Assembly (NCBI RefSeq): GCF_900104925.1
Contig: NZ_LT629735.1
Location: 1,396,291 to 1,460,290 of the forward strand
Direction of reading: 5' to 3'
Length of the DNA stretch: 64,000 nt
DNA from: Opitutus sp. GAS368
GTDB taxonomy: Bacteria; Verrucomicrobiota; Verrucomicrobiia; Opitutales; Opitutaceae
In this document: in pieces, positions 1 to 64,000 of the stretch
How the letters are laid out: the number at the start of each line of letters is the position of its first letter
Position numbering within the stretch: position 1 is the first letter of the stretch
Translations under genes and position numbers: made by a program
The notes under the pieces: generated by a model
Databases searched by the model: none
What the model was told of the DNA's origin: nothing
What the model saw: only the letters and a program-made list of their open reading frames with translations

Positions 1-180
1 GCGGTGCTCATACGGGACCAGACAAGCGATGCGCTTGCCGTCCGGAGAAAAGGCGAGCTGCGCCAGTGAAGCTTGCTTGAAAAACGTCGCGACCGGCAAC
101 TCGGGCGGCGGTGCCGCAAAAGAAACAGTCAAAAGGGCGGGCAGGGCCAAGAGATATGAAAAAGAACTCAGGACGTGCAT
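1..180 (-). CDS. S9-family peptidase, N-terminal fragment (cut by window edge)
   Basis: Sixty codons read from an ATG at 180 to the window edge with no stop. They begin with a signal peptide (hydrophobic LLALPALLTVSFAA) and continue into a propeller-type segment with the motif SLAQLAFSPDGKRIACLVPY. This matches the opening of the complete S9 prolyl-oligopeptidase at 12607 (MRSVQLSPDGKYLAFL), so this is very likely a second secreted S9 peptidase whose catalytic domain lies outside the window. The ATG is chosen because an in-frame TAA lies just upstream and no other ATG intervenes. It is on the same strand as the small secreted protein and TonB receptors that follow, but a terminator at 213-245 separates them. 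The family assignment rests on the propeller repeat and locus symmetry only; the Ser-Asp-His triad is not visible. Confidence 0.72.
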   Translation of the reverse strand, partial: MHVLSSFSYLLALPALLTVSFAAPPPELPVATFFKQASLAQLAFSPDGKRIACLVPYEHR

Positions 181-212
181 ATAGGAAAATGAAGGATGGT
201 CTTAAAGAGAAA

Positions 213-245
213 GCCCTTGCCCCAAACGATAGGAAGGGCAAGGGC
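213..245 (-). terminator. intrinsic terminator after the 97-aa secreted protein gene
   Basis: Perfect 9-bp stem (GCCCTTGCC at 213-221 pairing with GGCAAGGGC at 237-245) with a 15-nt loop. On the minus strand it is followed by a T-rich run (TTTCTCTTT). It ends the transcript of the 97-aa gene before the partial S9 gene. Confidence 0.7.
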
Positions 246-294
246 CGCAAGTTGTCAGGTCGGCTTAAAACCCCCGACAAAATTATCGGTTCGG

Positions 295-588
295 TTAGTT
301 AGCGTCTCTAACATCGCCACCAACACGGACCAACTCGCTGCTGTATGTAAACGTAAAGGTGCCATCACCCCACATTTCGATAGTGATGCTTGTCTTCCAC
401 AGGAGCCCATTTGGTCCTGCAGTGAAGTATTCCATGTATTCGCTAGTGGCGCTCGGTATATTAGCTGTGACATAATCGAGGACTTCTTCATAGCTAGGAG
501 GGAGCGCACGAGCACTCGCGGTCGCTGATAGAATGGCGACCACACAGAGAAGGATCTTCCAAATGTAGGTTGGTCGAATGATGTTCAT
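295..588 (-). CDS. small secreted protein, function unknown (97 aa)
   Basis: The product starts with a clear signal peptide (charged start, hydrophobic core ILLCVVAILSATA, likely cleavage after SARA near residue 28), leaving a mature protein of about 69 residues. The mature part holds a short helix (PPSYEEVLDYVTANI) and a strand-rich end (TSITIEMWGDGTFTFTYSSEL). I do not recognise a family. Base composition is lower in GC than its neighbours and no Shine-Dalgarno site is obvious. It lies downstream of the TonB receptor at 654 on the same strand, with 65 bases between them, and has its own terminator at 213-245. It may be an exported accessory protein of the receptor/peptidase locus, but nothing in the sequence shows a biochemical role. 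Confidence 0.6.
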   Translation of the reverse strand: MNIIRPTYIWKILLCVVAILSATASARALPPSYEEVLDYVTANIPSATSEYMEYFTAGPNGLLWKTSITIEMWGDGTFTFTYSSELVRVGGDVRDAN

Positions 589-653
589 AAATAAGGGTCC
601 CTTTTAGAATAGGTTTGATTTGGGTAAATGCCTTTACGAACTAAGGTGGTTTA

Positions 654-3359
654 TCAGAATTGTTTACTAACTCTGATATACAGAACCCGACCGGCGGAGA
701 GATTGCCGTAGGTGTTCCCGTCGAAGTTGAGAGTCTCGTAACCGTTGCGAGGCGGCTCTTGGTTCATCACGTTGTTGGCGCCGATGGTGATGTCCGTATT
801 CCACAGGCCGCGATACGTGATCGACGGATTGATCGTGGTGGTGGGATTCTCACCCCAGCCGGCCGCGGTGTAGCCGTCGTTGAAGTATTGGCCGGAGTAG
901 CGGGCCGTCACGGCGGCTCTCCAGTGGTCGCGGTAGCTCCAGTCGGCGCCGAAGGTGCCGATGAAACGGGGATTGTTATAGAGGCCTACGTTATTGATGG
1001 CCCCGGCGCCGGTGCCGGCATCCGAGCCGATGTAGGAGATGTAGGTCGCGGCGGCCTTGAACCGGAACGAGCCGATGCGGGTATCGTTGATCCCGTAATC
1101 GAGCTCGAAGTCGTAGCCCTTGTAGAACTGCTTGGCCAGGTTGACCGGAACGGTCGACAGACGCAGGATCGGGCCCGGATTCTCCGTCGAGTTGTCGCGG
1201 ATGATCGCGTTCGGGTAGAGCTGCTGGCCGCGTGTGCTGAGGATGAAGTTTGCGTTCGGCGTGCTGATGACGTCATCGATCAGGAAGTCGAAATAGTCGA
1301 CCGAGAGGCTGAGGTTCTTCAGCCATGGATTCTTCACCTTCTTGGACAGCTCGAAGACGGCGCCGACGTATTGCACGCGGGCGTTCTCGGGCTTCAGGTT
1401 GGGATTGCCGCCCGTCACGATACGCATCTGGGTCGGCGGATCCTGCGGCCTGAGGGGATCCTGCAGCAGGTTGCTGGAGAAGGCCACGGTCTGGGAGGCG
1501 TAGAGACGGCCGAGATCCGGCGCCTTGAACGACTTGGAATAGGAGCCGCGGAGCAGGACGGACACATAGTCATTCTCCGGCAGGCGCAGCAGGGCGCTGG
1601 CCTTGGGCTTGTTCGTCTTGCCGAAGTCGCTGTATTCCTCATGGCGGCCGGCGAGCTGGACCTCCAGCATCTTGACGATCGGCAAGGAGAACTCGACGTA
1701 GGCCGACTTGACGATGCGCGCGCCGGTCAGCGGCAGGCCGCCGCCACTCCCGACGTAGGACTGGGTGTCCGGCCGGCTGTCCTGCTTCTCATGGCGCCAC
1801 TCGGCGCCCGCCGCCACCCCAACATCCCCGCCAGGCAGGGACAGCTGAGAAATGTTGCCCGAGACCGTGAAGTCCCACGCGTAAGCCTCGACCCGGGAGC
1901 TGCTGTTGGAGATGGTGAAGAGGCTGTTCACCAAGGCTTGGTTATCCGACGGGCCAAAAGGATTCAGCGCCGTGGCGCGGGTCGTGCCGTTGAGCGCCGC
2001 CTGCAAATCAGAGGCGCGGATCTGGTTGCGTGACGTGGTCACCACCTCATTGAAACCACGCGTGGCGCCCAGTTCCCAAGACCAGTCCGGGTTGATCTTG
2101 CCTTTCAATCCGACGAGAAAGGTCGCTCCGGTCGATTCGGTGTCGAATTGCCGGGCCGGGCCAAAGCTCGTCCGGTAGAGGAAGTTCGTGAGATCGATCC
2201 CGAAGGGGTTGTAAGGATTCGAGGCCGGAACATTGAGGAGACCCGTCGGACCCGTGCCGGCATTCTGCGTGCTCGCGATGACCGCGGGCGTAAAGCCGAG
2301 AAGAGTCACGTGGCTGCTGTAGGACAGTTCCGCAAAGGCCGAAAGCTTGTCGGAAAACTCATGATTCAGGTGCGCGTAAGTGTCATAGTAGTCGAACGGT
2401 GGCGACAACTGGTAGACCTGCGCGAAGTCATAGCGATTCTCGTTCGGCGCCGTCGCCACACGGACGAACTGCGATTTGGTCGGAGTCCCCGTCGGAACGC
2501 CACCAGAAAGCACATAGAGGCCGGAACCCCCGGTGAGACCGGCCGCGGCCGCCTGCGCGGCGGTGAAGTTCACATTGGCCGGCCAGTTGTTCGAACTGTT
2601 CTGATTGATGCCCCGCGGAGCCTCGAAGGAATAATCGGTGGTCTTCGAGCGGTTGTAATCCCGGATGTAGCTGGAATTGCCGCCCTGATAGTTGAAAACC
2701 ACCATCGCCGAGGTTTTGCCCGAGGCGCCACCGGCCAGGAAACTGCCCGACTTGACCAGGCTGTCATGGCCCAGGGTATTGCCGGCATAGAGGTTGGTGG
2801 AAACACCGGTGTATTCCTTTTTCAACTTGATGTTGAGCACTCCGGTGATCGCATCCGAGCCATAGATGGCGGACGCCCCGTCCTTCAGGAACTCGATGCT
2901 GTCAATCGCCGCGAGCGGGATGCTGTTGAAATCGAAGACGGACTGGTTGGCGCTGTTGGTCAGCGCATAGGTCGGCGCGCGCCGACCGTTGACGAGGGTG
3001 AGGAAGCGGTTGCCTCCCAGGCCGCGCGGATTGGCGGTAGCCGCACCCCGCGTAAAACTTGCGCCCTGAAACACCGAGTTCGAGGAGCCGGTGTTGAACG
3101 GCAGGCTTTGGACAAACTGCCCGAGCGATGAATAGCCGCTGTTCTTGATCAACTCGGAGGAATAGGTGACGACCGGTTGCGGCGTCTCAATGTCCGTGCG
3201 TTTGATGCGAGAGCCGGTGACCTCGAATTTCTCGAGCTGGACGGTCTCTTGTTTCTTGGCCTCGTTCTCCGAAGCGATGGGCTGGGCGACGGCGGGGACA
3301 ATGATGCCGGCGATCAGAAGGATCGCGGCCAGCCGGTTCTTAACTGAGCTAGGGTTCAT
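654..3359 (-). CDS. TonB-dependent outer-membrane receptor (901 aa)
   Basis: Outer-membrane active transporter powered by TonB-ExbBD. Visible features: signal peptide (residues 1-25, ending VPAVAQ), TonB-box-like LEKFEVTGS (42-50), plug domain with the usual TLVNGRRAPTY and DGASAIYGSDAITGVLNI motifs, then a long beta-barrel ending in a C-terminal phenylalanine (YIRVSKQF). Its length is normal for oligomer-type receptors. It differs clearly from the two receptors that follow at 3447 and 9610: its 'TGSRIKRTDIETPQPV' start resembles the Oar/peptide-associated receptors of Xanthomonas and Caulobacter. The leader (3362-3385) is rich in C and A and lacks a Shine-Dalgarno site. No SusD partner is adjacent. 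The substrate is unknown; flanking S9 peptidases suggest peptides, which is inference. Confidence 0.93.
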   Translation of the reverse strand: MNPSSVKNRLAAILLIAGIIVPAVAQPIASENEAKKQETVQLEKFEVTGSRIKRTDIETPQPVVTYSSELIKNSGYSSLGQFVQSLPFNTGSSNSVFQGASFTRGAATANPRGLGGNRFLTLVNGRRAPTYALTNSANQSVFDFNSIPLAAIDSIEFLKDGASAIYGSDAITGVLNIKLKKEYTGVSTNLYAGNTLGHDSLVKSGSFLAGGASGKTSAMVVFNYQGGNSSYIRDYNRSKTTDYSFEAPRGINQNSSNNWPANVNFTAAQAAAAGLTGGSGLYVLSGGVPTGTPTKSQFVRVATAPNENRYDFAQVYQLSPPFDYYDTYAHLNHEFSDKLSAFAELSYSSHVTLLGFTPAVIASTQNAGTGPTGLLNVPASNPYNPFGIDLTNFLYRTSFGPARQFDTESTGATFLVGLKGKINPDWSWELGATRGFNEVVTTSRNQIRASDLQAALNGTTRATALNPFGPSDNQALVNSLFTISNSSSRVEAYAWDFTVSGNISQLSLPGGDVGVAAGAEWRHEKQDSRPDTQSYVGSGGGLPLTGARIVKSAYVEFSLPIVKMLEVQLAGRHEEYSDFGKTNKPKASALLRLPENDYVSVLLRGSYSKSFKAPDLGRLYASQTVAFSSNLLQDPLRPQDPPTQMRIVTGGNPNLKPENARVQYVGAVFELSKKVKNPWLKNLSLSVDYFDFLIDDVISTPNANFILSTRGQQLYPNAIIRDNSTENPGPILRLSTVPVNLAKQFYKGYDFELDYGINDTRIGSFRFKAAATYISYIGSDAGTGAGAINNVGLYNNPRFIGTFGADWSYRDHWRAAVTARYSGQYFNDGYTAAGWGENPTTTINPSITYRGLWNTDITIGANNVMNQEPPRNGYETLNFDGNTYGNLSAGRVLYIRVSKQF

Positions 3360-3389
3360 GTTATGTGCGGGTGTTGGTGTTGACGTGAA

Positions 3390-3417
3390 GACGGCCCGGC
3401 CAGAAAGCCGGGCCGTC
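3390..3417 (-). terminator. terminator after the 931-aa TonB receptor
   Basis: Perfect 11-bp stem (GACGGCCCGGC, 3390-3400; GCCGGGCCGTC, 3407-3417) with a 6-nt loop, placed 29 bases past the receptor stop. The T run after it is weak. The GGCCCGG/CCGGGCC core is shared with the terminator at 9548 behind the paralogous receptor. Confidence 0.6.
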
Positions 3418-3446
3418 CTACGGGGAAAACGGGCACGATGCGCCGT

Positions 3447-6242
3447 TTAGAACTTATATTTCAGGTCGACGTAGATGAACCGGCCCATCGAGCCGTAGGC
3501 CGACGTGTCGACGCCGGAATCGGTGAAGATATCAGGGGCGAGCGGGCCGAACTTGTTGAACACGTTGGTCACGCCCACGGTCAGCTTGGCTCCGGCAAGA
3601 TACTTGACCGCCGAGCCGAAGCTATAGGAGGCTGACAGATCGAAGGAATCAAAGGAGGCGAGTTTCTCATCCGTGACGATGTTCCGCACGGACGGGAGGT
3701 GGCGCCAGCCGATGAAGCCGTTGTAGGCGCCGCGGCTATACTCGGCGGTGCTGTAGCTCGACCACCGCGGCAGCGTGCCGTTGGCAAAGCTGGCGAGGCC
3801 GGTGTCGTCCTCCGGCGCGGAACCCGGGAGCGAGGTCACCTCGTATTTCGAGTAGTAGCCGATGTTCGACGTGAAATCGAAACGGCCGATGTTGTCCGCG
3901 TTGTAGGTGTAGTTGATCTTGCCGTCGAAGCCCGAGAGCTTGACGCCCGCGATGTTGACGGAGGTATCGACGACATAGATGTCATCCGGGGCGTGGCCGA
4001 CGCTGATCTGCCCCGGGGCCGTGGGATTGGCGCCGGTGAAGCTCAGGAAGTGGACCTTGCCGACATACGGGGACGCCGCGCCCTTGGTCTCGACGTCCTG
4101 CAGAATGGTCGTCGTGCCGATGGAGGATACGAGGTCCGTCTGCTTGATGTTCCAGTAATCGAGCGAGACCGAAAAGCCCTTGATCGCCTTCGGGGAATAG
4201 ACCACGCCGAGGGTGTAGTTCTTGGAGTTCGACGGCTTCAGGTTCGGGTTGGACCCGCTCATGGAGTTGGTCTGCAGATTGGCCACCGTGCCGCCGCCGG
4301 ATTTGTTAAGCGTGAACGGCGTGGTGAAACCGATGCTGGAGGGACCGAACAGGCTGAAGAGGGTCGGCGCCGAGAAGGACTTTGAGTAGGTGCCGCGCAC
4401 GGCGAACTCGTCGTTCATCGGCAGGTAGCGGAACGTGACCTTCGGCACCGTCGGGTCGGTCGTATCATTATAGTTCTCGTGGCGGACCGCGCCGGACAGC
4501 TCGAGGAGGTGGGCCCCGGGGGCATCCTTCAGGACCGGGATGCGAACCTCGGCGAAGTAGGAGGTGACCTTGCGGCTCGAGTTGAAGGGATACAGCGTGG
4601 TCGCGCCGCTCCAGCCGAGGGCGCCGGTGACCGGGTTGATCTGACTGAGCGGATCAGCCGTGGCACTGAGGTTTTCCTTGCGGAGCTCGGAACCGAGCGC
4701 CAGATCGACGGCACCGGCCGGCAGGTCGAACACCTTGCCATTCACACGGACATCATAGTTCGACATGGTGCTGATGAAACCGCCCTGCGCGGTGCCGACG
4801 ATGGCATCGGTGGCAAAATCCGCCGGAGAAATCGGCTGATAGGAGAAAAAATTGAAGTGACCGGCGAGGACCGACGCGCTCAGGTTGGGCTGGTTGATGA
4901 CACCCGGGTTCTGATACTGCTGGTTGGCGCGGTTGTAGTCGGCCGCAGCCTCCCAGTTCCAACCGGTGTCCGCAATCGAGCCCTTGACCCCGAAGACGCC
5001 CCGGATCGAGGTCGTGTCATCCAGGTATTGGCGGGGGCTCGTGACCAGTCGGTTGCGGCCAGTGACGCCGACGTTGAACGGGTTGCCGAAGGTGCCGGCG
5101 GGCACGAGACCGTTGGCCGAACCTTGGGCGCCACCGGTCTTCGCGAAGATGTCCTTCATCGCCTGCGTGGTATTGAGCGGCTGACCGTTGATCTGCGAGG
5201 CGGTCTTCGTGTTCACGTAGAGCAGATCGCCGAAGAACTGGAGGGAATCGTTGAACTTGTGCTCGAACGCCATCGAGAAGCTCTGGCGCTCGTTGGCGAT
5301 GGACTGGGTCACATACTTCGAGAGGTTGAAGAACTGGAACTGATCCCCCTGAGAACGGGGGCCGGAGTAGGTGCCCGCGGCAACAAGGGCCGCGGGGCTC
5401 AGGCCACCCGGAGTCACGGTCGGGGTCGTAATACTCGGTTTGAGCAGGTAGAAATCCCCGCCGATGTTGACCGAGCCCGCGAACGACGGTGTGCCAAAAG
5501 TCTGGGCCGAATAGGGCCGCTCATAGGCGAAGATCGGGTCTTCCTTCGTCCACTCCGAGGAGATCGTGATGCTGGTCTTGGCGTTGCTCACGCCGCCCAC
5601 GAGATACATGGAACGGGTCGCCTGGTGACCCTGGTTGGTGGTCCAGCCATAACGGCCGCCGATCTCGAAGCCCTGGTAGCTGGACTTCATGATGATGTTC
5701 ACGACGCCGGCGACGGCATCGGAACCGTAGATGGCGGAGGCACCGTCGGCGAGGACCTCGATGCGGTCGATCGCGGCGACGGGGATCATGTTGACGTCGA
5801 CGAATTGGTAGCCGCCGGAGGAGCTGACCGGCGAGTAGGCCACGCGGCGCCCGTTGATGAGGACCAGGGTCGAGGTGTTGCGCAAGGCCAGCTGCGAGCC
5901 GCCGTTGGTCGAGCCGCTGCCAACATTGGAATTGGCACTGCCCAGGTTGCCGTTGCCGCTGAACTGCGGCACCGTCTTGCGGAGGATCTCGAGGACATTG
6001 GTGTTGTTGCCGGAATTCTCGATGGACTTGCTGTCCACCGTGATCACCGGGATCGCCACCGAGTTGGCCGCCACCGGCAGGTAGGAACCCGTGACCACAA
6101 ATTTCTCCAACTTAACCGCGTCTGTGGTGTTTTCCGCCGGAGCGGTTTGCTGGGCAATAGCGGGCTGGGCCGCGAACAAAGAAAGCCCGGCGCCAAGCAG
6201 CGCCAAAGGCTTTCGCAGAGATCTTACGGAGCTCTTATTCAT
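3447..6242 (-). CDS. TonB-dependent outer-membrane receptor, paralog of the one at 9610 (931 aa)
   Basis: TonB-dependent receptor with signal peptide (1-30, ending AQPAIA before QQT), TonB-box-like LEKFVVTGS (45-53), plug domain (about 55-190, with VLINGRRVAYSP and DGASAIYGSDAVAGVVNIIM) and a beta-barrel ending LKYKF. It is nearly collinear with the 932-aa receptor at 9610: both share the opening (SLFAAQ..., TVPQFSGNG or TFTGNG-like), the barrel motif ELRKENLS or EIRRENLS, and the end NVFNKFGPL. The two flank the LytS/LytR-like pair. The leader upstream of the ATG (about 6250-6277) is rich in CA repeats (TTTACACAACACCAC in mRNA sense) without a Shine-Dalgarno site. Transcription would run toward the receptor at 654. 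Substrate unknown; duplication suggests related ligands. Confidence 0.93.
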   Translation of the reverse strand: MNKSSVRSLRKPLALLGAGLSLFAAQPAIAQQTAPAENTTDAVKLEKFVVTGSYLPVAANSVAIPVITVDSKSIENSGNNTNVLEILRKTVPQFSGNGNLGSANSNVGSGSTNGGSQLALRNTSTLVLINGRRVAYSPVSSSGGYQFVDVNMIPVAAIDRIEVLADGASAIYGSDAVAGVVNIIMKSSYQGFEIGGRYGWTTNQGHQATRSMYLVGGVSNAKTSITISSEWTKEDPIFAYERPYSAQTFGTPSFAGSVNIGGDFYLLKPSITTPTVTPGGLSPAALVAAGTYSGPRSQGDQFQFFNLSKYVTQSIANERQSFSMAFEHKFNDSLQFFGDLLYVNTKTASQINGQPLNTTQAMKDIFAKTGGAQGSANGLVPAGTFGNPFNVGVTGRNRLVTSPRQYLDDTTSIRGVFGVKGSIADTGWNWEAAADYNRANQQYQNPGVINQPNLSASVLAGHFNFFSYQPISPADFATDAIVGTAQGGFISTMSNYDVRVNGKVFDLPAGAVDLALGSELRKENLSATADPLSQINPVTGALGWSGATTLYPFNSSRKVTSYFAEVRIPVLKDAPGAHLLELSGAVRHENYNDTTDPTVPKVTFRYLPMNDEFAVRGTYSKSFSAPTLFSLFGPSSIGFTTPFTLNKSGGGTVANLQTNSMSGSNPNLKPSNSKNYTLGVVYSPKAIKGFSVSLDYWNIKQTDLVSSIGTTTILQDVETKGAASPYVGKVHFLSFTGANPTAPGQISVGHAPDDIYVVDTSVNIAGVKLSGFDGKINYTYNADNIGRFDFTSNIGYYSKYEVTSLPGSAPEDDTGLASFANGTLPRWSSYSTAEYSRGAYNGFIGWRHLPSVRNIVTDEKLASFDSFDLSASYSFGSAVKYLAGAKLTVGVTNVFNKFGPLAPDIFTDSGVDTSAYGSMGRFIYVDLKYKF

Positions 6243-6456
6243 AGTTCAGTGGTGTTGTGTAAACACGTCGTTGTGTTTGAGGGCTGGGTAATTGCACCCC
6301 CTCGCGCAGCAACCGCATATCGACTGAATGCTCCTTACCTCTTACCGACGGCTAACAATGTCCGACGGAGTGCATGGCTTTTTTTGAACGCCACCATGCG
6401 GTTTTACCCGGCCAGAGCACTGGCCGGACCCCGGGAAGCCTCACCACTGCCCGGCT

Positions 6457-7278
6457 TCAGCCGTTGTCGTTGGCCGAGAGACTGGCGATCAACTGCTTGA
6501 GCTTGCCGCGATTCTTCCGGCTCAGCCTCAATTTCGTATCGTCGCTCATCAACACCGTGTAGTCGCCGTAAAGCGCTGGCGTGACCTTCTTCACATGATC
6601 GAGGTTGACCAAGGAAGAGCGATGAATGCGGAGAAACCTCGCAGGATCCACCCGGTCCTGCAGGTTTTGGAGGGTTTCGCGCACCAACCTGGCGGCCCCC
6701 GTGGTATGGACCTTGATGAAATCGGCCTGGGATTCGACCCAGATGATGTCGGATGTCCTGATAAAATGCAGGTCGCTGCCGGCCTTCAGAACCACCCGGT
6801 CCCCCGGCTCGGGCACAAGCACGGCGGTCGGCTTTTCCCCGGCCCGGACCATTTGCTGCACATAACCAAGCAGCTGTTCCACTTTCTGGCCCATGTCATC
6901 GGACCGGGCTTGTGCTATTTGCCGCTTGGCCTTTGCCAGGGCGGCGGCAAAGCGCGCGTCTCGATACGGCTTGAGCAAATAGTCCACCGCGCACAGCTCG
7001 AAGGCCTGGATGGCAAATTTGTCATAGGCGGTCACAAAGATGACCACCGGACGTTCTTCCTGCCTGAGCGCGGAGAGCACCTCGAGGCCGTTGAGCTTGG
7101 GCATTTGCACATCGAGAAAGACTAGATCGGGGCGGCCACTCCTGATGGCAGCCAAGGCAGCCTGTCCATCGGCACAGGTCCCGGTGACCTCGATTTCGTG
7201 GTCACCCTCCAGCATGGCGGCCACTCCTTCGCGAGCCAAGGGTTCATCATCGACGATCAGGGTGCGGATTTTTTTCAT
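6457..7278 (-). CDS. LytTR-type response regulator
   Basis: Response regulator of 273 residues with an N-terminal receiver domain: acidic pair D10/D11, phosphoacceptor D56 in LVFLDVQMP, conserved K103 in LLKPY. The C-terminal LytTR DNA-binding domain (about 170-268) carries HFIRTSDIIWVESQADF, RFLRIHRSSLVNL and TKLRLSRKNRGKL. Start: the ATG at 7278 (MKKIRTLIVDDE) is preferred over an upstream in-frame start because the receiver begins there. It overlaps the end of the kinase gene by 32 bases, so translation is probably coupled. Its partner is the LytS-like kinase at 7247. Position between two paralogous TonB receptors makes those receptors candidate targets; LytTR sites were not clearly identifiable by eye. 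Confidence 0.93.
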   Translation of the reverse strand: MKKIRTLIVDDEPLAREGVAAMLEGDHEIEVTGTCADGQAALAAIRSGRPDLVFLDVQMPKLNGLEVLSALRQEERPVVIFVTAYDKFAIQAFELCAVDYLLKPYRDARFAAALAKAKRQIAQARSDDMGQKVEQLLGYVQQMVRAGEKPTAVLVPEPGDRVVLKAGSDLHFIRTSDIIWVESQADFIKVHTTGAARLVRETLQNLQDRVDPARFLRIHRSSLVNLDHVKKVTPALYGDYTVLMSDDTKLRLSRKNRGKLKQLIASLSANDNG

Positions 7279-8473
7279 GGGGAGGGGATGATTGCGGCGC
7301 AAGCCGCCAGGGCAGGTTGAGTGACACGACCGCGCCGCCGTCAAGCCGCGGATTTATCTCCAGGGCGAAATCCGAACCCAAGGTATGGGTCAACCGGGCC
7401 CGGGTGTTGGCCAATCCGATACCCGGCTTCTTGTCTTGCGAAGGGGCGATCGCCGCGGGCGCCGGGTCGGCCCCGTCATTTTCGATCTCGATCTGCAGCC
7501 GGTCATCCCGCCGCCGGGCCCTCACGGTCACCCACCCGGGCGTGGTGCGGCGGGAGATGCCGTGCTTGACGGCGTTTTCCACAAGCGGCTGCAAAATGAT
7601 GTTGGGCACCAGCACGCCCAGCGCCTCCGGTTCGATGGAAAACCCGACGAGCAGTTTCTCGCCGAACCGCACCTGCTCGATCGCCAGGTAGCGTCGGATG
7701 AAGTCGAGTTCCTCCTCCAGCGGCGTCTCGTGCAGGCCGTTCTGGTCGATCGCCAGGCGGAGCAAGGCGCTCAGCTGGGCGATGATCTCCACGGCCTGGT
7801 CGTTCTTCCGCTGCCGCACGAGGGTGGCCAGTGCGTTGAAGCTGTTGAAGAGGAAATGCGGATGCAGCTGCCCGCGCAAAGCCGCGAGTTCCGCCCGCGT
7901 CAGCTCCGACTCGAGACGGGCGGTCCGCAGCTGGAGTTGCACCGCCGTCGCGGCATGCCGGCGGTATTTGGAGTAATAATCCAGGGCGAAGGATACGGCG
8001 AAGAAGCCGCCGTAGGTCAGAAAATCCAGCGGCCAGAGGCGGAAGGTATTGTAGAAATAATTGTGCCAGTCGGTCGGCAAGCCCTGCTCGTCGGGCAACC
8101 AGAGGTTCGGCAACAGGTGCAGAAGGGAGCGGAGGTTCACCACCAGCAGATAAAGCAGCACGCTCCAAAGCAGGAGCCAGCCGAGGTTCCGTCCCAACCG
8201 CGGAGCCAGGTCCAAGGGATGGCTCCGGATCATCCGCAGCATGAACGGCGCCGCCAGAAGCCAGGCATACCAGGCCAGGCCGTCCCAGCCCAGCAGATGG
8301 GTGATGAGCTGTTCCTCCTCGGCGACGCGCTGCCACTCGCGCGCGCGCTCGAAGCCGATATTCAACAGCAGGCTGAGAACCAGCAACAGGCCGAACTGCA
8401 GCCGGGCAACACGCCCTTCCTCCGATGACGGGCGGCCAAGGGCCAGTGAAGCGATACGGCGCCTGATGCTCAT
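7247..8473 (-). CDS. LytS/YehU-family sensor histidine kinase
   Basis: Inner-membrane sensor kinase. Several hydrophobic segments fill the N-terminal half (for example LQFGLLLVLSLLLNIGF, WYAWLLAAPFMLRM, LGWLLLWSVLLYLLVV). They are followed by a short coiled coil and the His_kinase motif RGQLHPHFLFNSFNALATL with the phosphorylated histidine. The ATPase domain has an N-box (LVENAVKHG) and a G-box (GIGLANTRARL). I chose the ATG at 8473 (MSIRRRIASLALG); an in-frame start at 8557 would add 28 residues without domain content. The gene overlaps the LytTR regulator and forms a two-gene operon with it. There is no separate extracytoplasmic domain, so the signal may be sensed in or at the membrane. Confidence 0.9.
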   Translation of the reverse strand: MSIRRRIASLALGRPSSEEGRVARLQFGLLLVLSLLLNIGFERAREWQRVAEEEQLITHLLGWDGLAWYAWLLAAPFMLRMIRSHPLDLAPRLGRNLGWLLLWSVLLYLLVVNLRSLLHLLPNLWLPDEQGLPTDWHNYFYNTFRLWPLDFLTYGGFFAVSFALDYYSKYRRHAATAVQLQLRTARLESELTRAELAALRGQLHPHFLFNSFNALATLVRQRKNDQAVEIIAQLSALLRLAIDQNGLHETPLEEELDFIRRYLAIEQVRFGEKLLVGFSIEPEALGVLVPNIILQPLVENAVKHGISRRTTPGWVTVRARRRDDRLQIEIENDGADPAPAAIAPSQDKKPGIGLANTRARLTHTLGSDFALEINPRLDGGAVVSLNLPWRLAPQSSPPHEKNPHPDRR

Positions 8474-8968
8474 TCGACTCGCGATGCGCCGATGCGGAAT
8501 AACAAACGGGGCGTTCGCAACAAAAATGATGGTGACCGTACTGCTGGCGCTGCACATCCACCTGCCCCAAGGCGTGTTTTAAAATGGTGGAACCGGGGTG
8601 GCAAGGAACGAGTCGAAGCCGAAGCCCGGATTTATCTGGCCGTCAGGCGTTCCCCGCGCTGTAGCGCGATGTTTTGCTCCGGCTCGTCAGGAGGAACGGA
8701 CTTTGCCCCTCCAAGAATAGCGCAAAGATAGCCTTAGGATAGCCCCAAGAGAGCCCAAGGGTGACCGACGGGTCCCGAGGGAATTAAGGAGGAACTAAAG
8801 AGGATTGAACGAGCTTCAGACCAAAGATCCACCTTTGTGCCGCCCCAACGCCTGTCCGGCACCCTGGATGGCTGGGTCTATCAACGCTACCGGAAGGCCT
8901 TCGTTGAGAACATTGTTCACGCCGGCGCGATGACCGTGGCGGATTGATCTTCTCCCAAGCAGCGCGAA
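8474..8968. other. 495-base stretch without an intact gene; possible gene remnant
   Basis: No complete gene is convincing. On the plus strand, codons after the TGA at about 8762-8764 run open to a TGA at 8945-8947. They read like coding sequence with high third-position GC (ending GTLDGWVYQRYRKAFVENI, then VHAGAMTVAD), but lack an ATG start. An AAGGAGG-like site (about 8787) precedes only a TTG in another frame. A small hairpin (CGCGCT/AGCGCG, 8655-8668) followed by TGTTTTG resembles a plus-strand terminator. The kinase promoter probably lies in the left part. Best reading: regulatory region plus the tail of a decayed gene. Confidence 0.3.
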
Positions 8969-9493
8969 TCAGCGGATGCGCTTCACTCTGATCCAAAGGC
9001 CTTCGCTGAGAAGGGTCATTTTCCAGCCACCCAACCGGGAGGGCCGGATCTCCACCTCGGGATCCACCATTTTCGGGAAAAACCGTTGGTCGGAATCCAC
9101 CTGCTGCCAGCGCTGCCCGTTTTCGAGCACGAAATCAGTATGGCCGGTCCAGCCATGAAAATCTCCCTGAATATGCGTGCGCACGACCTCGGTTTCATCG
9201 TCCTCGCGCGGGGCAAGGCCGATGCTGGCCTTCTTTTTCTCCTGGGCCGTGGCGCGGGCCTCGGCCCGGCCCTCTTCCTTGGCTTTTTCCTTTGCCACTT
9301 CGACCGCCCTGCGTGCACCTTCCTTCGCGTAACGGGCCGCCAGCCTGTCGAGGACCGCCCGCTGTTCGGGAGTGAGCTGCTCAAGGCCAGCGGCAGCGCG
9401 TTCGTCCGGGGTGAGCTGCTGCCAGAATTCATCCGCCGCGGCCAGCCGAACCATGAGAGTCAGAAAGAGGGCAATTGCCTTAAATCGCTTCAT
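8969..9493 (-). CDS. secreted coiled-coil protein, function unknown (174 aa)
   Basis: Begins with a signal peptide (MKRFKAIALFLTLMVRLAAA, cleavage before DEFWQQL). The middle, about residues 25-105, is a charged alanine/glutamate/lysine-rich helix likely to form a coiled coil (LTPEQRAVLDRLAARYAKEG, then VEVAKEKAKEEGRAEARA). The C-terminal 70 residues are strand-like with several tryptophans (GDFHGWTGHTDFVLENGQRW, QVDSDQRFFPKMVDPEVE), compatible with a small beta domain. The ATG at 9493 is favoured because AGGA lies close upstream and the signal peptide starts there; an in-frame start at 9544 would put a polar extension ahead of it. It lies between the receptor at 9610 and the two-component genes on the same strand, but a strong terminator (9548-9576) separates it from the receptor. 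Family not recognised. Confidence 0.65.
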   Translation of the reverse strand: MKRFKAIALFLTLMVRLAAADEFWQQLTPDERAAAGLEQLTPEQRAVLDRLAARYAKEGARRAVEVAKEKAKEEGRAEARATAQEKKKASIGLAPREDDETEVVRTHIQGDFHGWTGHTDFVLENGQRWQQVDSDQRFFPKMVDPEVEIRPSRLGGWKMTLLSEGLWIRVKRIR

Positions 9494-9547
9494 GTCCTGA
9501 CCATGAACCTCCCGCCGTGCGGTGCCACCGTTTTTTGCGGGCAAAAA

Positions 9548-9576
9548 AAGGCGGCCCGGATAAACCGGGCCGCCTT
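9548..9576 (-). terminator. strong intrinsic terminator after the 932-aa TonB receptor
   Basis: Perfect 12-bp stem (AAGGCGGCCCGG, 9548-9559; CCGGGCCGCCTT, 9565-9576) with a 5-nt loop. On the minus strand it is followed by seven T residues. It lies 33 bases past the receptor stop codon. Confidence 0.9.
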
Positions 9577-9609
9577 GAAAGAAAGCGAAAACTTTTCGCG
9601 CCCGACGAA

Positions 9610-12408
9610 TTAGAACTTAATCTTGATGTCGGCGAAGAACATGCGGCCCACAGCGCCATAGGTTCCGACGTCAACGTTCGAGTCAGTCCAAACTCCAGGA
9701 TCAAGCGGGCCAAACTTGTTGAACACGTTATTAACCCCGAGGGTGAGCTTGGCCCCGGCGAGATACTTGACCTCGGAACCGAAGGTGTAGGACGCGCTCA
9801 AGTCGAACGAATCGAAGCTGGAGGTGTTGGTTCCATCGTTGAGATCGTTGACGCCCGGGATGTGCTGCCACGCGAGGTAGGCACCATACTTACCCCGGCT
9901 GTAAGCAACCGAAGAATAAGCCAGCCAACGCGGAATCGTTCCGTTTAGGCCGCTCGAATGGCCGGCATCTTCTTCTGCCGCAACGTCCGGCAAAGTCTTG
10001 GTCTTATAGGTTGAGTAGTAGCCGATGTTCGAGGCGAAATCAAAGCGGCCGATTTGGTCGGAGTTCCAAGTATATTTGATGGTGGCATCAATGCCGGCCA
10101 GCTCCTGACTGGCGATGTTCACGAGCGTGTCGGTAACATAGATATTATCCGGCACACCGGAGCTGATCTGACCCGGGGCGGTGGGGTGCGGGCCAGTGAA
10201 ACTGCCGAGGCCGACCGCATTGATATACGGCGATGAGGCGCCCAGCGCTTCGACACTGTTGAGAATATTAGCCGACCCGACCGTGCTGACCAAGTCGACC
10301 TGTTTGATGTGCCAGTAATCGACAGAGACCGAAAAACCCTTCAGCGCCTTGGGGGAATAGACCACGCCGAACGAATAGTTCTTGGAGGTGGAGGGCTTCA
10401 GGTTCGGGTTGGAACCGGATTGCGAATTGGTCTGGAAATTGGCGACCGTTCCGCCGGAACTGGTGGTGAGGGTAAACGGTGATGTGAAACCAATGCCACC
10501 GGGGCCGAAGAGGCTGTAGAGCTGCGGAGCCGAGAACGACTTCGAGTAGGTTCCACGGAAGGCCAGCTCGTCGTTGACCGGCAGATAGCGGAACGAGATT
10601 TTCGGCACCGTCGGGCTGCTCGTGTCACTATACGCCTCGTGACGGACCGCGCCGGTCACTTCCAGCAAATGGGCGCCGGGGAGATCCTTGGCCAGCGGCA
10701 GACGGACTTCGGCAAATTCCGACTTCACCTGGCGCGAAGCGTTGAACGGATAGAACGTGGTGGCCCCGCTCCAGCCGAGGGCACCGGTGACAGGGTCGAT
10801 CACGCTCAGGGGGTCGGCGATACCACTAAGGTTCTCACGACGAATCTCGCCACCGAGCGCCATGTCCACGGGTCCGCCGGGGAGGTCAAACAGCTTGCCG
10901 CGCACCTTAAAGTCAAAGTTCTTCAGGATGCTGATGAAAGAGCCCGTCGCGGTGCCGACGACCTGGTCGGCCAGCTGGTTGGCGGCGCTGATCGGGGCGC
11001 GGGAGAAGAAGTTGAAGTCACCCACCAGCGTGGCATTGCTCAGGTGGGGCTGATTGATGACCCCGGGATTGGCGTAATTCTCAAGCACATGGTTGTAGTC
11101 CGCCGCCGCTTCCCAAGTCCAGCCGCTGTCGGCAATTTTGCCCAGGAGTCCAACGACCCCGCGGTAGCTGGTGTCGTCATTGTTATACTCGCGCGGGTGG
11201 GTAATGAGGCGATTGCGGGCATTGACCGCCACATTGAAGGGATTGCCAAACTGACCGGCCGGGACATTGCCATTGGCCGAGCCCATGGCGCCACCGGTCG
11301 CCTTGAAGATATCCTTCATGGCCTGCTGCGCATTGATCGGCTGGCCGTTGATCTGCGAGTGGGTGGTGGTGTTGGCAAACATGAAGTCACCAAACACCTT
11401 CAAATAATCGCTGATTTCGTGGTCAAACGCCATGGTGAGGGACTTTCGATCGCCACCGACGGTCTGCGTGACATACTGGGAAAGGTTGAAGAGCGTGAAC
11501 TGGGCGCCGGCCGAGCGCGGACCGGAATAGGTGTTGGCCGCGACCAAAGCGGCTGCACTGGTGCCACCCGGCGCGACCGTCGGGGTCGTGATGGACGGGT
11601 CGAGATAGTAGTAGCTGCCGCCGATGTTCACCGAACCGGGAAAGGTCGGCGTGCCATAGGTGACCGCGGAATAGGGCCTCTGCCAGTTCATGATGGGCGT
11701 ATATTTGCTATACTCCGACGAAATCGTGATGCTGGTCTTGCCGCTGGTGACACCACCCACGATGTAAGCCGACTTGTTCTCGTAATGGCCGGTGTTGGAG
11801 CTCCAGCCATAGCGCACCCCGGCTTCAAAACCTTGGAAGTCGGTCTTCAGGATGATGTTCACCACGCCGGCGACCGCATCCGTGCCGTAGATGGCCGACG
11901 CGCCGTCGGCCAGCACTTCAATCTTTTCAATGGCCGCAACCGGGATCAGGCTGACGTCGACAAATTGGGCGCCACCCGAGGCGGAAGTCGGCGAATAGGC
12001 CGCCCGACGGCCGTTGATCAGCACCAAGGTGCTGGTGTTGCGCAACGACAACGAAGAGCCGCCCTGCGTGTTGCCGCTACCGACGTTCGCGTTGTTGGTG
12101 CCGATGTTGCCGTTACCGGTGAATTGCGGCACGGTTTTCCGCAGAATCTCCAGCACACTGGTGTTATTGCCCGAATTCTGGATGGTGTTGGCGTCAACCG
12201 TGATCACCGGGACCGCAGTGGCATCAGCCGCAGGAGGCAAATACGAACCAGTTACGACATATTTATCCAATTTCAGCGTGTCGTCGGTGGTGGTGCTGGC
12301 GGCAGCAGCCGTCTGCTGGGCAAAAGCGGCTTGGGCCGCGAACAAAGAAAGCCCGACGCTAAGCAGCGCCAAAGCCTTCCGTAGATAACTTACGGAGCTA
12401 TTGTTCAT
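9610..12408 (-). CDS. TonB-dependent outer-membrane receptor, paralog of the one at 3447 (932 aa)
   Basis: Receptor with signal peptide (1-30, ending AAFA before QQT), TonB-box-like LDKYVVTGS (47-55), plug domain (TLVLINGRRAAYSP, DGASAIYGTDAVAGVVNIIL) and a beta-barrel ending in phenylalanine (MFFADIKIKF). Collinear with the receptor at 3447 over its whole length, with the same domain borders and many identical stretches, so the two arose by duplication. Leader upstream of the ATG (about 12415-12431) reads CCAACACAACACACC in mRNA sense: the same CA-rich, Shine-Dalgarno-free type as in the other two receptors of this locus. The gene is divergent from the S9 peptidase at 12607; the AT-rich 198-base intergenic stretch must carry both promoters. 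Substrate unknown. Confidence 0.93.
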   Translation of the reverse strand: MNNSSVSYLRKALALLSVGLSLFAAQAAFAQQTAAAASTTTDDTLKLDKYVVTGSYLPPAADATAVPVITVDANTIQNSGNNTSVLEILRKTVPQFTGNGNIGTNNANVGSGNTQGGSSLSLRNTSTLVLINGRRAAYSPTSASGGAQFVDVSLIPVAAIEKIEVLADGASAIYGTDAVAGVVNIILKTDFQGFEAGVRYGWSSNTGHYENKSAYIVGGVTSGKTSITISSEYSKYTPIMNWQRPYSAVTYGTPTFPGSVNIGGSYYYLDPSITTPTVAPGGTSAAALVAANTYSGPRSAGAQFTLFNLSQYVTQTVGGDRKSLTMAFDHEISDYLKVFGDFMFANTTTHSQINGQPINAQQAMKDIFKATGGAMGSANGNVPAGQFGNPFNVAVNARNRLITHPREYNNDDTSYRGVVGLLGKIADSGWTWEAAADYNHVLENYANPGVINQPHLSNATLVGDFNFFSRAPISAANQLADQVVGTATGSFISILKNFDFKVRGKLFDLPGGPVDMALGGEIRRENLSGIADPLSVIDPVTGALGWSGATTFYPFNASRQVKSEFAEVRLPLAKDLPGAHLLEVTGAVRHEAYSDTSSPTVPKISFRYLPVNDELAFRGTYSKSFSAPQLYSLFGPGGIGFTSPFTLTTSSGGTVANFQTNSQSGSNPNLKPSTSKNYSFGVVYSPKALKGFSVSVDYWHIKQVDLVSTVGSANILNSVEALGASSPYINAVGLGSFTGPHPTAPGQISSGVPDNIYVTDTLVNIASQELAGIDATIKYTWNSDQIGRFDFASNIGYYSTYKTKTLPDVAAEEDAGHSSGLNGTIPRWLAYSSVAYSRGKYGAYLAWQHIPGVNDLNDGTNTSSFDSFDLSASYTFGSEVKYLAGAKLTLGVNNVFNKFGPLDPGVWTDSNVDVGTYGAVGRMFFADIKIKF

Positions 12409-12606
12409 AGTCTAGGTGTGTTGTGTTGGTAGGAAACTACCCGTAACCGGCTAATTTCTTACGATGAATGCAGCATTTCCATAGATGAGTATCAACTTTA
12501 TTTTATTTATGTAAAACCTCCCACTTGCGTAAGTCGACCCAACCTCAACCGCGTAATCGCGCTGTCCCGTTGACTCCCGCACGGGAGATGCGCGATTTTT
12601 GACCCC

Positions 12607-14613
12607 ATGCACACCCCACTGAAATGCCTGCGTTTGCTGCCCCGTTTTTTTGCCGTGAGTGTCGCGATCCTGCTGACCGGCCTTGGCCGGGGCGCCGACA
12701 AAGCACCGGCTCTTCCACTTGAAGCTTTTTTCGCCGAGCCTGACATGCGCTCCGTCCAGCTATCGCCGGATGGCAAATACCTCGCGTTTCTTACCACCCT
12801 GGGCACCGGCAAGGTCGGTATCGCCCTCATGGATCTGGCCACCGGCAAAATGGAACCCCTCGTCTCAGCCAAAGATGAAAACATTAAGCAATATTTCTGG
12901 AAGGGCAGCGACTACATCGTTTATTCCGGCGATCTCGGCGGCAATGAGTCCCCTGCTTATCGCTCCATCAGCATCAACAAGCGCAAAGTAGTGGAGCTTT
13001 CCGAGTCCTATCGTGAACGCTACTCGGACATGGCCAATCAAGCGCGTGTGATAGATACGCTCCGATTCGACCCGTTTCACATACTAATCGAAGGGAATAA
13101 GAGCATCGGCAGTTATAATTTCCGCTATTGGCTCGTGGATATTCGCACCGGCGAGCGTCGGTCGGTCGACACCGGCGGATATGCCGTGGATGCGGGCAAT
13201 TATGTGGCGGACAACAATGGCATCATGCGGGCCCGCGAACGTTTCAGCGGGGATAAGATCCTGTTCGAAATTCGCCCGACTCCCGATGCCCTCTTCACGA
13301 AAGCGGCTGAATTTCCCATCAACGATCCACTGTGGGAATTCCTCCAATTCGCCGCCGACAATGAAACGCTTTACCTTATCAGCAAAGAGCACTCCGACAC
13401 CGGAAGCCTCCGCGCATTAAACGTCCGCACCGGTCAACTCAGCCCGCCACTGTTCAACTCTCCGCAGGGTGAAATCGACCGTATCATCACGTCTTGGGAT
13501 TACACCAAGCTGTATGGGGTCATGTATTCGACGGAGAAAACCCATTATCATTTCTTCGACAGCCATTGGGCGACGCTCAAAGCCCGGGTCGACGCCGCCT
13601 TACCGAAAACAGAGAATTACATCGCCAGCACCTCTCAGGATGAGAAATTGCTGCTGATAATTGCTACAAGCGATTGCGATCCCGGCACTTATTACGTGCT
13701 CGATTTGGCCCGCGGTCGCCTCGGCGCCGTCGGCAAGGTTAACCACCAGATCGATCCGGACAAGATGCGGCCAATGGAGCCCATCGTTTTTACGGCCCGC
13801 GACGGACTGACGCTACACGGCTATCTAACCCGTCCCGCGAATGCCAATTCCCACCCGGTGCCGCTGATCATAAATCCCCACGGCGGGCCTTATGGTCCCC
13901 GTGATTATTGGGGTTATGATGGCGAGGTGCAGTTTCTCGCCAACCGCGGCTACGCCGTGCTCCAGATCAACTATCGCGGCTCTGGTGGTTACGGGACTGC
14001 ATTTGAAAATGCCGGCAAACGGGAATGGGGCGGAAAGATGCAGGACGATCTTACCGACGGCGTAAAATGGGCGATCAGCCAGCGCATCACCGATGCCGGA
14101 CACGTCGCCATTTATGGCGGCAGCTATGGTGGTTACGCCGCGTTGGCCGGGGCGACGTTCACCCCCGACTTATATCGCTGCGCCGTTAACTATGTCGGCG
14201 TATCCGATCTAACCATCATCACTAGCTGGAGTCGCAGCCGCTTTGGTCGCGGTTCCGACCTCTATGCCAAGGAATGGATCGGTGATGATGCCCAATACAA
14301 ACATGATCATTCGCCGGTCAATTTCGTCGATCGCATCAAGATCCCCGTGCTTAACGCCTATGGGTTCAACGACCCCCGGGTCGACATAGACCATTGGAAA
14401 CGGCTCGAGCCGAAGTTCAAGCAATACGGCAAAACCTACGAAATTATCATCGAGGACAATGAAGGCCACGGATTCAGAAATGAGGCGGCGCGGACCAATT
14501 TCTACCGGCGAATGGAAACATTCCTCGCGAAATACATGGACGCGAACGATCCTTCCGTCCGGCTCGCGCCCGTGCAGGCCCAGGAAATGCCGGCCAAGGA
14601 AAAATCTAACTGA
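12607..14613 (+). CDS. secreted S9 prolyl-oligopeptidase family peptidase
   Basis: Serine peptidase of 668 residues, probably a periplasmic or secreted oligopeptidase or dipeptidyl/acylaminoacyl peptidase. N-terminal signal-like segment (residues 1-29), then a beta-propeller (about 35-400, with VQLSPDGKYLAFLTT) and a C-terminal alpha/beta-hydrolase. Catalytic triad is complete: Ser506 in GGSYGGYA, Asp589 in FNDPRVD, His621 in EGHGF, with the spacing usual for the family. The oxyanion and substrate region NPHGGPYGPRDYWGYD is also present. It is divergent from the receptor at 9610 and mirrors the partial S9 gene at 1-180, so peptidases bracket the three receptors. This suggests cleavage of peptides before or after TonB-dependent import, which is inference from context. 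Confidence 0.93.
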   Translation: MHTPLKCLRLLPRFFAVSVAILLTGLGRGADKAPALPLEAFFAEPDMRSVQLSPDGKYLAFLTTLGTGKVGIALMDLATGKMEPLVSAKDENIKQYFWKGSDYIVYSGDLGGNESPAYRSISINKRKVVELSESYRERYSDMANQARVIDTLRFDPFHILIEGNKSIGSYNFRYWLVDIRTGERRSVDTGGYAVDAGNYVADNNGIMRARERFSGDKILFEIRPTPDALFTKAAEFPINDPLWEFLQFAADNETLYLISKEHSDTGSLRALNVRTGQLSPPLFNSPQGEIDRIITSWDYTKLYGVMYSTEKTHYHFFDSHWATLKARVDAALPKTENYIASTSQDEKLLLIIATSDCDPGTYYVLDLARGRLGAVGKVNHQIDPDKMRPMEPIVFTARDGLTLHGYLTRPANANSHPVPLIINPHGGPYGPRDYWGYDGEVQFLANRGYAVLQINYRGSGGYGTAFENAGKREWGGKMQDDLTDGVKWAISQRITDAGHVAIYGGSYGGYAALAGATFTPDLYRCAVNYVGVSDLTIITSWSRSRFGRGSDLYAKEWIGDDAQYKHDHSPVNFVDRIKIPVLNAYGFNDPRVDIDHWKRLEPKFKQYGKTYEIIIEDNEGHGFRNEAARTNFYRRMETFLAKYMDANDPSVRLAPVQAQEMPAKEKSN

Positions 14614-14699
14614 GTCCATGGCTTGAGAGAGTGCCGGTTTCCCTGGTGCCTGATCCCAGCATCCCCGTCAGTCTCCTCTGAGAAAGGCCGCCGTTAATT

Positions 14700-16877
14700 T
14701 TGGCCCGGTCAATTCCATCACCCCCGGTTACCCTTCCCGCCATCCCGCCGATTTGGCGTCGGTTGCTGCCGGGGGGTATGATCGCACTGGCCATCATCGC
14801 CGCCTATTGGAACAGCCTCTCCGGACCGTTCGTCTTCGATGACCTTCCGGCGATTGTGGACAACCCGACCATCCGGCATCTTGCCCGTCTGGGCGACGTG
14901 TTGCGGCCGCCCAATGACGGCTGCGCCGTCACCGGGCGGCCGCTTCTGAACCTCACTTTTGCGCTCAATTATGCCTGGGGTGGCACGGACCCGCGGGGAT
15001 ATCATATATCGAACCTCCTGATTCACCTGCTGGCGGGACTGACCTTGTTTGGCCTCGTTCGACGGACTTTGCTCAAGCCGGTGTTCCACGGTCGGTTCTC
15101 GGACTCGGCCACCCTTCTCGCTGCTACCACGGCCCTGCTTTGGGCGGTGCATCCGCTGCAGACCGAATCCGTGACCCTTGTCGTCCAGCGTTCGGAATCG
15201 CTCATGGGCCTGTGCTACCTGGCGGCGCTGTATTTTTTCTCCAGGGCCATGGATGCGACGGCTGCGCCAAAAGGCTGGCTGCTGCTGACGGTCGCATGCT
15301 GCGCCCTTGGCATGGCGTGCAAGGAAGTAATGGCTACCGCGCCTTTCATGGTGCTGCTCTACGATCGCACCTTTGTCGCCGGAACATTCCGCGAGGCACT
15401 TCAGCGGCGGCGGCCTTTTTATATCGGACTGTTCGCGGCGTGGCTACCGCTGTTCTGGCTGGTCGCCGGTGGAGGTGGAACGCGGGGCGCCGGAGCCGGG
15501 TTGGGGCTCGGTGTCAGTTGGTGGTCCTACGCGCTGAAGCAATGCGAGGCCGTCGTGCTATATTTGCGGCTGTCGTGCTGGCCCCACCCGCTGATCTTGG
15601 ACTACGGCGTGGACGTCGTGAACACAATCCGGCCGGTCGCACCGCAGGCCCTGACGCTCCTGTTCCTGATCGCCGGCACGCTCGTGGCGCTTCGGCGTCG
15701 GCCCGCGCTCGGTTTTCTCGGTGCATGGTTTTTTGTCATCCTGATGCCGAGCTCCAGTATCGTGCCGCTGATCGGACAGACCGTCGCCGAACACCGGATG
15801 TATCTGCCGCTGGCCGCCGTGGTGGCGGCCGTCGTCCTCGGACTTTTCGGTTTGCTGGGAAAAGGCAGCTTTGGCGTTTTTGCCGTGCTCGTCCTGGCGT
15901 GCGGCGGATTGACCGTGCAGCGCAACGAGGATTACCGCGACGCCGTGACGCTGTGGCGCGACACCGCGCTAAAACAAAGGGATAACTACCGCGCACATTA
16001 CAACCTCGCCGTCGAACTGGCGCGGATGCCGGGAGGGCACGCGGAAGCGATCAGCGAATACGAAAAGTCTCTCCAGCTGCAGCCCAGCTACGCGGAGGCC
16101 CACAATAATCTGGCCATCGAGCTGGCGCGTTTCCCCGGCCGGGAAGACGAGGCCTTGCGCCATTACCAAACCGCCCTGCAGCTCCGGCCGGATTTCGCTG
16201 ACGCCCATTATAACCTGGCGATTGAACTCGGGAAGCGCCCGGACGGGGCGGCGGAAGCCATCACGCACTATGAAACCGCCTTGCGGCTCCGCCCTGGTTA
16301 CGCTGAAGCGCACAATAATCTCGCGGTGGAGTTGGCCAAGATCCCGGGACGGTTGCCATTGGTAATCGAGCACTACAAGGCGGCGCTGCAAGCGCAGCCC
16401 GATTATCCCGAGGCGCACCATGGCCTGGCCAATGCGCTGGCGATGTCACCGGAACGCCTCCCGGAGGCGGTGGCACATTACGAAATGGCTCTGCGGCTTC
16501 GGCCCGATTACGTCGAAGCCCATTACTCCCTCGCGGCTGTGCTCGCGCAGCTGCCTGGACGGACTTCTGAAGCTATCGCACACTACGAGAGCGTGCTGCG
16601 GCTGAGGCCGGATCATTTTTATGCGCACTACAATCTGGCCAATGAGCTGGCCAAGCTCCCGCCGCGCCTGCCCGAGGCCATTGCTCATTATGAAACGGCC
16701 GTGCGATTGAAACCTGATTTTTTGGAAGCCCGTAACAACCTGGCGGGAGCATACTATCGCAGCGGCCGATTGGACGACGCCATCCAGCAACTCACGGTGG
16801 TGCTCCAGCTGAATCCCGGGAACAGGAATGCGCAGAGGAACCTGGAGATGATGCGGCGCCTGTTGCAGCAACCGTGA
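14700..16877 (+). CDS. membrane-anchored TPR protein of the TMTC type
   Basis: Integral membrane protein with C-terminal tetratricopeptide repeats. Residues about 25-420 hold some ten hydrophobic segments and luminal/periplasmic motifs typical of TMTC/ArnT-like proteins: AYWNSLSGPFVFDDLPAI with the Asp-Asp pair, RPLLNLTFALNYAWGG, TALLWAVHPLQTESVT. Residues about 430-715 are seven or more tandem repeats, mostly 35 residues long (AEAHNNLA, ELAK, PGR, EAI-HYE-ALRLRPDY) instead of the usual 34. Eukaryotic TMTC proteins are O-mannosyltransferases; whether bacterial members transfer sugars is not known from sequence. Start: TTG at 14700 gives 725 residues; ATG at 14778 (MIALAIIAAYWNS) is a good alternative. 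No operon partner is evident. Confidence 0.82.
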   Translation: MARSIPSPPVTLPAIPPIWRRLLPGGMIALAIIAAYWNSLSGPFVFDDLPAIVDNPTIRHLARLGDVLRPPNDGCAVTGRPLLNLTFALNYAWGGTDPRGYHISNLLIHLLAGLTLFGLVRRTLLKPVFHGRFSDSATLLAATTALLWAVHPLQTESVTLVVQRSESLMGLCYLAALYFFSRAMDATAAPKGWLLLTVACCALGMACKEVMATAPFMVLLYDRTFVAGTFREALQRRRPFYIGLFAAWLPLFWLVAGGGGTRGAGAGLGLGVSWWSYALKQCEAVVLYLRLSCWPHPLILDYGVDVVNTIRPVAPQALTLLFLIAGTLVALRRRPALGFLGAWFFVILMPSSSIVPLIGQTVAEHRMYLPLAAVVAAVVLGLFGLLGKGSFGVFAVLVLACGGLTVQRNEDYRDAVTLWRDTALKQRDNYRAHYNLAVELARMPGGHAEAISEYEKSLQLQPSYAEAHNNLAIELARFPGREDEALRHYQTALQLRPDFADAHYNLAIELGKRPDGAAEAITHYETALRLRPGYAEAHNNLAVELAKIPGRLPLVIEHYKAALQAQPDYPEAHHGLANALAMSPERLPEAVAHYEMALRLRPDYVEAHYSLAAVLAQLPGRTSEAIAHYESVLRLRPDHFYAHYNLANELAKLPPRLPEAIAHYETAVRLKPDFLEARNNLAGAYYRSGRLDDAIQQLTVVLQLNPGNRNAQRNLEMMRRLLQQP

Positions 16878-17298
16878 TCCGCGGACCAATGAATGGTCCA
16901 CTCCGGCGCGTCATCTGCGGTGAATGGCTTGGCGCATTTTCAAACTGGAACAGGGCGCCTCACCCGGTCCGAAGCAGGGTAACAACGGATGGGCCATCTC
17001 GGCGGAGTCATTCAGCTGCGTCCGGTTGCGTTCCATTTTCTGTCGGGGGCCTCCACCCGCCTGTTCCGATATCGGTGAGTGGACAAGACCACTGCCGGGG
17101 TGCATCGTCCGTTGCACGGTGCAGTCTTCTCCCTGAGCCCGTGACCGAAAACTTCCCAATGTCGCTTGAAAACTAAACCCTGTCGGACGCATTCGGCTCG
17201 CCCCGGTAAATCGCCGAAACCCGCCGATTCCTCTGTCGTTCGTTCGGTTCTTGTTCGTTCCTTGAACCCATCGTAGGTTTGAAAACCTTTCACCGGTT
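16878..17298. other. 421-base intergenic stretch, no gene seen
   Basis: Open frames on both strands here have no signal peptide, domain or start context that I can support. The right end must hold the fahA promoter; the part before 17299 contains short repeats of CGTTCGTTC, GTTCTTG and GTTCGTTCCTTG (about 17230-17265) of unknown meaning. No hairpin terminator with a T run is visible after the TPR gene. Confidence 0.5.
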
Positions 17299-18612
17299 AT
17301 GCCCCCCCTTCAGACCCATGATCCGGCACGCCTGAGCTGGATCGAATCGGCCAACACACCGATCGCAGACTTTCCCCTGCAAAACCTGCCTTACGGCGTA
17401 TTCGTCACCGCCGTGGACCAGACGGAACGCCTGGGCGTCGCCATCGGGGATCAGGTCCTCGATCTTCGCGCTGCCGCAAAGGCCGGCCTGCTGCCTGCCC
17501 AGACGGCCGCCGTCTGCCAGCAGCCGAATCTCAATCCGTTGATGGCGCTTGGCGCCCCCGCCTGGGCTGAGCTCCGCGCGGGGTTGAGCGAGCTGCTCGG
17601 CGCGAGCTCCTGCCCTGCCCCGCTCCGCGCCAAGGTCCGCGGCTGCCTTGTGCCGCAAACCGGCGCGACCATGCGCCTTCCGGCGCAAATCGGCGGTTAC
17701 ACCGATTTCTACGCCTCCATCCATCATGCCACCAATGTCGGTGCGCTGTTCCGCCCCGACCAGCCGCTTCTGCCCAACTACAAATGGGTGCCCATCGGCT
17801 ACCATGGCCGCAGCTCGTCCATCGTCGTCAGCGGCACCCCGGTGCGACGCCCGAGCGGCCAGGCCAAGTCTGCCGAATCCTCCGCCCCGATCTTCGGCCC
17901 GAGTCAGTCGCTCGATTACGAACTGGAGCTCGGCGCCTTCGTCGGCCCGGGCAACCGCTTGGGTGAAACGATCCCGCTCGAAGAGGCCGCCGGCCACCTC
18001 TTCGGGGTCGTGCTGTTGAACGACTGGTCGGCGCGCGACATCCAATCCTGGGAATATCAGCCCCTCGGCCCCTTTCTGGCGAAAAATTTCGCGACCACGA
18101 TCTCTCCATGGGTCGTGACCCTGGAGGCCCTCGCCCCGTTTCGCGTTCCGGCCTTCACCCGTCCGTCCGGCGACCCCGCCCCGCTGTCCTACCTTGCCGA
18201 CGCCGGTGATGCCGCGCACGGCGGGCTCGACCTCACTCTCGAGGCCTGGCTCACCACCGCCCGGATGCGCGCCGCCGGCCAACCGGCGCACCGCCTCAGC
18301 TCCGGCAATTTCCGGGAGATGTATTGGACCTTGGCGCAGCTGCTGGGTCACCATGCCAGCAATGGCTGCAACCTGCGGCCGGGCGACCTGCTCGGCAGTG
18401 GCACGGTCTCCGGCCCGACCCGGGACTCACTGGGCTGCCTGCTCGAACTCACGCGGCGCGGCGCCGAACCGCTTCGCCTGCCCGGCGGCGAGGAACGCGG
18501 CTTTCTCCAGGATGGTGACGAAGTCATTCTGCGCGGGTTTGCCGAGCGCGCCGGATTCCGGCGGATCGGCCTCGGCGAATGCCGCGGCGTGGTGCTGCCG
18601 GCGACGGCCTAG
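17299..18612 (+). CDS. fahA: fumarylacetoacetase
   Basis: Last step of tyrosine/homogentisate degradation: hydrolysis of 4-fumarylacetoacetate to fumarate and acetoacetate in the cytoplasm. The 437-residue length matches the family. Metal ligands and catalytic residues are in place: Asp136 in TDFYASIHHATNVG, general-base His143 in the same motif, Glu208 and Glu210 in DYELELGAF, and Asp242 in LLNDWSARDIQSWEYQPLGP. The N-terminal SH3-like domain (about 1-125) and C-terminal FAH fold are both present. No homogentisate dioxygenase or maleylacetoacetate isomerase lies nearby, so the rest of the pathway is elsewhere or missing. The stop overlaps the end of the convergent kinase gene by four bases, leaving no room for a terminator between them. 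Confidence 0.97.
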   Translation: MPPLQTHDPARLSWIESANTPIADFPLQNLPYGVFVTAVDQTERLGVAIGDQVLDLRAAAKAGLLPAQTAAVCQQPNLNPLMALGAPAWAELRAGLSELLGASSCPAPLRAKVRGCLVPQTGATMRLPAQIGGYTDFYASIHHATNVGALFRPDQPLLPNYKWVPIGYHGRSSSIVVSGTPVRRPSGQAKSAESSAPIFGPSQSLDYELELGAFVGPGNRLGETIPLEEAAGHLFGVVLLNDWSARDIQSWEYQPLGPFLAKNFATTISPWVVTLEALAPFRVPAFTRPSGDPAPLSYLADAGDAAHGGLDLTLEAWLTTARMRAAGQPAHRLSSGNFREMYWTLAQLLGHHASNGCNLRPGDLLGSGTVSGPTRDSLGCLLELTRRGAEPLRLPGGEERGFLQDGDEVILRGFAERAGFRRIGLGECRGVVLPATA

Positions 18613-20849
18613 TCCTCGAGCGGCCGCAGCAGCAGCCGGTAGCCCATCGCGTCCGTCGGCCGCGTCTCGGGCGTGACCTCGACGCGCGACGCCGCGCGGC
18701 AGTGCACGGCGCCGACCTTCCAGCTGCCGCCGCGCAGCACGGGCTCGCGTTTGCCGCGGATGCCGTAGGTCCATTCCGCGACGTTACCTTGCATGTCAAA
18801 GAGGCCCCACGCGTTGGCCTTGCGCTTGGCCACGGGGGAAGGGGCGTCCTGCGACCCGCCGCCGCGCGCGTAGACCGCGAGCGCGTTCAACGCGGGGTCG
18901 TCGCGCTCGTTGGTGAGGTTGCTGCCGTCGCTCAGCGCCCCGTCGGTGCCGGCGCGGCAGGCGTATTCCCACTCGACCTCGCCGGGCAGGTCGGCTTGGT
19001 AGGGCAGCTCGAGCCGGTGCAGCACCTCGTTGAGTTTCTCGATCGCGCCACCGGGGCCGGTGAGATCGCGCCAGGCCACCTGCTCCACCGGCCGCGTTTC
19101 GTCACCCAGCGCGCGGCTGGTGCTCGGGTTCTTCCCGGTAAGCACGCGGTGCTGGCGCTGGGTGGTCTCCGTCTCGGCGATATAAAAGCCCTTCGGTATC
19201 TCCGTCTTGGCGCGCGGCAGGTCGTTGCGCTGGCGGCCGCGCTCGTCCGCCGGCGAACCGAGGTAAAAACTGCCCGCGGGCACCCACTTGAATTTCAACG
19301 CCGTGCCGTCGGGCAGCTTCACCACCACCTCCGGTGCCGGCGGCAGGCGCTTCATCGCGAGCGCGAGCGTCTCGGTGCCGGGCAGGATGTCCATGCCCAA
19401 CTCGAGCGTCTCGTATTTCGGCGCGGTGGCCGTGAGCGTCACGTGGCCCGGTCGCAGTTCCACCAACGCGGCGCCGGTGGCGTCCGCCGCCACCGTCTGG
19501 TCGGCGATCTTCACCTGTGCCTGCGCCGGCAGCCCGGTGAACCGCACGGGATGCGGGGGCACAAGTTGCAGCGGGATGACCACCTCCAGCTCGCCGGCCG
19601 TGCCGCCGATCTCGCCCTCCCAATCCAGATAACCGGGTGTCGTTACGCGCACCATCTGCGGGCCCGGCGGCAAGTCCAGCAGCATCCGGCCGCTGGCCCC
19701 GACCGTGTGATTCCGATCTCGATAGGTTACAACCGCGCCGACCGGCAGGCCGGTCAGGGCGAACCGGCGCTGAATCGGCGCCGCCGGTTGCATCGGTTTG
19801 GTTTCCACCTTGGGCGGCACGGGGAAAGGCTCGGGTTTCATCGCGGGGGCCGGCGTCGCCCCGGCCGGGACGGGCCGTGGCCACTGCCACACTGCCACGC
19901 CGATGGCCGCAACGACCGCCAATCCGACCGGTGCGAGCCAGCTCCTGCCGCCGCTCCCTTGCGGGATCTGACGCAGCGCCGCCAGGGCCGCGGCCGCGGT
20001 CTGGTAGCGTTGCGCCGGGTCCACCGCCAGGCACACCTTGATGAACTTGTCCCACTTGGGGTCGAGGCCCGGGACGAGCCTGGACGGCGGCTCGGCAAAG
20101 CCGTGCGGTTTTTTCCCGGTCAGCAGGTAATAGGTCATGACGCCGACCGCCCAGATGTCGGAACGCGCATCCGACGGCTGCATGTTGCGCGCCTCGGGCG
20201 ACATGAAGTCGATCGTCCCGACCATGGCCCCGGTCGTCGTGACGCTGTCGCCGGCGAACGGCGACGCCGTGCCGCCGGCCCGCCGGTATTCCGCCTCGTC
20301 GCCCACCCGGGCGAGGCCGAAGTCCGAGATCTTGGCCTCGCCGGTTTTCTCCAACAACACGTTGGCCGGCTTCAGGTCGCGGTGCACCAGCCCCGCCTCG
20401 TGGGCGTGAGCGAGACCTTGCAGGATTTGGATGGTCAACCGCTGCACCTCGGCGGCCCGGGCGCCCCCGCCGGGTTTGCGATTTTTCTCGAACCACTCCT
20501 CCAGCGAACCGCCGTCCACATATTCGAGCACCAGGTAGAGCTTGCCCTCGCTCTCGCCGAAGTCGGTGACGTTGACGATGTGGTTGTGCTTGAGCCGGCC
20601 CACCATCACACCCTCCTTCTTGAACCGGGACACGAAGGACTGGTCCTGGGCCAGCAACGTCGGCAGGACTTTCAGGGCAAAGTCCTTCTTCAGGGCCGTG
20701 TGCTTCGCCAGGTAGACCACGCCCATGCCGCCCTTGCCGAGCACCCGCTCCACCTTGTATTGCCCGACCACGTCGCCGGGCTGGAACAGGTCCTTCGGCG
20801 CGCTGCTGCTGCGCGGGACAAATACCGTCTTTTCGGGCTGGCCGTCCAT
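18609..20849 (-). CDS. Ser/Thr protein kinase with PEGA repeats and SUMF1-like domain
   Basis: Hanks-type kinase (746 residues): glycine loop GKGGMG (38-43), catalytic Lys60, HRDLKPANV with Asp158, DFG (176-178), MSPEA (216-220). One membrane span (about 305-323) separates it from extracytoplasmic PEGA-type repeats (about 362-520; LTGLPVGAVVTYRDR, FTGLPAQAQVKIADQ). The C-terminal formylglycine-generating-enzyme-like domain (about 525-745) carries WVPAGSFYLGSPADERGR, GEVEWEYACRAGT, GNVAEWTYG and RGGSWKVGA. Such domains on kinases usually serve as ligand-binding C-type-lectin-like modules instead of sulfatase activators. Start chosen at 20849 (MDGQPEKTVFVP); an in-frame start at 20903 is possible. 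Divergent from the PEGA/TolB gene at 20952 with only 102 bases between, sharing a regulatory region with that signalling pair. Confidence 0.92.
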   Translation of the reverse strand: MDGQPEKTVFVPRSSSAPKDLFQPGDVVGQYKVERVLGKGGMGVVYLAKHTALKKDFALKVLPTLLAQDQSFVSRFKKEGVMVGRLKHNHIVNVTDFGESEGKLYLVLEYVDGGSLEEWFEKNRKPGGGARAAEVQRLTIQILQGLAHAHEAGLVHRDLKPANVLLEKTGEAKISDFGLARVGDEAEYRRAGGTASPFAGDSVTTTGAMVGTIDFMSPEARNMQPSDARSDIWAVGVMTYYLLTGKKPHGFAEPPSRLVPGLDPKWDKFIKVCLAVDPAQRYQTAAAALAALRQIPQGSGGRSWLAPVGLAVVAAIGVAVWQWPRPVPAGATPAPAMKPEPFPVPPKVETKPMQPAAPIQRRFALTGLPVGAVVTYRDRNHTVGASGRMLLDLPPGPQMVRVTTPGYLDWEGEIGGTAGELEVVIPLQLVPPHPVRFTGLPAQAQVKIADQTVAADATGAALVELRPGHVTLTATAPKYETLELGMDILPGTETLALAMKRLPPAPEVVVKLPDGTALKFKWVPAGSFYLGSPADERGRQRNDLPRAKTEIPKGFYIAETETTQRQHRVLTGKNPSTSRALGDETRPVEQVAWRDLTGPGGAIEKLNEVLHRLELPYQADLPGEVEWEYACRAGTDGALSDGSNLTNERDDPALNALAVYARGGGSQDAPSPVAKRKANAWGLFDMQGNVAEWTYGIRGKREPVLRGGSWKVGAVHCRAASRVEVTPETRPTDAMGYRLLLRPLED

Positions 20850-20951
20850 GTGGTGCACCCTGCAGTCAATCGGCCGCCCGGCCCGACGCCAGAACGAAAC
20901 CAAAATGCCGGGTTGACCGGCCTTCCCCTCCGGGGCTTAGCTACCCGCACC

Positions 20952-22751
20952 ATGACGCGCCTGCTTCGCCGCCTTGCCTCGTTTCTGGTGCTGGCCCTCG
21001 CCACGGCCATCGCCGATGCGGCCGTCACCCTCAAAATCAACGTCAGCCCCGCGGGCGCCACCGTCGTCGCCACCGAGACCGGCCAGCGGCTCCCCGCCCC
21101 CGCCGCCATCGAGCTCAAGCGCCGCGACAACAATTATACCTTCACCATTGAGAAGCCCGGCTTCCAGACCGAGACCGTCTCGTGGAACACCAGGGAGAAG
21201 GTCCGTGAGATTTTCGTCACCCTCTCGCCGCTCACCGCCGAGAAGGAAATCTCCATCAAGTCCGGTCCCGACGGCGCCAGCGTCGCCATCGACGGCAAGC
21301 CGGCCGGCACGACGCCCCTGGTCAAGACCGCCACCTTTACGCGCGACACCAAGACGGCCCCGTGGAAGCCGCTCGCGATCACCGTCACCAAGCCCGACTA
21401 CCAGAGCGAATCCTTCAGCCTCGGCTACGACAATCCCTCCGCCGCACTGATGCTCGGCCAGCTGCGCAAGGAGCGCGTCTTCAGCGTCGAGGTCAAGGCC
21501 CCCGACGGTTCCGCCATTGCGGCCGGCCTCACGCTCGAGGGCAAGGAACTCGGCGCCGCGCCGCAGAAGGTCTCCGTGGTTTTCAGTCGCGCCGACAAGA
21601 CCAGGCCCTGGCCGACCTTCGCCCTGACCGCCGAGATCCCGACCATCTACCAGCCGGCGGCCGTCACGCTGACCCACGACTACAAGGACATCTTCGCCCT
21701 CACCCTCAAGCCCGTCACCGAACTCTCCGTCGGCCTCTACGTGCCCACGGTCGAGATGACCGCCACCGGCGCGCGCATGGTCGTCAACCAGGCCGTCCGC
21801 CTCGCCACGCTCGACACCGGCGAGCGCGCCACCGAGATCGCCGGCCTCTCCCGCCTCACCCGCTTCGTCCGCCGCGACCAGAACCCCAAGGCCCCGCTGC
21901 AGGGCCTCAACTCCTACGCCATCACGCCCGACGGCGAGTCGGCCATCCTCTCCGTCACCTCGCAGGACGACGCCGGCAAGTTCTACTCGGCCCTCTTCCT
22001 CAAGCGCATCGAGGACGACGGCGGCGGCACCGCCCGGCTCATCGACAACAACAAGCGCTACTTCGACTGCTTCCCCATCATCGCCCCCGACGGCAGCGGC
22101 ATCCTCGTGTTCCAGTCCAACCGTGGCGACCTCAGCAAGCCCGACGTCTTCCGCATCAACTTCGCCGACAACCGCGTGGCCGGCGGCGTCTCCCGCATCA
22201 CCAACGACCAGCGCTTCAACTACGGCCCGACCTACACCGACAGCAACCGCGAGGTCGTCTACCTCTCCCTCGAGCCCAACTATCCGCTCGCCAAGCCCCA
22301 GCTCAGCAACGTCAAGCTGGACGGTGCCCTGCCCACCCAGTTCCAGATCAACGCCGAGGAGGTCAGCCATCGCGAACACTCCAAGGTCTACTTCACCCGC
22401 GTCGACGAGTCCACCGGCAAGCGCCAGATCTACTCCGTCGAGCCCGACGGCCGCCTCGAGACCAACCTCATTTCCGACGACTCCTTCCTCGCCGCGAACT
22501 GCTTCAACCCCGTCGCCAGCTTCGCCAGTCCCGTCCGCATCCTTTTCGTCTCCGACCGCGACAAGGACGACCAGGGCCGGGCCAACAACAACATCTACGT
22601 GATGAACGCCGACGGCTCGCAGGTGCAGCAGCTCACCGCCAACGGTTCCGACGACATCCTGCCCGCCTGGTCGCCCACCGACCCGGCCGTCGTCTATTTC
22701 CTCTCCAACCGCGGTGGCGCCTACAACCTCTGGCGGCTGCGGTTGAAGTAA
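20952..22751 (+). CDS. exported PEGA and TolB-like beta-propeller protein
   Basis: Protein of 599 residues with a signal peptide (1-23, LVLALATAIADA). Two PEGA-type units follow (about 25-180: NVSPAGATVVATETGQ and IKSGPDGASVAIDGKPAGTT). The C-terminal half (about 290-599) has WD40-like/TolB propeller repeats (YAITPDGESAILSVTSQ, IIAPDGSGILVFQSNRGD, IYVMNADGSQVQQLT, PAWSPTDPAVVYFLSNRGG). It probably acts in the periplasm by binding protein or cell-wall ligands. It is divergent from the PEGA-containing kinase and 14 bases upstream of the FHA gene, so it is likely co-expressed with both. An upstream open frame in phase reaches further left but runs antisense through the kinase gene; the ATG at 20952 with its signal peptide is clearly the start. 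Confidence 0.86.
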   Translation: MTRLLRRLASFLVLALATAIADAAVTLKINVSPAGATVVATETGQRLPAPAAIELKRRDNNYTFTIEKPGFQTETVSWNTREKVREIFVTLSPLTAEKEISIKSGPDGASVAIDGKPAGTTPLVKTATFTRDTKTAPWKPLAITVTKPDYQSESFSLGYDNPSAALMLGQLRKERVFSVEVKAPDGSAIAAGLTLEGKELGAAPQKVSVVFSRADKTRPWPTFALTAEIPTIYQPAAVTLTHDYKDIFALTLKPVTELSVGLYVPTVEMTATGARMVVNQAVRLATLDTGERATEIAGLSRLTRFVRRDQNPKAPLQGLNSYAITPDGESAILSVTSQDDAGKFYSALFLKRIEDDGGGTARLIDNNKRYFDCFPIIAPDGSGILVFQSNRGDLSKPDVFRINFADNRVAGGVSRITNDQRFNYGPTYTDSNREVVYLSLEPNYPLAKPQLSNVKLDGALPTQFQINAEEVSHREHSKVYFTRVDESTGKRQIYSVEPDGRLETNLISDDSFLAANCFNPVASFASPVRILFVSDRDKDDQGRANNNIYVMNADGSQVQQLTANGSDDILPAWSPTDPAVVYFLSNRGGAYNLWRLRLK

Positions 22752-22765
22752 CCGCCCGCGGCCGC

Positions 22766-23620
22766 ATGGACGCCCCCCTTCCCCAAGCCTGGCTTGAGTT
22801 CGCCGACGGCCGGATGCACTGGCTCGACAAGAACGCCTGCACCATCGGCCGCATCGCCTCGAACACGCTCGCGCTGGACCAGCCCGGCCTGTCGCGCAGC
22901 CATGCCATGATCCAGCCCACGCCCGGCGGCGGCTGGTTGCTGACCGATCTCCGCAGCACCAACGGCACCTACCACAACGGCCTCCGCCTCGAGCAGGGCG
23001 TCGCGCTCCACGACGGCGACAAGATCGAGTTGGGCGACACCACCCTGACCTTCCGCTGCCGGCAGACCGCCGACCATACCACCGAGGCCGGTGCCACCTC
23101 GGTGCAGATCCACTCCGGCGATTGCTGGCTGCTCATGCTCGACCTGATCGGTCACACGGCGCACACGCACGCCGTCGGCGCCGAGCAGGCCTCGGCCGAT
23201 TTCAAGCGCTGGCTCGAGTTCGTCCGCCCCGGCCTCGTCCGCTCCGGCGGCACCATCAACGCCTACCTCGGCGACGCGCTCTTCGCTTACTGGCGCCAGG
23301 ACCGGCACCCCGCCGAGAAGGTCGCCGCCGCCGTGCAGGAGCTCGTCGCGCTGCAGACGACCAGCCACCGGCCTTTCCGCATCATCCTGCACCACGGCCG
23401 TATCCGGATCAGCGGCGGCCTGCAGGGCGAATCGCTTGCCGGCACCGACGTCATCTTCCTTTTCCGGATGGAGAAATCCACCAAGCCGCTCGGCGCCACC
23501 TGCGTGCTGAGCGAGACGGCCGCCAAGACCCTGGCCCTCACCGCCACCGCGCGGCCGCTGGGCGCGCATCCCGTCCCGAGCTTCCCGGGCGACCACGCCT
23601 TCTACGCGCTGGGCGGATGA
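22766..23620 (+). CDS. FHA domain protein with degenerate class III cyclase domain
   Basis: Cytoplasmic signalling protein of 284 residues. The FHA domain (about 15-95) is canonical: CTIGRIASNTLALDQ, SRSHAMI, STNGTYHNG, the residues that read phosphothreonine. The second half (about 112-280) has the class III adenylate/guanylate cyclase layout, with both metal-binding aspartates (LMLDLIGHT and YLGDALFAYW). However, the purine-selecting lysine position is alanine (GGTINAYLGD), and the usual VN-AARL motif reads VIFLFRMEK, so the conserved Asn is missing while the Arg is kept. It may be catalytically inactive or atypical. It follows the PEGA/TolB gene by 14 bases, so the divergent Ser/Thr kinase is a natural source of its phosphothreonine ligand. 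Confidence 0.86.
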   Translation: MDAPLPQAWLEFADGRMHWLDKNACTIGRIASNTLALDQPGLSRSHAMIQPTPGGGWLLTDLRSTNGTYHNGLRLEQGVALHDGDKIELGDTTLTFRCRQTADHTTEAGATSVQIHSGDCWLLMLDLIGHTAHTHAVGAEQASADFKRWLEFVRPGLVRSGGTINAYLGDALFAYWRQDRHPAEKVAAAVQELVALQTTSHRPFRIILHHGRIRISGGLQGESLAGTDVIFLFRMEKSTKPLGATCVLSETAAKTLALTATARPLGAHPVPSFPGDHAFYALGG

Positions 23621-23665
23621 CCATCCGACAGCCGCAGTCTGTGACTGCCGCGTCGCTCCCCGGGC

Positions 23666-23727
23666 CTAAGTATACTATTGGTTGACATCAACCGGAAGGC
23701 GCTGATGTCAACCAATAGTATACTTAG
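23666..23727. repeat. perfect 25-bp AT-rich inverted repeat between convergent genes
   Basis: The left arm (23666-23690, starting CTAAGTATACTATTGG) and right arm (23703-23727, ending CCAATAGTATACTTAG) are perfect reverse complements around a 12-base spacer. Each arm also contains a small internal palindrome (GGTTGA-CA-TCAACC spans the arm/spacer border). GC content of the arms is well below the surroundings. It sits between the FHA gene stop (23620) and the purK stop (23767). It could act as a two-way terminator or be a small palindromic mobile element; there is no T run. Confidence 0.85.
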
Positions 23728-23766
23728 CGCCTCGGCCGGAGCCCGCGGGAGGTTTTGGGGACCGGC

Positions 23767-24900
23767 TCAGCCGGCCAGCCGTGCCTTGTATTTCTCGGCG
23801 AACTCCAGCGCCATGTCGGCGTCGCGCGCCGTCACGGTGAAATGGCCCATCTTCCGCCCGGGGCGCGCCCCGGCCTTGCCGTAGAGGTGCAGCCGCACGT
23901 TGGGCTGCGCGAGCAGCGCGTCCCATTTCGGTTCGCCGTTTTTCCAGGCATCGCCGAGGATATTCACCATCACGACGGGCGACAGCAGGGTGACCGCGCC
24001 GAGCGGCAGCCCGCAGATGGCGCGCACCTGCTGCTCGAACTGCGAGGTCATGCACGCGTCGAGCGTCCAGTGCCCGCTGTTGTGGGTGCGCGGCGCGAGC
24101 TCGTTGACCAGCACCTCGCCGGTCTTCGTGACGAACAGCTCCACGCCCATCACGCCGACGAGGTTGATCTTCTCGGCGATGAGCCGCGCCAGCTTCTCGG
24201 CGGCGGCGATCACGGCCGGCGCCACGCGCGCCGGCACGATGGAGAAATCCAGGATGTGGTTCGTGTGGATGTTCTCCGCGATCGGAAACACGCGCACCGC
24301 GGCACCCGGCGAGCGTGCGACGACGGCCGAAACCTCGCAGGCAAAGTCGATGAACTGCTCGATCACCACCGGCTGGCCGGCGAACTTCTTCACCGCCGCC
24401 GGGATGTCGGCGTCCGTCATCACCTTGAACTGGCCCTTGCCGTCGTAACCGAAGTCCGCGGTCTTCACCACGCACGGCACGCCGACTTCGCGGATGCCGG
24501 CCGCGATGTCCGTGCCCTCGGCGAACTTCGCGTGCGGGAACCCGTTGTCCCGCAGCCAGCGCTTTTCGCGCGAGCGATTCTGCGTTGTCTCCAGCACGCT
24601 CCAGTGCGGCCGCAGCAACGTCACTGCCTCGATCGCCTTCAGCGGCGGCGCCGGCACGTTCTCAAATTCGTAGGTCACGACATCGCACTCCTTGGCAAAG
24701 GCCGTCAGCGCCGCGGTGTCCTCGTAGGGGGCGTTGACTTCCTGGTGTGCCACGGCACCCGCTGGACAGTTGGCCTGGGGCTCGTAGACATGCACGCGGT
24801 AACCGAGCCGCGTCGCGGCCTGCGCGAGCATGCGGCCGAGCTGGCCGCCGCCGAGCACGCCGATGGTTTTCCCGGGAAGAATCGCCTCGCCCGCGCTCAC
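23767..24900 (-). CDS. purK: N5-carboxyaminoimidazole ribonucleotide synthase
   Basis: ATP-grasp enzyme of purine synthesis: AIR plus ATP and bicarbonate gives N5-CAIR. Visible: nucleotide-binding start [18 protein letters not shown], central ATP-grasp motifs ([33 protein letters not shown]), and the C-terminal signature [17 protein letters not shown] followed by [16 protein letters not shown]. The product of 377 residues is of normal length. Start: a GTG at 24900 overlaps the purE stop (GTGA), the classic coupled arrangement; an in-frame start further upstream would overlap purE heavily and adds no domain. It forms a purE-purK operon on the minus strand. The gene ends 39 bases before the palindrome at 23666-23727. 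Confidence 0.96.
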
Positions 24901-25385
24901 GGCAGCTTCGCCTTCAGGACCTTTTTCGTCTGCGTGGCGCGGAATTTCTCCCACGCCCGCTTCGTCTTCGCGTCGCTCTGGGCCAGCAGCGAGGCGGCGA
25001 AGAGCGCGGCATTGATCGCCCCGGCCTTGCCGATGGCAAAGGTGGCCACCGGCACGCCGCCGGGCATCTGCGCGATGGAAAGGAGCGAATCGAGGCCGTG
25101 CAGCGCCTTGGACTCAACCGGCACCCCGAGCACCGGCAGCGTGGTGAGCGAGGCCGTCATGCCCGGCAGGTGGGCGGCGCCGCCGGCGCCGGCGATGATG
25201 AGCTTCAGGCCGCGTTTTTCGGCCGTCTCGGCATAGCTCACCATCAGCTTCGGCGTGCGGTGGGCGCTGACGATGCGCTTCTCGAACGGCACGCCGAGGG
25301 CCGCGAGGGTCGCGGCGGCATGCGACATTGTCTCCCAGTCCGAGGAGCTGCCCATGATGATTCCGACGAGTGGTGATGAAGCCAT
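24897..25385 (-). CDS. purE: N5-carboxyaminoimidazole ribonucleotide mutase
   Basis: Class I PurE (162 residues), which converts N5-CAIR to CAIR in de novo purine synthesis. The family motifs are intact: [13 protein letters not shown] at the N terminus, catalytic histidine in [18 protein letters not shown], and [18 protein letters not shown] near the C terminus. The presence of PurK directly downstream agrees with the two-step bacterial route instead of the AIR carboxylase type. First gene of the operon; its stop is overlapped by the purK GTG. The leader upstream of the ATG contains an imperfect inverted repeat (25392-25480). No purine riboswitch is recognisable. Confidence 0.97.
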
Positions 25386-25391
25386 AAGCTT

Positions 25392-25480
25392 TAAGCACCA
25401 AGCTGTGAGCTAGGAGTGCCCAAGTCCAGCAAAGGAAAAGGCGAGGGCGAAACCCTGTCCTGCTTACAGCTTACTGCTTA
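25392..25480. repeat. imperfect inverted repeat in the purE leader
   Basis: TAAGCACCAAGCTGTGAGC (25392-25410) and GCTTACAGCTTACTGCTTA (25462-25480) are reverse complements at 16 of 19 positions. The left arm lies 6 bases upstream of the purE ATG; the right arm ends just before the stop of the RDD gene. It may be a dispersed AGCTTA-type repeat or a leader stem; no known riboswitch fold fits. Confidence 0.5.
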
Positions 25481-25493
25481 TCGCCGATCGCTT

Positions 25494-27287
25494 TCACAGC
25501 AGCGACGTGCCCTTCGGCACCCGGACGATGGTCGTGCCGGCGATCTTGTCGTGCCAGGATTGCTTCTCGTCATCGAAGGCGACCCAGATGAACCCGAGGC
25601 CGGCCACGGCCAGCGAGAGGAATCCGCCGAGGCCGCGCACGATGGCCACGCCCCAATCGATCGGGCGGTCGTCAAGGCGCACGACCTTCAGGCCGCAGAT
25701 GATGCCGCCGATCGTCGTGCCCTTGTTTGCCCACATGACGACGCCATAGAGCGCAAACCAGAACGGGAACACGCCGAAACCGTGCCACATGTGGCTCAGG
25801 AAGCCGCACAACATGCCGACCAAAACCGCATCAAGGGCACTGGCGGCAAGACGATGCCAAAAGCCCGCCCGCGGCAGGGTGGCCGCCGAGATGGGCGGCA
25901 CGGCCAGCGGGGCGAAGGCGGCCGGTGTGGCCGGCGGCGCGGGGCTGACCGGCGGGGGCACATCGCCAATGGGTGCCGCCGCCCCACCACCCACGACCAG
26001 CGGCAGGCTCGTGTTGCCCGGCGGCGCCGGCGGCACCACCGGGGCAACGGGCGGCTGAACCGCCGCCTTGGGCGACGGCGTGGAGAGCGTGAGGAGCACA
26101 CAGCCGAAACCGATAAACGAAACCAAGACCGAAAGCAGCAAGCCGACGAAGGGCACGAGATAGAAGAGAACAAAGAGCAGCGCTCCGATGATCGCCGCCA
26201 CCGCCGGGTGCAGCCGGTCGCCGGAAATCTTCAGGCCCACCAAGGTGTAGATCGCCGCCTTGCCGTATAGGACGGCCATGATGCACGCCAACGGCAGCAA
26301 AAAGAGGGCGACCGGGATACCGATCAGGGTGATGCAGAGCAGTATGAACAGGACGGGCAAGGCCAGCATGCCGAGCAGGGCCGCCAGAATGGTCAGGCCG
26401 GGCTGGTGCACCAGCTTGTCGCCGCAGCGGCGGATGCCTTTCGGGAAGAGCAGCGCCAGAAGGGCGTAGAACGCCACCGAGAAGCCCGTGACGATCCAAA
26501 GCCAGCCCAAATGGGCGCCGATGGCGAGGGGGCGCCCCATCCGGAGCCCGTGCGTCCACCAGCTCGACACGGAGTCGAGTTTGAACTCGGAACCGAAAGG
26601 TATCACCGTCACCTGGCCCGTCACCATGGCGCCGGGGTCACGGTGGATCTCGCCGCCGACGCCGACCAGATCGCCTTCGATCCTGGCCTTCGGACCGAGG
26701 GTAACATCACCCATTACCGTCACAACGTTACCATGCACGATGCCATTGATGGTGTTGTTACCCATCACCGCCACCGCATCGCTGTTCACTTCCCCATCCA
26801 CGGTCAGGCTGCCCATGACCGCCACCGCGTCGCCGGTGACGGTGACCCCGGCGGGCACATGGTTGTCATTCATCACGGCCACACTGTCGCCGGATGAATC
26901 GCGGGTGGATCGATGGTGGCGACGGGAAGCCTTTCCCTCTGACGGTGCGGCCTCCGGTGCCTGCTGGTCCATTTGTCCGGCATCATCCGACGCCTTTTCT
27001 GCGGACTTGGCATTATCCGGCCGGGCCTTCTCGGCCGTCGGGTCCGCACTTGTCTGGGCGGGAGGCGGCACAGCTTGGGCGGCCGGCGGCGGGGCAACCG
27101 GCACCATCTCCGGTGCGGGGATCGGCGCCGGTTCGATCTTGGCCGGAGCCGGGGCCGGCTGGGTGACCTCCGGTTTATGGTCGGCCGGCGGCGTGGACGG
27201 GGCCTGCGCACGCAGGATGGAGCCGAGGAAAAGGGAAAAAGTCAGCGACAGGACGCCAAGGGGTAATGGTCGGCGAGGGAATTTCAT
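25494..27287 (-). CDS. membrane protein with bactofilin-like repeats and RDD domain
   Basis: A 597-residue fusion. Signal peptide (1-27, ending ILRAQA), a long proline/alanine-rich region (about 28-130), then a right-handed beta-helix of polymer-forming (bactofilin-like) repeats (about 140-235: GDAVAVMGSLTVDGEV, SDAVAVMGNNTINGIVHG, NVVTVMGDVTLG, GDLVGVGGEI). Four to five hydrophobic segments follow (FYALLALLFPKG, LAALLGMLALPVLFILLCI, LLFVLFYLVPFVGLLLSVL). The last 150 residues are an RDD membrane domain (GFWHRLAASALDAVLVG, NKGTTIGGIICGLKVVRLD, SWHDKIAGTTIVRV). The ATG at 27287 is set by the signal peptide. Third gene of the sigma-factor operon, 10 bases after the 197-aa gene. Role unknown; envelope stress or membrane organisation is plausible. 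Confidence 0.82.
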   Translation of the reverse strand: MKFPRRPLPLGVLSLTFSLFLGSILRAQAPSTPPADHKPEVTQPAPAPAKIEPAPIPAPEMVPVAPPPAAQAVPPPAQTSADPTAEKARPDNAKSAEKASDDAGQMDQQAPEAAPSEGKASRRHHRSTRDSSGDSVAVMNDNHVPAGVTVTGDAVAVMGSLTVDGEVNSDAVAVMGNNTINGIVHGNVVTVMGDVTLGPKARIEGDLVGVGGEIHRDPGAMVTGQVTVIPFGSEFKLDSVSSWWTHGLRMGRPLAIGAHLGWLWIVTGFSVAFYALLALLFPKGIRRCGDKLVHQPGLTILAALLGMLALPVLFILLCITLIGIPVALFLLPLACIMAVLYGKAAIYTLVGLKISGDRLHPAVAAIIGALLFVLFYLVPFVGLLLSVLVSFIGFGCVLLTLSTPSPKAAVQPPVAPVVPPAPPGNTSLPLVVGGGAAAPIGDVPPPVSPAPPATPAAFAPLAVPPISAATLPRAGFWHRLAASALDAVLVGMLCGFLSHMWHGFGVFPFWFALYGVVMWANKGTTIGGIICGLKVVRLDDRPIDWGVAIVRGLGGFLSLAVAGLGFIWVAFDDEKQSWHDKIAGTTIVRVPKGTSLL

Positions 27288-27297
27288 GAAAATCAAA

Positions 27298-27891
27298 TCA
27301 GTCGTGATGGTAAAGAGTGCGGTAAGCAACGGCGCCCAGACCGAAGAAGGTCGCGTAAAGGGCGGCGACGATACCCAAGCCGCCGTAAAGCCAGAGAGAA
27401 GGGATGTTGCCGAAAGCCCTGCTGCCAAATTCCACGATCCAGCTTCCCGCACTGTAGAGGCTGACGAGGAAACCGAGACGGTGGCCCGCCCCAGCGGCAA
27501 TCGCGCCGGTGTCGACGCCCTGGCTCATCAGGTAGGAAGCGGTGATGACGGCCCCGCTGATACCCGTGCCGACCGCGAGGAAAGCGGCCTTCACGGCGGC
27601 GGGCCAGTAGGCCCAGGACTTGTGATACCACGCGACGGCCGCCTGGTGCTCGATGGCGGCCAGCACACGCGACTCGAGCGAGCGGGGCGCGCGGCGCGGC
27701 GGCAGGGCGCGCAATTCGCGGTGGATGAATTGCTCGAGTTGCTCCGGCGCGGCGGTCTGCCGGGCGAGGCGGGCCTCCACCGCCGCCTGCAGGCGCTGCT
27801 CAAAGCCGGGAGGCGCCTTGCGGGGCGGGAGCGCGCGCAATTCGCGATGGATGAACTTCTCGAGATCCTCCGGTGTCATTTTTTTGTTCAT
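27298..27891 (-). CDS. membrane protein with tandem N-terminal repeat, possible anti-sigma factor
   Basis: Protein of 197 residues beginning MNKKMTPEDLEKF. Two copies of a cytoplasmic motif lie in tandem: FIHRELRALPPRKAPPGFEQ and FIHRELRALPPRRAPRSLES, each followed by a VEARLA- or IEHQAA-like helix, about 37 residues apart. Three hydrophobic segments follow (YWPAAVKAAFLAVGTGISG, LGFLVSLYSAGSWIV, LWLYGGLGIVAALYATFFGLG). It starts 8 bases after the ECF sigma factor stop, the usual position of an anti-sigma factor, and has the cytoplasmic-domain-plus-membrane layout. No zinc-finger HxxxCxxC is present, so it is not a classic ZAS protein. An anti-sigma role is inferred from position only. The ATG at 27891 is set by operon spacing. 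Confidence 0.7.
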   Translation of the reverse strand: MNKKMTPEDLEKFIHRELRALPPRKAPPGFEQRLQAAVEARLARQTAAPEQLEQFIHRELRALPPRRAPRSLESRVLAAIEHQAAVAWYHKSWAYWPAAVKAAFLAVGTGISGAVITASYLMSQGVDTGAIAAGAGHRLGFLVSLYSAGSWIVEFGSRAFGNIPSLWLYGGLGIVAALYATFFGLGAVAYRTLYHHD

Positions 27892-27899
27892 GGGCACCT

Positions 27900-28544
27900 T
27901 CAGGTGGCGAATTTCTCGTGGCTGGAGCCGCTGCGCCCCAGGATTTTCGCCAGGGCCTCGCGGCCGCGGAGGATGTCGGTCTTCACTTTGCTGAGGGACA
28001 CGCGGGTCTTCTTCGCGATGTCCTCGTAGGGCATGTCCTCGAAATGATACAGGACCAGCGGCACGCGCTGGTGTTCGGGGAGTTTTTCCAGGGCGCGCTC
28101 GACCCATTCGCGGCGCTCGGAGGAATCGACGCCGGCAAAAAACGTGTCGGGCGCGGCGAACTCGACCTCCTTCTCGCCCCCCTCGTCGTCCTTGTGGACG
28201 AGGTCGGAGAAGAAGCTCCAGCGCTTCTTGTAGCGCTGGATGTGGTTGATCGAGAGGTTGGTGGCCACCGTCTTGAGCCAGCCGCCGGCCGAGGGGCTGG
28301 CCCGGAGGTTTTCGAAATGTTCGTGCGCCTTGATGAAGACTTCCTGGGCAATGTCCTCCGCCTGCGTCTCATTGCCGATGAGCCGCACCGCGGTGGAATA
28401 GACCATGTCTTGGTAATTGCGCATGAACGTCGTGAAGTCGGGCGGAGCCGTTACGCCTTCGGTAGTGGTTGTGTGCACTGTAGGATCTTCATTCACGCTA
28501 AGAACACGGCGCCGCGCGGCAGAGTTGCAGAAACCTCCTGCCAC
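27900..28544 (-). CDS. ECF RNA polymerase sigma factor
   Basis: Sigma-70 family, ECF group (up to 214 residues). Region 2 is visible as FMRNYQDMVYSTAVRLIGNE, ETQAEDIAQEVFIKAHEHFE and WLKTVATNLSINHIQRYKKR; region 4 as LEKLPEHQRVPLVLYHFEDM, PYEDIAKKTRVSLSKVKTDI and LRGREALAKIL. The 5' end is uncertain: GTG at 28544 gives 214 residues, while GTG at 28496 (VNEDPTVHTTT) is equally possible; residues before about 35 are not conserved-looking. It heads an operon with the possible anti-sigma membrane protein and the bactofilin-like/RDD protein. Divergent from putA, with roughly 180 bases between. Confidence 0.93.
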   Translation of the reverse strand: MAGGFCNSAARRRVLSVNEDPTVHTTTTEGVTAPPDFTTFMRNYQDMVYSTAVRLIGNETQAEDIAQEVFIKAHEHFENLRASPSAGGWLKTVATNLSINHIQRYKKRWSFFSDLVHKDDEGGEKEVEFAAPDTFFAGVDSSERREWVERALEKLPEHQRVPLVLYHFEDMPYEDIAKKTRVSLSKVKTDILRGREALAKILGRSGSSHEKFAT

Positions 28545-28723
28545 GCAAATTACGTTACGCCAAGCCCATAAGCAGGCAGAACACCCGGGGTGGAGGGGAA
28601 GTCGTGCCCCTCGCTGACGGCCGCCCTAACGACCCCGATAAGCCCCGTTTTTGGTCCTTTTGGCCGACCGGGCCGCCCTTGCCTATTTATGACACCGGGC
28701 GAAACTGCGCCGCTACCTTTCCC

Positions 28724-31700
28724 ATGTCCGTTTTCCTGACTCCCGATCCGAAAATTGAATCCGCCGTGCGCGCCAAGGGCGAACAGCTCTTCGCCCTCAT
28801 GGACCAGCAGCCGCCCCCTGCGCTGTTTTCCAAGAAGGGTGCCTACGCCCGTCTGATGGAGTGGTCGATGAAGGACCCGGTCTTCAAGACCCAGCTCTTT
28901 CGCTTCGTCGACGTCCTCCCTTCCCTCAATTCGTCCGGCGAGATCGTCCGCCACCTGCAGGAATATCTCGGCGACAAAGCCGTCGAGCTCAACCCCGCCC
29001 TCAAGGCCGGCCTCGCCGCCTCGTCCTTCGCCCCCGCGCTTGTTGCCACCCCGGTCAAGGCCCAGATCGTGGACATGGCCGGCCAGTTCGTCGCCGGCCA
29101 GACCGGCGAGGACCTGCTCAAGCAGATCAAGAAGAACGCCAGGCTCGGCCTCGCCACCACCATCGACCTGCTCGGCGAGACCGTCCTTAACGACGCCGAG
29201 GCCGACGTGTTCCTCCAGCGCAACCTCGAGATCCTCGATTCCGTCTCGAAGTTCTACACGAAGGAGCCGGAGCCGTGCTTCAGCGATCTCGGCCCCAAGG
29301 GCCCCCTGCCCCGCCTCAATCTTTCGGTCAAGATCTCCGCGCTCACGCCCGACGTCCATCCGGCCGACCCGGAGAACTCCATCGCCGCACTCAAGGAGCG
29401 CTTCCGCCCGATCCTCCGCCGCGCGGCCGAAGTCGGTGCGCTGATCAACTTCGACATGGAGAGCTACAAGCTGAAGGACCTCACGCTCTCGCTCTTCAAA
29501 TCCATCTTCGAAGAACCCGAGTTCGCCCAGAAACCCGCCATCGGCATCGCCATCCAGGCCTACCTGCGCGACTGCGAGGCCGACCTGCGCGACCTCGTCG
29601 CCTGGGCGCGGAAGAACAACCGTCCGCTCAGCGTCCGCCTCGTCAAGGGCGCCTACTGGGACTACGAGACCATCATCGCCCAGCAGCGTGACTGGCCCAT
29701 CCCCGTCTGGCAGAAGAAACCCGAATCCGACGCCAACTACGAGAAGCTCTCGCTCTTCCTCCTCGAGAACATCGACATCGTCACGCCGAATTTCGCCTCG
29801 CACAACGTCCGCTCGGTCGCCCATGTCATCGCCCAGGCCGAGCGTCTCGGCCTCGACGCGCGCGCCTACGAGTTCCAGGCGCTCTATGGCATGGCCGACG
29901 AGTTGAAGGCCTCGCTCATCCAGATGGGCCACCGCGTCCGCGAGTATTGTCCCGTCGGGGAACTGCTCCCCGGCATGGCCTACCTCGTCCGCCGCCTGCT
30001 TGAGAACACCTCGAACGAAGGCTTCCTCCGCATCAAGAACATGGGCGAGGCCACCAAGGACCAGCTCCTCGGCAATCCGGTCAGCGCCATCGCCGCCGCG
30101 CCCGAGCCGCTGGCGCGCAAAATTCCTGCTGGAGGCGCGGCGACCTCGCCGCGCGTCGGCGGCGGGGTCGCCGCCGCTCCAGTTTTCAAGAACGCCGCCA
30201 ACACCGACTACACGATCGCCGCCAACCGCGACCAGCAGCGCGCCGCGCTCATCGCCTACGCCGCGAAGCTCGGCAAAAAGTGGCCGCTCATCATCAACGG
30301 CAAAAAGATCTCCGATCGCGAATACATCCCTTCGGTCAATCCCGCCAAGCCTTCGCAGGTCATCGGCTCGTGGGCCCGCGCCACGGTCGCGGACGCCGAG
30401 GCCGCCGTCGCGGCCGCGCTGACCGCCTTTCCGAAATGGCGCGCCACGCCGGCCGACGACCGCGCCAAAATGCTCGAGCGCGCCGCCGACCTCATGGAGT
30501 CGCGCCGCCTGGAGCTGAACGCGCTCCTCATCCTCGAGGCGGGCAAGCCCTGGATCGAAGCCGACGGCGACGTCTCCGAGGCGATCGACTTCTGCCGCTT
30601 CTACGCCGTCGAGATGCGCAAGCTCGCGAAGCCGGTCGTCACGCAGGCCGTCCCGGGCGAGCGCTGCGTGCAGACCTGGACGCCCCGCGGCGTCGGCGTC
30701 GCCATCGCGCCGTGGAATTTCCCGCTGGCCATCCTCACCGGCCTCGTGGTCGCCCCGCTCGTCGCCGGCAACTGCGTCATCATGAAGCCCGCCGAGCAGA
30801 CCTCGGTCATCGGCGCCGTGCTCATGGACCTCCTGGTCGAGGCCGGCGTGCCGGCCGGCGTGCTCCAGTTCCTCCCCGGCTTCGGCGAGGACGTCGGCGC
30901 GCACCTCGTCGGCCACAAGCAGGTCGACTTCATCGCCTTCACGGGTTCGCGCGCCGTCGGCACCAGGATTTGGGAAACCGCAGGCAAGACGCAGCCCGGC
31001 CAGCAAAACCTCAAGAAGGTCGTCTGCGAGATGGGCGGTAAGAACGCCCTGGTCATCGACAACGACGCGGACCTCGACGAGGCCATCCCGGCCGCGCTCT
31101 ACAGCGCCTTCGGTTTCAGCGGCCAGAAGTGCTCCGCGCTCTCGCGGCTCATCGTTCTCGACGAGGTCTACGATCATTTCCTCGAGCGCTTCATTTCCGC
31201 CTGTGATTCGTTCCCCATCGGCGATCCGGCGCTGCCCGGCACGATGGTCGGCCCGGTGATCGACGCCGACGCCCAGCAGAAGATTCTCGGCCTCATCGAT
31301 CAGGGCAAGAAGGAGGCGAAGCTCGCGTTCCAGGGCAAGGCGCCCGCTGAGGGCTACTTCGTCCCGCCGACCGTCTTTGTGAACGTGAAGCCCGAGCACC
31401 GCATCGCCCGCGAGGAGATCTTCGGGCCGGTCGTCGCCATCCTGAAGGCGAAGAACCTCGACGAGGCTTTCGCGCTCGTGAACGGCACCGACTACGCGCT
31501 GACGGGCGGCCTCTTCTCCCGCAGCCCGAAGGCGCTGGAGCGCGCGCAGAACGAGATGCTCGTGGGCAACCTCTACCTCAATCGCGGCTGCACCGGCGCC
31601 ATCGTCGAGCGGCACCCGTTCGGCGGCTTCAAGATGTCCGGCGGCGGCACCAAGGCCGGCGGCAAGGGCTACCTCGAAAACTTCCTGTTTCCGCGGTCGG

Positions 31701-31753
31701 TCGCCGAGAACGTCATGCGCCGCGGCTTCACGCCGCCCGAGGAAGAAGCCTGA
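28724..31753 (+). CDS. putA: bifunctional proline dehydrogenase / L-glutamate gamma-semialdehyde dehydrogenase
   Basis: Oxidises proline to glutamate in two steps (FAD-dependent PRODH, NAD-dependent P5CDH) with channelled intermediate. Residues about 60-460 form the PRODH barrel (RLNLSVKISALTPDV, LSVRLVKGAYWDYET, EYCPVGELLPGMAYLVRRLL). Residues about 520-1000 form the aldehyde dehydrogenase with Glu769 (CEMGGKNALV) and catalytic Cys803 (FSGQKCSALSR), 34 residues apart as in the ALDH family. At 1009 residues without a DNA-binding N terminus it is a short type PutA. Start at the ATG 28724 (MSVFLTPDPK); the in-frame GTG at 28604 adds a sequence without domain content. The linker (about 469-487) is encoded by a palindromic REP-like element. 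Confidence 0.97.
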   Translation: MSVFLTPDPKIESAVRAKGEQLFALMDQQPPPALFSKKGAYARLMEWSMKDPVFKTQLFRFVDVLPSLNSSGEIVRHLQEYLGDKAVELNPALKAGLAASSFAPALVATPVKAQIVDMAGQFVAGQTGEDLLKQIKKNARLGLATTIDLLGETVLNDAEADVFLQRNLEILDSVSKFYTKEPEPCFSDLGPKGPLPRLNLSVKISALTPDVHPADPENSIAALKERFRPILRRAAEVGALINFDMESYKLKDLTLSLFKSIFEEPEFAQKPAIGIAIQAYLRDCEADLRDLVAWARKNNRPLSVRLVKGAYWDYETIIAQQRDWPIPVWQKKPESDANYEKLSLFLLENIDIVTPNFASHNVRSVAHVIAQAERLGLDARAYEFQALYGMADELKASLIQMGHRVREYCPVGELLPGMAYLVRRLLENTSNEGFLRIKNMGEATKDQLLGNPVSAIAAAPEPLARKIPAGGAATSPRVGGGVAAAPVFKNAANTDYTIAANRDQQRAALIAYAAKLGKKWPLIINGKKISDREYIPSVNPAKPSQVIGSWARATVADAEAAVAAALTAFPKWRATPADDRAKMLERAADLMESRRLELNALLILEAGKPWIEADGDVSEAIDFCRFYAVEMRKLAKPVVTQAVPGERCVQTWTPRGVGVAIAPWNFPLAILTGLVVAPLVAGNCVIMKPAEQTSVIGAVLMDLLVEAGVPAGVLQFLPGFGEDVGAHLVGHKQVDFIAFTGSRAVGTRIWETAGKTQPGQQNLKKVVCEMGGKNALVIDNDADLDEAIPAALYSAFGFSGQKCSALSRLIVLDEVYDHFLERFISACDSFPIGDPALPGTMVGPVIDADAQQKILGLIDQGKKEAKLAFQGKAPAEGYFVPPTVFVNVKPEHRIAREEIFGPVVAILKAKNLDEAFALVNGTDYALTGGLFSRSPKALERAQNEMLVGNLYLNRGCTGAIVERHPFGGFKMSGGGTKAGGKGYLENFLFPRSVAENVMRRGFTPPEEEA
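30129..30182. repeat. REP-like double hairpin inside putA linker
   Basis: Outer tags CTGGAG (30129-30134) and CTCCAG (30177-30182) enclose two hairpins: GCGCGGCGA/TCGCCGCGC (left) and GGCGGCG/CGCCGCC (right). The element is in frame and encodes the Gly/Ala-rich linker between the two PutA enzyme domains. Confidence 0.65.
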
Positions 31754-31771
31754 TCGGCCCGCGCGTCCGGC

Positions 31772-32278
31772 TTATTTTTTCAACTTCCGCCAGACCACCT
31801 CGCTGGTGGCCCCGGCCCCGGTGGTCGGCCGCGGCACCGTGTAGGTCAGCACCTCGCCCTGCAGTCTGAACAGGCGCTCCTGCACCGTGCCCTCCCAGTT
31901 GGGGTAGGACGCGTGGTCGATCCGGAAAACGACCAGCCCCTCGTCGGGGCGGACTTCGTAACGCCCGAAGTGGGTGTTGAGCCCCTGCACCGCCGCGCGG
32001 TTTTCCTCGGCGGTGCCGTTGTTCTTGTCGTTGCCGGCAAAGCGCGGCCGACCAATCTTCATCATCTGGAGCGCGTAGTGGCCGTCGGCATCGAACACCA
32101 GCCGGCCGACCGGATCATCGCCGTAGAGTTTCACCCGTTTGCCATCCGGCAGGATGTTGTCGACCGCGACCAGCTGCCAGGTGCCGGTCAAGTCGGCGGC
32201 GGCTTGTGCGGACAGCCGGATGGCGCCCAGGAAGACGGTTAACAGGCAGAGGGCGCCGGACGGAAAAGAAGAAGTCAT
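31772..32278 (-). CDS. secreted lipocalin-like domain protein
   Basis: Product of 168 residues with a signal peptide (1-27, LCLLTVFLGAIRLSAQA) and a lipocalin-like fold seen in the opening strand ADLTGTWQLVAVDNILPDG, then GRLVFDADGHYALQMM, GRYEVRPDEGLVVFRIDHA and QERLFRLQGEVLTY. Proteins of this type (PF13924-like) are small calyx proteins of mostly unknown ligand, often next to TetR regulators. It is divergently transcribed from the TetR gene at 32378, and two 18-bp palindromes (32288-32305 and 32323-32340) occupy the short intergenic region, the first starting ten bases upstream of this ATG. It is therefore almost certainly under that regulator's control. Confidence 0.85.
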   Translation of the reverse strand: MTSSFPSGALCLLTVFLGAIRLSAQAAADLTGTWQLVAVDNILPDGKRVKLYGDDPVGRLVFDADGHYALQMMKIGRPRFAGNDKNNGTAEENRAAVQGLNTHFGRYEVRPDEGLVVFRIDHASYPNWEGTVQERLFRLQGEVLTYTVPRPTTGAGATSEVVWRKLKK

Positions 32279-32287
32279 GGGCGACTG

Positions 32288-32305
32288 TTAGACAGTTCTG
32301 TCTAA
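32288..32305. promoter_or_regulatory. TetR-type operator O1
   Basis: TTAGACAG-TT-CTGTCTAA: perfect 8-bp arms with a 2-bp spacer. Located 10 bases upstream of the lipocalin ATG and 73 upstream of the tetR ATG. The second copy lies 35 bp away, centre to centre. Confidence 0.85.
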
Positions 32306-32322
32306 TTGCAGTCAAGCCCATT

Positions 32323-32340
32323 TTAGACAAACCTGTCTAA
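32323..32340. promoter_or_regulatory. TetR-type operator O2
   Basis: TTAGACAAACCTGTCTAA: same half-sites as O1 with 7 perfect base pairs. Located 38 bases upstream of the tetR ATG at 32378, implying autoregulation. Confidence 0.85.
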
Positions 32341-32377
32341 TCTTGAACCCGGTGCCGGAGCCGGCTTGGCTGCCGGC

Positions 32378-32965
32378 ATGCCCGCGACCACCGACTCCCC
32401 CGCCCCCAGCACGCCCAAACGCGACCACCTGCTCGCCACCGCCTTCCGGCTGTTCTACCGCGACGGTTACCACGCGGTCGGCATCGACACGATCCTCGCC
32501 GAGGCGAAGCTGGCGAAGATGACGCTCTACCACCATTTCGCCTCGAAGGAGGAGCTGATCGTCGCGGTGCTGGAGCGCCGCTCCGCGGAGGTGCGCGCCC
32601 GGCAGGCGGCCTTGCTGGAGGCCGCCGGCCCCTCGCCGCGCAAGCGGCTGCTCGCCTTGCTCGACCAGCAGGAGAAGCGCTTTGCCAGCGCGGATTTCAA
32701 CGGCTGCCCCTTCATCCGCGCCGTCGCGGAATACCCGGCGCTCGACTCGCCCGTCCATCAGGCCGTGGTCCGTCACAAGCAGCGCGGCATCGACTTGCTG
32801 GCCGGACTGCTGGCCGAGCTCGAGGTGGTTCAACCGGAAACCGTCGCCCGGCAAATCTCGCTGCTCCTCGAGGGCGCCATCGTGACCGCCCACACCTTTG
32901 GCGATCGACAGGCGGCCGGGCAGGCTCGCGCGGCCGCCCTGGCCTTGGTCAAGGCGGCGGCCTAG
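32378..32965 (+). CDS. TetR/AcrR family transcriptional regulator
   Basis: Regulator of 195 residues. N-terminal helix-turn-helix: RDHLLATAFRLFYRDGYHAV, GIDTILAEAKLAKMTLYHHF and ASKEELIVAVLERR. The C-terminal ligand/dimer domain includes RFASADFNGCPFIRAVAEYP, a signature of the TetR_C subfamily often linked to small electrophile or solvent sensing. Start: ATG at 32378 (MPATTDSPAPS); an in-frame TTG at 32366 is less likely. Two TTAGACA/TGTCTAA palindromes in the 99-base gap to the divergent lipocalin gene are its probable operators. The stop overlaps the end of the convergent symporter gene by four bases. Confidence 0.93.
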   Translation: MPATTDSPAPSTPKRDHLLATAFRLFYRDGYHAVGIDTILAEAKLAKMTLYHHFASKEELIVAVLERRSAEVRARQAALLEAAGPSPRKRLLALLDQQEKRFASADFNGCPFIRAVAEYPALDSPVHQAVVRHKQRGIDLLAGLLAELEVVQPETVARQISLLLEGAIVTAHTFGDRQAAGQARAAALALVKAAA

Positions 32966-34734
32966 TGCCCGGCGCCGGCCGCGTGTTCCTGGATGTATTC
33001 CTGCTTGAGTCCGAGTTGCTCCGGCGCGTGCAGCACCAGCATCTTCATGCGGATGTCGGCGGGCACCGAGGCCGCCGTCGCCTTCGAGATGACAAACATC
33101 AGGCCGAGGGAAAGCGGCATGGTCCAGATGGCAGGCTGCTCGACGAGGATGCGGAGCAGCGGGTGGCGCACCCAGAACGAGACGAGGTCGATCCTGCCGA
33201 TATCCCCGAAGATGATCGTGCCAGTGCAAAGCAGCGCGCACAGGCCGCCGCCGAGCATGCCGGTGGCGGCGCCCTTCATCGTCATGCCGCGCCACCACAC
33301 GCTCATGAAGAGCAGCGGGAAGTAGCTGGAGGCGGCGATGGCGAACGCCTGCCCGACCATGAAATTGATCTGCAGCTGCTCGACCTGGGTGCCGAGCAGG
33401 ATCGAAATACCGCCGATGAACACCGCCGCGAACCTGAACATGCGCAGACGCTCTTCCGCCGTGGCGCCGGGCTTGAGGATGCGGCCGTAGATGTCGTGGG
33501 CGAACGCGCCGGTCATCGAGACCAGCAGGCCGCTGAACGTGCTCATGAACGCCGCGAATGCGCCCGCGCAAGTGATGCCGCTGAGCACACTGCCGAGCAC
33601 GCCGAAGCGCCCGTTGAGGATCCGCGGCAGCTCGAGGACGATTTTGTCCGGTCCTTTGGCGCCGGTCGCGGCGTAGAGTTCCGGCATGAGGTTGCGGCCG
33701 ATGACGCCGAACACCGGCGGGAAGACGTAGAAGATGCCGATGAGGATCATGACCCACATCGTCGTGCGCTTGGCCGCGCCGCCGTCGGGGTTGGTGTAGA
33801 AGCGCACCAGGATGTGCGGCAGGCCGGCCGTGCCGCAGACGAGCGCGATGATCAGCGAGTAGGTGTAGAGCAGCGAATACGGCTTCTGGTATTCCGCGAG
33901 GTAGGTCGCGCGCTGTTCCGCGGGCAGCGCGGCGGCCGCGGCGCCAACCGCCTTGGTCGTGAGCGGGCCGAAGGGTGCGACCCACTTGTCGTCCTTCGGC
34001 GCCTTTTCCCCAAGCGGCTTGCGGGCCACCCCGGCATCCTGGACCATGGCCACCGGCGCAGCGGCGGTGTGGTTGGCCCCGAGGTGGGCGCCGTAGAAAC
34101 CGTAGACCGCCATCAGCACGAAGACCGGCAGGCTGATGGCGAACATCTTGATCCAATACTGGAAGGCCTGCACGAGCGTGATGCCCTTCATGCCGCCGAG
34201 CGCGACATTCAGCGTGATGACCGCACCGACCAGCAGGACGCCGCCCCAATAGGGCATGCCGGGAAAAATATAGGCGAGCGTAACGCCCGCACCCTTCATC
34301 TGCGGCAACGTGTAGACGAACCCGATGAACAGCACGAAGCAGACGGCGATCTTGCGGAAGAGCGGCGAGTCGTAGCGGCCCTCGGCAAAGTCCGGGATCG
34401 TGTAGGCACCGAAACGACGCAGCGGCCCGGCGATGAACAGGAGCAGGAACAGGTAGCCGCACGCATAGCACACCGGATACCACAGCACGTCGTAGCCGTT
34501 CGCCATCACCATGCCGACGATGCCCATGAACGACGCGGCCGAAAGATATTCGCCCGAGATGGCCGAGGCGTTCCAGCCGACGGACACCGAGCGGCCGGCC
34601 ACGAAGAAATCGCTGGCGGTCTTGGAGGTCTTCGCCGAGCGGAAACCCATCCAGATGGTCGCCGCCACCGTCAGGAACGAGAACGCGAAGATCCACGGGT
34701 CGACACCGTCGAGGAAAGCGAACAGGAGGTTCAT
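32962..34734 (-). CDS. actP: sodium:solute symporter, ActP (acetate permease)-like
   Basis: Member of the SSS family, 590 residues with about 13 membrane spans, likely driving uptake of acetate or another short-chain carboxylate with Na+ or H+. Typical features: FFVAGRSVSVGWNASAISGE, YLSAASFMGIVGMVM, LPQMKGAGVTLAYI, GGMKGITLVQAFQYWIK, GTAGLPHILVRFYT and SGITCAGAFAAFMSTFSGLL. A soluble insertion (about 205-285) is longer than in Escherichia coli ActP. The preceding gene encodes the DUF485 protein that usually accompanies this transporter (yjcH-actP order), only four bases before this start. Together with PutA and PEPCK nearby it points to organic-acid use. The substrate cannot be fixed from sequence alone. 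Confidence 0.92.
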   Translation of the reverse strand: MNLLFAFLDGVDPWIFAFSFLTVAATIWMGFRSAKTSKTASDFFVAGRSVSVGWNASAISGEYLSAASFMGIVGMVMANGYDVLWYPVCYACGYLFLLLFIAGPLRRFGAYTIPDFAEGRYDSPLFRKIAVCFVLFIGFVYTLPQMKGAGVTLAYIFPGMPYWGGVLLVGAVITLNVALGGMKGITLVQAFQYWIKMFAISLPVFVLMAVYGFYGAHLGANHTAAAPVAMVQDAGVARKPLGEKAPKDDKWVAPFGPLTTKAVGAAAAALPAEQRATYLAEYQKPYSLLYTYSLIIALVCGTAGLPHILVRFYTNPDGGAAKRTTMWVMILIGIFYVFPPVFGVIGRNLMPELYAATGAKGPDKIVLELPRILNGRFGVLGSVLSGITCAGAFAAFMSTFSGLLVSMTGAFAHDIYGRILKPGATAEERLRMFRFAAVFIGGISILLGTQVEQLQINFMVGQAFAIAASSYFPLLFMSVWWRGMTMKGAATGMLGGGLCALLCTGTIIFGDIGRIDLVSFWVRHPLLRILVEQPAIWTMPLSLGLMFVISKATAASVPADIRMKMLVLHAPEQLGLKQEYIQEHAAGAGH

Positions 34735-34738
34735 GGCG

Positions 34739-35038
34739 TCAGCGCCTGACAGATTTCACCTCGTCCGCCTCGAGCGCGATGGAGCGCCGGATGAAGAGCC
34801 AGGAAATGACCCACACGAACGGGAAGAACAGCACACCCAGAATGAACCAGCTCAGCGTGAACCCGAAGACGCGCACCGCCATCGCCTCGGGCGCAAAATA
34901 ATTGGCAAGCGGCAGGCCGAGCAGGACGACCAGGAACGTGGCCGCACAGGCCACGGAAAGCTTCAATTGCCGGCGCATGAGGGAGCGGAGGAACTCCTCG
35001 CCATGCACGACATCCGGGGGCGACGGGGGCGTGGACAT
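34739..35038 (-). CDS. DUF485 family membrane protein (YjcH-like)
   Basis: Small membrane protein of 99 residues with two hydrophobic segments (LKLSVACAATFLVVLLGLP and LSWFILGVLFFPFVWVISWL) and the family opening EEFLRSLMRRQLKLSVA, ending IRRSIALEADEVKSV. DUF485 proteins are encoded directly upstream of SSS-type carboxylate transporters; here the symporter starts four bases after this stop. Role in the transporter is unknown in general, perhaps an assembly or regulatory subunit. Start: ATG at 35038 (MSTPPSPPDVV) chosen over an in-frame ATG at 35074 because the proline-rich opening fits and the extension has no conserved content. Confidence 0.9.
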   Translation of the reverse strand: MSTPPSPPDVVHGEEFLRSLMRRQLKLSVACAATFLVVLLGLPLANYFAPEAMAVRVFGFTLSWFILGVLFFPFVWVISWLFIRRSIALEADEVKSVRR

Positions 35039-35163
35039 TGCGCAGGAACATGGCGGCGCGCCCCCGGCAGGCAATCCGGGATTTCTGCGGAACGTCAGAA
35101 CCGGCCGGCCTGGTGTCCCGTCAGATAAGTTCGCTGCATAATCTCAAGAGACCAATTCCCGAA

Positions 35164-35242
35164 TGTAGGAGCCTGCTTGCAGGCGATTCAGGCGTGGGGA
35201 TTGGCTCCGCGGGTCAAAATCGCCTGCAAGCAGGCTCCTACA
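35164..35242. repeat. BIME-like pair of inverted REP elements
   Basis: Two perfect inverted 25-base arms (35164-35188 and 35218-35242), each built as GTAGGAG followed by the hairpin GCCTGC-TT-GCAGGC and CGATT, lie head-to-head with a 29-base spacer. This is the layout of REP/BIME sequences mobilised by RAYT transposases in other bacteria (for example GTAGGAG-type REPs of pseudomonads). It lies upstream of the DUF485-symporter operon and downstream of the gene at 35270. Confidence 0.85.
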
Positions 35243-35269
35243 ATATGAACCGAACTTGTCTGACACCCC

Positions 35270-36076
35270 CTAGAAGTCCGACAGCTGCAGCGGGCCGAGC
35301 TTCACCTGGAGACGCTCGTTGTAGGATTTCACCCGTTTCCAGTCCGCGCGGGTGCGCTCGAAGGTGCCATTTACCGGTATGAACAGCAGCGAGGCGCTGA
35401 AATCGCCGCTTATCGCGCTGACCACCGGGCCGAAACGGGGGTCGACCACCGTGAAACCCAAGCTTGCCTCCCCGGCCTTCACCTTGGCCACCAGCTTCAC
35501 CCGGAAGGACTCGCGCACGCGCAAATCCACGCGCTCGACCTGTCGGGTCGCCCGGTCCACCGCGGCCAGCACCAGGAATTTGTCGACCGGGATGTCGTTG
35601 CGGGCGCTCAGCATCGGCACCTCGAACACCACCCGCCCTTCCTCCGTGCGCGCGACCCGCGGATGATCCGGGTCCAGCGTCACATTGCCGCCGGCGATCT
35701 TCAGCTGCGACGCCGGCGGCGGCCCGGAGTTCCGGGCGGCCTCGGCCACGCGCGCGCCACGCTTCTCACCGCGCCGGCGGTATTCCTTGAGCTGCTTTTC
35801 GGTCGGCGGCTGGCCGTCGATCTGCAGCGGCGTGTATTGCTCGGCGTAGGGTTTGGACGGGTCGAAGCGCACGACGGTCTCGCCGGGCACGAGGCCCTTG
35901 GGCACCTTCGCCCGGGTCGTCTCGGTGTAGGCCCAATGCTCGGTGTCCTGCGCGCTGTTCCGCAGGGCGTCCTGAAACAGCGCCGTCTCCTCCGCGGTCG
36001 CGGGGCGCGGAACATCATCCGCGCGCAAGGCGGTCAGCAAGCCGGGAAACAGCAGCGGGAAAAGCAAAAGGCGCAT
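35270..36076 (-). CDS. secreted protein of unknown function (268 aa)
   Basis: Signal peptide at residues 1-19 (MRLLLFPLLFPGLLTALRA, cleavage before DDVPRP). The mature protein opens with a helical stretch (ATAEETALFQDALRNSAQDT), passes a charged region (KQLKEYRRRGEKRGARVAE), and ends in strand-rich sequence (FEVPMLSARNDIPVDKFLVL, RQVERVDLRVRESFRVKLVA, GDFSASLLFIPVNGTFERT). I do not recognise a family; alternating strands late in the protein suggest a lipoprotein-carrier-like or beta-sandwich fold, as a guess. The start codon sits within the 3' arm of a terminator-like hairpin following pckG (36070-36095), which is unusual. Same strand as pckG, 55 bases downstream of its stop. Confidence 0.7.
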   Translation of the reverse strand: MRLLLFPLLFPGLLTALRADDVPRPATAEETALFQDALRNSAQDTEHWAYTETTRAKVPKGLVPGETVVRFDPSKPYAEQYTPLQIDGQPPTEKQLKEYRRRGEKRGARVAEAARNSGPPPASQLKIAGGNVTLDPDHPRVARTEEGRVVFEVPMLSARNDIPVDKFLVLAAVDRATRQVERVDLRVRESFRVKLVAKVKAGEASLGFTVVDPRFGPVVSAISGDFSASLLFIPVNGTFERTRADWKRVKSYNERLQVKLGPLQLSDF

Positions 36077-36095
36077 GGTCTTGAGACCATGCGCC
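36070..36095 (-). terminator. pckG terminator overlapping the next gene's start codon
   Basis: Perfect 12-bp stem (GGCGCATGGTCT / AGACCATGCGCC) with a 2-nt loop. On the minus strand it is followed by TTTTGCTTTT, the form of an intrinsic terminator. The ATG of the 268-aa gene lies inside the 3' arm and the T run encodes its first residues. Coordinates may be off by one base. Confidence 0.8.
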
Positions 36096-36131
36096 GGGGA
36101 TTTGTTTCGGCAATTTTATTGGTGCCGCAGA

Positions 36132-37952
36132 TCACATGCGGCAGATGAGCAGCTCGCGCTCGAACATGAGCTCCTTGGGCAGGTGGGCGTGCAGGTCGAG
36201 GAAGAGCTCCTCGTGGCCGAGCACCTCGGCGCGCCAGGCGGCGCGGTCGAAGGTCTGCAGCTCCTCGAACTTCTCCTTCGGAAAATCCAAGCCCTCCCAC
36301 TCCATGTCCTGGTAGCGCGGCATCCAGCCGATGGGCGTCTCCTTGGCGCGGCCGCCGGCGCGGACGCGGTCGACGATCCATTTCAGCACGCGCATGTTTT
36401 CCGAGAAACCCGGCCACATGAATTTCCCGTCCTTGTCCTTGCGGAACCAGTTCACGTGGAAGATGCGCGGCGTCTCGCTGAGATTGCGCTGCATGTTGAT
36501 CCAGTGGCGGAAGTAGTCGCCCATGTTGTAGCCGCAGAACGGCAGCATGGCCATCGGGTCGCGGCGGACCTTGCCGATCGTGCCGGCGGCGGCCGCGGTC
36601 ATCTCGGAGCCCATGGTGGCGCCGACGTAGACGCCGCTCGACCAGTTGAAGGCCTGATAAACGAGCGGCATGGTCGTGGCGCGGCGGCCGCCGAAGACGA
36701 TGGCGTGGATCGGCACGCCCTCGGGGCTTTCCCAATCGGGATCGATCGTGGGGCATTGCTTCGCCGGCGCGGTGAAGCGGGAATTCGGGTGCGCGGCCTT
36801 GACGCCCTTTTCCTTCGCCAGCGCGGGCGTCCAGTCGTTCCCCTGCCAGTCGATGGCGTGCGCGGGCGGCGTGTCGGTCATGCCCTCCCACCAGACGCCG
36901 CCGTCGTCCGTCAGCGCAACGTTGGTGAAGATCGTGTTCTTCGCGAGCGACGCCATGGCGTTCGGGTTGGTGTTGTTGCCCGTGCCGGGCGCGACGCCGA
37001 AGAAGCCGGCCTCGGGGTTGATCGCGCGGAGGCGGCCGTTGGCGTCGGGCTTGATCCACGCGATGTCGTCGCCGACGGTCCACACCTTCCAGCCCTTTTG
37101 CGCAAAGGACTTCGGCGGGATCATCATCGCGAAGTTGGTCTTGCCGCAGGCGCTGGGGAACGCGGCCGCGACATAGGTCTTGCGGCCCTGCGGATCCTCG
37201 ACGCCGAGGATGAGCATGTGCTCGGCCATCCAGCCCTCGTCGCGGGCCATGGCGGAGGCGATGCGCAGCGCGAAGCACTTCTTGCCGAGCAGGGCGTTGC
37301 CACCGTAGCCGGAGCCGTAGGACCAGATCTCGCGGGTTTCGGGAAAGTGGACGATGTATTTCTCCTTGTTGCACGGCCAAGGCACGTCCTTCTGGCCCTT
37401 CTTCAACGGAGCGCCGACGGAGTGCAGGCAAGGCACGACGCGCTTGTTGTCCTTGTCGATAAGTTCGAAGACCGGCTTCCCGATGCGGGCCATGATGCGC
37501 ATGTTGACCACGGCGTAGGGCGAGTCGGTCAGCTGGACGCCGATCTGCGCCATCGGCGAATCGAGCGGGCCCATGCTGAACGGCAGCACATACATCGTGC
37601 GGCCGCGCATGCAGCCGTTGAAGAGCCCGCGCAGGGTCTTCTTCATCTCGTAGGGATTGACCCAGTTGTTGGTCGGGCCGGCGGCCTCCTTGGAATGCGA
37701 GCAGATGAAGGTGCGGTCCTCGACGCGCGCCACGTCGCCGGCGTCCGAACGCGCAAGGTAGGAGCCCGGCCATTTCTTCTGGTTGAGCTTGATGAAGGTG
37801 CCGCCCTTCACCATCTGCGCGCAGAGGGCGTCGTATTCCTTCTGCGAGCCGTCGATCCAGTGGATCGATTCGGGCTGGCAGAGCGCGGCCATCTTTTTCA
37901 CCCACTGGATGAGATGCGGATTCTTGCTCAGGGGCTTGGAGGTAGACTTCAT
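36132..37952 (-). CDS. pckG: phosphoenolpyruvate carboxykinase (GTP)
   Basis: Gluconeogenic enzyme converting oxaloacetate and GTP to PEP, GDP and CO2. The 606-residue length matches the GTP-dependent class. Diagnostic motifs: nucleotide P-loop [13 protein letters not shown] with the reactive cysteine, metal and oxaloacetate site [19 protein letters not shown] and the specific [18 protein letters not shown], substrate-binding [15 protein letters not shown]. Use of GTP- and not ATP-PEPCK is shared by several Verrucomicrobiota. It stands alone with an AT-rich palindrome upstream (38011-38036) and a strong terminator downstream. Together with PutA, the acetate-type symporter and the 2HCT carrier in this window it supports growth on gluconeogenic substrates. 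Confidence 0.98.
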
Positions 37953-38010
37953 GCCCCGAAGTTACGCCGACGGCGAGAGTGAGTAAACGGGAAAGACCGG
38001 CCGCGCGGAG

Positions 38011-38036
38011 TGATTAAAGTTAAATTCCTTTAATCA
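38011..38036. promoter_or_regulatory. AT-rich palindrome upstream of pckG
   Basis: TGATTAAAG (38011-38019) and CTTTAATCA (38028-38036) form perfect 9-bp arms around 8 bases. It lies 59 bases upstream of the pckG start and 57 bases upstream of the divergent small gene at 38093, a position fitting a shared operator. The binding factor is unknown. Confidence 0.45.
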
Positions 38037-38092
38037 TTAGCGGCAGCGCATTGCGGCTCGCGTGTAAAAACCAACCCGTCATATTGGCCGAC

Positions 38093-38263
38093 GTGAACAA
38101 GCTTTGCATTTTCGCCGGCACGACAATTTTCGGCACCCTGGGCGGCCTGCTCGCCACGCTGTTTGGCATGGAGGCTTTTTCGCTCGGCTCCTTCTTCCTG
38201 AGCGGAGTGGGCAGCGTCCTCGGCGTCTACGTCGGCTGGAAGGTCGCGCAGCACTACAAGTGA
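38093..38263 (+). CDS. small hydrophobic membrane protein (56 aa)
   Basis: Begins at a GTG (MNKLCIFAGTTIFGTLGGLL in translation) and contains two hydrophobic stretches separated by a short polar turn (ATLFGMEAF, then SLGSFFLSGVGSVLGVYVG), ending WKVAQHYK. It has the glycine-rich pattern of short two-span membrane proteins seen in related genomes. An in-frame TTG at 38051 would add 14 residues but breaks the typical N terminus. No function can be assigned. It is divergent from pckG and ends 18 bases before the stop of the convergent porin gene. Confidence 0.65.
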   Translation: MNKLCIFAGTTIFGTLGGLLATLFGMEAFSLGSFFLSGVGSVLGVYVGWKVAQHYK

Positions 38264-38281
38264 GCGCCGCCGCGGCGTGCG

Positions 38282-39475
38282 TCAGAACACCACCTGCACC
38301 CGGGTCAGCAGCCGGCCGCCATCGGTCGTGGAGCCCGGCACCTGGCCGTGGAGATAGTCGACGGCCAGCTTGATGTCGTCGCCCTTCACGAAATAATTCA
38401 ACCCGAGGGTATACGAGCGCACGGTGTTGCCGCCCACCGACGTGTTCGGGTCGAATTCCTCGCCGCGGATCACCGCCTGCAGCCGGCCGGGGATCACGAA
38501 ATACGCCGCGGTGACCTGCCAGCCCTGGGCGTCGAACTTCGCCGCCGGGACCGCCGCCGTAGGCTGGAAGGTGCCGCGCAGCCACTCGGCGTTCAGGTCG
38601 AGCGGGCCGTGCGACCAGAGCAGGTCGGCGCCGCGCATCGCCCGACGGCCCGTAAACAAGTTGCCGGTGAAACCCAGGTCGCTCTTGGCCACGCCGACAT
38701 CATCCGTCCAGAGCCCGTCCACCCCGAAGGTCAGCTTGTCGGCCGCGGTGGCCACGGGCGTATAAGTCACGCGCAGGGATTTCTGGAACTTGCTGTTGTC
38801 GTTCGCGCTGACGTTGGTGCCGTTGCCATTGGCGACAACGGCATAGTAAGAGACCTGCTTGCCGGGCAGATCGCCGATCGCGGCGACGGCCAGTTGCCGG
38901 CTTTCGGTCAGGCGGTCGTTGGCCAGCGACCGCTCGATCGTCGGGATCTTGGTGTCGCTCGCGAGGGCCTCGCCGCCGTAGGCGGGCTTGAGCTGGCCGA
39001 AGCGCAGGTTGGCGAACGGATACTTGCGCCAGTTGATGAAGACCTCGTTGGCGCGGGCGAGCTGGCCGGTGCCGGCCCCGAGGGTGTTGCCCTGCAGGTC
39101 GAGCTCGGCCTTGAAATCAAAGTCCTCCGCGAAACTGCCGGCGAGGTAGATGCGGGCGCGGCGGAAATAGAACCGGTCGCGCACGCCGGCCCAGCGCGGA
39201 TCCGACGCCCGGCCGAATTCCGCCTGCCCTTGGAGAAAGCCGCCCACCACCAGCCTCGCCTCCGTACCACCCGGCTGGGGCAGCACGGGCGGGGTGGCGT
39301 CCTTCCACCCGAGCTGCTTTTTCAGATCGGCGTTTTCCCGCGTCAGGCCCTGGACCTGCTGCTCCAGCGCCTGCAACCGCTCCTCGACGGTGGGTCCGGT
39401 CTGGGCGCACAGGGCGGCCGGCCAGAGCACACCGGTTAGAAGCAGCAGGTGAAGGCGATCGGGGGTATGGGCCAT
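38282..39475 (-). CDS. OprO/OprP-like phosphate-selective porin
   Basis: Outer-membrane porin of 397 residues. Signal peptide (1-25, ending PAALCAQ), a short periplasmic coiled coil (TVEERLQALEQQVQGLTREN, then ADLKKQLG), then a 16-18 strand barrel with the family pattern: RDRFYFRRARIYLAGSFAED, FDFKAELDLQG, EVFINWRKYPFANLRFGQLK, AEWLRGTF, SYTLGLNYFVKGDDIKLAVD and a C-terminal aromatic (RVQVVF). OprP-type porins pass phosphate or polyphosphate, but many homologues in this group are general anion or unknown-substrate porins. Start: ATG at 39475 (MAHTPDRLHLLLL). It lies between the convergent small membrane protein and the divergent FecI-like sigma factor; the nearby PstS-like proteins make phosphate or another oxyanion worth considering. 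Confidence 0.88.
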   Translation of the reverse strand: MAHTPDRLHLLLLTGVLWPAALCAQTGPTVEERLQALEQQVQGLTRENADLKKQLGWKDATPPVLPQPGGTEARLVVGGFLQGQAEFGRASDPRWAGVRDRFYFRRARIYLAGSFAEDFDFKAELDLQGNTLGAGTGQLARANEVFINWRKYPFANLRFGQLKPAYGGEALASDTKIPTIERSLANDRLTESRQLAVAAIGDLPGKQVSYYAVVANGNGTNVSANDNSKFQKSLRVTYTPVATAADKLTFGVDGLWTDDVGVAKSDLGFTGNLFTGRRAMRGADLLWSHGPLDLNAEWLRGTFQPTAAVPAAKFDAQGWQVTAAYFVIPGRLQAVIRGEEFDPNTSVGGNTVRSYTLGLNYFVKGDDIKLAVDYLHGQVPGSTTDGGRLLTRVQVVF

Positions 39476-39655
39476 GGCCCTGACTATTGGCCGGCCGGCT
39501 TGCCTCAATATTAATGTCCGCTGAAATTGTATTCAGGTTCCGCGAGGCCCCGACGCCGCGCCGGCGGAAATTAAAAATTATTCAGGGAAAGTTCATGGCC
39601 ATTTCAGGCGGTCCATGCATACTCATCGACGCTGTGCCCGGGGCACAGCCGCCCC

Positions 39656-40198
39656 TTGCCCCCCCAAGATTCCAGCCAAGCCCGGTGGTTCGCCACCGAA
39701 GTGCAGCCCCATCAGGCCATGCTGCGCGCGTGGCTGCAAAGCCGGTTTCCCCCCGAATGTGACATCGACAACCTCGTGCAGGAAGCCCTGGTGAGGGTTT
39801 GCCAGGCTTGGGCACGCGGCGAAGTGCAGTCCCCGAAGGCGTTTCTTTTTGCCACGGCGCGCAACCTGGCGCTGGACCAGGTGCGCCGCCAGAAGATCGT
39901 GCCCATGATTTCCTTAGTGGAAACCGACACGCAGGCCGTCTTGGAGGAAGGCACCAGCATTCCCGACCTGGTCGCCCACAACCAGGAATTGGAATTCTTG
40001 ACCGAAGTCATCCAGTCATTGCCCGACCGCTGCCGCCAGGTGTTCACCTTGCGGAAGGTCTACGGCATGTCCCAGCAAGACATCGCCACCCAGCTGGGCA
40101 TCTCCGAACACACCGTGTCCGCCCAACTGACGATCGCCTTGCACAAGTGCACGGCCCATTTCGCCCGCCATCGCCGGGAAAGAGGAGGCCGGCCGTGA
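39656..40198 (+). CDS. FecI-type ECF sigma factor
   Basis: Sigma factor of 180 residues of the iron-starvation (FecI) type. Region 2: EVQPHQAMLRAWLQSRFPPE, CDIDNLVQEALVRVCQA, SPKAFLFATARNLALDQVRR. Region 4: VIQSLPDRCRQVFTLRKVYG and MSQQDIATQLGISEHTVSAQ. The start is a TTG at 39656, needed to include the conserved EVQPH segment; the first ATG comes at 39719 and would cut into region 2. The stop overlaps the FecR start in GTGA. In known systems the FecR partner, prompted by a TonB receptor's STN domain, activates this sigma factor, which then transcribes the receptor gene; exactly that receptor lies at 41335. Confidence 0.93.
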   Translation: MPPQDSSQARWFATEVQPHQAMLRAWLQSRFPPECDIDNLVQEALVRVCQAWARGEVQSPKAFLFATARNLALDQVRRQKIVPMISLVETDTQAVLEEGTSIPDLVAHNQELEFLTEVIQSLPDRCRQVFTLRKVYGMSQQDIATQLGISEHTVSAQLTIALHKCTAHFARHRRERGGRP

Positions 40199-41205
40199 AC
40201 GAGCAACCGCCGCAAGACCGGCCCGAATCACCCATCGACCTCGCCGCCGCGGAATGGCTGGTGCGCCGCGACCGCGGATTCACGGCGCAGGAGCAGGATG
40301 AGTTTTTCCAATGGCTGGCCGAGGACCCCCGGCACGGCGAGTGGCTGTCGATTCACGACCGGACCTGGCGCGATTTCAACCTGCTGGCCGAATGGCGGCC
40401 GGAGCACAGCAGTGAACCAAACCCGGATCTCCTGGCGCGCCGCCGCGCCGGCCCTCGCTGGCTCTGGCCGGCCGCCGCGGCGGTGGCCGCCGGCCTGGCC
40501 CTGCTGTTCGCGGTGTGGCGCCCCTGGGCGAAATCCGCCGAGGACTGGACCGCTTTGACCACGGCCACCGCCATCCAGCACCGCGTGCTGGACGATGGCT
40601 CGGAAGTGGAATTGAACCGGGGCGCGGCCATCGAGGTCGAATTCACGCCGGCCGAACGCCGGGTGCACCTGGTGCGGGGCGAAGCCCATTTCGCCGTGGC
40701 GAAAAACCCCCTGCGTCCATTCATTGTCCGCGCCAACGGCGTCGATGTGCGGGCGGTCGGCACCGCCTTCGATGTCCGGCTCGACCCGGAATCGGTCGAG
40801 GTGCTGGTGACCGAGGGCCACGTGCAGGTCCAGTTGCCCGCGGCCTCCGTGCCCGTGCTCGCCGCCGGCCAGCGGACCGTGATCTCCTTTGCCCCGGCCG
40901 CCCCGCCGCCCCGCGTGCTGGACGTCTCCCCGGAGGAAATGGCGCAGCGGCTCGCCTGGCAGCCGCAACTGCTGGATTTCTCGTCCACGGCCCTCGCCAA
41001 GGTGGTGGCCGAATTCAACCGGCGCACCGGGGCCACCCAAGGCATCCGGCTCGTCATCGCCGACCCGGAACTCGAAAGCCTGCCCATCGTGGCCTCAATC
41101 CGCTCGGACAACATCGAAGGCTTTGTCCGGACGCTGGAGCTGACCGGCGACGTGCGGGCCGAGCGCCGCGGCGAACACGAGATCGTGCTGCACAAAGTCC
41201 GGTAG
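40195..41205 (+). CDS. FecR-type transmembrane sigma regulator
   Basis: Anti-sigma/sigma-activating protein of 336 residues. Cytoplasmic N-terminal domain (DLAAAEWLVRRDRGFTAQEQ, DEFFQWLAEDPRHGEWL), one membrane span (about 82-103, LWPAAAAVAAGLALLFAVW), periplasmic FecR domain (about 115-215: HRVLDDGSEVELNRGAAIEV, VRGEAHFAVAKNPLRPFIV, VGTAFDVRLDPESVEVLVTE), and a C-terminal STN-like segment (LDFSSTALAKVVAEFNRRTG). Start is a GTG overlapping the sigma stop (GTGA), preceded by AGAGGAGG. It should relay ligand binding at the STN-containing receptor at 41335 to the sigma factor. Confidence 0.94.
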   Translation: MNEQPPQDRPESPIDLAAAEWLVRRDRGFTAQEQDEFFQWLAEDPRHGEWLSIHDRTWRDFNLLAEWRPEHSSEPNPDLLARRRAGPRWLWPAAAAVAAGLALLFAVWRPWAKSAEDWTALTTATAIQHRVLDDGSEVELNRGAAIEVEFTPAERRVHLVRGEAHFAVAKNPLRPFIVRANGVDVRAVGTAFDVRLDPESVEVLVTEGHVQVQLPAASVPVLAAGQRTVISFAPAAPPPRVLDVSPEEMAQRLAWQPQLLDFSSTALAKVVAEFNRRTGATQGIRLVIADPELESLPIVASIRSDNIEGFVRTLELTGDVRAERRGEHEIVLHKVR

Positions 41206-41230
41206 GAGCCAGGCGGCGGACGAGGCGGAC

Positions 41231-41249
41231 AAAATGCACCCCGCATTTT
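41231..41249 (+). terminator. possible weak terminator after fecR-like gene
   Basis: AAAATGC-ACCCC-GCATTTT (41231-41249) forms a 7-bp hairpin followed by CTTC. The stem is short and AT-rich, so it may only reduce read-through into the receptor gene. Confidence 0.3.
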
Positions 41250-41334
41250 CTTCACGAACGTCCTCGCCCACGGGGGACGGTTCTTGCCTAATCTCCTCCG
41301 GGAAACGTGTTGGGTGACTCCGCCGCCTCTCGCC

Positions 41335-43905
41335 ATGCATCAATTCATACCCCATGCCGCGGTTACCTGCCGTGGTTTGTGTTGGTTGGCCGCACTTTGG
41401 TGGACAGTTCTGCCGGCCCTGCTGCCCGCGGCCATGGTCACCGCCTCCCAAGGCGCCACCAGGGTCTTCGACGTCCCCGCCGGGGACGCCATCAGCACGC
41501 TGAAGCGCGCGGCGCAGCAGGCCGGCATGGAAATCGTGTTCCCGGCCAAGCTCGTGCGCGGGGTGAAAACCAATGCGGTCAAGGGTGATTTCACCCCGGA
41601 AGCGGCGTTCGATCTCCTGACCGCCAACACGGCGCTTACCGTGGTGTGGGACAAACAATCCGGCGCCCTCATCGTGCAACGGCAACCCGCCTCCCCGGCC
41701 GCGCCGGTCGGACCCAAGGCGGCCAAGATCGATGAGGAAAGGGTGCTGCATCTCGACACTTTCACGGTCACCACGAGCGTGGGCACCTACCGGGAAGCCA
41801 CCACCACGGCCGGCAGCAAGACCCCGATGAGCACGAAGGACGTCGCCGGCACCGTGCAGGTGCTCAACGCGTCGTTCATCGAGGACAAGCAGGCGCGCTC
41901 CCTGGAGGACCTCTACCCCTATGTCGTCGGCATGACCCGGGAAAGCCCGGCCGCCTCCGGCTTCACGCTGCGCGGCTTCAGCAACAATTTCACCAATACG
42001 ATGATCAACAACATCCAGTTCGACGGCCTGCCGGGCGGGGCGTCCCGCTTCGGCTCACCCCCGACCGCCAATGTCGACCGGGTGGAGGTGCTCAAGGGCC
42101 CGAGCTCCGTGATCAACGGCGTCATGGACCCCGGCGGCATCATCAACATCATCAGCAAGCAGCCGTCGGTGAAGCCGGGCAGCTCTCTTGTCATCTCGGC
42201 GGCGAGTTTTGCCGGCCAGCACAGCCCACTCGGCCAGGACGTCAGTCTTACCGCCACCCTGGACAGCACGGGGCCGCTCGACGAGGGCCGGCACTGGCTG
42301 TATCGCTTCATCGCGTCCTACGAGGATCTGAACGGATTCCGGCAGTTCGATTTTGGCAAAAATTACTACTTCTATCCCTCCCTGACCTACCGTTTCGACC
42401 CGGACACGGAAGTGACCTTCAAAATCGAGATCGACCGGCAGCGCCGTTATTCCTCCCAGGATTCCTATCTGGCGGCGCCGTTCCTGCTCATCGCCAATGT
42501 GCCGGCGGATCACTCCCTGTCCTACACCGACCGGAACAACGAGGAATACGACAAGGCCGAGACCTACAATCTCGTGTTCCGCCACCGGTTCGACAACCAA
42601 TGGACCCTGAAGCTCAACGTCCGGGACGTGCAACACGGGGACGGTCGCACCCTGGATGAGAGTCACACGCTCAGGAGCGTGCTGCCCGTGGAAGACAGCT
42701 CGATCGTGCAGCGTTACCGCTACTCCATAAACACCCGGCGCTATGCCTACTACGATCTGAATGTTTACGGAACGGTCGGGCCGGAGACATTCCAGCACAC
42801 GCTGCTGTTCGGTCTCAGTGCCGGTTATGAAACCCACGAGTTCCACCGCCTGTTCTCCGTGGATCTTCCCGGCGCGATCAATGTTTACCATCCGGTGCAA
42901 AACGTCCGGCCGCAGCCTTACGAGCTGGGCGTGGTGGACCTGACCAACAACCAGCCGCAGGACGCCGTCTCCCACTATTACAACTACGGCGCCTACGTGT
43001 CGGACCAGATGAAGATCGGGCAACACTGGCGGGCCTCGGCCGGCCTCCGCCACGAGTCCTACGACACGAGGTATTACGACTCCGCCTTCATCAAGCGGAC
43101 GACCACGGTCGTGAACCCCGGGCAAACCAACAAGCCCAAGGCCACCGTGCCTTCGGTCGGCTTGGTTTACCAACCCGACGATACGACATCGTTCTACGCC
43201 AGCTACGGCCAGGGATTCAAGCCGACGCCCCCCCAATCCGCCCCGCTCCCCACTCCCACGCACCCGGCGGCCGCCACCCTGCCCTCGGAAAAGGCCGGAC
43301 AGGTTGAGGTTGGCGCCAAGCTCGACTTTCTTGCCAACACGCTCGACGTCCTGCTGTCCGTCTACGACATCAAGCGGGATGGGGTCACCCAGGCGATACC
43401 GCTCTCGTTCGATCCCGTCACCAACGCTCCGCTTTTCCGCCAGACCGCGCAGGAGAGCAAGGGCGTCGAACTGTCCGTGAACTACCAGCCCCGGCCCTAT
43501 TGCCAGATGCAGCTGGGCTACAGTTTCGATGACGCGAAGATCACCGGATCGTCGGATCCGGCAACCTTGGGCGCCCGGGTGCCGAACGCCCCCCGCCATA
43601 GCGCCAACTTTTGGGGCCGCTACAATGTGCCGCAGGGCGCCCTGCGCGGTTTTGGCGTGGGCCTCGGCCTGATCTTCACGGGCGACCGGCCCGGCCTGCT
43701 CAGCAACATTCCCGCGCAGAGCATGCAGATTCCGTCCAATTTCCGCCTGGATCTGGCCTTCTACTACAAGTGGAAGCGCGGGGATCTCGGCCTGAATATC
43801 ACCAACCTCCTGGACAAGTCCTACATCGCCAGTGCGGACACCGAACTCGATGTGGTGCCGGGAGCGCCCCGCAAGATCACCGTGTCAGCGCGCTACGCCT
43901 TCTAG
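41335..43905 (+). CDS. TonB-dependent transducer-type receptor with STN domain (856 aa)
   Basis: Siderophore-receptor-like protein that also signals. After the signal peptide (about 1-40, ending PAAMVTAS) comes an STN (secretin/TonB N-terminal) domain (about 41-115: FDVPAGDAISTLKRAAQQAG, MEIVFPAKLVRGVKTNAVKG), then TonB-box-like LDTFTVTTS, plug (SLEDLYPYVVGMTRESPAAS, VEVLKGPSSVINGVMDPGGI) and a barrel ending in SARYAF. The STN domain with FecI/FecR-like genes directly upstream makes this a cell-surface signalling receptor that likely induces its own locus. Start at ATG 41335 (MHQFIPHAAV); an in-frame TTG at 41284 is possible. It is paralogous to the receptor at 44025, which lacks the STN domain. 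Ligand not determinable; iron chelates are the usual guess. Confidence 0.94.
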   Translation: MHQFIPHAAVTCRGLCWLAALWWTVLPALLPAAMVTASQGATRVFDVPAGDAISTLKRAAQQAGMEIVFPAKLVRGVKTNAVKGDFTPEAAFDLLTANTALTVVWDKQSGALIVQRQPASPAAPVGPKAAKIDEERVLHLDTFTVTTSVGTYREATTTAGSKTPMSTKDVAGTVQVLNASFIEDKQARSLEDLYPYVVGMTRESPAASGFTLRGFSNNFTNTMINNIQFDGLPGGASRFGSPPTANVDRVEVLKGPSSVINGVMDPGGIINIISKQPSVKPGSSLVISAASFAGQHSPLGQDVSLTATLDSTGPLDEGRHWLYRFIASYEDLNGFRQFDFGKNYYFYPSLTYRFDPDTEVTFKIEIDRQRRYSSQDSYLAAPFLLIANVPADHSLSYTDRNNEEYDKAETYNLVFRHRFDNQWTLKLNVRDVQHGDGRTLDESHTLRSVLPVEDSSIVQRYRYSINTRRYAYYDLNVYGTVGPETFQHTLLFGLSAGYETHEFHRLFSVDLPGAINVYHPVQNVRPQPYELGVVDLTNNQPQDAVSHYYNYGAYVSDQMKIGQHWRASAGLRHESYDTRYYDSAFIKRTTTVVNPGQTNKPKATVPSVGLVYQPDDTTSFYASYGQGFKPTPPQSAPLPTPTHPAAATLPSEKAGQVEVGAKLDFLANTLDVLLSVYDIKRDGVTQAIPLSFDPVTNAPLFRQTAQESKGVELSVNYQPRPYCQMQLGYSFDDAKITGSSDPATLGARVPNAPRHSANFWGRYNVPQGALRGFGVGLGLIFTGDRPGLLSNIPAQSMQIPSNFRLDLAFYYKWKRGDLGLNITNLLDKSYIASADTELDVVPGAPRKITVSARYAF

Positions 43906-44024
43906 CGCCCGCTTGCGCCATGCAGGTCGGGCCGCCTGCCGGCCGGGGGGTGCGATTTGGGCAAAGAAAACCTTAGTGTGTTGCCGGGGCGAGATCGTCT
44001 CAGGCAGGAACCCCACCACCCTGC

Positions 44025-46295
44025 ATGAACCAAACCACCCCACTTGCCACGGCTTCGGGCCGTGTTTTCAGCCGGCTCGCGCTGCTTTCACTCGGTCTGC
44101 TGACCTGCCGCCTCACTGCCTTCGCGGCCGACCCCACGCCCTCGGCCGAGCCGGAAAACACGGTGACCCTCGACACTTACAAGGTCACGACGGCCATCGA
44201 CACCTACAAGGAGGACCGCAGCATGTCGTCGAGCAAGATGCCCATCGACATGAAGGACCTGGCGGCCACGCTCCAGGTGCTCAACACCTCGTTCATCAAC
44301 GACAAGGTGGCGACGGCCCTGGACGACCTCTACCCCTACATCGTCGGCATGACGCGCGAGGGCCCCGCCGCCGCCGGTTTCACGCTGCGCGGTTACACCA
44401 ACAGCGCGACGAACACGATGATCAACAACCTGCAGACGGACGGCCTGCCGGGCGGCGCGTCCCGCTTCGGTTCGCCCACCACCGCCAACGTCGACCGGGT
44501 CGAGGTGCTCAAGGGACCCAACTCCGTCCTCTACGGCGCGATGAACCCGGGCGGCCTCATCAACATCGTCACCAAGCAGCCGGCGGTGAAGACCAGCCAC
44601 AGCCTGTCCACTTCCGTGGGCAGCTTCGCCGGAAGCCAGGGCACGAACAGCATGGGTTACTCGGCCTCGCTCGACAGCACGGGGCCGCTCGATGCCGGCA
44701 AGCACTGGCTGTATCGTTTCATCGCCTCGTATGAGGACGCCCCCACGTGGCGCCAGTTCGACTGGTCCAAGAATTACTACATCTTCCCCTCCCTTACCTA
44801 CCGGTTCGACGAGAACACCGAGGCGACCCTCAAGCTCGAGTTCCACCGCGAGCACCGCTTCGCGATCCAGGACCAGGCGCTGGTGGCGCCCCTCAACCTG
44901 GCGGCCAACGTGCCGACCGATCATTCCCTGGTCTACCAGGATCCGGAGAACAAGTCCTACGAGCTCGGCGACGTCTACAATCTCTCGTTCGTCCACCACT
45001 TCCAGAACCAATGGACGCTGAAGTTCAATTCCCGCGACGTGCAGCACACCGACGGCCGCCGGCTCCTGGAGAACCGGAGCATCAACGTCACCACCCCCCT
45101 CGACGCCAGCACGATCACGCAGCGGCTGCGCGACACTTGGAACCGCCGGCGCTACACCTATCTCGACCTCAATCTCTACGGCACTTTCGGCCCCGAGACC
45201 TTCAAGCAGACCCTCCTGTTCGGCCTGAACAGCGGCTATGAGACGCACAACTTCACCCGCTGGATCTTCCAGAACACCATCGGCGCCCCCATCAGCGTCT
45301 ACCACCCGGTCCACAACCTGACGACCTACCCGACCGTCAATTCGACCACGGGCACCGGACCGACCCAGATCGCCATCTCGAAATATTACAACCTTGGCGC
45401 CTATGTTTCGGACCAGATCTCCATGGGCAAGCACTGGCGCGCGAACGTCGGCGTGCACACCGAAAAGTACGACACCAAATACACGGACTCGGCGGTCCTC
45501 CTCTCGACCGGCAACGTGGTCAATCCCGGCCAGGCCAACCACCCCAAGTCCACGGTGCCCTCCTTCGGCCTGGTTTATGAGGTGAACGACACGCTGTCGT
45601 TCTACGCGAGCTTCGCCAAGTCGTTCAAGCCGACCCCGCCGCAGGGCGTCGCCCAAGGCGCCCCGCAGCCCGGACCGGAGACCGCGAACCAGAAGGAAAT
45701 CGGCATGAAGGCCGATTTCATGGAGCGCAAGCTCGGCGTCCTCCTGTCCCTCTATGATATCACCCGCGAGAACGTCATCGAGCCCGTCCCGAACGTGTTC
45801 GATCCGGTCACCGGCATCCAGGTTTACCGGACGCTCGCGAGTCAGAGCAAGGGCGTGGAACTGTCGCTCAACTACCAGCCGGTGCCGAACTGGCAGAATC
45901 AGGTCGGCATCAGCTACAACGACGCGAAGGTCACCCAGTCCGCCGCCACCAACCTGATCGACGCCCAGCTGGCCAACGCGCCCAAGCAGAGCGCGAATTT
46001 CTGGACACGCTATAACTTCACCTCGGGTTCCCTGCGCGGCTTCGGCGTGGGTTTCGGCATCATCTACACGGGCCAGCAGAATCTGGTCCTCGACAACCGC
46101 GACACGGCCAAACTCACCATCCCATCCGTCACCCGCGCCGACCTGGCCCTCTACTACAAGTGGCACCGGTATGACTTCGCCGTGAACATCTACAACATCA
46201 CCGACAAGTCCTATATCGCCGGCGGCGATGCCCCGACCGACGTGGTGCCCGGCTCCCCGCGCAAGATCACCGCTTCGGTGCGCTTTCCGTTCTGA
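44025..46295 (+). CDS. TonB-dependent receptor, paralog of the 41335 receptor without STN (756 aa)
   Basis: Receptor with signal peptide (about 1-35, ending TAFAAD), TonB-box-like LDTYKVTTA, plug (DDLYPYIVGMTREGPAAAGF, VEVLKGPNSVLYGAMNPGGL) and barrel ending SVRFPF. It aligns end to end with the receptor at 41335 from the TonB box onward (shared RYRYS- or RLRDT-type segments, KHWLYRFIASYED or RHWLYRFIASYED, KGVELSLNYQP or KGVELSVNYQP, PGSPRKIT or PGAPRKIT) but has no STN domain. It thus looks like a transport-only duplicate of the signalling receptor, perhaps under the same sigma factor. The intergenic 119 bases show no strong terminator. A hairpin at 46358-46384 may end its transcript. Confidence 0.93.
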   Translation: MNQTTPLATASGRVFSRLALLSLGLLTCRLTAFAADPTPSAEPENTVTLDTYKVTTAIDTYKEDRSMSSSKMPIDMKDLAATLQVLNTSFINDKVATALDDLYPYIVGMTREGPAAAGFTLRGYTNSATNTMINNLQTDGLPGGASRFGSPTTANVDRVEVLKGPNSVLYGAMNPGGLINIVTKQPAVKTSHSLSTSVGSFAGSQGTNSMGYSASLDSTGPLDAGKHWLYRFIASYEDAPTWRQFDWSKNYYIFPSLTYRFDENTEATLKLEFHREHRFAIQDQALVAPLNLAANVPTDHSLVYQDPENKSYELGDVYNLSFVHHFQNQWTLKFNSRDVQHTDGRRLLENRSINVTTPLDASTITQRLRDTWNRRRYTYLDLNLYGTFGPETFKQTLLFGLNSGYETHNFTRWIFQNTIGAPISVYHPVHNLTTYPTVNSTTGTGPTQIAISKYYNLGAYVSDQISMGKHWRANVGVHTEKYDTKYTDSAVLLSTGNVVNPGQANHPKSTVPSFGLVYEVNDTLSFYASFAKSFKPTPPQGVAQGAPQPGPETANQKEIGMKADFMERKLGVLLSLYDITRENVIEPVPNVFDPVTGIQVYRTLASQSKGVELSLNYQPVPNWQNQVGISYNDAKVTQSAATNLIDAQLANAPKQSANFWTRYNFTSGSLRGFGVGFGIIYTGQQNLVLDNRDTAKLTIPSVTRADLALYYKWHRYDFAVNIYNITDKSYIAGGDAPTDVVPGSPRKITASVRFPF

Positions 46296-46357
46296 TCCGG
46301 CCCCGGAATCCGCCCCGCATGGCCAGTCTGGTCCCCGGCGGGGCGGGCCCTCACTTC

Positions 46358-46384
46358 GCGGGGCAGGACGATGTCCCGCCCCGC
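46358..46384 (+). terminator. probable terminator after the 756-aa receptor
   Basis: A 12-bp stem (GCGGGGCAGGAC, 46358-46369; GTCCCGCCCCGC, 46373-46384) with one A-C mismatch and a 3-nt loop is followed by TGTTGTT. It is 63 bases past the receptor stop. Confidence 0.5.
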
Positions 46385-46461
46385 TGTTGTTCGGCCCTGG
46401 CGGGCCCGGCAGGGCGGGCCGCCCGGGCCCTGCTCCGGGCCGGACAAACCGGAATCTTCCC

Positions 46462-47271
46462 ATGCCTGCTGTTGATTTTTCACCGAACCTTGCACGCTTC
46501 ACCGGCTTTGCCGACCTCTACAACCGCCACCGCGCCTCGCCCCCGGCGGTGCTGGCGGAACTGCTGGCCCGGTTTTCGGGGATGTCCCGGCCCGCGCTCG
46601 TGATCGATCTGGGTTGCGGCACAGGCCTCTCCACCCGTTACTGGGCAGACCACGCGGAACGCGTCACCGGTATCGAACCCACGCCCGATATGATCCGGCA
46701 GGCCGCGACGGTCACGCGAGCGCGCAACGTGTCCTATCACGCGGGCTACTCCCATGCCACCGGCCTGCGGGCCCGATGCGCGCAAATCGCCTGCTGCATG
46801 CAAGCCCTGCACTGGATGGAACCGACGGCCACCTTTGCCGAGGTGAACCGGATTCTGGTGCGCGGCGGGGTCTTTGCGGCCTGCGACTATGACTGGCCGC
46901 CCGCCACCGGCTCGTGGGAGGCGGACGCCGCTTTCGAATCGTGCTGGCGCACTGCGCGCGAGCTTGGCCGGGAACTCCAGGTCGAGGCCGGACTCCAACG
47001 GTGGGACAAGGCCGGCCATCTGGCGCGCATGGAGGCCAGCGGCTGTTTCCGCTACGTGAAGGAAATCGCCGTGCATCACATCGACCGGGGCAATGCGGAC
47101 CGGCTCACCGGTCTGCTCCTCAGCCAGGGCTTCGTGCAGAGCCTCCTGAAAAAGGGCGTCACGGAAGCCGCCCTCGGCATCCCCGCCCTGCGCCAGATCG
47201 CCGGGCAAAACCTGGGGGAGGCCCCGCGCCCCTTCCTTTGGAGCGCGCGGGTGCGGGTGGGCGTGACTTAG
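46462..47271 (+). CDS. class I SAM-dependent methyltransferase, paralog of the one at 52710
   Basis: Rossmann-fold methyltransferase of 269 residues. SAM-binding motif I is LVIDLGCGTGLSTRYWADHA, the acidic post-I motif is GIEPTPDMIRQA, and motif IV/V appears as CMQALHWMEPTATFAEVNRI. Shared opening with the second copy: NLARFTGFADLYNRHRASPP here and NIGRFTGFADRYDRHRAGPP there. Methyltransferase_11-type proteins with 'RFTGFADRYDRHR' openings act on small molecules, but the substrate is unknown. Start at ATG 46462 (MPAVDFSPN); the longer in-frame frame begins inside the previous receptor gene. The two paralogs bracket the two-component pair and the PstS-like genes. Modification of a transported chelator or ligand would fit but is not shown. 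Confidence 0.88.
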   Translation: MPAVDFSPNLARFTGFADLYNRHRASPPAVLAELLARFSGMSRPALVIDLGCGTGLSTRYWADHAERVTGIEPTPDMIRQAATVTRARNVSYHAGYSHATGLRARCAQIACCMQALHWMEPTATFAEVNRILVRGGVFAACDYDWPPATGSWEADAAFESCWRTARELGRELQVEAGLQRWDKAGHLARMEASGCFRYVKEIAVHHIDRGNADRLTGLLLSQGFVQSLLKKGVTEAALGIPALRQIAGQNLGEAPRPFLWSARVRVGVT

Positions 47272-47358
47272 CCGGCCGAGGCTTAAATCGGTAATTTGCT
47301 CTGGCGCCCGGACCCTCCCGTGGCCCATCTTCCGGGTAGGTTCCCCACCCCCAGCCCC

Positions 47359-48024
47359 ATGAAAATCCTCGTGGTCGAAGACCAGAAGCGCCTTGGCCAG
47401 TTTCTCAAGAAAGGCCTGTCCGAGCACAGCTACACCACCACCTGGGCGCAAAACTGCGCCGAGGCCCGGGACGCCCTGTGCGAAACACACTACGACGGCA
47501 TCATCCTTGACCTCGGCTTGCCCGACGGCGACGGGCTCGATCTGCTGCGCGAATGGCGCCAGAGCGGCTTCAACGAGCCGGTGCTGATCCTGAGCGCCCG
47601 CGACACGGTCCAGGACCGCATCCGCGGGCTGGACCTCGGCGCCGACGACTACCTGCCCAAGCCTTTCAGTCTGGAGGAGCTGCTCGCCCGCGTCCGCTCC
47701 CTGCTGCGGCGCCAGGCGACGACCAAGGAAACCGTGCTCGAACACCGCGGCATCCGGGTCGACCTGCTGGCCCGCACCGTCACGCAGAACGGCACGTCTG
47801 TGGAGATGACCACGCGGGAGTTCGCCCTGCTCGAGGTCTTCCTGCAGAACGCCGGCCGCGTGCTGCCCCGCACCCTCATCTGTGAGAAAATCTGGGAGTC
47901 GCACTATGACGTCGATACCAACCTGCTCGACGTCTACATGAGCAAGCTGCGCACCAAGCTCGAGGCCGACCCCGCCAAGCCGCTCTTCAAGACCGTGCGC
48001 GGCGTCGGCTACCAGCTGACATGA
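47359..48024 (+). CDS. OmpR/CusR-family response regulator
   Basis: Regulator of 221 residues. Receiver domain with D51 as phosphoacceptor (IILDLGLPDGDG), acidic E7-D8 in VVEDQ, and K101 in DDYLPKPF. C-terminal winged helix-turn-helix: VEMTTREFALLEVFLQNAGR, VLPRTLICEKIW, VDVYMSKLRTKLEADP-like end with KTVRGVGYQL. Closest in style to CusR/CopR-type regulators that answer metals. Start: ATG at 47359. The stop overlaps the kinase start (ATGA), so the two are translationally coupled. It follows the methyltransferase and precedes the kinase and PstS-like genes, which are the obvious targets. Confidence 0.95.
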   Translation: MKILVVEDQKRLGQFLKKGLSEHSYTTTWAQNCAEARDALCETHYDGIILDLGLPDGDGLDLLREWRQSGFNEPVLILSARDTVQDRIRGLDLGADDYLPKPFSLEELLARVRSLLRRQATTKETVLEHRGIRVDLLARTVTQNGTSVEMTTREFALLEVFLQNAGRVLPRTLICEKIWESHYDVDTNLLDVYMSKLRTKLEADPAKPLFKTVRGVGYQLT

Positions 48025-49487
48025 AGTCGGTCGGTGTCCGCCTGGCCTTCTGGTATGCGCTGGCCTCGGTGCTGACCCTGGCGCTGCTGTTCCGCGCCGG
48101 CCGCTACCTGCTGGAACAACACGTCATCCGCAGCCTCGACCTCCTCAACGCCACCCAGTTCGAGCAGGTCAAGGAGCACTTCGGCCCCGATCCCGGCGCC
48201 CTCACCCCCGCCGAGATCCGCGAGCGCATGCGTGATGGCAATGAGCCGGCCTACGCCCGCTTCTACATCGAACTCCACCAACCCGGCGATGGGGCCGTCT
48301 ACAGTTCGCGCAATCTCGGCCGCCGCAGCATTCCCCGCGTCGCTTTCAAGCCGGATTTTTCCGCCAATTTCTTCGCCGCCGTCTTCAGCTACCGCAATTC
48401 CGACTCCCGCCTGGTGCCCGCCAAACGCACCTTCAACGTGATGCTGGACGACCTCGGCGAGCTCCGCGTGGGCGAGTTTGCCCTCGGCCCGTTAAGCGTG
48501 CTGATCGCCACCCCCAAGGTGCAGGTCGCGGAGACCATCAAGGGCTACGACGAAATCTCCGGCGTCCTGCTGGTGTTCATGCTGCTGGCCAGCGCCGGCA
48601 TCGGCTACGGGCTGAGCCGCGTGGCGCTGCGCCCCGTGCGCCTGATCCAGGAGACCGCCAACCACATCAGCTCCGACAACCTCAGCGAGCGCATCCCGGT
48701 CGCCCCGGTGGAGGACGAGATTTCCGACCTGGCCCGGCTCCTCAACCAGATGTTCGACCGGCTGGAGTCGTCCTTCAACCAGGTGCGGCGGTTCACCGCG
48801 GAGGCCTCGCATGAACTCAAGACCCCGCTCTCGCTGATGCGCCTCCAGTCCGAGAAGATGCTGATGGACGGCGGTCTCAACCCCGCGCAGGAGGAGTCGC
48901 TCCATATCGTGCTCGAGGAAATCAACCGCCTCAATACGATCATCGAGGAGCTGCTCTTCCTGTCCCGTGCCGAGGCCGACGCCATCACCCTTGATCGCCG
49001 CCCGCAGGACCCGCGGGTCTTCATGGAAAACTTCGCGCAGGACGCCCGGGTGCTCGCCGACAGCCGCGGCGTGCGCCTCGCCGACATCCATGGCGGCGAG
49101 GGCCGGGTGGAATTCGACGCCCGTTGGCTCCGGCAGGTGCTGCTCAACCTGCTGGCCAACGCGCTGAGCTACACGCCCGCGGGCAAATGCGTCACCGTCA
49201 CCTCGCAGCTCGGCACCACCGGCTGGCGCGTGGCGGTGGACGACGAGGGCCCGGGCGTACCCGCCGACCAGCGGGAGCGCATCTTCGAGCGCTTCGTGCG
49301 GCTGGCGCACCCGGCCCAGCACGACAAGGGCAGCGGCCTCGGCCTCGCCATCAGCCGCAGCATCATCACCCTGCACCAAGGCCGCATCTGGGCCGAGGCG
49401 CCGGCCTCCGGCAAGGGCCTCCGGGTGGTCTTCGAGCTCCCCCTGGCCGGGGCGGACGGGGGCCCGGCGATCCCGCGCCCAAACTGA
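48021..49487 (+). CDS. sensor histidine kinase (CusS-like)
   Basis: Kinase of 488 residues with two membrane spans (about 8-25 and 182-204) around a periplasmic sensor domain (about 30-178). A HAMP domain (VALRPVRLIQETANHISSDN) leads to the dimerisation helix with His264 in FTAEASHELKTPLSLMR. Catalytic boxes: N-box LLNLLANALSYTPAG, G1 VDDEGPGVP, F-box RIFERFVRL, G2 KGSGLGLAISRSI. Layout and 'HELKTPL' motif are those of CusS/QseC-type sensors. The ATG overlaps the regulator's stop in ATGA. It is transcribed toward the PstS-like genes, whose products could present a ligand to its periplasmic domain, as some binding proteins do; that link is inference. Confidence 0.95.
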   Translation: MKSVGVRLAFWYALASVLTLALLFRAGRYLLEQHVIRSLDLLNATQFEQVKEHFGPDPGALTPAEIRERMRDGNEPAYARFYIELHQPGDGAVYSSRNLGRRSIPRVAFKPDFSANFFAAVFSYRNSDSRLVPAKRTFNVMLDDLGELRVGEFALGPLSVLIATPKVQVAETIKGYDEISGVLLVFMLLASAGIGYGLSRVALRPVRLIQETANHISSDNLSERIPVAPVEDEISDLARLLNQMFDRLESSFNQVRRFTAEASHELKTPLSLMRLQSEKMLMDGGLNPAQEESLHIVLEEINRLNTIIEELLFLSRAEADAITLDRRPQDPRVFMENFAQDARVLADSRGVRLADIHGGEGRVEFDARWLRQVLLNLLANALSYTPAGKCVTVTSQLGTTGWRVAVDDEGPGVPADQRERIFERFVRLAHPAQHDKGSGLGLAISRSIITLHQGRIWAEAPASGKGLRVVFELPLAGADGGPAIPRPN

Positions 49488-49590
49488 ATTTTTGTTAGGA
49501 GAGGATTAACCTTCGATTAAGGCGCCTCGCCGATACTGCCGTGTGTGGGCCTCGCGCCCGCCTTCCCCAACCCCGGACCCCTACCCGCCC

Positions 49591-50694
49591 ATGCCCACCC
49601 CGCTGCGTTTCGCCACCTGTTTCACCCTGCTCGCGTGCGCCCTTGCCCCGCTTTCCGGCCGAACCCTGCCCCAGCCGCCCACCCCGGCCGAGCAAAACCT
49701 CTGGAAACAGCAGGGCCGCACGCTGCCCGTGCCCGAGGCGCAGCAACCCACCCTCGACCCCGCCCTGCCCGCCTACGTGCCGCGGCGCGACATCGAACTG
49801 AGCGGCCACTTCAAGGGCGCCGCCTCCGACGTGCTCGCGCTGCTGACCAAGCAGTGGATCGCCGCCTTCCAGAAATACTACCCCAAGGTCGTCCTCGACG
49901 TGCCACCGCCCTACGCCGGCAGCCTTGGCGCGCTTGAGCTCATCAAGGGCGACCTGCAGTTTGTCATGGTCTCCCGCGAGCTGAAGCCGACCGACATCTC
50001 GGGCTTCGCGGAAAAGTTCGGCTATCCCCCGTTCAGCGCGCCCATTTCGGGCGGCACTTACCGGCACTTCGGCTTCCTCGACGCCATCGCCTTCTTCGTC
50101 CACCCGGACAATCCGCTCCGGCAGCTCACTTTCGACCAGATCGACGCCCTCTACTCCACCACGCACCACCGCGGGGGCGGCGCCATCACCACCTGGGGCC
50201 AGCTGGGGCTGACCGGCGAGTGGGCGGACAAGCCCGTTCATCTCTGGGGCGTGAAGCCGTGGAACGGCTTTGAGGAATTCATCCGCCAGCGCGCGCTCAG
50301 CGTCGGCGCCAAGCGCGGCGAATGGCGCCCCGACATCCATTTCACCGAGACGGTCTTCCCGATCTCACCGGCCGTGGCCGCCGACCGCTATGCCCTCGGT
50401 TACGCCGGCCTCGCCTACATTGGCGATGACGTGAAGCTGCTCAGCCTCGGAGTAAAAACTGGCGGCCCCGCCGTCGCGCCGGGCATAGAGGAGGTCTACC
50501 AGGCCCGCTATCCGCTCAGCCGGCTGGTCTTTTTCAACACGAACAAACGCCCCGGCCAGCCGCTCGATCCGGTGCTGGAGGAATTCCTCAGGTTCCTGCT
50601 CAGCCGCGAGGGCCAGCAGGTCGTCCTCGACCAAGCCACCTTTGTTCCGCTGCGCGCCGGGCAGGCCGACGCCAGCCGGGCCCTGCTCAAGTGA
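49591..50694 (+). CDS. PstS-like periplasmic binding protein, single domain
   Basis: Exported binding protein of 367 residues with signal peptide (about 1-23, TCFTLLACALAPLSG). The fold is the phosphate/oxyanion PBP type (PBP_like_2): GAASDVLALLTKQWIAAFQK near the N terminus, VMVSRELKPTDI, then the signature ITTWGQLGLTGEWADKP and C-terminal YPLSRLVFFNTNKRPGQP, EFLRFLLSREGQQVV. The same signature occurs in both domains of the next gene and the C-terminal motif in the partial gene at 63821. No PstC/PstA/PstB genes are adjacent, so it does not feed an ABC importer here. ATG at 49591 is set by the signal peptide. Overlaps the next gene by GTGA. Ligand unknown. Confidence 0.85.
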   Translation: MPTPLRFATCFTLLACALAPLSGRTLPQPPTPAEQNLWKQQGRTLPVPEAQQPTLDPALPAYVPRRDIELSGHFKGAASDVLALLTKQWIAAFQKYYPKVVLDVPPPYAGSLGALELIKGDLQFVMVSRELKPTDISGFAEKFGYPPFSAPISGGTYRHFGFLDAIAFFVHPDNPLRQLTFDQIDALYSTTHHRGGGAITTWGQLGLTGEWADKPVHLWGVKPWNGFEEFIRQRALSVGAKRGEWRPDIHFTETVFPISPAVAADRYALGYAGLAYIGDDVKLLSLGVKTGGPAVAPGIEEVYQARYPLSRLVFFNTNKRPGQPLDPVLEEFLRFLLSREGQQVVLDQATFVPLRAGQADASRALLK

Positions 50695-52625
50695 AGCGGA
50701 TTGTCGCGCTGCTGCTGCTGGCCGGCGCGCTCCGTGCCGCGGGCCCGCTCGACCCGGCGCTGCCGGAATATAAACCGGAACAGACGGTTCGCGGCGGGCT
50801 CAACAGCGTCGGTGACGACGCGATCGAGCCGCTCATGAACGCCTGGCTCGCGGCCTTTCAGAAGCACCAGCCCGGCGTCACCCGCGGGGAACGCTGGGCG
50901 CACCCCGGCGGCGCGGCGGCCTTCGGCGCGCTCATGCTGGAGACGACCGACGTGGCCCCGCTCGGCCGCGAACCGTGGCCCGCCGAGCTCGCGCCCTACG
51001 GCCACCAGTTCAAGGGCGACATGATGAAGGAACCGCTGCTCGTCCGCGTGGGCACCGGCGGCTTCACGCCGGCCGGGCAGTCCGGCGCGCTCGCGGTCTA
51101 CGTCAACGCCGCCAATCCGCTGGCGCAACTCTCGCTCGCGCAGCTCGACGCCCTCTTCGGTGCGCAGCGCAAACGCGGCGGCCGCGCCCCGTTGCTCACC
51201 TGGGGCCAGCTCGGCCTGGCTGGCGAGTGGGCCGACCGGCCGGTCGTCGCGGTGGCGATGCCGGACTACTCGACCCTGGCGCTCGTCTTCCAGCATCGCG
51301 TGCTACAGGATGGCCTGTGGACCGCCGGGCTGGAAATCGCGCCCAACCCGGCCGCCGCGCTGCAGAAAGTGGCGGCCACGCCGGGTGCGATCGCCTTCGC
51401 CGGCTTCATGGACGCCCCGGGCACGAAGACCCTCGCGCTCGCCGAAGCCGACCCCGGGCCATTCGTCACCGCGTCCGAGGCGACGGTCGCGAACCACACC
51501 TACCCCCTCACCCGCGATCTCTACCTCGCGGTGAACCAGCGCCCGGGCGCACCGCTGCCGCAGAAGACGAAGGAGTTCCTCGCCTTCGTGCTCAGCCGCG
51601 AGGGCCAGCAGATAGTCGCGGACTACAAATACTTCTTCGCCCTGAACGCCCCCGCCGCCGCGGTGGAGCGCGCCAAGCTCGCCGGTTATCTCGCCCCGGT
51701 CGATCCGGCCATCGCGTCCTACCGCGCGACCGCGCAGGTCAGCGGCCCGATCGCCAACGTCGGCAGCGACGGCATGGAATCGCTCATGGAAAAATGGATG
51801 GCGGCCTTCACCCGGCTCCAGCCCGGCGTGCACCGCGGCGCGCGCTGGTCCCACCAGGGCACGTTGAACGGCTACCAGGCGCTGCTCGCCGGCGAGACCG
51901 ACCTCGCGCCGATGGGCCGCGAACTGTGGCCGGGCGAGAAGGTCATCTACCAGGCCGTGCGCGGCCAGCCCGAGCCGCTCGAGATCCGCGTGGCACGCGG
52001 CGGCTTCAACACCCCGCAGCGCACCACGGCGCAGGCCATCTTTGTGAACGAGCACAACCCGCTCGCCGGCCTGACCGTGCCGCAGATCGACGCGATCTTC
52101 GGCCGCGAGCGCCGGCAGGGCTCGCCCGCGGCCATCACCACCTGGGGCCAGCTCGGCCTCACCGGCGAATGGGCGGACCGGCCGATCACGATTTACGTGC
52201 CCTATCGCATCGCACCCAACTCGATGTCCGTCCAGATTTCCGTGCTCAAGGGCGGCGCCTGGAGTCCCGCCGTGCACGAGGGCTCGATCGCCGAGGTCGC
52301 CGCGGCCGTGGCGCGCGAGCCGGGCGCGATCGCCTTCGGCGGCTTCGAGGAAGGCGGCCCGGGCCTGCGCCCTGTTCCGGTCGCCGCGAAAACGGGCGGC
52401 GCCTTCATCGCCGGCAATGCCGCCGACGTCGCGAGCGGCCGCTATCCGCTCACGCGCTACATGTATATCCGCCTGAACCGCGAGCCGGGCCGGCCGCTGC
52501 CGCCGCAAGTCCGCGAGTTCCTGCGCTTCATCCTCAGCCGCGAGGGCCAGGAGTTCATCCCGACCTCGGCCTATTTCCCGCTCCGCGCCGACGAGGTGGC
52601 GGCAGAGCTGGCGAAACTGGAGTAG
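50691..52625 (+). CDS. tandem double-domain PstS-like binding protein
   Basis: 644 residues: signal peptide (1-17, IVALLLLAGALRAAG) then two complete binding-protein domains (about 25-335 and 345-640). Each starts with a SVGDDAIEPLMNAW- or NVGSDGMESLMEKW-type helix, has APLGREPWP or APMGRELWP in place of the usual SRE motif, carries LTWGQLGLAGEWADRP or ITTWGQLGLTGEWADRP, and ends YPLTRDLYLAVNQRPG or YPLTRYMYIRLNREPG plus FVLSREGQQIV or FILSREGQEFI. A two-domain PstS-like polypeptide is unusual; the phosphate-binding loop (GSGTG-like) reads HPGGAAAFGAL and HQGTLNGYQAL. GTG start overlaps the previous stop (GTGA). Likely co-translated with the single-domain protein. Confidence 0.85.
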   Translation: MKRIVALLLLAGALRAAGPLDPALPEYKPEQTVRGGLNSVGDDAIEPLMNAWLAAFQKHQPGVTRGERWAHPGGAAAFGALMLETTDVAPLGREPWPAELAPYGHQFKGDMMKEPLLVRVGTGGFTPAGQSGALAVYVNAANPLAQLSLAQLDALFGAQRKRGGRAPLLTWGQLGLAGEWADRPVVAVAMPDYSTLALVFQHRVLQDGLWTAGLEIAPNPAAALQKVAATPGAIAFAGFMDAPGTKTLALAEADPGPFVTASEATVANHTYPLTRDLYLAVNQRPGAPLPQKTKEFLAFVLSREGQQIVADYKYFFALNAPAAAVERAKLAGYLAPVDPAIASYRATAQVSGPIANVGSDGMESLMEKWMAAFTRLQPGVHRGARWSHQGTLNGYQALLAGETDLAPMGRELWPGEKVIYQAVRGQPEPLEIRVARGGFNTPQRTTAQAIFVNEHNPLAGLTVPQIDAIFGRERRQGSPAAITTWGQLGLTGEWADRPITIYVPYRIAPNSMSVQISVLKGGAWSPAVHEGSIAEVAAAVAREPGAIAFGGFEEGGPGLRPVPVAAKTGGAFIAGNAADVASGRYPLTRYMYIRLNREPGRPLPPQVREFLRFILSREGQEFIPTSAYFPLRADEVAAELAKLE

Positions 52626-52709
52626 CGGCCGGCGGCGAGTATCACCAGCGCCCTCCGTCTTTGCTCATGTCTCTCCACTCCCATCCCTCAATCCTCAACT
52701 GATCCGTCC

Positions 52710-53522
52710 ATGTCCGATTCCACATCCTTCGCGGGCAACATCGGCCGGTTCACCGGCTTCGCGGACCGGTATGACCGTCATCGCGCGGGTCCGCCCCCGG
52801 CGCTGGCTGACCTGGTCCGGCAATACGCGGGATCCACGACGCCCGGCCTGGTGGTTGACCTCGGCAGCGGCACGGGGCTCTCGACGCGCTATTGGGCCGA
52901 CAAGGCGGCGCGCGTCATCGGGATCGAGCCGACGCCCGACATGCGCCGCCAGGCCGAGAAAGTCACCACGGCCCCGAATGTCTCCTTTCGCGCCGGCTTT
53001 TCCCACGAGACCGGACTGGAAACCGGGAGCGCCGATCTCGTCATCTGCATGCAGGCCTTGCACTGGATGGAACCGGCCGGGACCTTCGCCGAGGCCGGCC
53101 GCCTCCTCCGGCCCGGCGGGATCTTCGTGGTGTGCGACTACGAGTGGCCGCCCACGACCGCATCGTGGGAAGCCGACCAGGCCTTTGACGCCTGCTTCCG
53201 GGCGGGCCGCCGCCTCGAGCAGGCCCGCGGCCTGGTGCACAACCTCCGGCACTGGGACAAATCCGGCCACGCCACCCGGATGCGGGAGAGCGGCCGTTTC
53301 CGTTTCGTGAAGGAATCGGCCGTGCATCACCTCGATCGCTGCAATGCGGAGCGCCATATCGGCCTGCTGCTCTGCCAGGGATTCATCATGGCGCTGCTGC
53401 GCGGCGGCGTCACCGAGGACGAACTGGGCATCACGCAATTCCGCACCGTGACGCAACGCACCCTCGGCGACGAGCCGCGGCCGATGATCTGGAACGCCAC
53501 CGTGCTGCTGGGCGTCGCCTGA
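52710..53522 (+). CDS. class I SAM-dependent methyltransferase, paralog of the one at 46462
   Basis: Protein of 270 residues with SAM motif I LVVDLGSGTGLSTRYWADKA, post-I acidic GIEPTPDMRRQAEKV and CMQALHWMEPAGTFAEAGRL. Identical order of motifs with the copy at 46462, including KSGHATRMRESGRFRFVKES or KAGHLARMEASGCFRYVKEI and the end NLGEAPRP or TLGDEPRP. Motif I here has Ser for Cys. It starts at an ATG 84 bases after the tandem PstS-like gene; no clear terminator lies between, so it may be part of the same transcript. Substrate unknown. The duplication, one copy on either side of the two-component and PstS-like genes, suggests segmental duplication within this cluster. Confidence 0.88.
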   Translation: MSDSTSFAGNIGRFTGFADRYDRHRAGPPPALADLVRQYAGSTTPGLVVDLGSGTGLSTRYWADKAARVIGIEPTPDMRRQAEKVTTAPNVSFRAGFSHETGLETGSADLVICMQALHWMEPAGTFAEAGRLLRPGGIFVVCDYEWPPTTASWEADQAFDACFRAGRRLEQARGLVHNLRHWDKSGHATRMRESGRFRFVKESAVHHLDRCNAERHIGLLLCQGFIMALLRGGVTEDELGITQFRTVTQRTLGDEPRPMIWNATVLLGVA

Positions 53523-53529
53523 TCGCGCG

Positions 53530-54015
53530 TCAGCCGGCCGGTGGCACCAGCGCCGCCTCCATGGCTTGGCGCAGTTCCATCTGCTTGAGCGCGTAATTTT
53601 CCAGGGCGACATCCTCCGCGGTCGCCGGCACCCACTTGTGGACCAGCGCGGGAGCCCCCGTCGAACTCACCGCCACAAAGACCATCGTGCACCGGGTGGT
53701 CTCGGTCAACCCGCCCTCGCGGGGATCGCCCGCCCGCACCGTGATGGCGATGTGCATGCTGGTGCGGCCCGTGTGGATGAGTCGCGCATTCACTTCCACC
53801 AGGTAGCCGATGAGGATGGGATGCAGGAAACGGATGCCGCCGACATAGACCGTCACGCAGTAGTGTCCGCTCCAGCTGACCGCGCAGGCGTAGCCGGCCT
53901 GGTCGATCCACCGCATGACGGCGCCGCCGTGGACCTTGCCGCCAAAGTTCACGTCGCCCGGCTCGGCGAGGAAGCGCAGGGTGATTTCGCGGGTGGCTTT
54001 GGCCGGGGTGGTCAT
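53530..54015 (-). CDS. acyl-CoA thioesterase (hotdog fold)
   Basis: Cytoplasmic acyl-CoA hydrolase of 161 residues, single hotdog domain of the YciA/cytosolic acyl-CoA thioesterase group. Signature residues: PGDVNFGGKVHGGAVMRWID with the catalytic-region Asn and the HGG turn, CVTVYVGGIRFLHPILIGYL, VEVNARLIHTGRTSMHI, and TTRCTMVFVAV. Preferred acyl chain cannot be told from sequence. It lies convergently against the methyltransferase gene (8 bases between stops) and 19 bases downstream of the outer-membrane protein of the RND operon on the same strand, so it could be the last gene of that transcript, though its function does not obviously relate. Confidence 0.9.
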   Translation of the reverse strand: MTTPAKATREITLRFLAEPGDVNFGGKVHGGAVMRWIDQAGYACAVSWSGHYCVTVYVGGIRFLHPILIGYLVEVNARLIHTGRTSMHIAITVRAGDPREGGLTETTRCTMVFVAVSSTGAPALVHKWVPATAEDVALENYALKQMELRQAMEAALVPPAG

Positions 54016-54034
54016 GGTCGGCTGGGCTGGGGGC

Positions 54035-54799
54035 TTACCACGGCACCTCGAAGATAAACTTCAGCGTCCAACGATCGGCGCTGCTGGTGAGACCGCGCCC
54101 GATGCCGCAGTTGAAGACCCAGGGATGGAGGTCGACGTCGAAGGCCGCATAAAGCGTGTGAGCCTGCGCCGCCGAGGGCAGCGCCCGGCCGAGCCGGCCG
54201 AAGTCGGCGTAATATTCCGGCCCGAAGGAAACGCCACGGACGATTTCCCGCGCGGCCTTCAGTTGCAGTTCCGTCTCGGGCCGGCCGCTCTTGTCCGGGC
54301 CGCTGAGGCCCCAGCCGAGCACGGGATTCGCCGCCAGCAGCCAGCCGGGGGCGCGGTAGCCGGCCATCGTCCGCAATTCGAAGCCCCACTGCGCCTGGTC
54401 AAAGCGGGCTTGGAGGTAGGACAGTTCGCCATTGAGTCCGAAGAACCAGCCGCCGAGCTTCTCGTCGGGCAGCACGGGCAGCCACTTGAGCCGGACCTTG
54501 GAGCCGGCCAGGAGATAGGATCCGCCGCCCGTGCGCTCCGCGGGCAGGTAGAGCCCCGCCTCGAACCCGTGGGGCAATCCATAGGAAAATTCCGGCGTCA
54601 GGCGCAGCCCGTGCTGCGGCGTGATTTCGCCGGGATAGTCGGGCGTGTCGCGCCCCTGCAGGGTCGTGTTGACGTGCAGCTCCAGCCCGAATTTGCCCGG
54701 CGCGTTGAGGTCGTCGGTGTAAACCTGGATCTCGTCGATCATCACGCCGGAGAGCCGGCCCGCCGCGAACGCCAGGAGCAGCAAAAGGCGGCAGTTCAC
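54035..54799 (-). CDS. outer-membrane beta-barrel protein linked to RND operon
   Basis: Exported 254-residue protein with signal peptide (1-19, LLLLLAFAAGRLSG) and alternating strand pattern (LELHVNTTLQGRDTPDYPGE, LTPEFSYGLPHGFEAGLYLP, SKVRLKWLPVLPDEKLGGWF, FGLNGELSYLQA) ending with an aromatic-rich C terminus (WTLKFIFEVPW). It resembles the 'transporter' or MetA-pathway type barrels of unknown function found in Proteobacteria. Translation starts at a GTG overlapping the stop of the RND pump (GTGA), so it belongs to the efflux operon. Its role there is unknown; an accessory outer-membrane component is a possibility, since the operon already has a TolC-like factor. Confidence 0.72.
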   Translation of the reverse strand: MNCRLLLLLAFAAGRLSGVMIDEIQVYTDDLNAPGKFGLELHVNTTLQGRDTPDYPGEITPQHGLRLTPEFSYGLPHGFEAGLYLPAERTGGGSYLLAGSKVRLKWLPVLPDEKLGGWFFGLNGELSYLQARFDQAQWGFELRTMAGYRAPGWLLAANPVLGWGLSGPDKSGRPETELQLKAAREIVRGVSFGPEYYADFGRLGRALPSAAQAHTLYAAFDVDLHPWVFNCGIGRGLTSSADRWTLKFIFEVPW

Positions 54800-57700
54800 G
54801 GGGACGAAACCGCGGCGGCGGCGGGCGGCGGGGACGCGGGCGAGCGCAGCGACAGGAGCACGGGGAGCATGATGAGCACGACGGGCATCTGGAGGACGAG
54901 CCCCGAAATGATCGCGATGGCCAGCGGCTGCTGCATGGCGGAGCCGGCGCCGATGCCGAGGGCGAGCGGGAGGAGCGCGAGGATCGCCGCGAAGGTGGTC
55001 ATGGCGATCGGCCGCATGCGGTTCACGCCGGCCTCGATCAGGGCCTGGTGCGGCGGCAGGTCATCGGGCAGCGAGACGAGCTCGGACACATAGAAGATGG
55101 CCACCTCGGTGGCGATGCCGACGATCATGGTCATGCCCATCATCGAGGAGATGTTCAGCTCGGTGTTGGTCAGCCACAGCCCGATGGTCACGGCCGAGAG
55201 GGCCAGCAGCGTGCAGCCGAGCATGGCGAAGGCCGTGCGGAAGCTTTCGTAGAGGAAGAGCAGCAGCAGGAACACCAGCGCGACGGCACCGCCGAACACG
55301 GCGATGAGCCCGCTGAACGCCTTCTGCTGCTCGGCATAGGTGCCACCCAGCGCGAAATACACCCCGCGCGGCACGAGGCCCGGTTTGGCGAGCGCCGCCT
55401 GCACGTCGCGGATGGTCGAACCCAGGTCGCGGCCGCTGATGCGGCCGGTCACGGGGATCATCCGCTTGAGGTCGTCACGCACGATCTGCGGCTGGCCGAT
55501 GACCGGTGTGATCTCGGCCACGCGCTGCAGCGGAAAGAAATGCCCGTCCGGCGCGCGAATCCGGAGCTGGGCGACGTTTTCCGCCGTGCGACGGTTCTTT
55601 TCGGGAATCCACGCGCGGATGCCGACCAGCTTGGGTCCGCTCTCGACGCTGGTCGTGGTGGTCGAGCCGGTGAGCAGGGCGTTCAGCGCCGTCGTGACCG
55701 AATCGGGGTCCATGCCCTCCAGGGCGGCTTTCGCCCGGTCGACGCTGATGGTGAGGGCGTCGCCGGCGAGCACGATGCCGCTCTTCACGTCGACGACGCC
55801 GGTGATCTTGCCGATGGTGGCGGCCACCTGCGGCGCCGTCGTTTCCAGCAGCTTGGCGTCGTCGGAATAGAGCTTGATCTCGATCGGCTGCGGCACCGCG
55901 GTGAGGTCGCCGATCAGGTCCTCCATCAGCTGGGCCATCTCGATCTCGAGGCCGGGAACCTTCTGCTCGACCTCCTTGCGCACGTCGTCCATCACCTCGT
56001 CGATGTCGCGGCGGGGCTGCGGCTTGAGGCGGACGAAGAAGTCGCCCTCGTTGGCCTCGGTCAGGCCGCCGCCGAGTTGGAGCCCGGTGCGGCGCGAGTA
56101 GGTCTGCACCTCGGGGGTTTCCTGGAGCACGGCCTCCACCTGGCGGAGCAGGCGGTCGGTCTCGGTGAGCGAGGTGCCGGAAGGCGCGCGGTAATCGAGG
56201 ATGAACCCGCCCTCGTCCATGGAGGGCATGAAGCCCGAGCCGACGCGCTGGTAGCACAGCCAGGCGGCAAGCAGCAGGGGCACGATCCCCAGGAGCACCA
56301 GCGAAGGGCGGACGAGCACGCGGCGCATGAGGGCCGCATACCCGCGGTGGACGCGGGCGGTGAACGGCCCCCCCTCCTCCTGCTCCGCATCCTTTTCGCC
56401 CAGGAAGTGGTCGGTCAGGATGGGCACCGCGAGCCAGGCGATGAGGAACGAGATGACCAGGCTGGCCGCCATCGTGAGCGAAAGCGCCTTGAAGAAGGAG
56501 CCGGTCACGCCGGAGAGGAACGCGAGCGGCGCGAAGATGACGATGGTCGAGAGCGAAGAACCCACGAGCGGGCGGGTGAACTCCGCCGCGGCGGACCAGA
56601 CCCGGCCGCGGTGCGCGCCGTGCACGCCGCGCAGCCGGCGCACGATGTGCTCCACCATCACGATGGCATCGTCGATGATGAGGCCGACCGCCGCCGCCAT
56701 GCCGCCGAGCGTCATGATGTTGAAGCTGCTGTTGAGCACCTTGAGCAGCAGCACGGTGGCCGCCAGCGACGCCGGCACGCACACCATCGCGATCAGGGTG
56801 ATCTTGCCGTTGCGCAGGAAGACAAACAGCACGGCGCCGGCGAGCAGCACGCCGATCAGCACCGCGTCGCGCACGCTGTCGGCGGAGCTGACGATGAGTT
56901 CGCTCTGGTCATACCAGTTGGCGATCTTGACGCCGCGCGGCAGCTGGCCGCGGTAGTCGCGGAGCAGCGCCTGCACGTCGCGGGCGATCTGCACGGTGTT
57001 GGCGTCGGGCTGCTGGTAGACCTGGAAGATGACCGCGTCGCGACCGTCGGCCGTCACGCGCGTCCATTGCGGCACGGTGCCGAGCTCGACCGTGCCGACG
57101 TCCTCGACGCGCAGCACACCGGACGGCCCCTTGAGCAGGACGGTCTCGCCGATCTGGTCGATGCTGTGAAAGCGGCTGTCGGCCAGGGCCAGGTAAAGCT
57201 TGTAGTGATCCTCCAGCTTGCCGACCGCGCTGATGGTGTTGGCCGCCGAAAGCGCCTTGGCCACGTCGTCCAGCGTCAGGCCGTGGGCCTGCAGCCGGGC
57301 CGGATCGATGGTCACGCGGTATTCCGCCTGGGCGCCGCCCATCACGGCGACCTTGGCGACACCGGGGACGGTGGAAAGCAGCGGGCGCAGCTGGTAATAG
57401 GCGATGTCCCGCAGCGCGGTGAGCGACTGCTTCTCGGAGGTCAGCGTGTAGGCGACAGTCGGAAACACCGTCGGGTCCATGCGCCGCACCTCGAACTTGG
57501 TGCCGGCCGGCAGGGCCGAGAGCGTCTGGTTGATCGCCGACTCGACCTGCAGCATGGCGGAGATCATGTCCTGGCCCCACTCGAAGTTGATGGAGATCTC
57601 GGAGCTGCCGCGGCTGGAGTTCGAGCGCAGGCTGCGCAGGCCGGGCACGGAGCGCACGGCCTCCTCGACCGGCATCGTGACCTCGACGGTCATGCGCTCG

Positions 57701-57867
57701 GCCGGGCGGTCGCCGGCGTCGAGGCTCACGACGATGCGCGGAAACTGGACGTGCGGGAACAGCGCCACCGGCAGGGTCCACGCCGCAAAGCCGCCGCCGA
57801 TGACCAGCAGGCCGAGAAGAAACAGCACCGAGCGCCGGTGCGCCTGCATCCATGCGACAAAATTCAC
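54796..57867 (-). CDS. RND efflux pump inner-membrane transporter
   Basis: Proton-driven tripartite efflux pump subunit of 1023 residues, twelve membrane spans and two large periplasmic loops. Family features: N-terminal LFPHVQFPRIVVSLDAGDRP, porter motifs VPGLRSLRSNSSRGSSEISI and VPGVAKVAVMGGAQAEYRV, TM4 with paired acidic residues (GLIIDDAIVMVEH), MDEGGFILDYRAPSGTSLTE, and TM10-11 segment TMIVGIATEVAIFYVSELVS. The acidic pair in TM4 shows proton coupling. The layout is between the heavy-metal (CzcA) and hydrophobe (AcrB) groups, so substrate is not assigned. Starts at a GTG overlapping the adaptor stop (GTGA) and overlaps the following barrel gene in the same way: a tightly coupled operon. 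Confidence 0.94.
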   Translation of the reverse strand: MNFVAWMQAHRRSVLFLLGLLVIGGGFAAWTLPVALFPHVQFPRIVVSLDAGDRPAERMTVEVTMPVEEAVRSVPGLRSLRSNSSRGSSEISINFEWGQDMISAMLQVESAINQTLSALPAGTKFEVRRMDPTVFPTVAYTLTSEKQSLTALRDIAYYQLRPLLSTVPGVAKVAVMGGAQAEYRVTIDPARLQAHGLTLDDVAKALSAANTISAVGKLEDHYKLYLALADSRFHSIDQIGETVLLKGPSGVLRVEDVGTVELGTVPQWTRVTADGRDAVIFQVYQQPDANTVQIARDVQALLRDYRGQLPRGVKIANWYDQSELIVSSADSVRDAVLIGVLLAGAVLFVFLRNGKITLIAMVCVPASLAATVLLLKVLNSSFNIMTLGGMAAAVGLIIDDAIVMVEHIVRRLRGVHGAHRGRVWSAAAEFTRPLVGSSLSTIVIFAPLAFLSGVTGSFFKALSLTMAASLVISFLIAWLAVPILTDHFLGEKDAEQEEGGPFTARVHRGYAALMRRVLVRPSLVLLGIVPLLLAAWLCYQRVGSGFMPSMDEGGFILDYRAPSGTSLTETDRLLRQVEAVLQETPEVQTYSRRTGLQLGGGLTEANEGDFFVRLKPQPRRDIDEVMDDVRKEVEQKVPGLEIEMAQLMEDLIGDLTAVPQPIEIKLYSDDAKLLETTAPQVAATIGKITGVVDVKSGIVLAGDALTISVDRAKAALEGMDPDSVTTALNALLTGSTTTTSVESGPKLVGIRAWIPEKNRRTAENVAQLRIRAPDGHFFPLQRVAEITPVIGQPQIVRDDLKRMIPVTGRISGRDLGSTIRDVQAALAKPGLVPRGVYFALGGTYAEQQKAFSGLIAVFGGAVALVFLLLLFLYESFRTAFAMLGCTLLALSAVTIGLWLTNTELNISSMMGMTMIVGIATEVAIFYVSELVSLPDDLPPHQALIEAGVNRMRPIAMTTFAAILALLPLALGIGAGSAMQQPLAIAIISGLVLQMPVVLIMLPVLLSLRSPASPPPAAAAVSSP

Positions 57868-59030
57868 GGCTTGGCCTCCGTCGCGGGCTTCGCCTCGTCC
57901 TTGGCCTTGTCCCCGGCCTTTTTCTCGTCCGCCGGCTTGGCGGATTCCTTGGCGTCGTCCTTCTTGTCCTCCTTCTCCGGCGCCTGGATGGCCATGCCGT
58001 CCTCCAGTTCGTAGTTGCCCAGGGTGACGACGAGGTCGCCCGCCTTCAGGCCCTCGCCGATGACCTCCTGCAGCTCATCGGTGGCGAGGCCGAGCTTCAC
58101 CTCGTGCCGCACGGCCTTGCCGTCCTTCACGGTGAAGATGACCTGCTTGTCGTCGTCCGGCAGCACGGCGCTGCGCGGCACAACCAGGGCGTGGTCCTTC
58201 TTCTGCAATTCGATCTGCGCCCGCACGTGCTCACCGAGCAGGAGCGGGGCGCCGGCGGGAACCGCCGCGCGCACCTCGGCCGCGCCGGTGGCGGGGTCGA
58301 GCGCGGCCCCGGCCGTGCGCACGCTGGTGGAGACTTTTTCCGGCTCGGCGCGGTTGGAAGACTCGAGCGTCACCGCCTGGCCGGCGACGACCGCCACGAC
58401 GTCGGCCGCCTCCACCCCGAGGCGCGCCTCGAGCTGGCCGCCGGTGGAAACGGTGACCAGCGCGGTGCCGGTGGGAGCGAGGGCCCCCGCCAACAGGTCG
58501 AGCTTGCTGACCACGCCCGCCGCGGCCGCGGTGATGCGGCCGTCGCCGCCCAGGCCGCGCGCGGTGAAGCTGTCGGCCTTGAGCTTCGCGTCCTCCGCGG
58601 CCTGCCGGGCGGTGAGGAGCTCCTGGCGGTTGGCCAGCTTGAGGTCGTAACGCTCCTGGACGGCCGCGAGGGCCTTGGTCGCCAGCGCGGACAGGCTGCG
58701 CGCGGAATCGGCCGCGAGCTTCGCGTCCGGGCTCGGCTCGACCTCCAGCAGCACGTCGCCGGCGGCCACCGTGCTGCCGGCGCTGACATTGATCTTGCGC
58801 ACGAGGAGGTCGTAGGGGGCGGCCAGGACCTGCTCGCCCGACGGCGCGGCGGCCACGACGCCGAACACCTCGATGGTCTGGGCGATGGCCTGGTCGGCGA
58901 GCGCGACGGTCTCGACCTTGGCGGCGGGCTTGGCGCCTTCCTCCCCGGCGGCGGTGCCGTGCGGCTTGAGGAAATACCAGCCGAGCAGAACCACGGCCAG
59001 GACGGACACTGCGATCAGGATTTTTTTCAT
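57864..59030 (-). CDS. RND efflux periplasmic adaptor (HlyD/MFP family)
   Basis: Membrane-fusion protein of 388 residues. One N-terminal span (MKKILIAVSVLAVVLLGWYF), a lipoyl/barrel-sandwich region (VLAAPYDLLVRKINVSAGST, VAAGDVLLEVEPSPDAK), an alpha-hairpin (about 110-175, alanine-rich), a second half-lipoyl (AAAAGVVSKLDLLAGALAPT), beta-barrel (EARLGVEAADVVAVVAGQAV) and membrane-proximal domain (VVPRSAVLPDDDKQVIFTVK). A lysine/aspartate/alanine-rich tail (about 352-388) is unusual and may be disordered. Start: ATG at 59030. It lies 8 bases after the TolC-like gene and overlaps the pump gene, so it is the middle member of the operon. Confidence 0.93.
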   Translation of the reverse strand: MKKILIAVSVLAVVLLGWYFLKPHGTAAGEEGAKPAAKVETVALADQAIAQTIEVFGVVAAAPSGEQVLAAPYDLLVRKINVSAGSTVAAGDVLLEVEPSPDAKLAADSARSLSALATKALAAVQERYDLKLANRQELLTARQAAEDAKLKADSFTARGLGGDGRITAAAAGVVSKLDLLAGALAPTGTALVTVSTGGQLEARLGVEAADVVAVVAGQAVTLESSNRAEPEKVSTSVRTAGAALDPATGAAEVRAAVPAGAPLLLGEHVRAQIELQKKDHALVVPRSAVLPDDDKQVIFTVKDGKAVRHEVKLGLATDELQEVIGEGLKAGDLVVTLGNYELEDGMAIQAPEKEDKKDDAKESAKPADEKKAGDKAKDEAKPATEAKP

Positions 59031-59038
59031 GACGGAAA

Positions 59039-60445
59039 TCAGTTGAGGGCGCCGGGGCTGAGCAGGGGACGGCCGGTGGCGAGCTCCAGGGCCACCCCGA
59101 GCTCGAGGATGTCCTGCTGCATCTTCGCCTGTTCGGTGCGGCGGGCGAGCAGGACGCCGTGGGCGTCCCGCCACGCGGCGGCATCGGCATTGCGCGTCTG
59201 CATCGCCCGGTCGAGCGCGGCGGCGATCTGTTCCAGCTCGGGCAGCTCGGCCTCGAGCGTGCGGAGCTGGGTGCGGGCCACCGCCAGGCTGGAGAGGATC
59301 TGCACGACATTGGCGCGCGCCTCGGCGACCCGCGCGACATACTCGTCGAAGAGCTGCTGCCGTGTGGCCTGGCCGGCGGCGATCGCCCCCTGGTTGCGGT
59401 CGAACAGCGGCAGGTCGACACTGACCCCGTAGCTGTGGGTCTTCACGTTGCTGGTGTCATGCGCCTTGGCGAAGCTGAGGCCGATCCTCGGGAACTGCGC
59501 CTTCACGGCCGCGCGCAGGCCGGCCTCGCTGCTCTCGTAGCCGAGGGTGAGCGCCACCAGGTCGAGCCGGCGCTGTTCCAGGCCGTCGAGCAACGCCGCG
59601 GCCGCGGTCGACGGCAACTCCGGCGGATTCGCGCCCGCCTTCAATTTCAGCGGGGTGTCCGCCGGCTGGTTGAGCGCCAGGTTGAGGGAAAGTCTCTGGG
59701 CCGTCAGGTCCTGCTCGAGGGCGAAGCGCGCGTCCTGGGCCGCGCTCCAGGCCTCGGTCGCCGCGGCGAGCTCGGCCGTGGTCGCATGGCCCTGCGTGTG
59801 CGCCTGCCGGGCCAGGGCCAGGGCATCCGCCAGCTCCGTCTCGGTCGCCTGCGCCAGCGGCAGGCGGGATTCCAGCGACAGCACGCGGTAGGCCGCGAGC
59901 CGCGCGGCCTGGGCGGCCTGCCATTCCTGCCAGGCGATGTCCAGGTCGAGCGCGCCGGCGGTGGACTTGGCCGCGGCCAGCCGGTCCCGGTAGCCCAGCA
60001 GCGAGGTGACCTCCCAGCTCAGGCCGAGGCTCCCGCCGTTGATGAGCGCCGGATCGCTGTTGCCCGACTGCTGGTCGAGGGTGTAGCCCAGCTGGGGATT
60101 CGGCAGAAGCCCGGCCTGCACGACCTGCGCCTGCGCCACCCCGCGCTGGTCGCGCAAGGCGCGCAGCTGCGGGCTGGTGATCACGGTCAGCAGGGCGATT
60201 TCGTCCGGCGTGAACCCGTCGCGGCCGTCGATCGCGAGCGGCTTGATCAGCGGGTGTTGGAACTTCGCCGCGGTGACCCGGGCCTCCGCCAGCGGCGGAT
60301 GCAGCGCCGCCTCCACGGCCGCGGCGTCGAGCGGCTGGCGGTGGTAGGTCGCACAGCCGCCGGTCAGCAACAGCGCAAGGGCCGGCAGCCACCGGCGGGC
60401 GGCGGACAGTGACGGGCGGAGGGAGCGGGCTTCAAGCGGTCTCAC
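59039..60445 (-). CDS. TolC-family outer-membrane factor lipoprotein
   Basis: Outer-membrane efflux channel of 468 residues. A lipobox (LTGGC, Cys31) predicts lipid anchoring, as in OprM/CusC-type factors. Two OEP repeats follow (about 75-260 and 275-460) rich in long alanine/leucine helices, with typical motifs RALRDQRGVAQAQVVQAGLL, PNPQLGYTLDQQSG and VSVDLPLFDRNQGAIAAGQA (the conserved 'DLPLFDRNQG' of CzcC/CusC-like factors). Start is a GTG at 60445 (MRPLEARSLRPS). First gene of the RND operon; 131 bases separate it from the carrier gene upstream. The CzcC-like motif hints at metal or small cation/organic export, without proof. Confidence 0.92.
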   Translation of the reverse strand: MRPLEARSLRPSLSAARRWLPALALLLTGGCATYHRQPLDAAAVEAALHPPLAEARVTAAKFQHPLIKPLAIDGRDGFTPDEIALLTVITSPQLRALRDQRGVAQAQVVQAGLLPNPQLGYTLDQQSGNSDPALINGGSLGLSWEVTSLLGYRDRLAAAKSTAGALDLDIAWQEWQAAQAARLAAYRVLSLESRLPLAQATETELADALALARQAHTQGHATTAELAAATEAWSAAQDARFALEQDLTAQRLSLNLALNQPADTPLKLKAGANPPELPSTAAAALLDGLEQRRLDLVALTLGYESSEAGLRAAVKAQFPRIGLSFAKAHDTSNVKTHSYGVSVDLPLFDRNQGAIAAGQATRQQLFDEYVARVAEARANVVQILSSLAVARTQLRTLEAELPELEQIAAALDRAMQTRNADAAAWRDAHGVLLARRTEQAKMQQDILELGVALELATGRPLLSPGALN

Positions 60446-60576
60446 GGGATTCGAAGAATGAAGGCGGAGAATATCAGGGCAATGATTATGCCAGCATTAT
60501 GCGGGAACGGATTCGCCAAGCCGGAGCGATGGGCGGATGATTCTGGCGCGAAACAGCGGCACGGCGGAGCCTTCGC

Positions 60577-61950
60577 TCAAGTCATCGCCTTCAGGGCGAT
60601 GAGCGCCAGGGTGACGGTGATCGCCCCGCCGATGCGGGTGGCGATCTGCGCAAACGGCATCATCTGCATGCGGTTCGCCGCCGTCAGGATGGCCACGTCG
60701 CCCGTGCCGCCCTGGCCGCTGTGGCAGGCGTTCACGATGGCGGCCTCGATCGGGTAGAGCTTCACCCAGCGCCCGACGAAGAAGCCGGTGGCCATCAGCG
60801 TCGTCACCGTGGCGACGATCGTCACGAGGTTGGCGGGATGCAGCGCCTCCATGAGCTTGTCCCACGGCGTGAGGGCCACGCCGATGGCGAAGAGCAGCGG
60901 GTAGGTCACGGCGGTGCGGAAGAACTTGTAGACGACGCCGGCGCCGTGCTGGAGCTGGGGCGGCACGCCGGAGACCAGCTTGACCGCCACGGCGAGGAAG
61001 AGCATCACGACCGGCGCGGGCAGGCGGAAGGTCTCGGGCGGCAGCGTGTTCACGGCCACGCCAAGCAGGTAGAGGGCGATGGCGATGCTCGCCCCGGCGG
61101 CGATGTGGCCCACGTCCATGTGGCCGGTGATGGCCTCTTCCTGCGGGTGCAGCTCGTCGTTCTCGCCGGGCTGGATCCGGCCCTCGCCGGTGAGGTGCGG
61201 GAACTTCTTGCCGACGAAATTCAACGTGCCGGAAAGCAGGATCGCCGTGAGACTGCCGAACATGACGGGCGGCAGCACGCGGGCGAACTCCTCGCCCTGC
61301 TTCAGGTGCAGGATCTCCGCATAGCCGACGGAAAGCGGGATGGCACCCTCGCCCACGCCGCCGCCCATGATCGGGACGATGATATAGAAGAAGGTGTTCT
61401 TCGCGCCGAGGCCGAGCAGCGTGCCGACGCCCGTGCCCACGAGCGCCGCGGCCACGGAGCCCGCGGCGAGCGGAATGAAGATCTTGAGGAAGCCCCTGAT
61501 CAGCACCGTGCGGTCCATGCTCAGGATCGAGCCGACGATGATGCACGCGATGAAGAGATAGAGGAAGTTGGTCTGCTTGGTGAAATCCGTCACCGTCTGG
61601 GTGATGACCGGCGGGATGTAGCTGTGGAAAGCCAGGTAGGACGGGATGAAGGTCGCGAAGATCGCCGCGCCGCCGATGTCCTTGATGACCGGAATGCGTT
61701 TGCCGATCTCGGCGCAGACGAAGCCGCCGACCGCGAGGACCGCGAGCATCGTGCACACATCGTTCGGGGTCTTGCCGGACGCGGGGAACTTCCCGGTATA
61801 GATGAACGCGCCCAGCACGATGACCAGCACGACGAGCACCGGCACCGGCAGGATGCCGACGCGCCGCTCCATCAGCTTCCACCAGCCGTGCGGCCAGAAG
61901 CCCGACGGAGAGGACGCGGACTCGGGCGGGGTGGGTTTGGGGGTATTCAT
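60577..61950 (-). CDS. 2-hydroxycarboxylate transporter (2HCT/CitS-MaeN family)
   Basis: Secondary carrier of 457 residues for citrate, malate or related hydroxy acids, coupled to Na+ or H+. The two re-entrant GGxG motifs that define the family are present: IMGGGVGEGAIPLSVGYAEI in the first half and ACHSGQGGTGDVAILTAANR in the second. Further: KRIPVIKDIGGAAIFATFIP and SMDRTVLIRGFLKIFIPLAA. About eleven membrane spans. The N-terminal 25 residues are proline-rich and cytoplasmic. It stands alone with an imperfect tandem repeat in its upstream region (62037-62058). It feeds TCA intermediates that PEPCK (36132) could draw off for gluconeogenesis. Confidence 0.93.
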   Translation of the reverse strand: MNTPKPTPPESASSPSGFWPHGWWKLMERRVGILPVPVLVVLVIVLGAFIYTGKFPASGKTPNDVCTMLAVLAVGGFVCAEIGKRIPVIKDIGGAAIFATFIPSYLAFHSYIPPVITQTVTDFTKQTNFLYLFIACIIVGSILSMDRTVLIRGFLKIFIPLAAGSVAAALVGTGVGTLLGLGAKNTFFYIIVPIMGGGVGEGAIPLSVGYAEILHLKQGEEFARVLPPVMFGSLTAILLSGTLNFVGKKFPHLTGEGRIQPGENDELHPQEEAITGHMDVGHIAAGASIAIALYLLGVAVNTLPPETFRLPAPVVMLFLAVAVKLVSGVPPQLQHGAGVVYKFFRTAVTYPLLFAIGVALTPWDKLMEALHPANLVTIVATVTTLMATGFFVGRWVKLYPIEAAIVNACHSGQGGTGDVAILTAANRMQMMPFAQIATRIGGAITVTLALIALKAMT

Positions 61951-62036
61951 AAGGCGGGAGGGGTAATGCGCGGGGGTATGGGGGTCCGTCGGCGGGGTGA
62001 CTGACCGGAGCCAGCATGCCTGCCGTGGATAAAAGC

Positions 62037-62058
62037 CAGCTGAACTCCAGCTGAATTC
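62037..62058. repeat. tandem direct repeat upstream of the 2HCT gene
   Basis: CAGCTGAACTC (62037-62047) and CAGCTGAATTC (62048-62058) are adjacent 11-base copies differing at one position, followed by a related GTTAAGCTGA. The position, about 90-110 bases upstream of the carrier ATG, would suit a regulator site, but no factor is known. Confidence 0.4.
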
Positions 62059-62061
62059 CTG

Positions 62062-63144
62062 TTAAGCTGACCGCGCGCGCCCGCGCTGGAGGAACATGGC
62101 GAGCCCGGTCACCGCCAGAATAGGCACGGCGAGCATGCCGGCGAGCAGGATCAGGCGCCCGGCCCAGCCCCCGAACTGGCCGAAATGATAGGACAGGGCC
62201 GTGAGGTAGAATTTCACCCCGGCCGGGCTCTCGGCATACGGCGTCCAGCGCAGGACCGCCCCGGAATAGGCGTCGAGGAAAAGATAGCTGCGGGCGTTTT
62301 CATGGGCCGCCGCGCGCTCCGTCGCAAAAATCTCGACCGGCGCGTCGGGCTTGCGCGGCAGATAGATCATCAGGGCACCGGCCTCCGGCGCCAGCCGCCG
62401 GGCCTGGTCGAGCCAGGCCTGCAGGGCCACGGGGTGCGCCGGCCCCGCCGGCGGCGTGGAATGAAGCTCCGCGGCCGGCGCCGCACCCCAGCCCTGGTAG
62501 GTCCCGTGCTGCAGCCAATCGAAGGACTGCGGCAGCCCGGTCAGCGCGCTGCCCAGCACCACGACGCCCGCATAAAATCCCGCGACCTTGTGCAGGTTGA
62601 AGTGCCAGGCCCGGCCCTTGAGCTTGAAATTGAGTGTCAGGCCGGTCCGCAGCACCCGGAGCACCGGCGGCAGCCAGAGATAAAAACCCGTCAGCAAAAC
62701 CAGCGCCGTCAGCATCGCGCCGGCGCGGACGATGAACAGGCCCACGCTGCCCAGCAGCAGGAACCGGTGCCATTGCTCGCAGCGGCCGAAGAACCCTTCG
62801 TAGCGGCCGCGCCGGCCGAGCACAGCCGCCGTGGCCGGGTGCAGGAACACGACCTGTTTGTCGAGGAAGGCCACCTGCACCGTGGCGCCGGGCTCGCGCG
62901 CCAACCGCACGTAATCGACCTTGGCCCCGGGATGCGCCTGCTGCGCCGCCACCACCAAGTCATCCAGCGTCCGCGGCGCCCCGCCGGGCGCGACCGCGAA
63001 CAGGTCCCGGTTGAAAACCGGATCGAGCTCGGGGCGGAACACCAGCAACGCACCGGTCAGTGACATGAGCAGCAGCACCAACCCCACCGTCAGGGCCGAC
63101 CAGAGGTGAACTTGAAAAATCCAGCGGCGAGCGGGTGCGGCCAT
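62062..63144 (-). CDS. PepSY-associated membrane protein
   Basis: Inner-membrane protein of 360 residues with four or five spans and PepSY domains, the layout of PepSY_TM/PiuB-like proteins linked to siderophore-iron reduction and TonB receptors. Visible: first span with HLWSALTVGLVLLLMSLTGA, LVFRPELDP; PepSY-like stretch (about 55-115, DLVVAAQQAHPGAKVDYVRL); EQWHRFLLLGSVGLFIVRAG with conserved His; HFNLHKVAGFYAGVVVLGSA; C-terminal LSYHFGQFGGWAGRLILLAG. Conserved histidines in membrane spans fit haem or electron transfer. It lies 7 bases after the cytochrome b gene, which itself follows a PstS-like gene: a compact operon reaching beyond the window. Confidence 0.88.
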   Translation of the reverse strand: MAAPARRWIFQVHLWSALTVGLVLLLMSLTGALLVFRPELDPVFNRDLFAVAPGGAPRTLDDLVVAAQQAHPGAKVDYVRLAREPGATVQVAFLDKQVVFLHPATAAVLGRRGRYEGFFGRCEQWHRFLLLGSVGLFIVRAGAMLTALVLLTGFYLWLPPVLRVLRTGLTLNFKLKGRAWHFNLHKVAGFYAGVVVLGSALTGLPQSFDWLQHGTYQGWGAAPAAELHSTPPAGPAHPVALQAWLDQARRLAPEAGALMIYLPRKPDAPVEIFATERAAAHENARSYLFLDAYSGAVLRWTPYAESPAGVKFYLTALSYHFGQFGGWAGRLILLAGMLAVPILAVTGLAMFLQRGRARSA

Positions 63145-63151
63145 GGGCGGC

Positions 63152-63793
63152 TTATTTCAGCCCCAGATCCCGGAACCAGCCGGGCCTCCGCAGGCGGGCC
63201 CAGTTGGTCGTGACGGTGCCCTTCAGCATGGAGGCGAAGGTGCCGGGTTCACCCACGGTCGCCTTGTAGATGTGGATGAGCAGGCTGCCGGACATGATCA
63301 CGCTCACCACCCGGTGGCTGGTACGGCTGACCACATACACCTCCCGCGGCATCCACGGCTCCCGCCGCCACCACCACACCAGGCCGGTGACCAGCAGCCA
63401 GGCGGTGCTGAAGATGAACGCCCAGAAATAAAGTTTCTGGCCGCCGTTGAAAAAGCCCGTGTCGGCGGGCGGCAGTTGATCCGGCCGCAGGGCGTGATCC
63501 TGCAGGTGCCGGATGAAATAGGTGTCCGTCGCCGTCCAGCGCATCCGCTTGCGCCACAGGAAAAAAATCGGGATGGCCGAGACGGCGAGCGCCAGCCCCG
63601 CCACAAAATGGATCGCGATGGTGCTCTGTTCCCCGCCGAAATATGGCACCAGCCAGTGCAGGATGCTGGACCAGTAGAGCGCCAGGCCGGTCGCCATCGC
63701 GAGGATGAAGCCGATTGCGATCAACCAGTGAATGACGCGCACGGAAAGCGTGTGGCGTAGGATCTCGGTCTTGGGGGTCGGTGGATTTTCCAT
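63152..63793 (-). CDS. di-haem b-type cytochrome (cytochrome b561 / FdnI-like)
   Basis: Membrane protein of 213 residues with four spans and paired histidines typical of b-type cytochromes of the formate dehydrogenase gamma/Ni-Fe hydrogenase cytochrome group: HTLSVRVIHWLIAIGFILAM, STIAIHFVAGLALAVSAIPI, WAFIFSTAWLLVTGLVWWW and SHRVVSVIMSGSLLIHIYKA. Those groups pass electrons from quinol or periplasmic partners. Here no dehydrogenase lies beside it; instead a PepSY membrane protein follows at 7 bases and a PstS-like protein precedes at 27 bases. A role in reducing an imported metal or other substrate at the inner membrane is plausible inference. Confidence 0.88.
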   Translation of the reverse strand: MENPPTPKTEILRHTLSVRVIHWLIAIGFILAMATGLALYWSSILHWLVPYFGGEQSTIAIHFVAGLALAVSAIPIFFLWRKRMRWTATDTYFIRHLQDHALRPDQLPPADTGFFNGGQKLYFWAFIFSTAWLLVTGLVWWWRREPWMPREVYVVSRTSHRVVSVIMSGSLLIHIYKATVGEPGTFASMLKGTVTTNWARLRRPGWFRDLGLK

Positions 63794-63820
63794 AAGATAA
63801 GGGGGGCCGGGCTCGCCTTT

Positions 63821-64000
63821 TCAGTCGAGCCGTGCCCGTTGGGCCGCCGCGAAATCCGCCGGCAGCGGCAGGTAGTTGCCATTGGCGACGATCGCCTCCT
63901 GCCCCTCGCGGCTCAGGATGTAGCGGAGGAATTCGCGCAGCTTCGGGTCGACGGCCGTGCCGGGCTTGCGGTTGAGGTAGAAATAAAGGTTCCGCACCAG
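63821..64000 (-). CDS. PstS-like binding protein, C-terminal fragment (cut by window edge)
   Basis: The last 59 residues of a protein whose start lies beyond the right edge. The visible part reads NLYFYLNRKPGTAVDP, LREFLRYILSREGQEAIV and NGNYLPLPADFAAAQ, matching the C-terminal motif of the PstS-like proteins at 49591 and 50691 (for example EFLRFLLSREGQQVV, then a PLR or PLP turn). It ends in TGA at 63821, 27 bases before the cytochrome b start, and forms an operon with cytochrome b and PepSY genes. This is therefore the fourth domain of the same family in the window. Confidence 0.82.
   Translation of the reverse strand: MVRNLYFYLNRKPGTAVDPKLREFLRYILSREGQEAIVANGNYLPLPADFAAAQRARLD

Follow-up and report, generated by a model that had tools for sequence, protein, structure and literature searches.

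A candidate carboxylate regulon with a permease-less array of PstS-fold binding proteins in Opitutus sp. GAS368

Introduction

Textbooks present solute-binding proteins (SBPs) as components of a dedicated permease. The TTT (TctCBA / Bug) systems combine one massively expanded SBP family with few cognate permeases, and their genes lie near other carriers and kinases (PMC5994714, PMC5812351). The BctC-BctDE system of Bordetella places citrate transport under two-component control, and its citrate-bound SBP also signals, BctC presenting the ligand to BctE (PMC5812351). The CreBC/BlrAB regulators are described as targeting a direct repeat, TTCAC-N6-TTCAC (PMC4689548), and in FecIRA cell-surface signalling an ECF sigma factor, FecR and a receptor with an STN domain follow one another in order.

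Here we describe a locus in a window of 64,000 nucleotides, the whole stretch of contig NZ_LT629735.1 that was analysed, which resembles each of these systems in part. Its binding proteins share fold and sequence family with the PstS of PstSCAB (PF12849; 4omb, E 1e-51; a relationship to TIGR02136), but they form an array that comes without permease or ATPase and has departed from the phosphate site. Like the TTT proteins they are expanded, but TctA (PF01970) has 0 matches in the genome, a regulatory box is shared, most paralogues recur as orthologues in other genera, and a 29-gene island with one run of 17 neighbours compares with a largest TTT array of nine, in Rhodoplanes. Unlike FecIRA, the locus has no adjoining ABC importer, carries two receptors and a TTCAG box upstream, and treats the whole signalling block as optional. 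Its direct repeat recalls that of CreBC/BlrAB, with TTCAG-N6 here and TTCAC-N6 there, although it has three in-phase repeats and a regulon of carboxylate carriers and SBPs, and the CreB and CreC models match below cut-off (151.6 against 273, and 161.3 against 356). In contrast to BctC-BctDE, the SBPs are of the PstS fold rather than TctC, and the carriers are secondary ones (2HCT, DctA and CitMHS types) rather than TctAB. Listings of open-access papers, including one on Lacunisphaera genomes, contained no report of such a PstS array.

Results

Profile searches of the Pfam/TIGRFAM type recovered ten genes between 39656 and 53522, with the order and plus-strand orientation of the original prediction (Table 1); start codons are uncertain in several of them, and their 5' coordinates are approximate. 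The genes are real, but the extent given to them was too small, as they form the left edge of a ~74 kb island that reaches from 39656 to ~50 kb beyond the end of the window. Sigma factor, FecR and a receptor with an N-terminal STN domain are adjacent, as in FecI/FecR/FecA-type systems, the STN domain scoring 27.7 bits, slightly under the Pfam cut-off of 28.4. The two receptors are 56% identical to each other, the two methyltransferases 58%, and the halves of the tandem PstS protein 42%; matches of the methyltransferase to trans-aconitate methyltransferase are weak and below cut-off.

Table 1. Features in the window (positions in the window; ~ marks an approximate start).
Feature	Position	Strand	Basis or remark
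PEP carboxykinase (GTP)	36132..37952	-	Pfam PEPCK_GTP/PEPCK_N
Porin_O_P family outer-membrane porin	38282..39475	-	Pfam Porin_O_P 8e-32; divergent from cluster
Box CTGAA-N6-ATGAA-N6-CTGAA (TTCAG repeats on + strand)	39581..39607	-	upstream of sigma gene and divergent porin
FecI-like ECF sigma factor	39656..40198	+	Pfam Sigma70_r2/r4
FecR-like anti-sigma regulator	40195..41205	+	Pfam FecR 7e-17, DUF4880
TonB-dependent receptor with STN signalling domain	~41338..43905	+	Pfam; TIGR01783 siderophore receptor above cut-off
Paralogous TonB-dependent receptor, no STN match	44025..46295	+	Pfam; TIGR01783 above cut-off
Class I SAM methyltransferase 1	~46456..47271	+	Pfam Methyltransf_11; variable passenger
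OmpR-type response regulator	47359..48024	+	Pfam; module marker
Sensor histidine kinase, periplasmic PDC/PAS-like sensor domain	48021..49487	+	
PstS-fold solute-binding protein (PstS1)	49591..50694	+	Arg lost; 7/15 phosphate-site positions kept
Tandem two-domain PstS-fold protein	50691..52625	+	two PF12849 stretches; 4/15 site positions per half
Class I SAM methyltransferase 2	52710..53522	+	Pfam; variable passenger
2-hydroxycarboxylate (citrate/malate-type) transporter, 2HCT family	60577..61950	-	Pfam 2HCT 6e-143
Box, two overlapping registers	62029..62066	+	upstream of 2HCT gene
PepSY_TM membrane protein	62062..63078	-	Pfam PepSY_TM 1.8e-44
Cytochrome b561-type membrane protein	63152..63793	-	Pfam Ni_hydr_CYTB
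29-gene PstS-like array, start	63821..64000, continuing to C1:1508779	-	

Genome-wide, 37 genes carry 39 PF12849 domains; 35 of these genes, with 37 domains, are of the array type, and the remaining two are a lone relative and the PstS of the canonical importer. As 29 array-type genes stand among the 40 co-directional genes directly past the window's end, the two PstS-like proteins of the window form the edge of a much larger set. The PepSY_TM protein is of a putative ferric reductase type. A small protein of ~165 residues with 16 members gave weak Pfam matches below cut-off and no significant PDB match. A link to lanthanides or methanol dehydrogenase (YncE-like propeller, TonB receptor and SBP) was considered and dropped, as no such enzyme occurs among the island proteins scanned, which cover part of the genes.

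A search with BPD_transp_1 found no ABC importer permease in the cluster, as originally noted, or in the island. The whole genome has nine matches, two of which lie beside the canonical PstS, where PstSCAB-PhoU is complete (permeases at C1:365614-367358). A PstCAB set lacking its own PstS, which could have served the array proteins as PstC/PstA/PstB partner, was looked for in the genome and is not there. With no permease nearby, the canonical system complete elsewhere and the phosphate-site Arg lost, phosphate import via ABC partners was rejected, and the original view that the PstS-like proteins would not be importer subunits in the usual sense is supported.

For the phosphate site, 15 positions (SD-T, GSS, SR, Asp, Arg and SGT), which we take to be the PstS contact loops, were mapped on 4omb. 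Canonical PstS keeps 12 of them, and PstS1 seven, including the Asp and the SR pair. Across the array type a canonical phosphate site is not found: the Arg is kept in 0/37 domains and the Asp in 2/37, one of these being PstS1. Some members may nevertheless bind phosphate-like anions, since PstS1 retains its Asp and one paralogue at 3.08 Mb keeps 9/15 positions. It is quite unlikely, however, that the PstS-like proteins as a whole still bind phosphate, phosphate esters, phosphonates or pyrophosphate and scavenge phosphorus via the Porin_O_P porin. Their fold and TIGR02136/4omb relationship, the adjoining porin and the residual site of PstS1 would fit such a function; the loss of the Arg in all 37 domains and of the Asp in 35, the separate and complete PstSCAB-PhoU, and co-regulated carriers that serve carboxylates speak against it.

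Between paralogues, the 15 site columns are 19% identical, versus 37% elsewhere in the proteins, while between orthologues they are 88-90% identical, versus 76-77% elsewhere, a contrast reached by 0/289 circular shifts. The site is thus most divergent between paralogues yet best conserved between orthologues, as if each array paralogue bound its own ligand. Reciprocal best matches in other genomes exist for 33/37 domains at a median identity of 75% (paralogues: median 35%); that orthologues are present in other genera suggests selection acting on each pocket individually. One could regard the copies as redundant duplicates without separate functions, retained by chance in a few genomes, given that duplicated PstS-like genes are patchily spread (9/200 genomes) and that two of the listed copies in G009 have an internal stop (one TAG, one TAA). 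Such redundancy is barely credible, being already contradicted by the distance between paralogues against that between orthologues across genera, and by a ligand site conserved above the rest.

The gene order from sigma factor to tandem PstS is retained in a second genome (L052), and in the five genomes where a tandem PstS was found (G000, L052/G582, G156, G115 and G187) it lies with the single PstS beside the regulator-kinase genes, with two genes between in G187. As such, the cluster is more than a chance association. It is not one fixed system: the neighbours in its core are not a random assortment, but the block of sigma factor, FecR, receptor pair and methyltransferase 1 stands between porin and regulator in two of these five genomes (G000 and G582/L052, of the same genus). 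In G156, G187 and G115 this block is absent there, and the porin neighbourhood is the same by BLAST. The receptor pair was therefore rejected as a fixed part. So was the methyltransferase as a core part, as a search with a limit of E 1e-30 finds it in 5/200 Opitutaceae, three of which have it in unrelated surroundings, and methyltransferase 2 is missing after the tandem PstS in L052, L053 and L054.

The proximity of both PstS proteins to the regulator-kinase pair in these five genomes, together with the precedent of BctC (PMC5812351), could mean that the binding proteins mainly act as co-sensors, delivering ligands to the kinase, and not as carriers. We consider this very unlikely. A single kinase faces 35 array-type genes, and three genomes have kinase and regulator without any array. 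In G564 the PstS1 relative and the regulator are on different contigs, and neighbouring SBP and kinase genes are not always partners (PMC11113362). The original suggestion that the PstS-like proteins are ligand sensors for the kinase may nevertheless hold.

The OmpR-type regulator is found at 78% identity or above in 16/252 Opitutaceae, the next best match being 70%. PEPCK lies beside it in G156 according to Pfam, and in G115, G023, G589 and G600 as read by eye from N-termini. Transfer was judged from pairwise identities: the regulator of G156, from another genus, shares 90% identity with that of the window and the one of same-genus G187 82%, versus 71% and 85% for InfB, and in 6/16 PstS groups the highest identity across genera falls no more than 1 below the value within the genus. 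These values are suggestive only of island transfer between genera. Among 387 genomes sampled across the phylum, matches above 400 bits occur in the window genome alone, with the next at 299; at no more than five candidates scored per genome, and with the other expanded genomes outside the sample, this is a weak test of spread beyond the family.

The box TTCAG-N6-TTCAG-N6-TTCAG precedes sigma, receptor, PstS-like, 2HCT and DctA genes. It was discovered in 11/81 upstream regions, against at most 4 in 30 shuffles, and similar boxes stand ahead of the sigma genes found at 3.09 Mb (L025) and in G582 (L064). A relaxed form has 29 sites in 845 kb of examined loci, part of which had also served its discovery, all of them intergenic, and the reversed control has 0. 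Of the five exact boxes in the genome, two away from the island stand before a DctA-type carrier (C1:2058546) and an orphan SBP_bac_3. Family-wide, 19 exact boxes fall in the 16 genomes with the regulator, though in only eight of them, versus 7 in the 236 others. We infer that the regulator binds this box. The match is imperfect in places: G037, which has no close regulator orthologue, carries boxes ahead of a porin gene and of a CitMHS-type gene, the exact box at C1:2553370 is at a coding start, the one-mismatch box at C1:1172053 adjoins no regulon-type gene, the PEPCK box in G116 is in opposite orientation, and the box scan found none of their own for the window's PEPCK and PstS1.

Regulator and kinase score best with heavy-metal (Cop/Cus/Czc) families, below cut-off in both cases (TIGR01387/TIGR01386: 230.3 against 279.2 and 217.6 against 292.55). 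The kinase's sensor domain has no significant match by sequence search; a model built from four sequences (pLDDT 71) gave a middling fold comparison, with CusS as closest separate domain at low confidence. These resemblances are one reason to consider that the island may mainly serve ferric siderophores or other metal complexes, its PstS-fold proteins binding the complexes or freed chelators, its kinase sensing metal like CusS and its carboxylate carriers only recycling the chelator. FecI/FecR with STN receptors, the siderophore-receptor scores of both window receptors and the recurrence of PepSY_TM-like proteins beside carboxylate carriers would agree. We nevertheless hold this to be unlikely, as the heavy-metal scores stay under cut-off, the PepSY reductase role is putative, and a regulon that holds DctA-type, CitMHS-type and 2HCT carriers, with PEPCK alongside, fits carbon use.

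The link to carboxylates is seen in the distribution of the carriers. A 2HCT carrier and the regulator each occur in 16/252 Opitutaceae and together in 13 (p=1.6e-16), within about 13 kb of one another in 11 of the 13. Three genomes of one genus, with no PstS array, keep receptor, PepSY, 2HCT, DASS, kinase and regulator in this order. CitMHS, SDF and DASS carriers are present in other islands, and the PepSY_TM-like proteins beside carboxylate carriers are 38-40% identical to the window's. This shared regulon points to di- or tricarboxylates as ligands, possibly as iron complexes. Of the phosphate-like or anionic metal complex originally suggested, a phosphate-like ligand is improbable for the array, though less improbable for PstS1, and iron complexes are possible.

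Discussion

Our favoured explanation, on which we are evenly divided, is that the island belongs to a regulon for carboxylates, perhaps ferric carboxylates, and that its PstS-fold binding proteins lack a permease and have diversified in ligand. Building on the gene content, the lost Arg, sites that diverge between paralogues and are conserved in orthologues, the regulator-2HCT link and the shared box, we infer a ligand class, a hand-over to secondary carriers and an iron step. The island would capture organic acids such as citrate, malate and C4-dicarboxylates, probably including their iron complexes. TonB receptors and the porin would admit these ligands through the outer membrane. A periplasmic library of PstS-fold proteins, each with a rebuilt pocket and no ABC permease, would hold or concentrate different anions. 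Uptake of the free acids would then fall to secondary carriers used in common (2HCT in this island, a DctA-type carrier at another site of the genome, and CitMHS/DASS/SDF in relatives), and the PepSY and cytochrome b561 proteins would perhaps reduce bound iron. The kinase would drive the OmpR-type regulator, which through the TTCAG box would activate the genes for sigma/FecR, receptors, carriers and binding proteins, joined in some relatives by PEPCK, with FecIR contributing feedback between receptor and ligand. A fuller and more tentative version, somewhat short of evenly probable, is that one carboxylate-responsive regulator and one box govern receptors, secondary carriers and a library of ~30 PstS-fold proteins, old and conserved gene by gene, with retargeted pockets and shared non-ABC carriers, the block having passed between Opitutaceae genera.

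If true, this would be a new kind of nutrient-capture island, in which the rule of one permease per binding protein does not hold: the 35 array-type genes and the canonical PstS stand against nine BPD-type permease matches in the whole genome. The role of orphan binding proteins can be put to the test in a single compact locus under common regulation, and the box and the marker regulator are handles for locating the rest of the regulon. For these Opitutaceae proteins, the label 'phosphate-binding protein PstS' may misstate the ligand.

An island of PstS-like genes

Gene calls and domain searches bear out the ten genes of the original prediction in position, order and plus-strand orientation. 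They are the edge of a larger island. In this single-contig genome of 4.15 Mb, 39 PF12849 domains occur in 37 genes: two in the finding, 29 beyond the right end of the window, and another four at 3.08 Mb, where a second sigma-FecR-STN receptor locus lies. These three groups, 35 genes with 37 domains, are termed array-type; the remaining two genes encode a canonical PstS within PstSCAB-PhoU and a solitary protein at 0.54 Mb. All 40 genes called beyond the window end lie on the minus strand, and one PstS-like stretch there counts 17 neighbouring genes, whereas the largest array of the 434-gene Rhodoplanes expansion, in the excerpted source, has nine (PMC5994714).

Other genes past the window encode TonB receptors, a sigma factor with FecR, an NMT1-type protein, a further NMT1 domain joined to a PstS domain, YncE-like propellers, an FGE-sulfatase-like protein and a family of ~165 residues. 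The latter recurs in PstS islands, with signal-peptide-like N-termini, invariant His, Asp and Arg, and a box (see below) ahead of several members; a Pfam search gave none above cut-off, and a PDB search no significant match. Part of the RND gene of the pump set is 90% identical in L052, a locus of genome G582, and its OEP is 77% identical in locus L032. RraA-like genes lie in or flanking islands; some RraA-like proteins decarboxylate oxaloacetate, which would fit carboxylate use.

Coordinates of the features discussed (C1, genome contig; L, sequence loci)
Feature	Position	Remark
Window	C1:1396291-1460290	
Kinase N-terminal/sensor part	window 48021-48755	counterpart L052:8278-9009
RND pump set (ACR_tran, HlyD, OEP)	window 54796-60370	between the island's two halves
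2HCT carrier	window 60577-61950 (-)	
NMT1/THI5-type binding domain fused to PstS-fold domain	L022:3284-5485	relatives in other genera
PstS-fold domain joined to N-terminal region of ~240 residues without assignment	L022:15208-16971	relatives in other genera
~165-residue family	L021:5358-5849; L023:7174-7686; L023:15865-16395; L025:11747-12250	further relatives
RraA-like aldolase family genes	L023:16556-17035; L032:6539-6964	
Further sigma-FecR-STN receptor set, then boxed DctA-type carrier	L067:100-6376 (C1:2053599-2059875)	no PstS in that stretch
Exact box at a coding start	C1:2553370	
One-mismatch box	C1:1172053	no regulon-type gene adjoining

Divergence of the copies

The 37 domains were compared with 165 PstS-like domains from loci of nine relatives, which are partly covered, so that missing orthologues carry little weight. 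Reciprocal best matches were found for 33 of the 37 (120 pairs; median identity 75%, range 39-91), and within-genome paralogues have a median identity of 35% over 624 detected pairs. At the 15 phosphate-site columns, orthologues that share 60% identity or more (n=101 pairs) are 90% identical, against 76% elsewhere, while paralogues are 19% identical, against 37% elsewhere. When the site pattern was circularly shifted along 290 columns, using group averages, none of 289 shifts was as extreme as the observed difference, none reached the observed orthologue identity, and five matched the low paralogue identity. Positions that vary between copies and are fixed within each copy thus lie in the ligand site, a pattern that is as expected if the copies had separate specificities. 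The copies would be old paralogues with different ligands.

Neighbourhoods in relatives

Relatives are partially covered; a simple gene finder, combined with BLAST against this genome's proteins, supplied their gene starts and most of their labels. The ten genes had been taken for one linked set, and the survey upholds this for a part of them: regulator-kinase, PstS and tandem PstS, followed by a carboxylate carrier and/or a protein of PepSY or cytochrome b561 type, and by the array, form a core common across genera. The sigma-FecR-receptor pair-methyltransferase block keeps its location in L052, but is absent at that place in G156, G187 and G115; G187 has a different FecR-receptor set beyond the porin. 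The methyltransferase is no core part: of 200 genomes searched, five have a match at an E-value of 1e-30 or below, and in three of these (G005, G023, G162) the surroundings are unrelated.

Expansion of PF12849 is patchy: nine of 200 Opitutaceae, window genome included, have at least 14 first-look candidates and the others at most eight, and a profile search gave 13 to 96 matches in each of the eight expanded relatives. Genome G009 (3.0 Mb; L042-L048, L062, L066) has 96 array-type matches over many contigs, two with an internal stop among those listed. By name, the MAGs Opitutus sp. GL140_5, Lacunisphaera sp. U-2020 and Opitutaceae ACE_VER3 are close relatives. The sensor part of the kinase, whose fold is a low-confidence model, is 52% identical between the window and its nearest relative, L052, and the regulators 99%, which suggests fast change or a swap of the sensor.

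A common box

Of the 81 upstream regions analysed, 11 carry direct CTGAA-N6-CTGAA repeats, a single divergent region accounting for two of them; 30 mononucleotide shuffles gave at most four. On the strand of the gene that follows, the repeats read TTCAG, with a period of 11 bp and often three units, and resemble the cre/blr tag TTCAC-N6-TTCAC as given in an excerpt of PMC4689548. Across the 130.7 kb of this locus, nine matches (at least 12/15) at seven places, two of them matched twice, compare with 1.1 expected and a shuffle maximum of four (n=20). All nine are intergenic by our gene calls, ahead of genes for sigma, 2HCT, NMT1, a TonB receptor, two small proteins and a PstS-like protein. A relaxed box gave 29 sites, all intergenic, against none for the reversed pattern, in 845 kb of partly overlapping loci, statistics that are not independent because these loci were selected for the island; 28 have a correctly oriented gene within 400 bp, and the remaining one is at a locus end.

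Exact sites genome-wide are more independent evidence. Five exist, one each ahead of the window's sigma gene and the NMT1 gene of the island, and the other three away from the island: 38 bp ahead of a DctA-type carrier adjoining another sigma-FecR-receptor set, ~155 bp ahead of an orphan SBP_bac_3 gene, and at a coding start, the last probably by chance. One of two one-mismatch sites precedes the 3.09-Mb sigma gene. Family-wide (252 genomes), 26 exact boxes compare with five for the reversed control; 19 are in 8 of the 16 genomes carrying the regulator, against seven in 7 of the 236 others. Off-locus boxes in regulator genomes precede PstS-like genes (G162, G564) and a YncE-like gene (G025). 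With labels by eye, a box lies by PEPCK in opposite orientation (G116, off-locus), between PEPCK and regulator in PEPCK sense (G023), and ahead of a CitMHS-type gene (G073). Outside the regulator set, two sites of the seven were read in context: G037 has boxes ahead of a porin and a CitMHS-type gene (labels by eye), and the G054 context holds no regulon-type gene. The other five are in G146, G032, G167, G008 and G038, of which the last two gave no gene calls.

A link to carboxylates

At 78% identity or more (next best 70%) the regulator occurs in 16 of 252 Opitutaceae genomes, as does the 2HCT carrier, and 13 have both (Fisher p 1.6e-16), ~13 kb or less apart in 11 and on separate contigs in two. 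G115, G582 and G600 have the regulator without 2HCT; G071, G147 and G569 the reverse. G116, G074 and G040 carry a module without PstS array: receptor(s), PepSY-like protein, 2HCT, DASS-type carrier (Pfam in G116, by eye in the others), kinase and regulator. Other islands have CitMHS, SDF (DctA-type) and DASS carriers inside or adjoining (Pfam). In the window, and in five further genomes, no more than 10 kb separates PEPCK from the regulator; PEPCK was identified by Pfam in the window and G156 and by eye in the remaining four.

Proposed working of the island

We know of no direct precedent for PstS-fold proteins handing over to secondary carriers. The nearest case is that of the Bug/TctC proteins, most of which, in the excerpted source, lack permeases and one of which, BctC, also signals (PMC5812351). 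Our confidence is high as to the anatomy, the lost site Arg and the common box. On the full functional reading, which rests on sequence comparison, we are evenly divided: the island would be an organic-acid regulon in which receptors and porin serve the outer membrane, a library of binding proteins without permeases the periplasm, and secondary carriers used in common the inner membrane, with PepSY/cytochrome proteins perhaps handling iron and the two-component system placed above FecIR.
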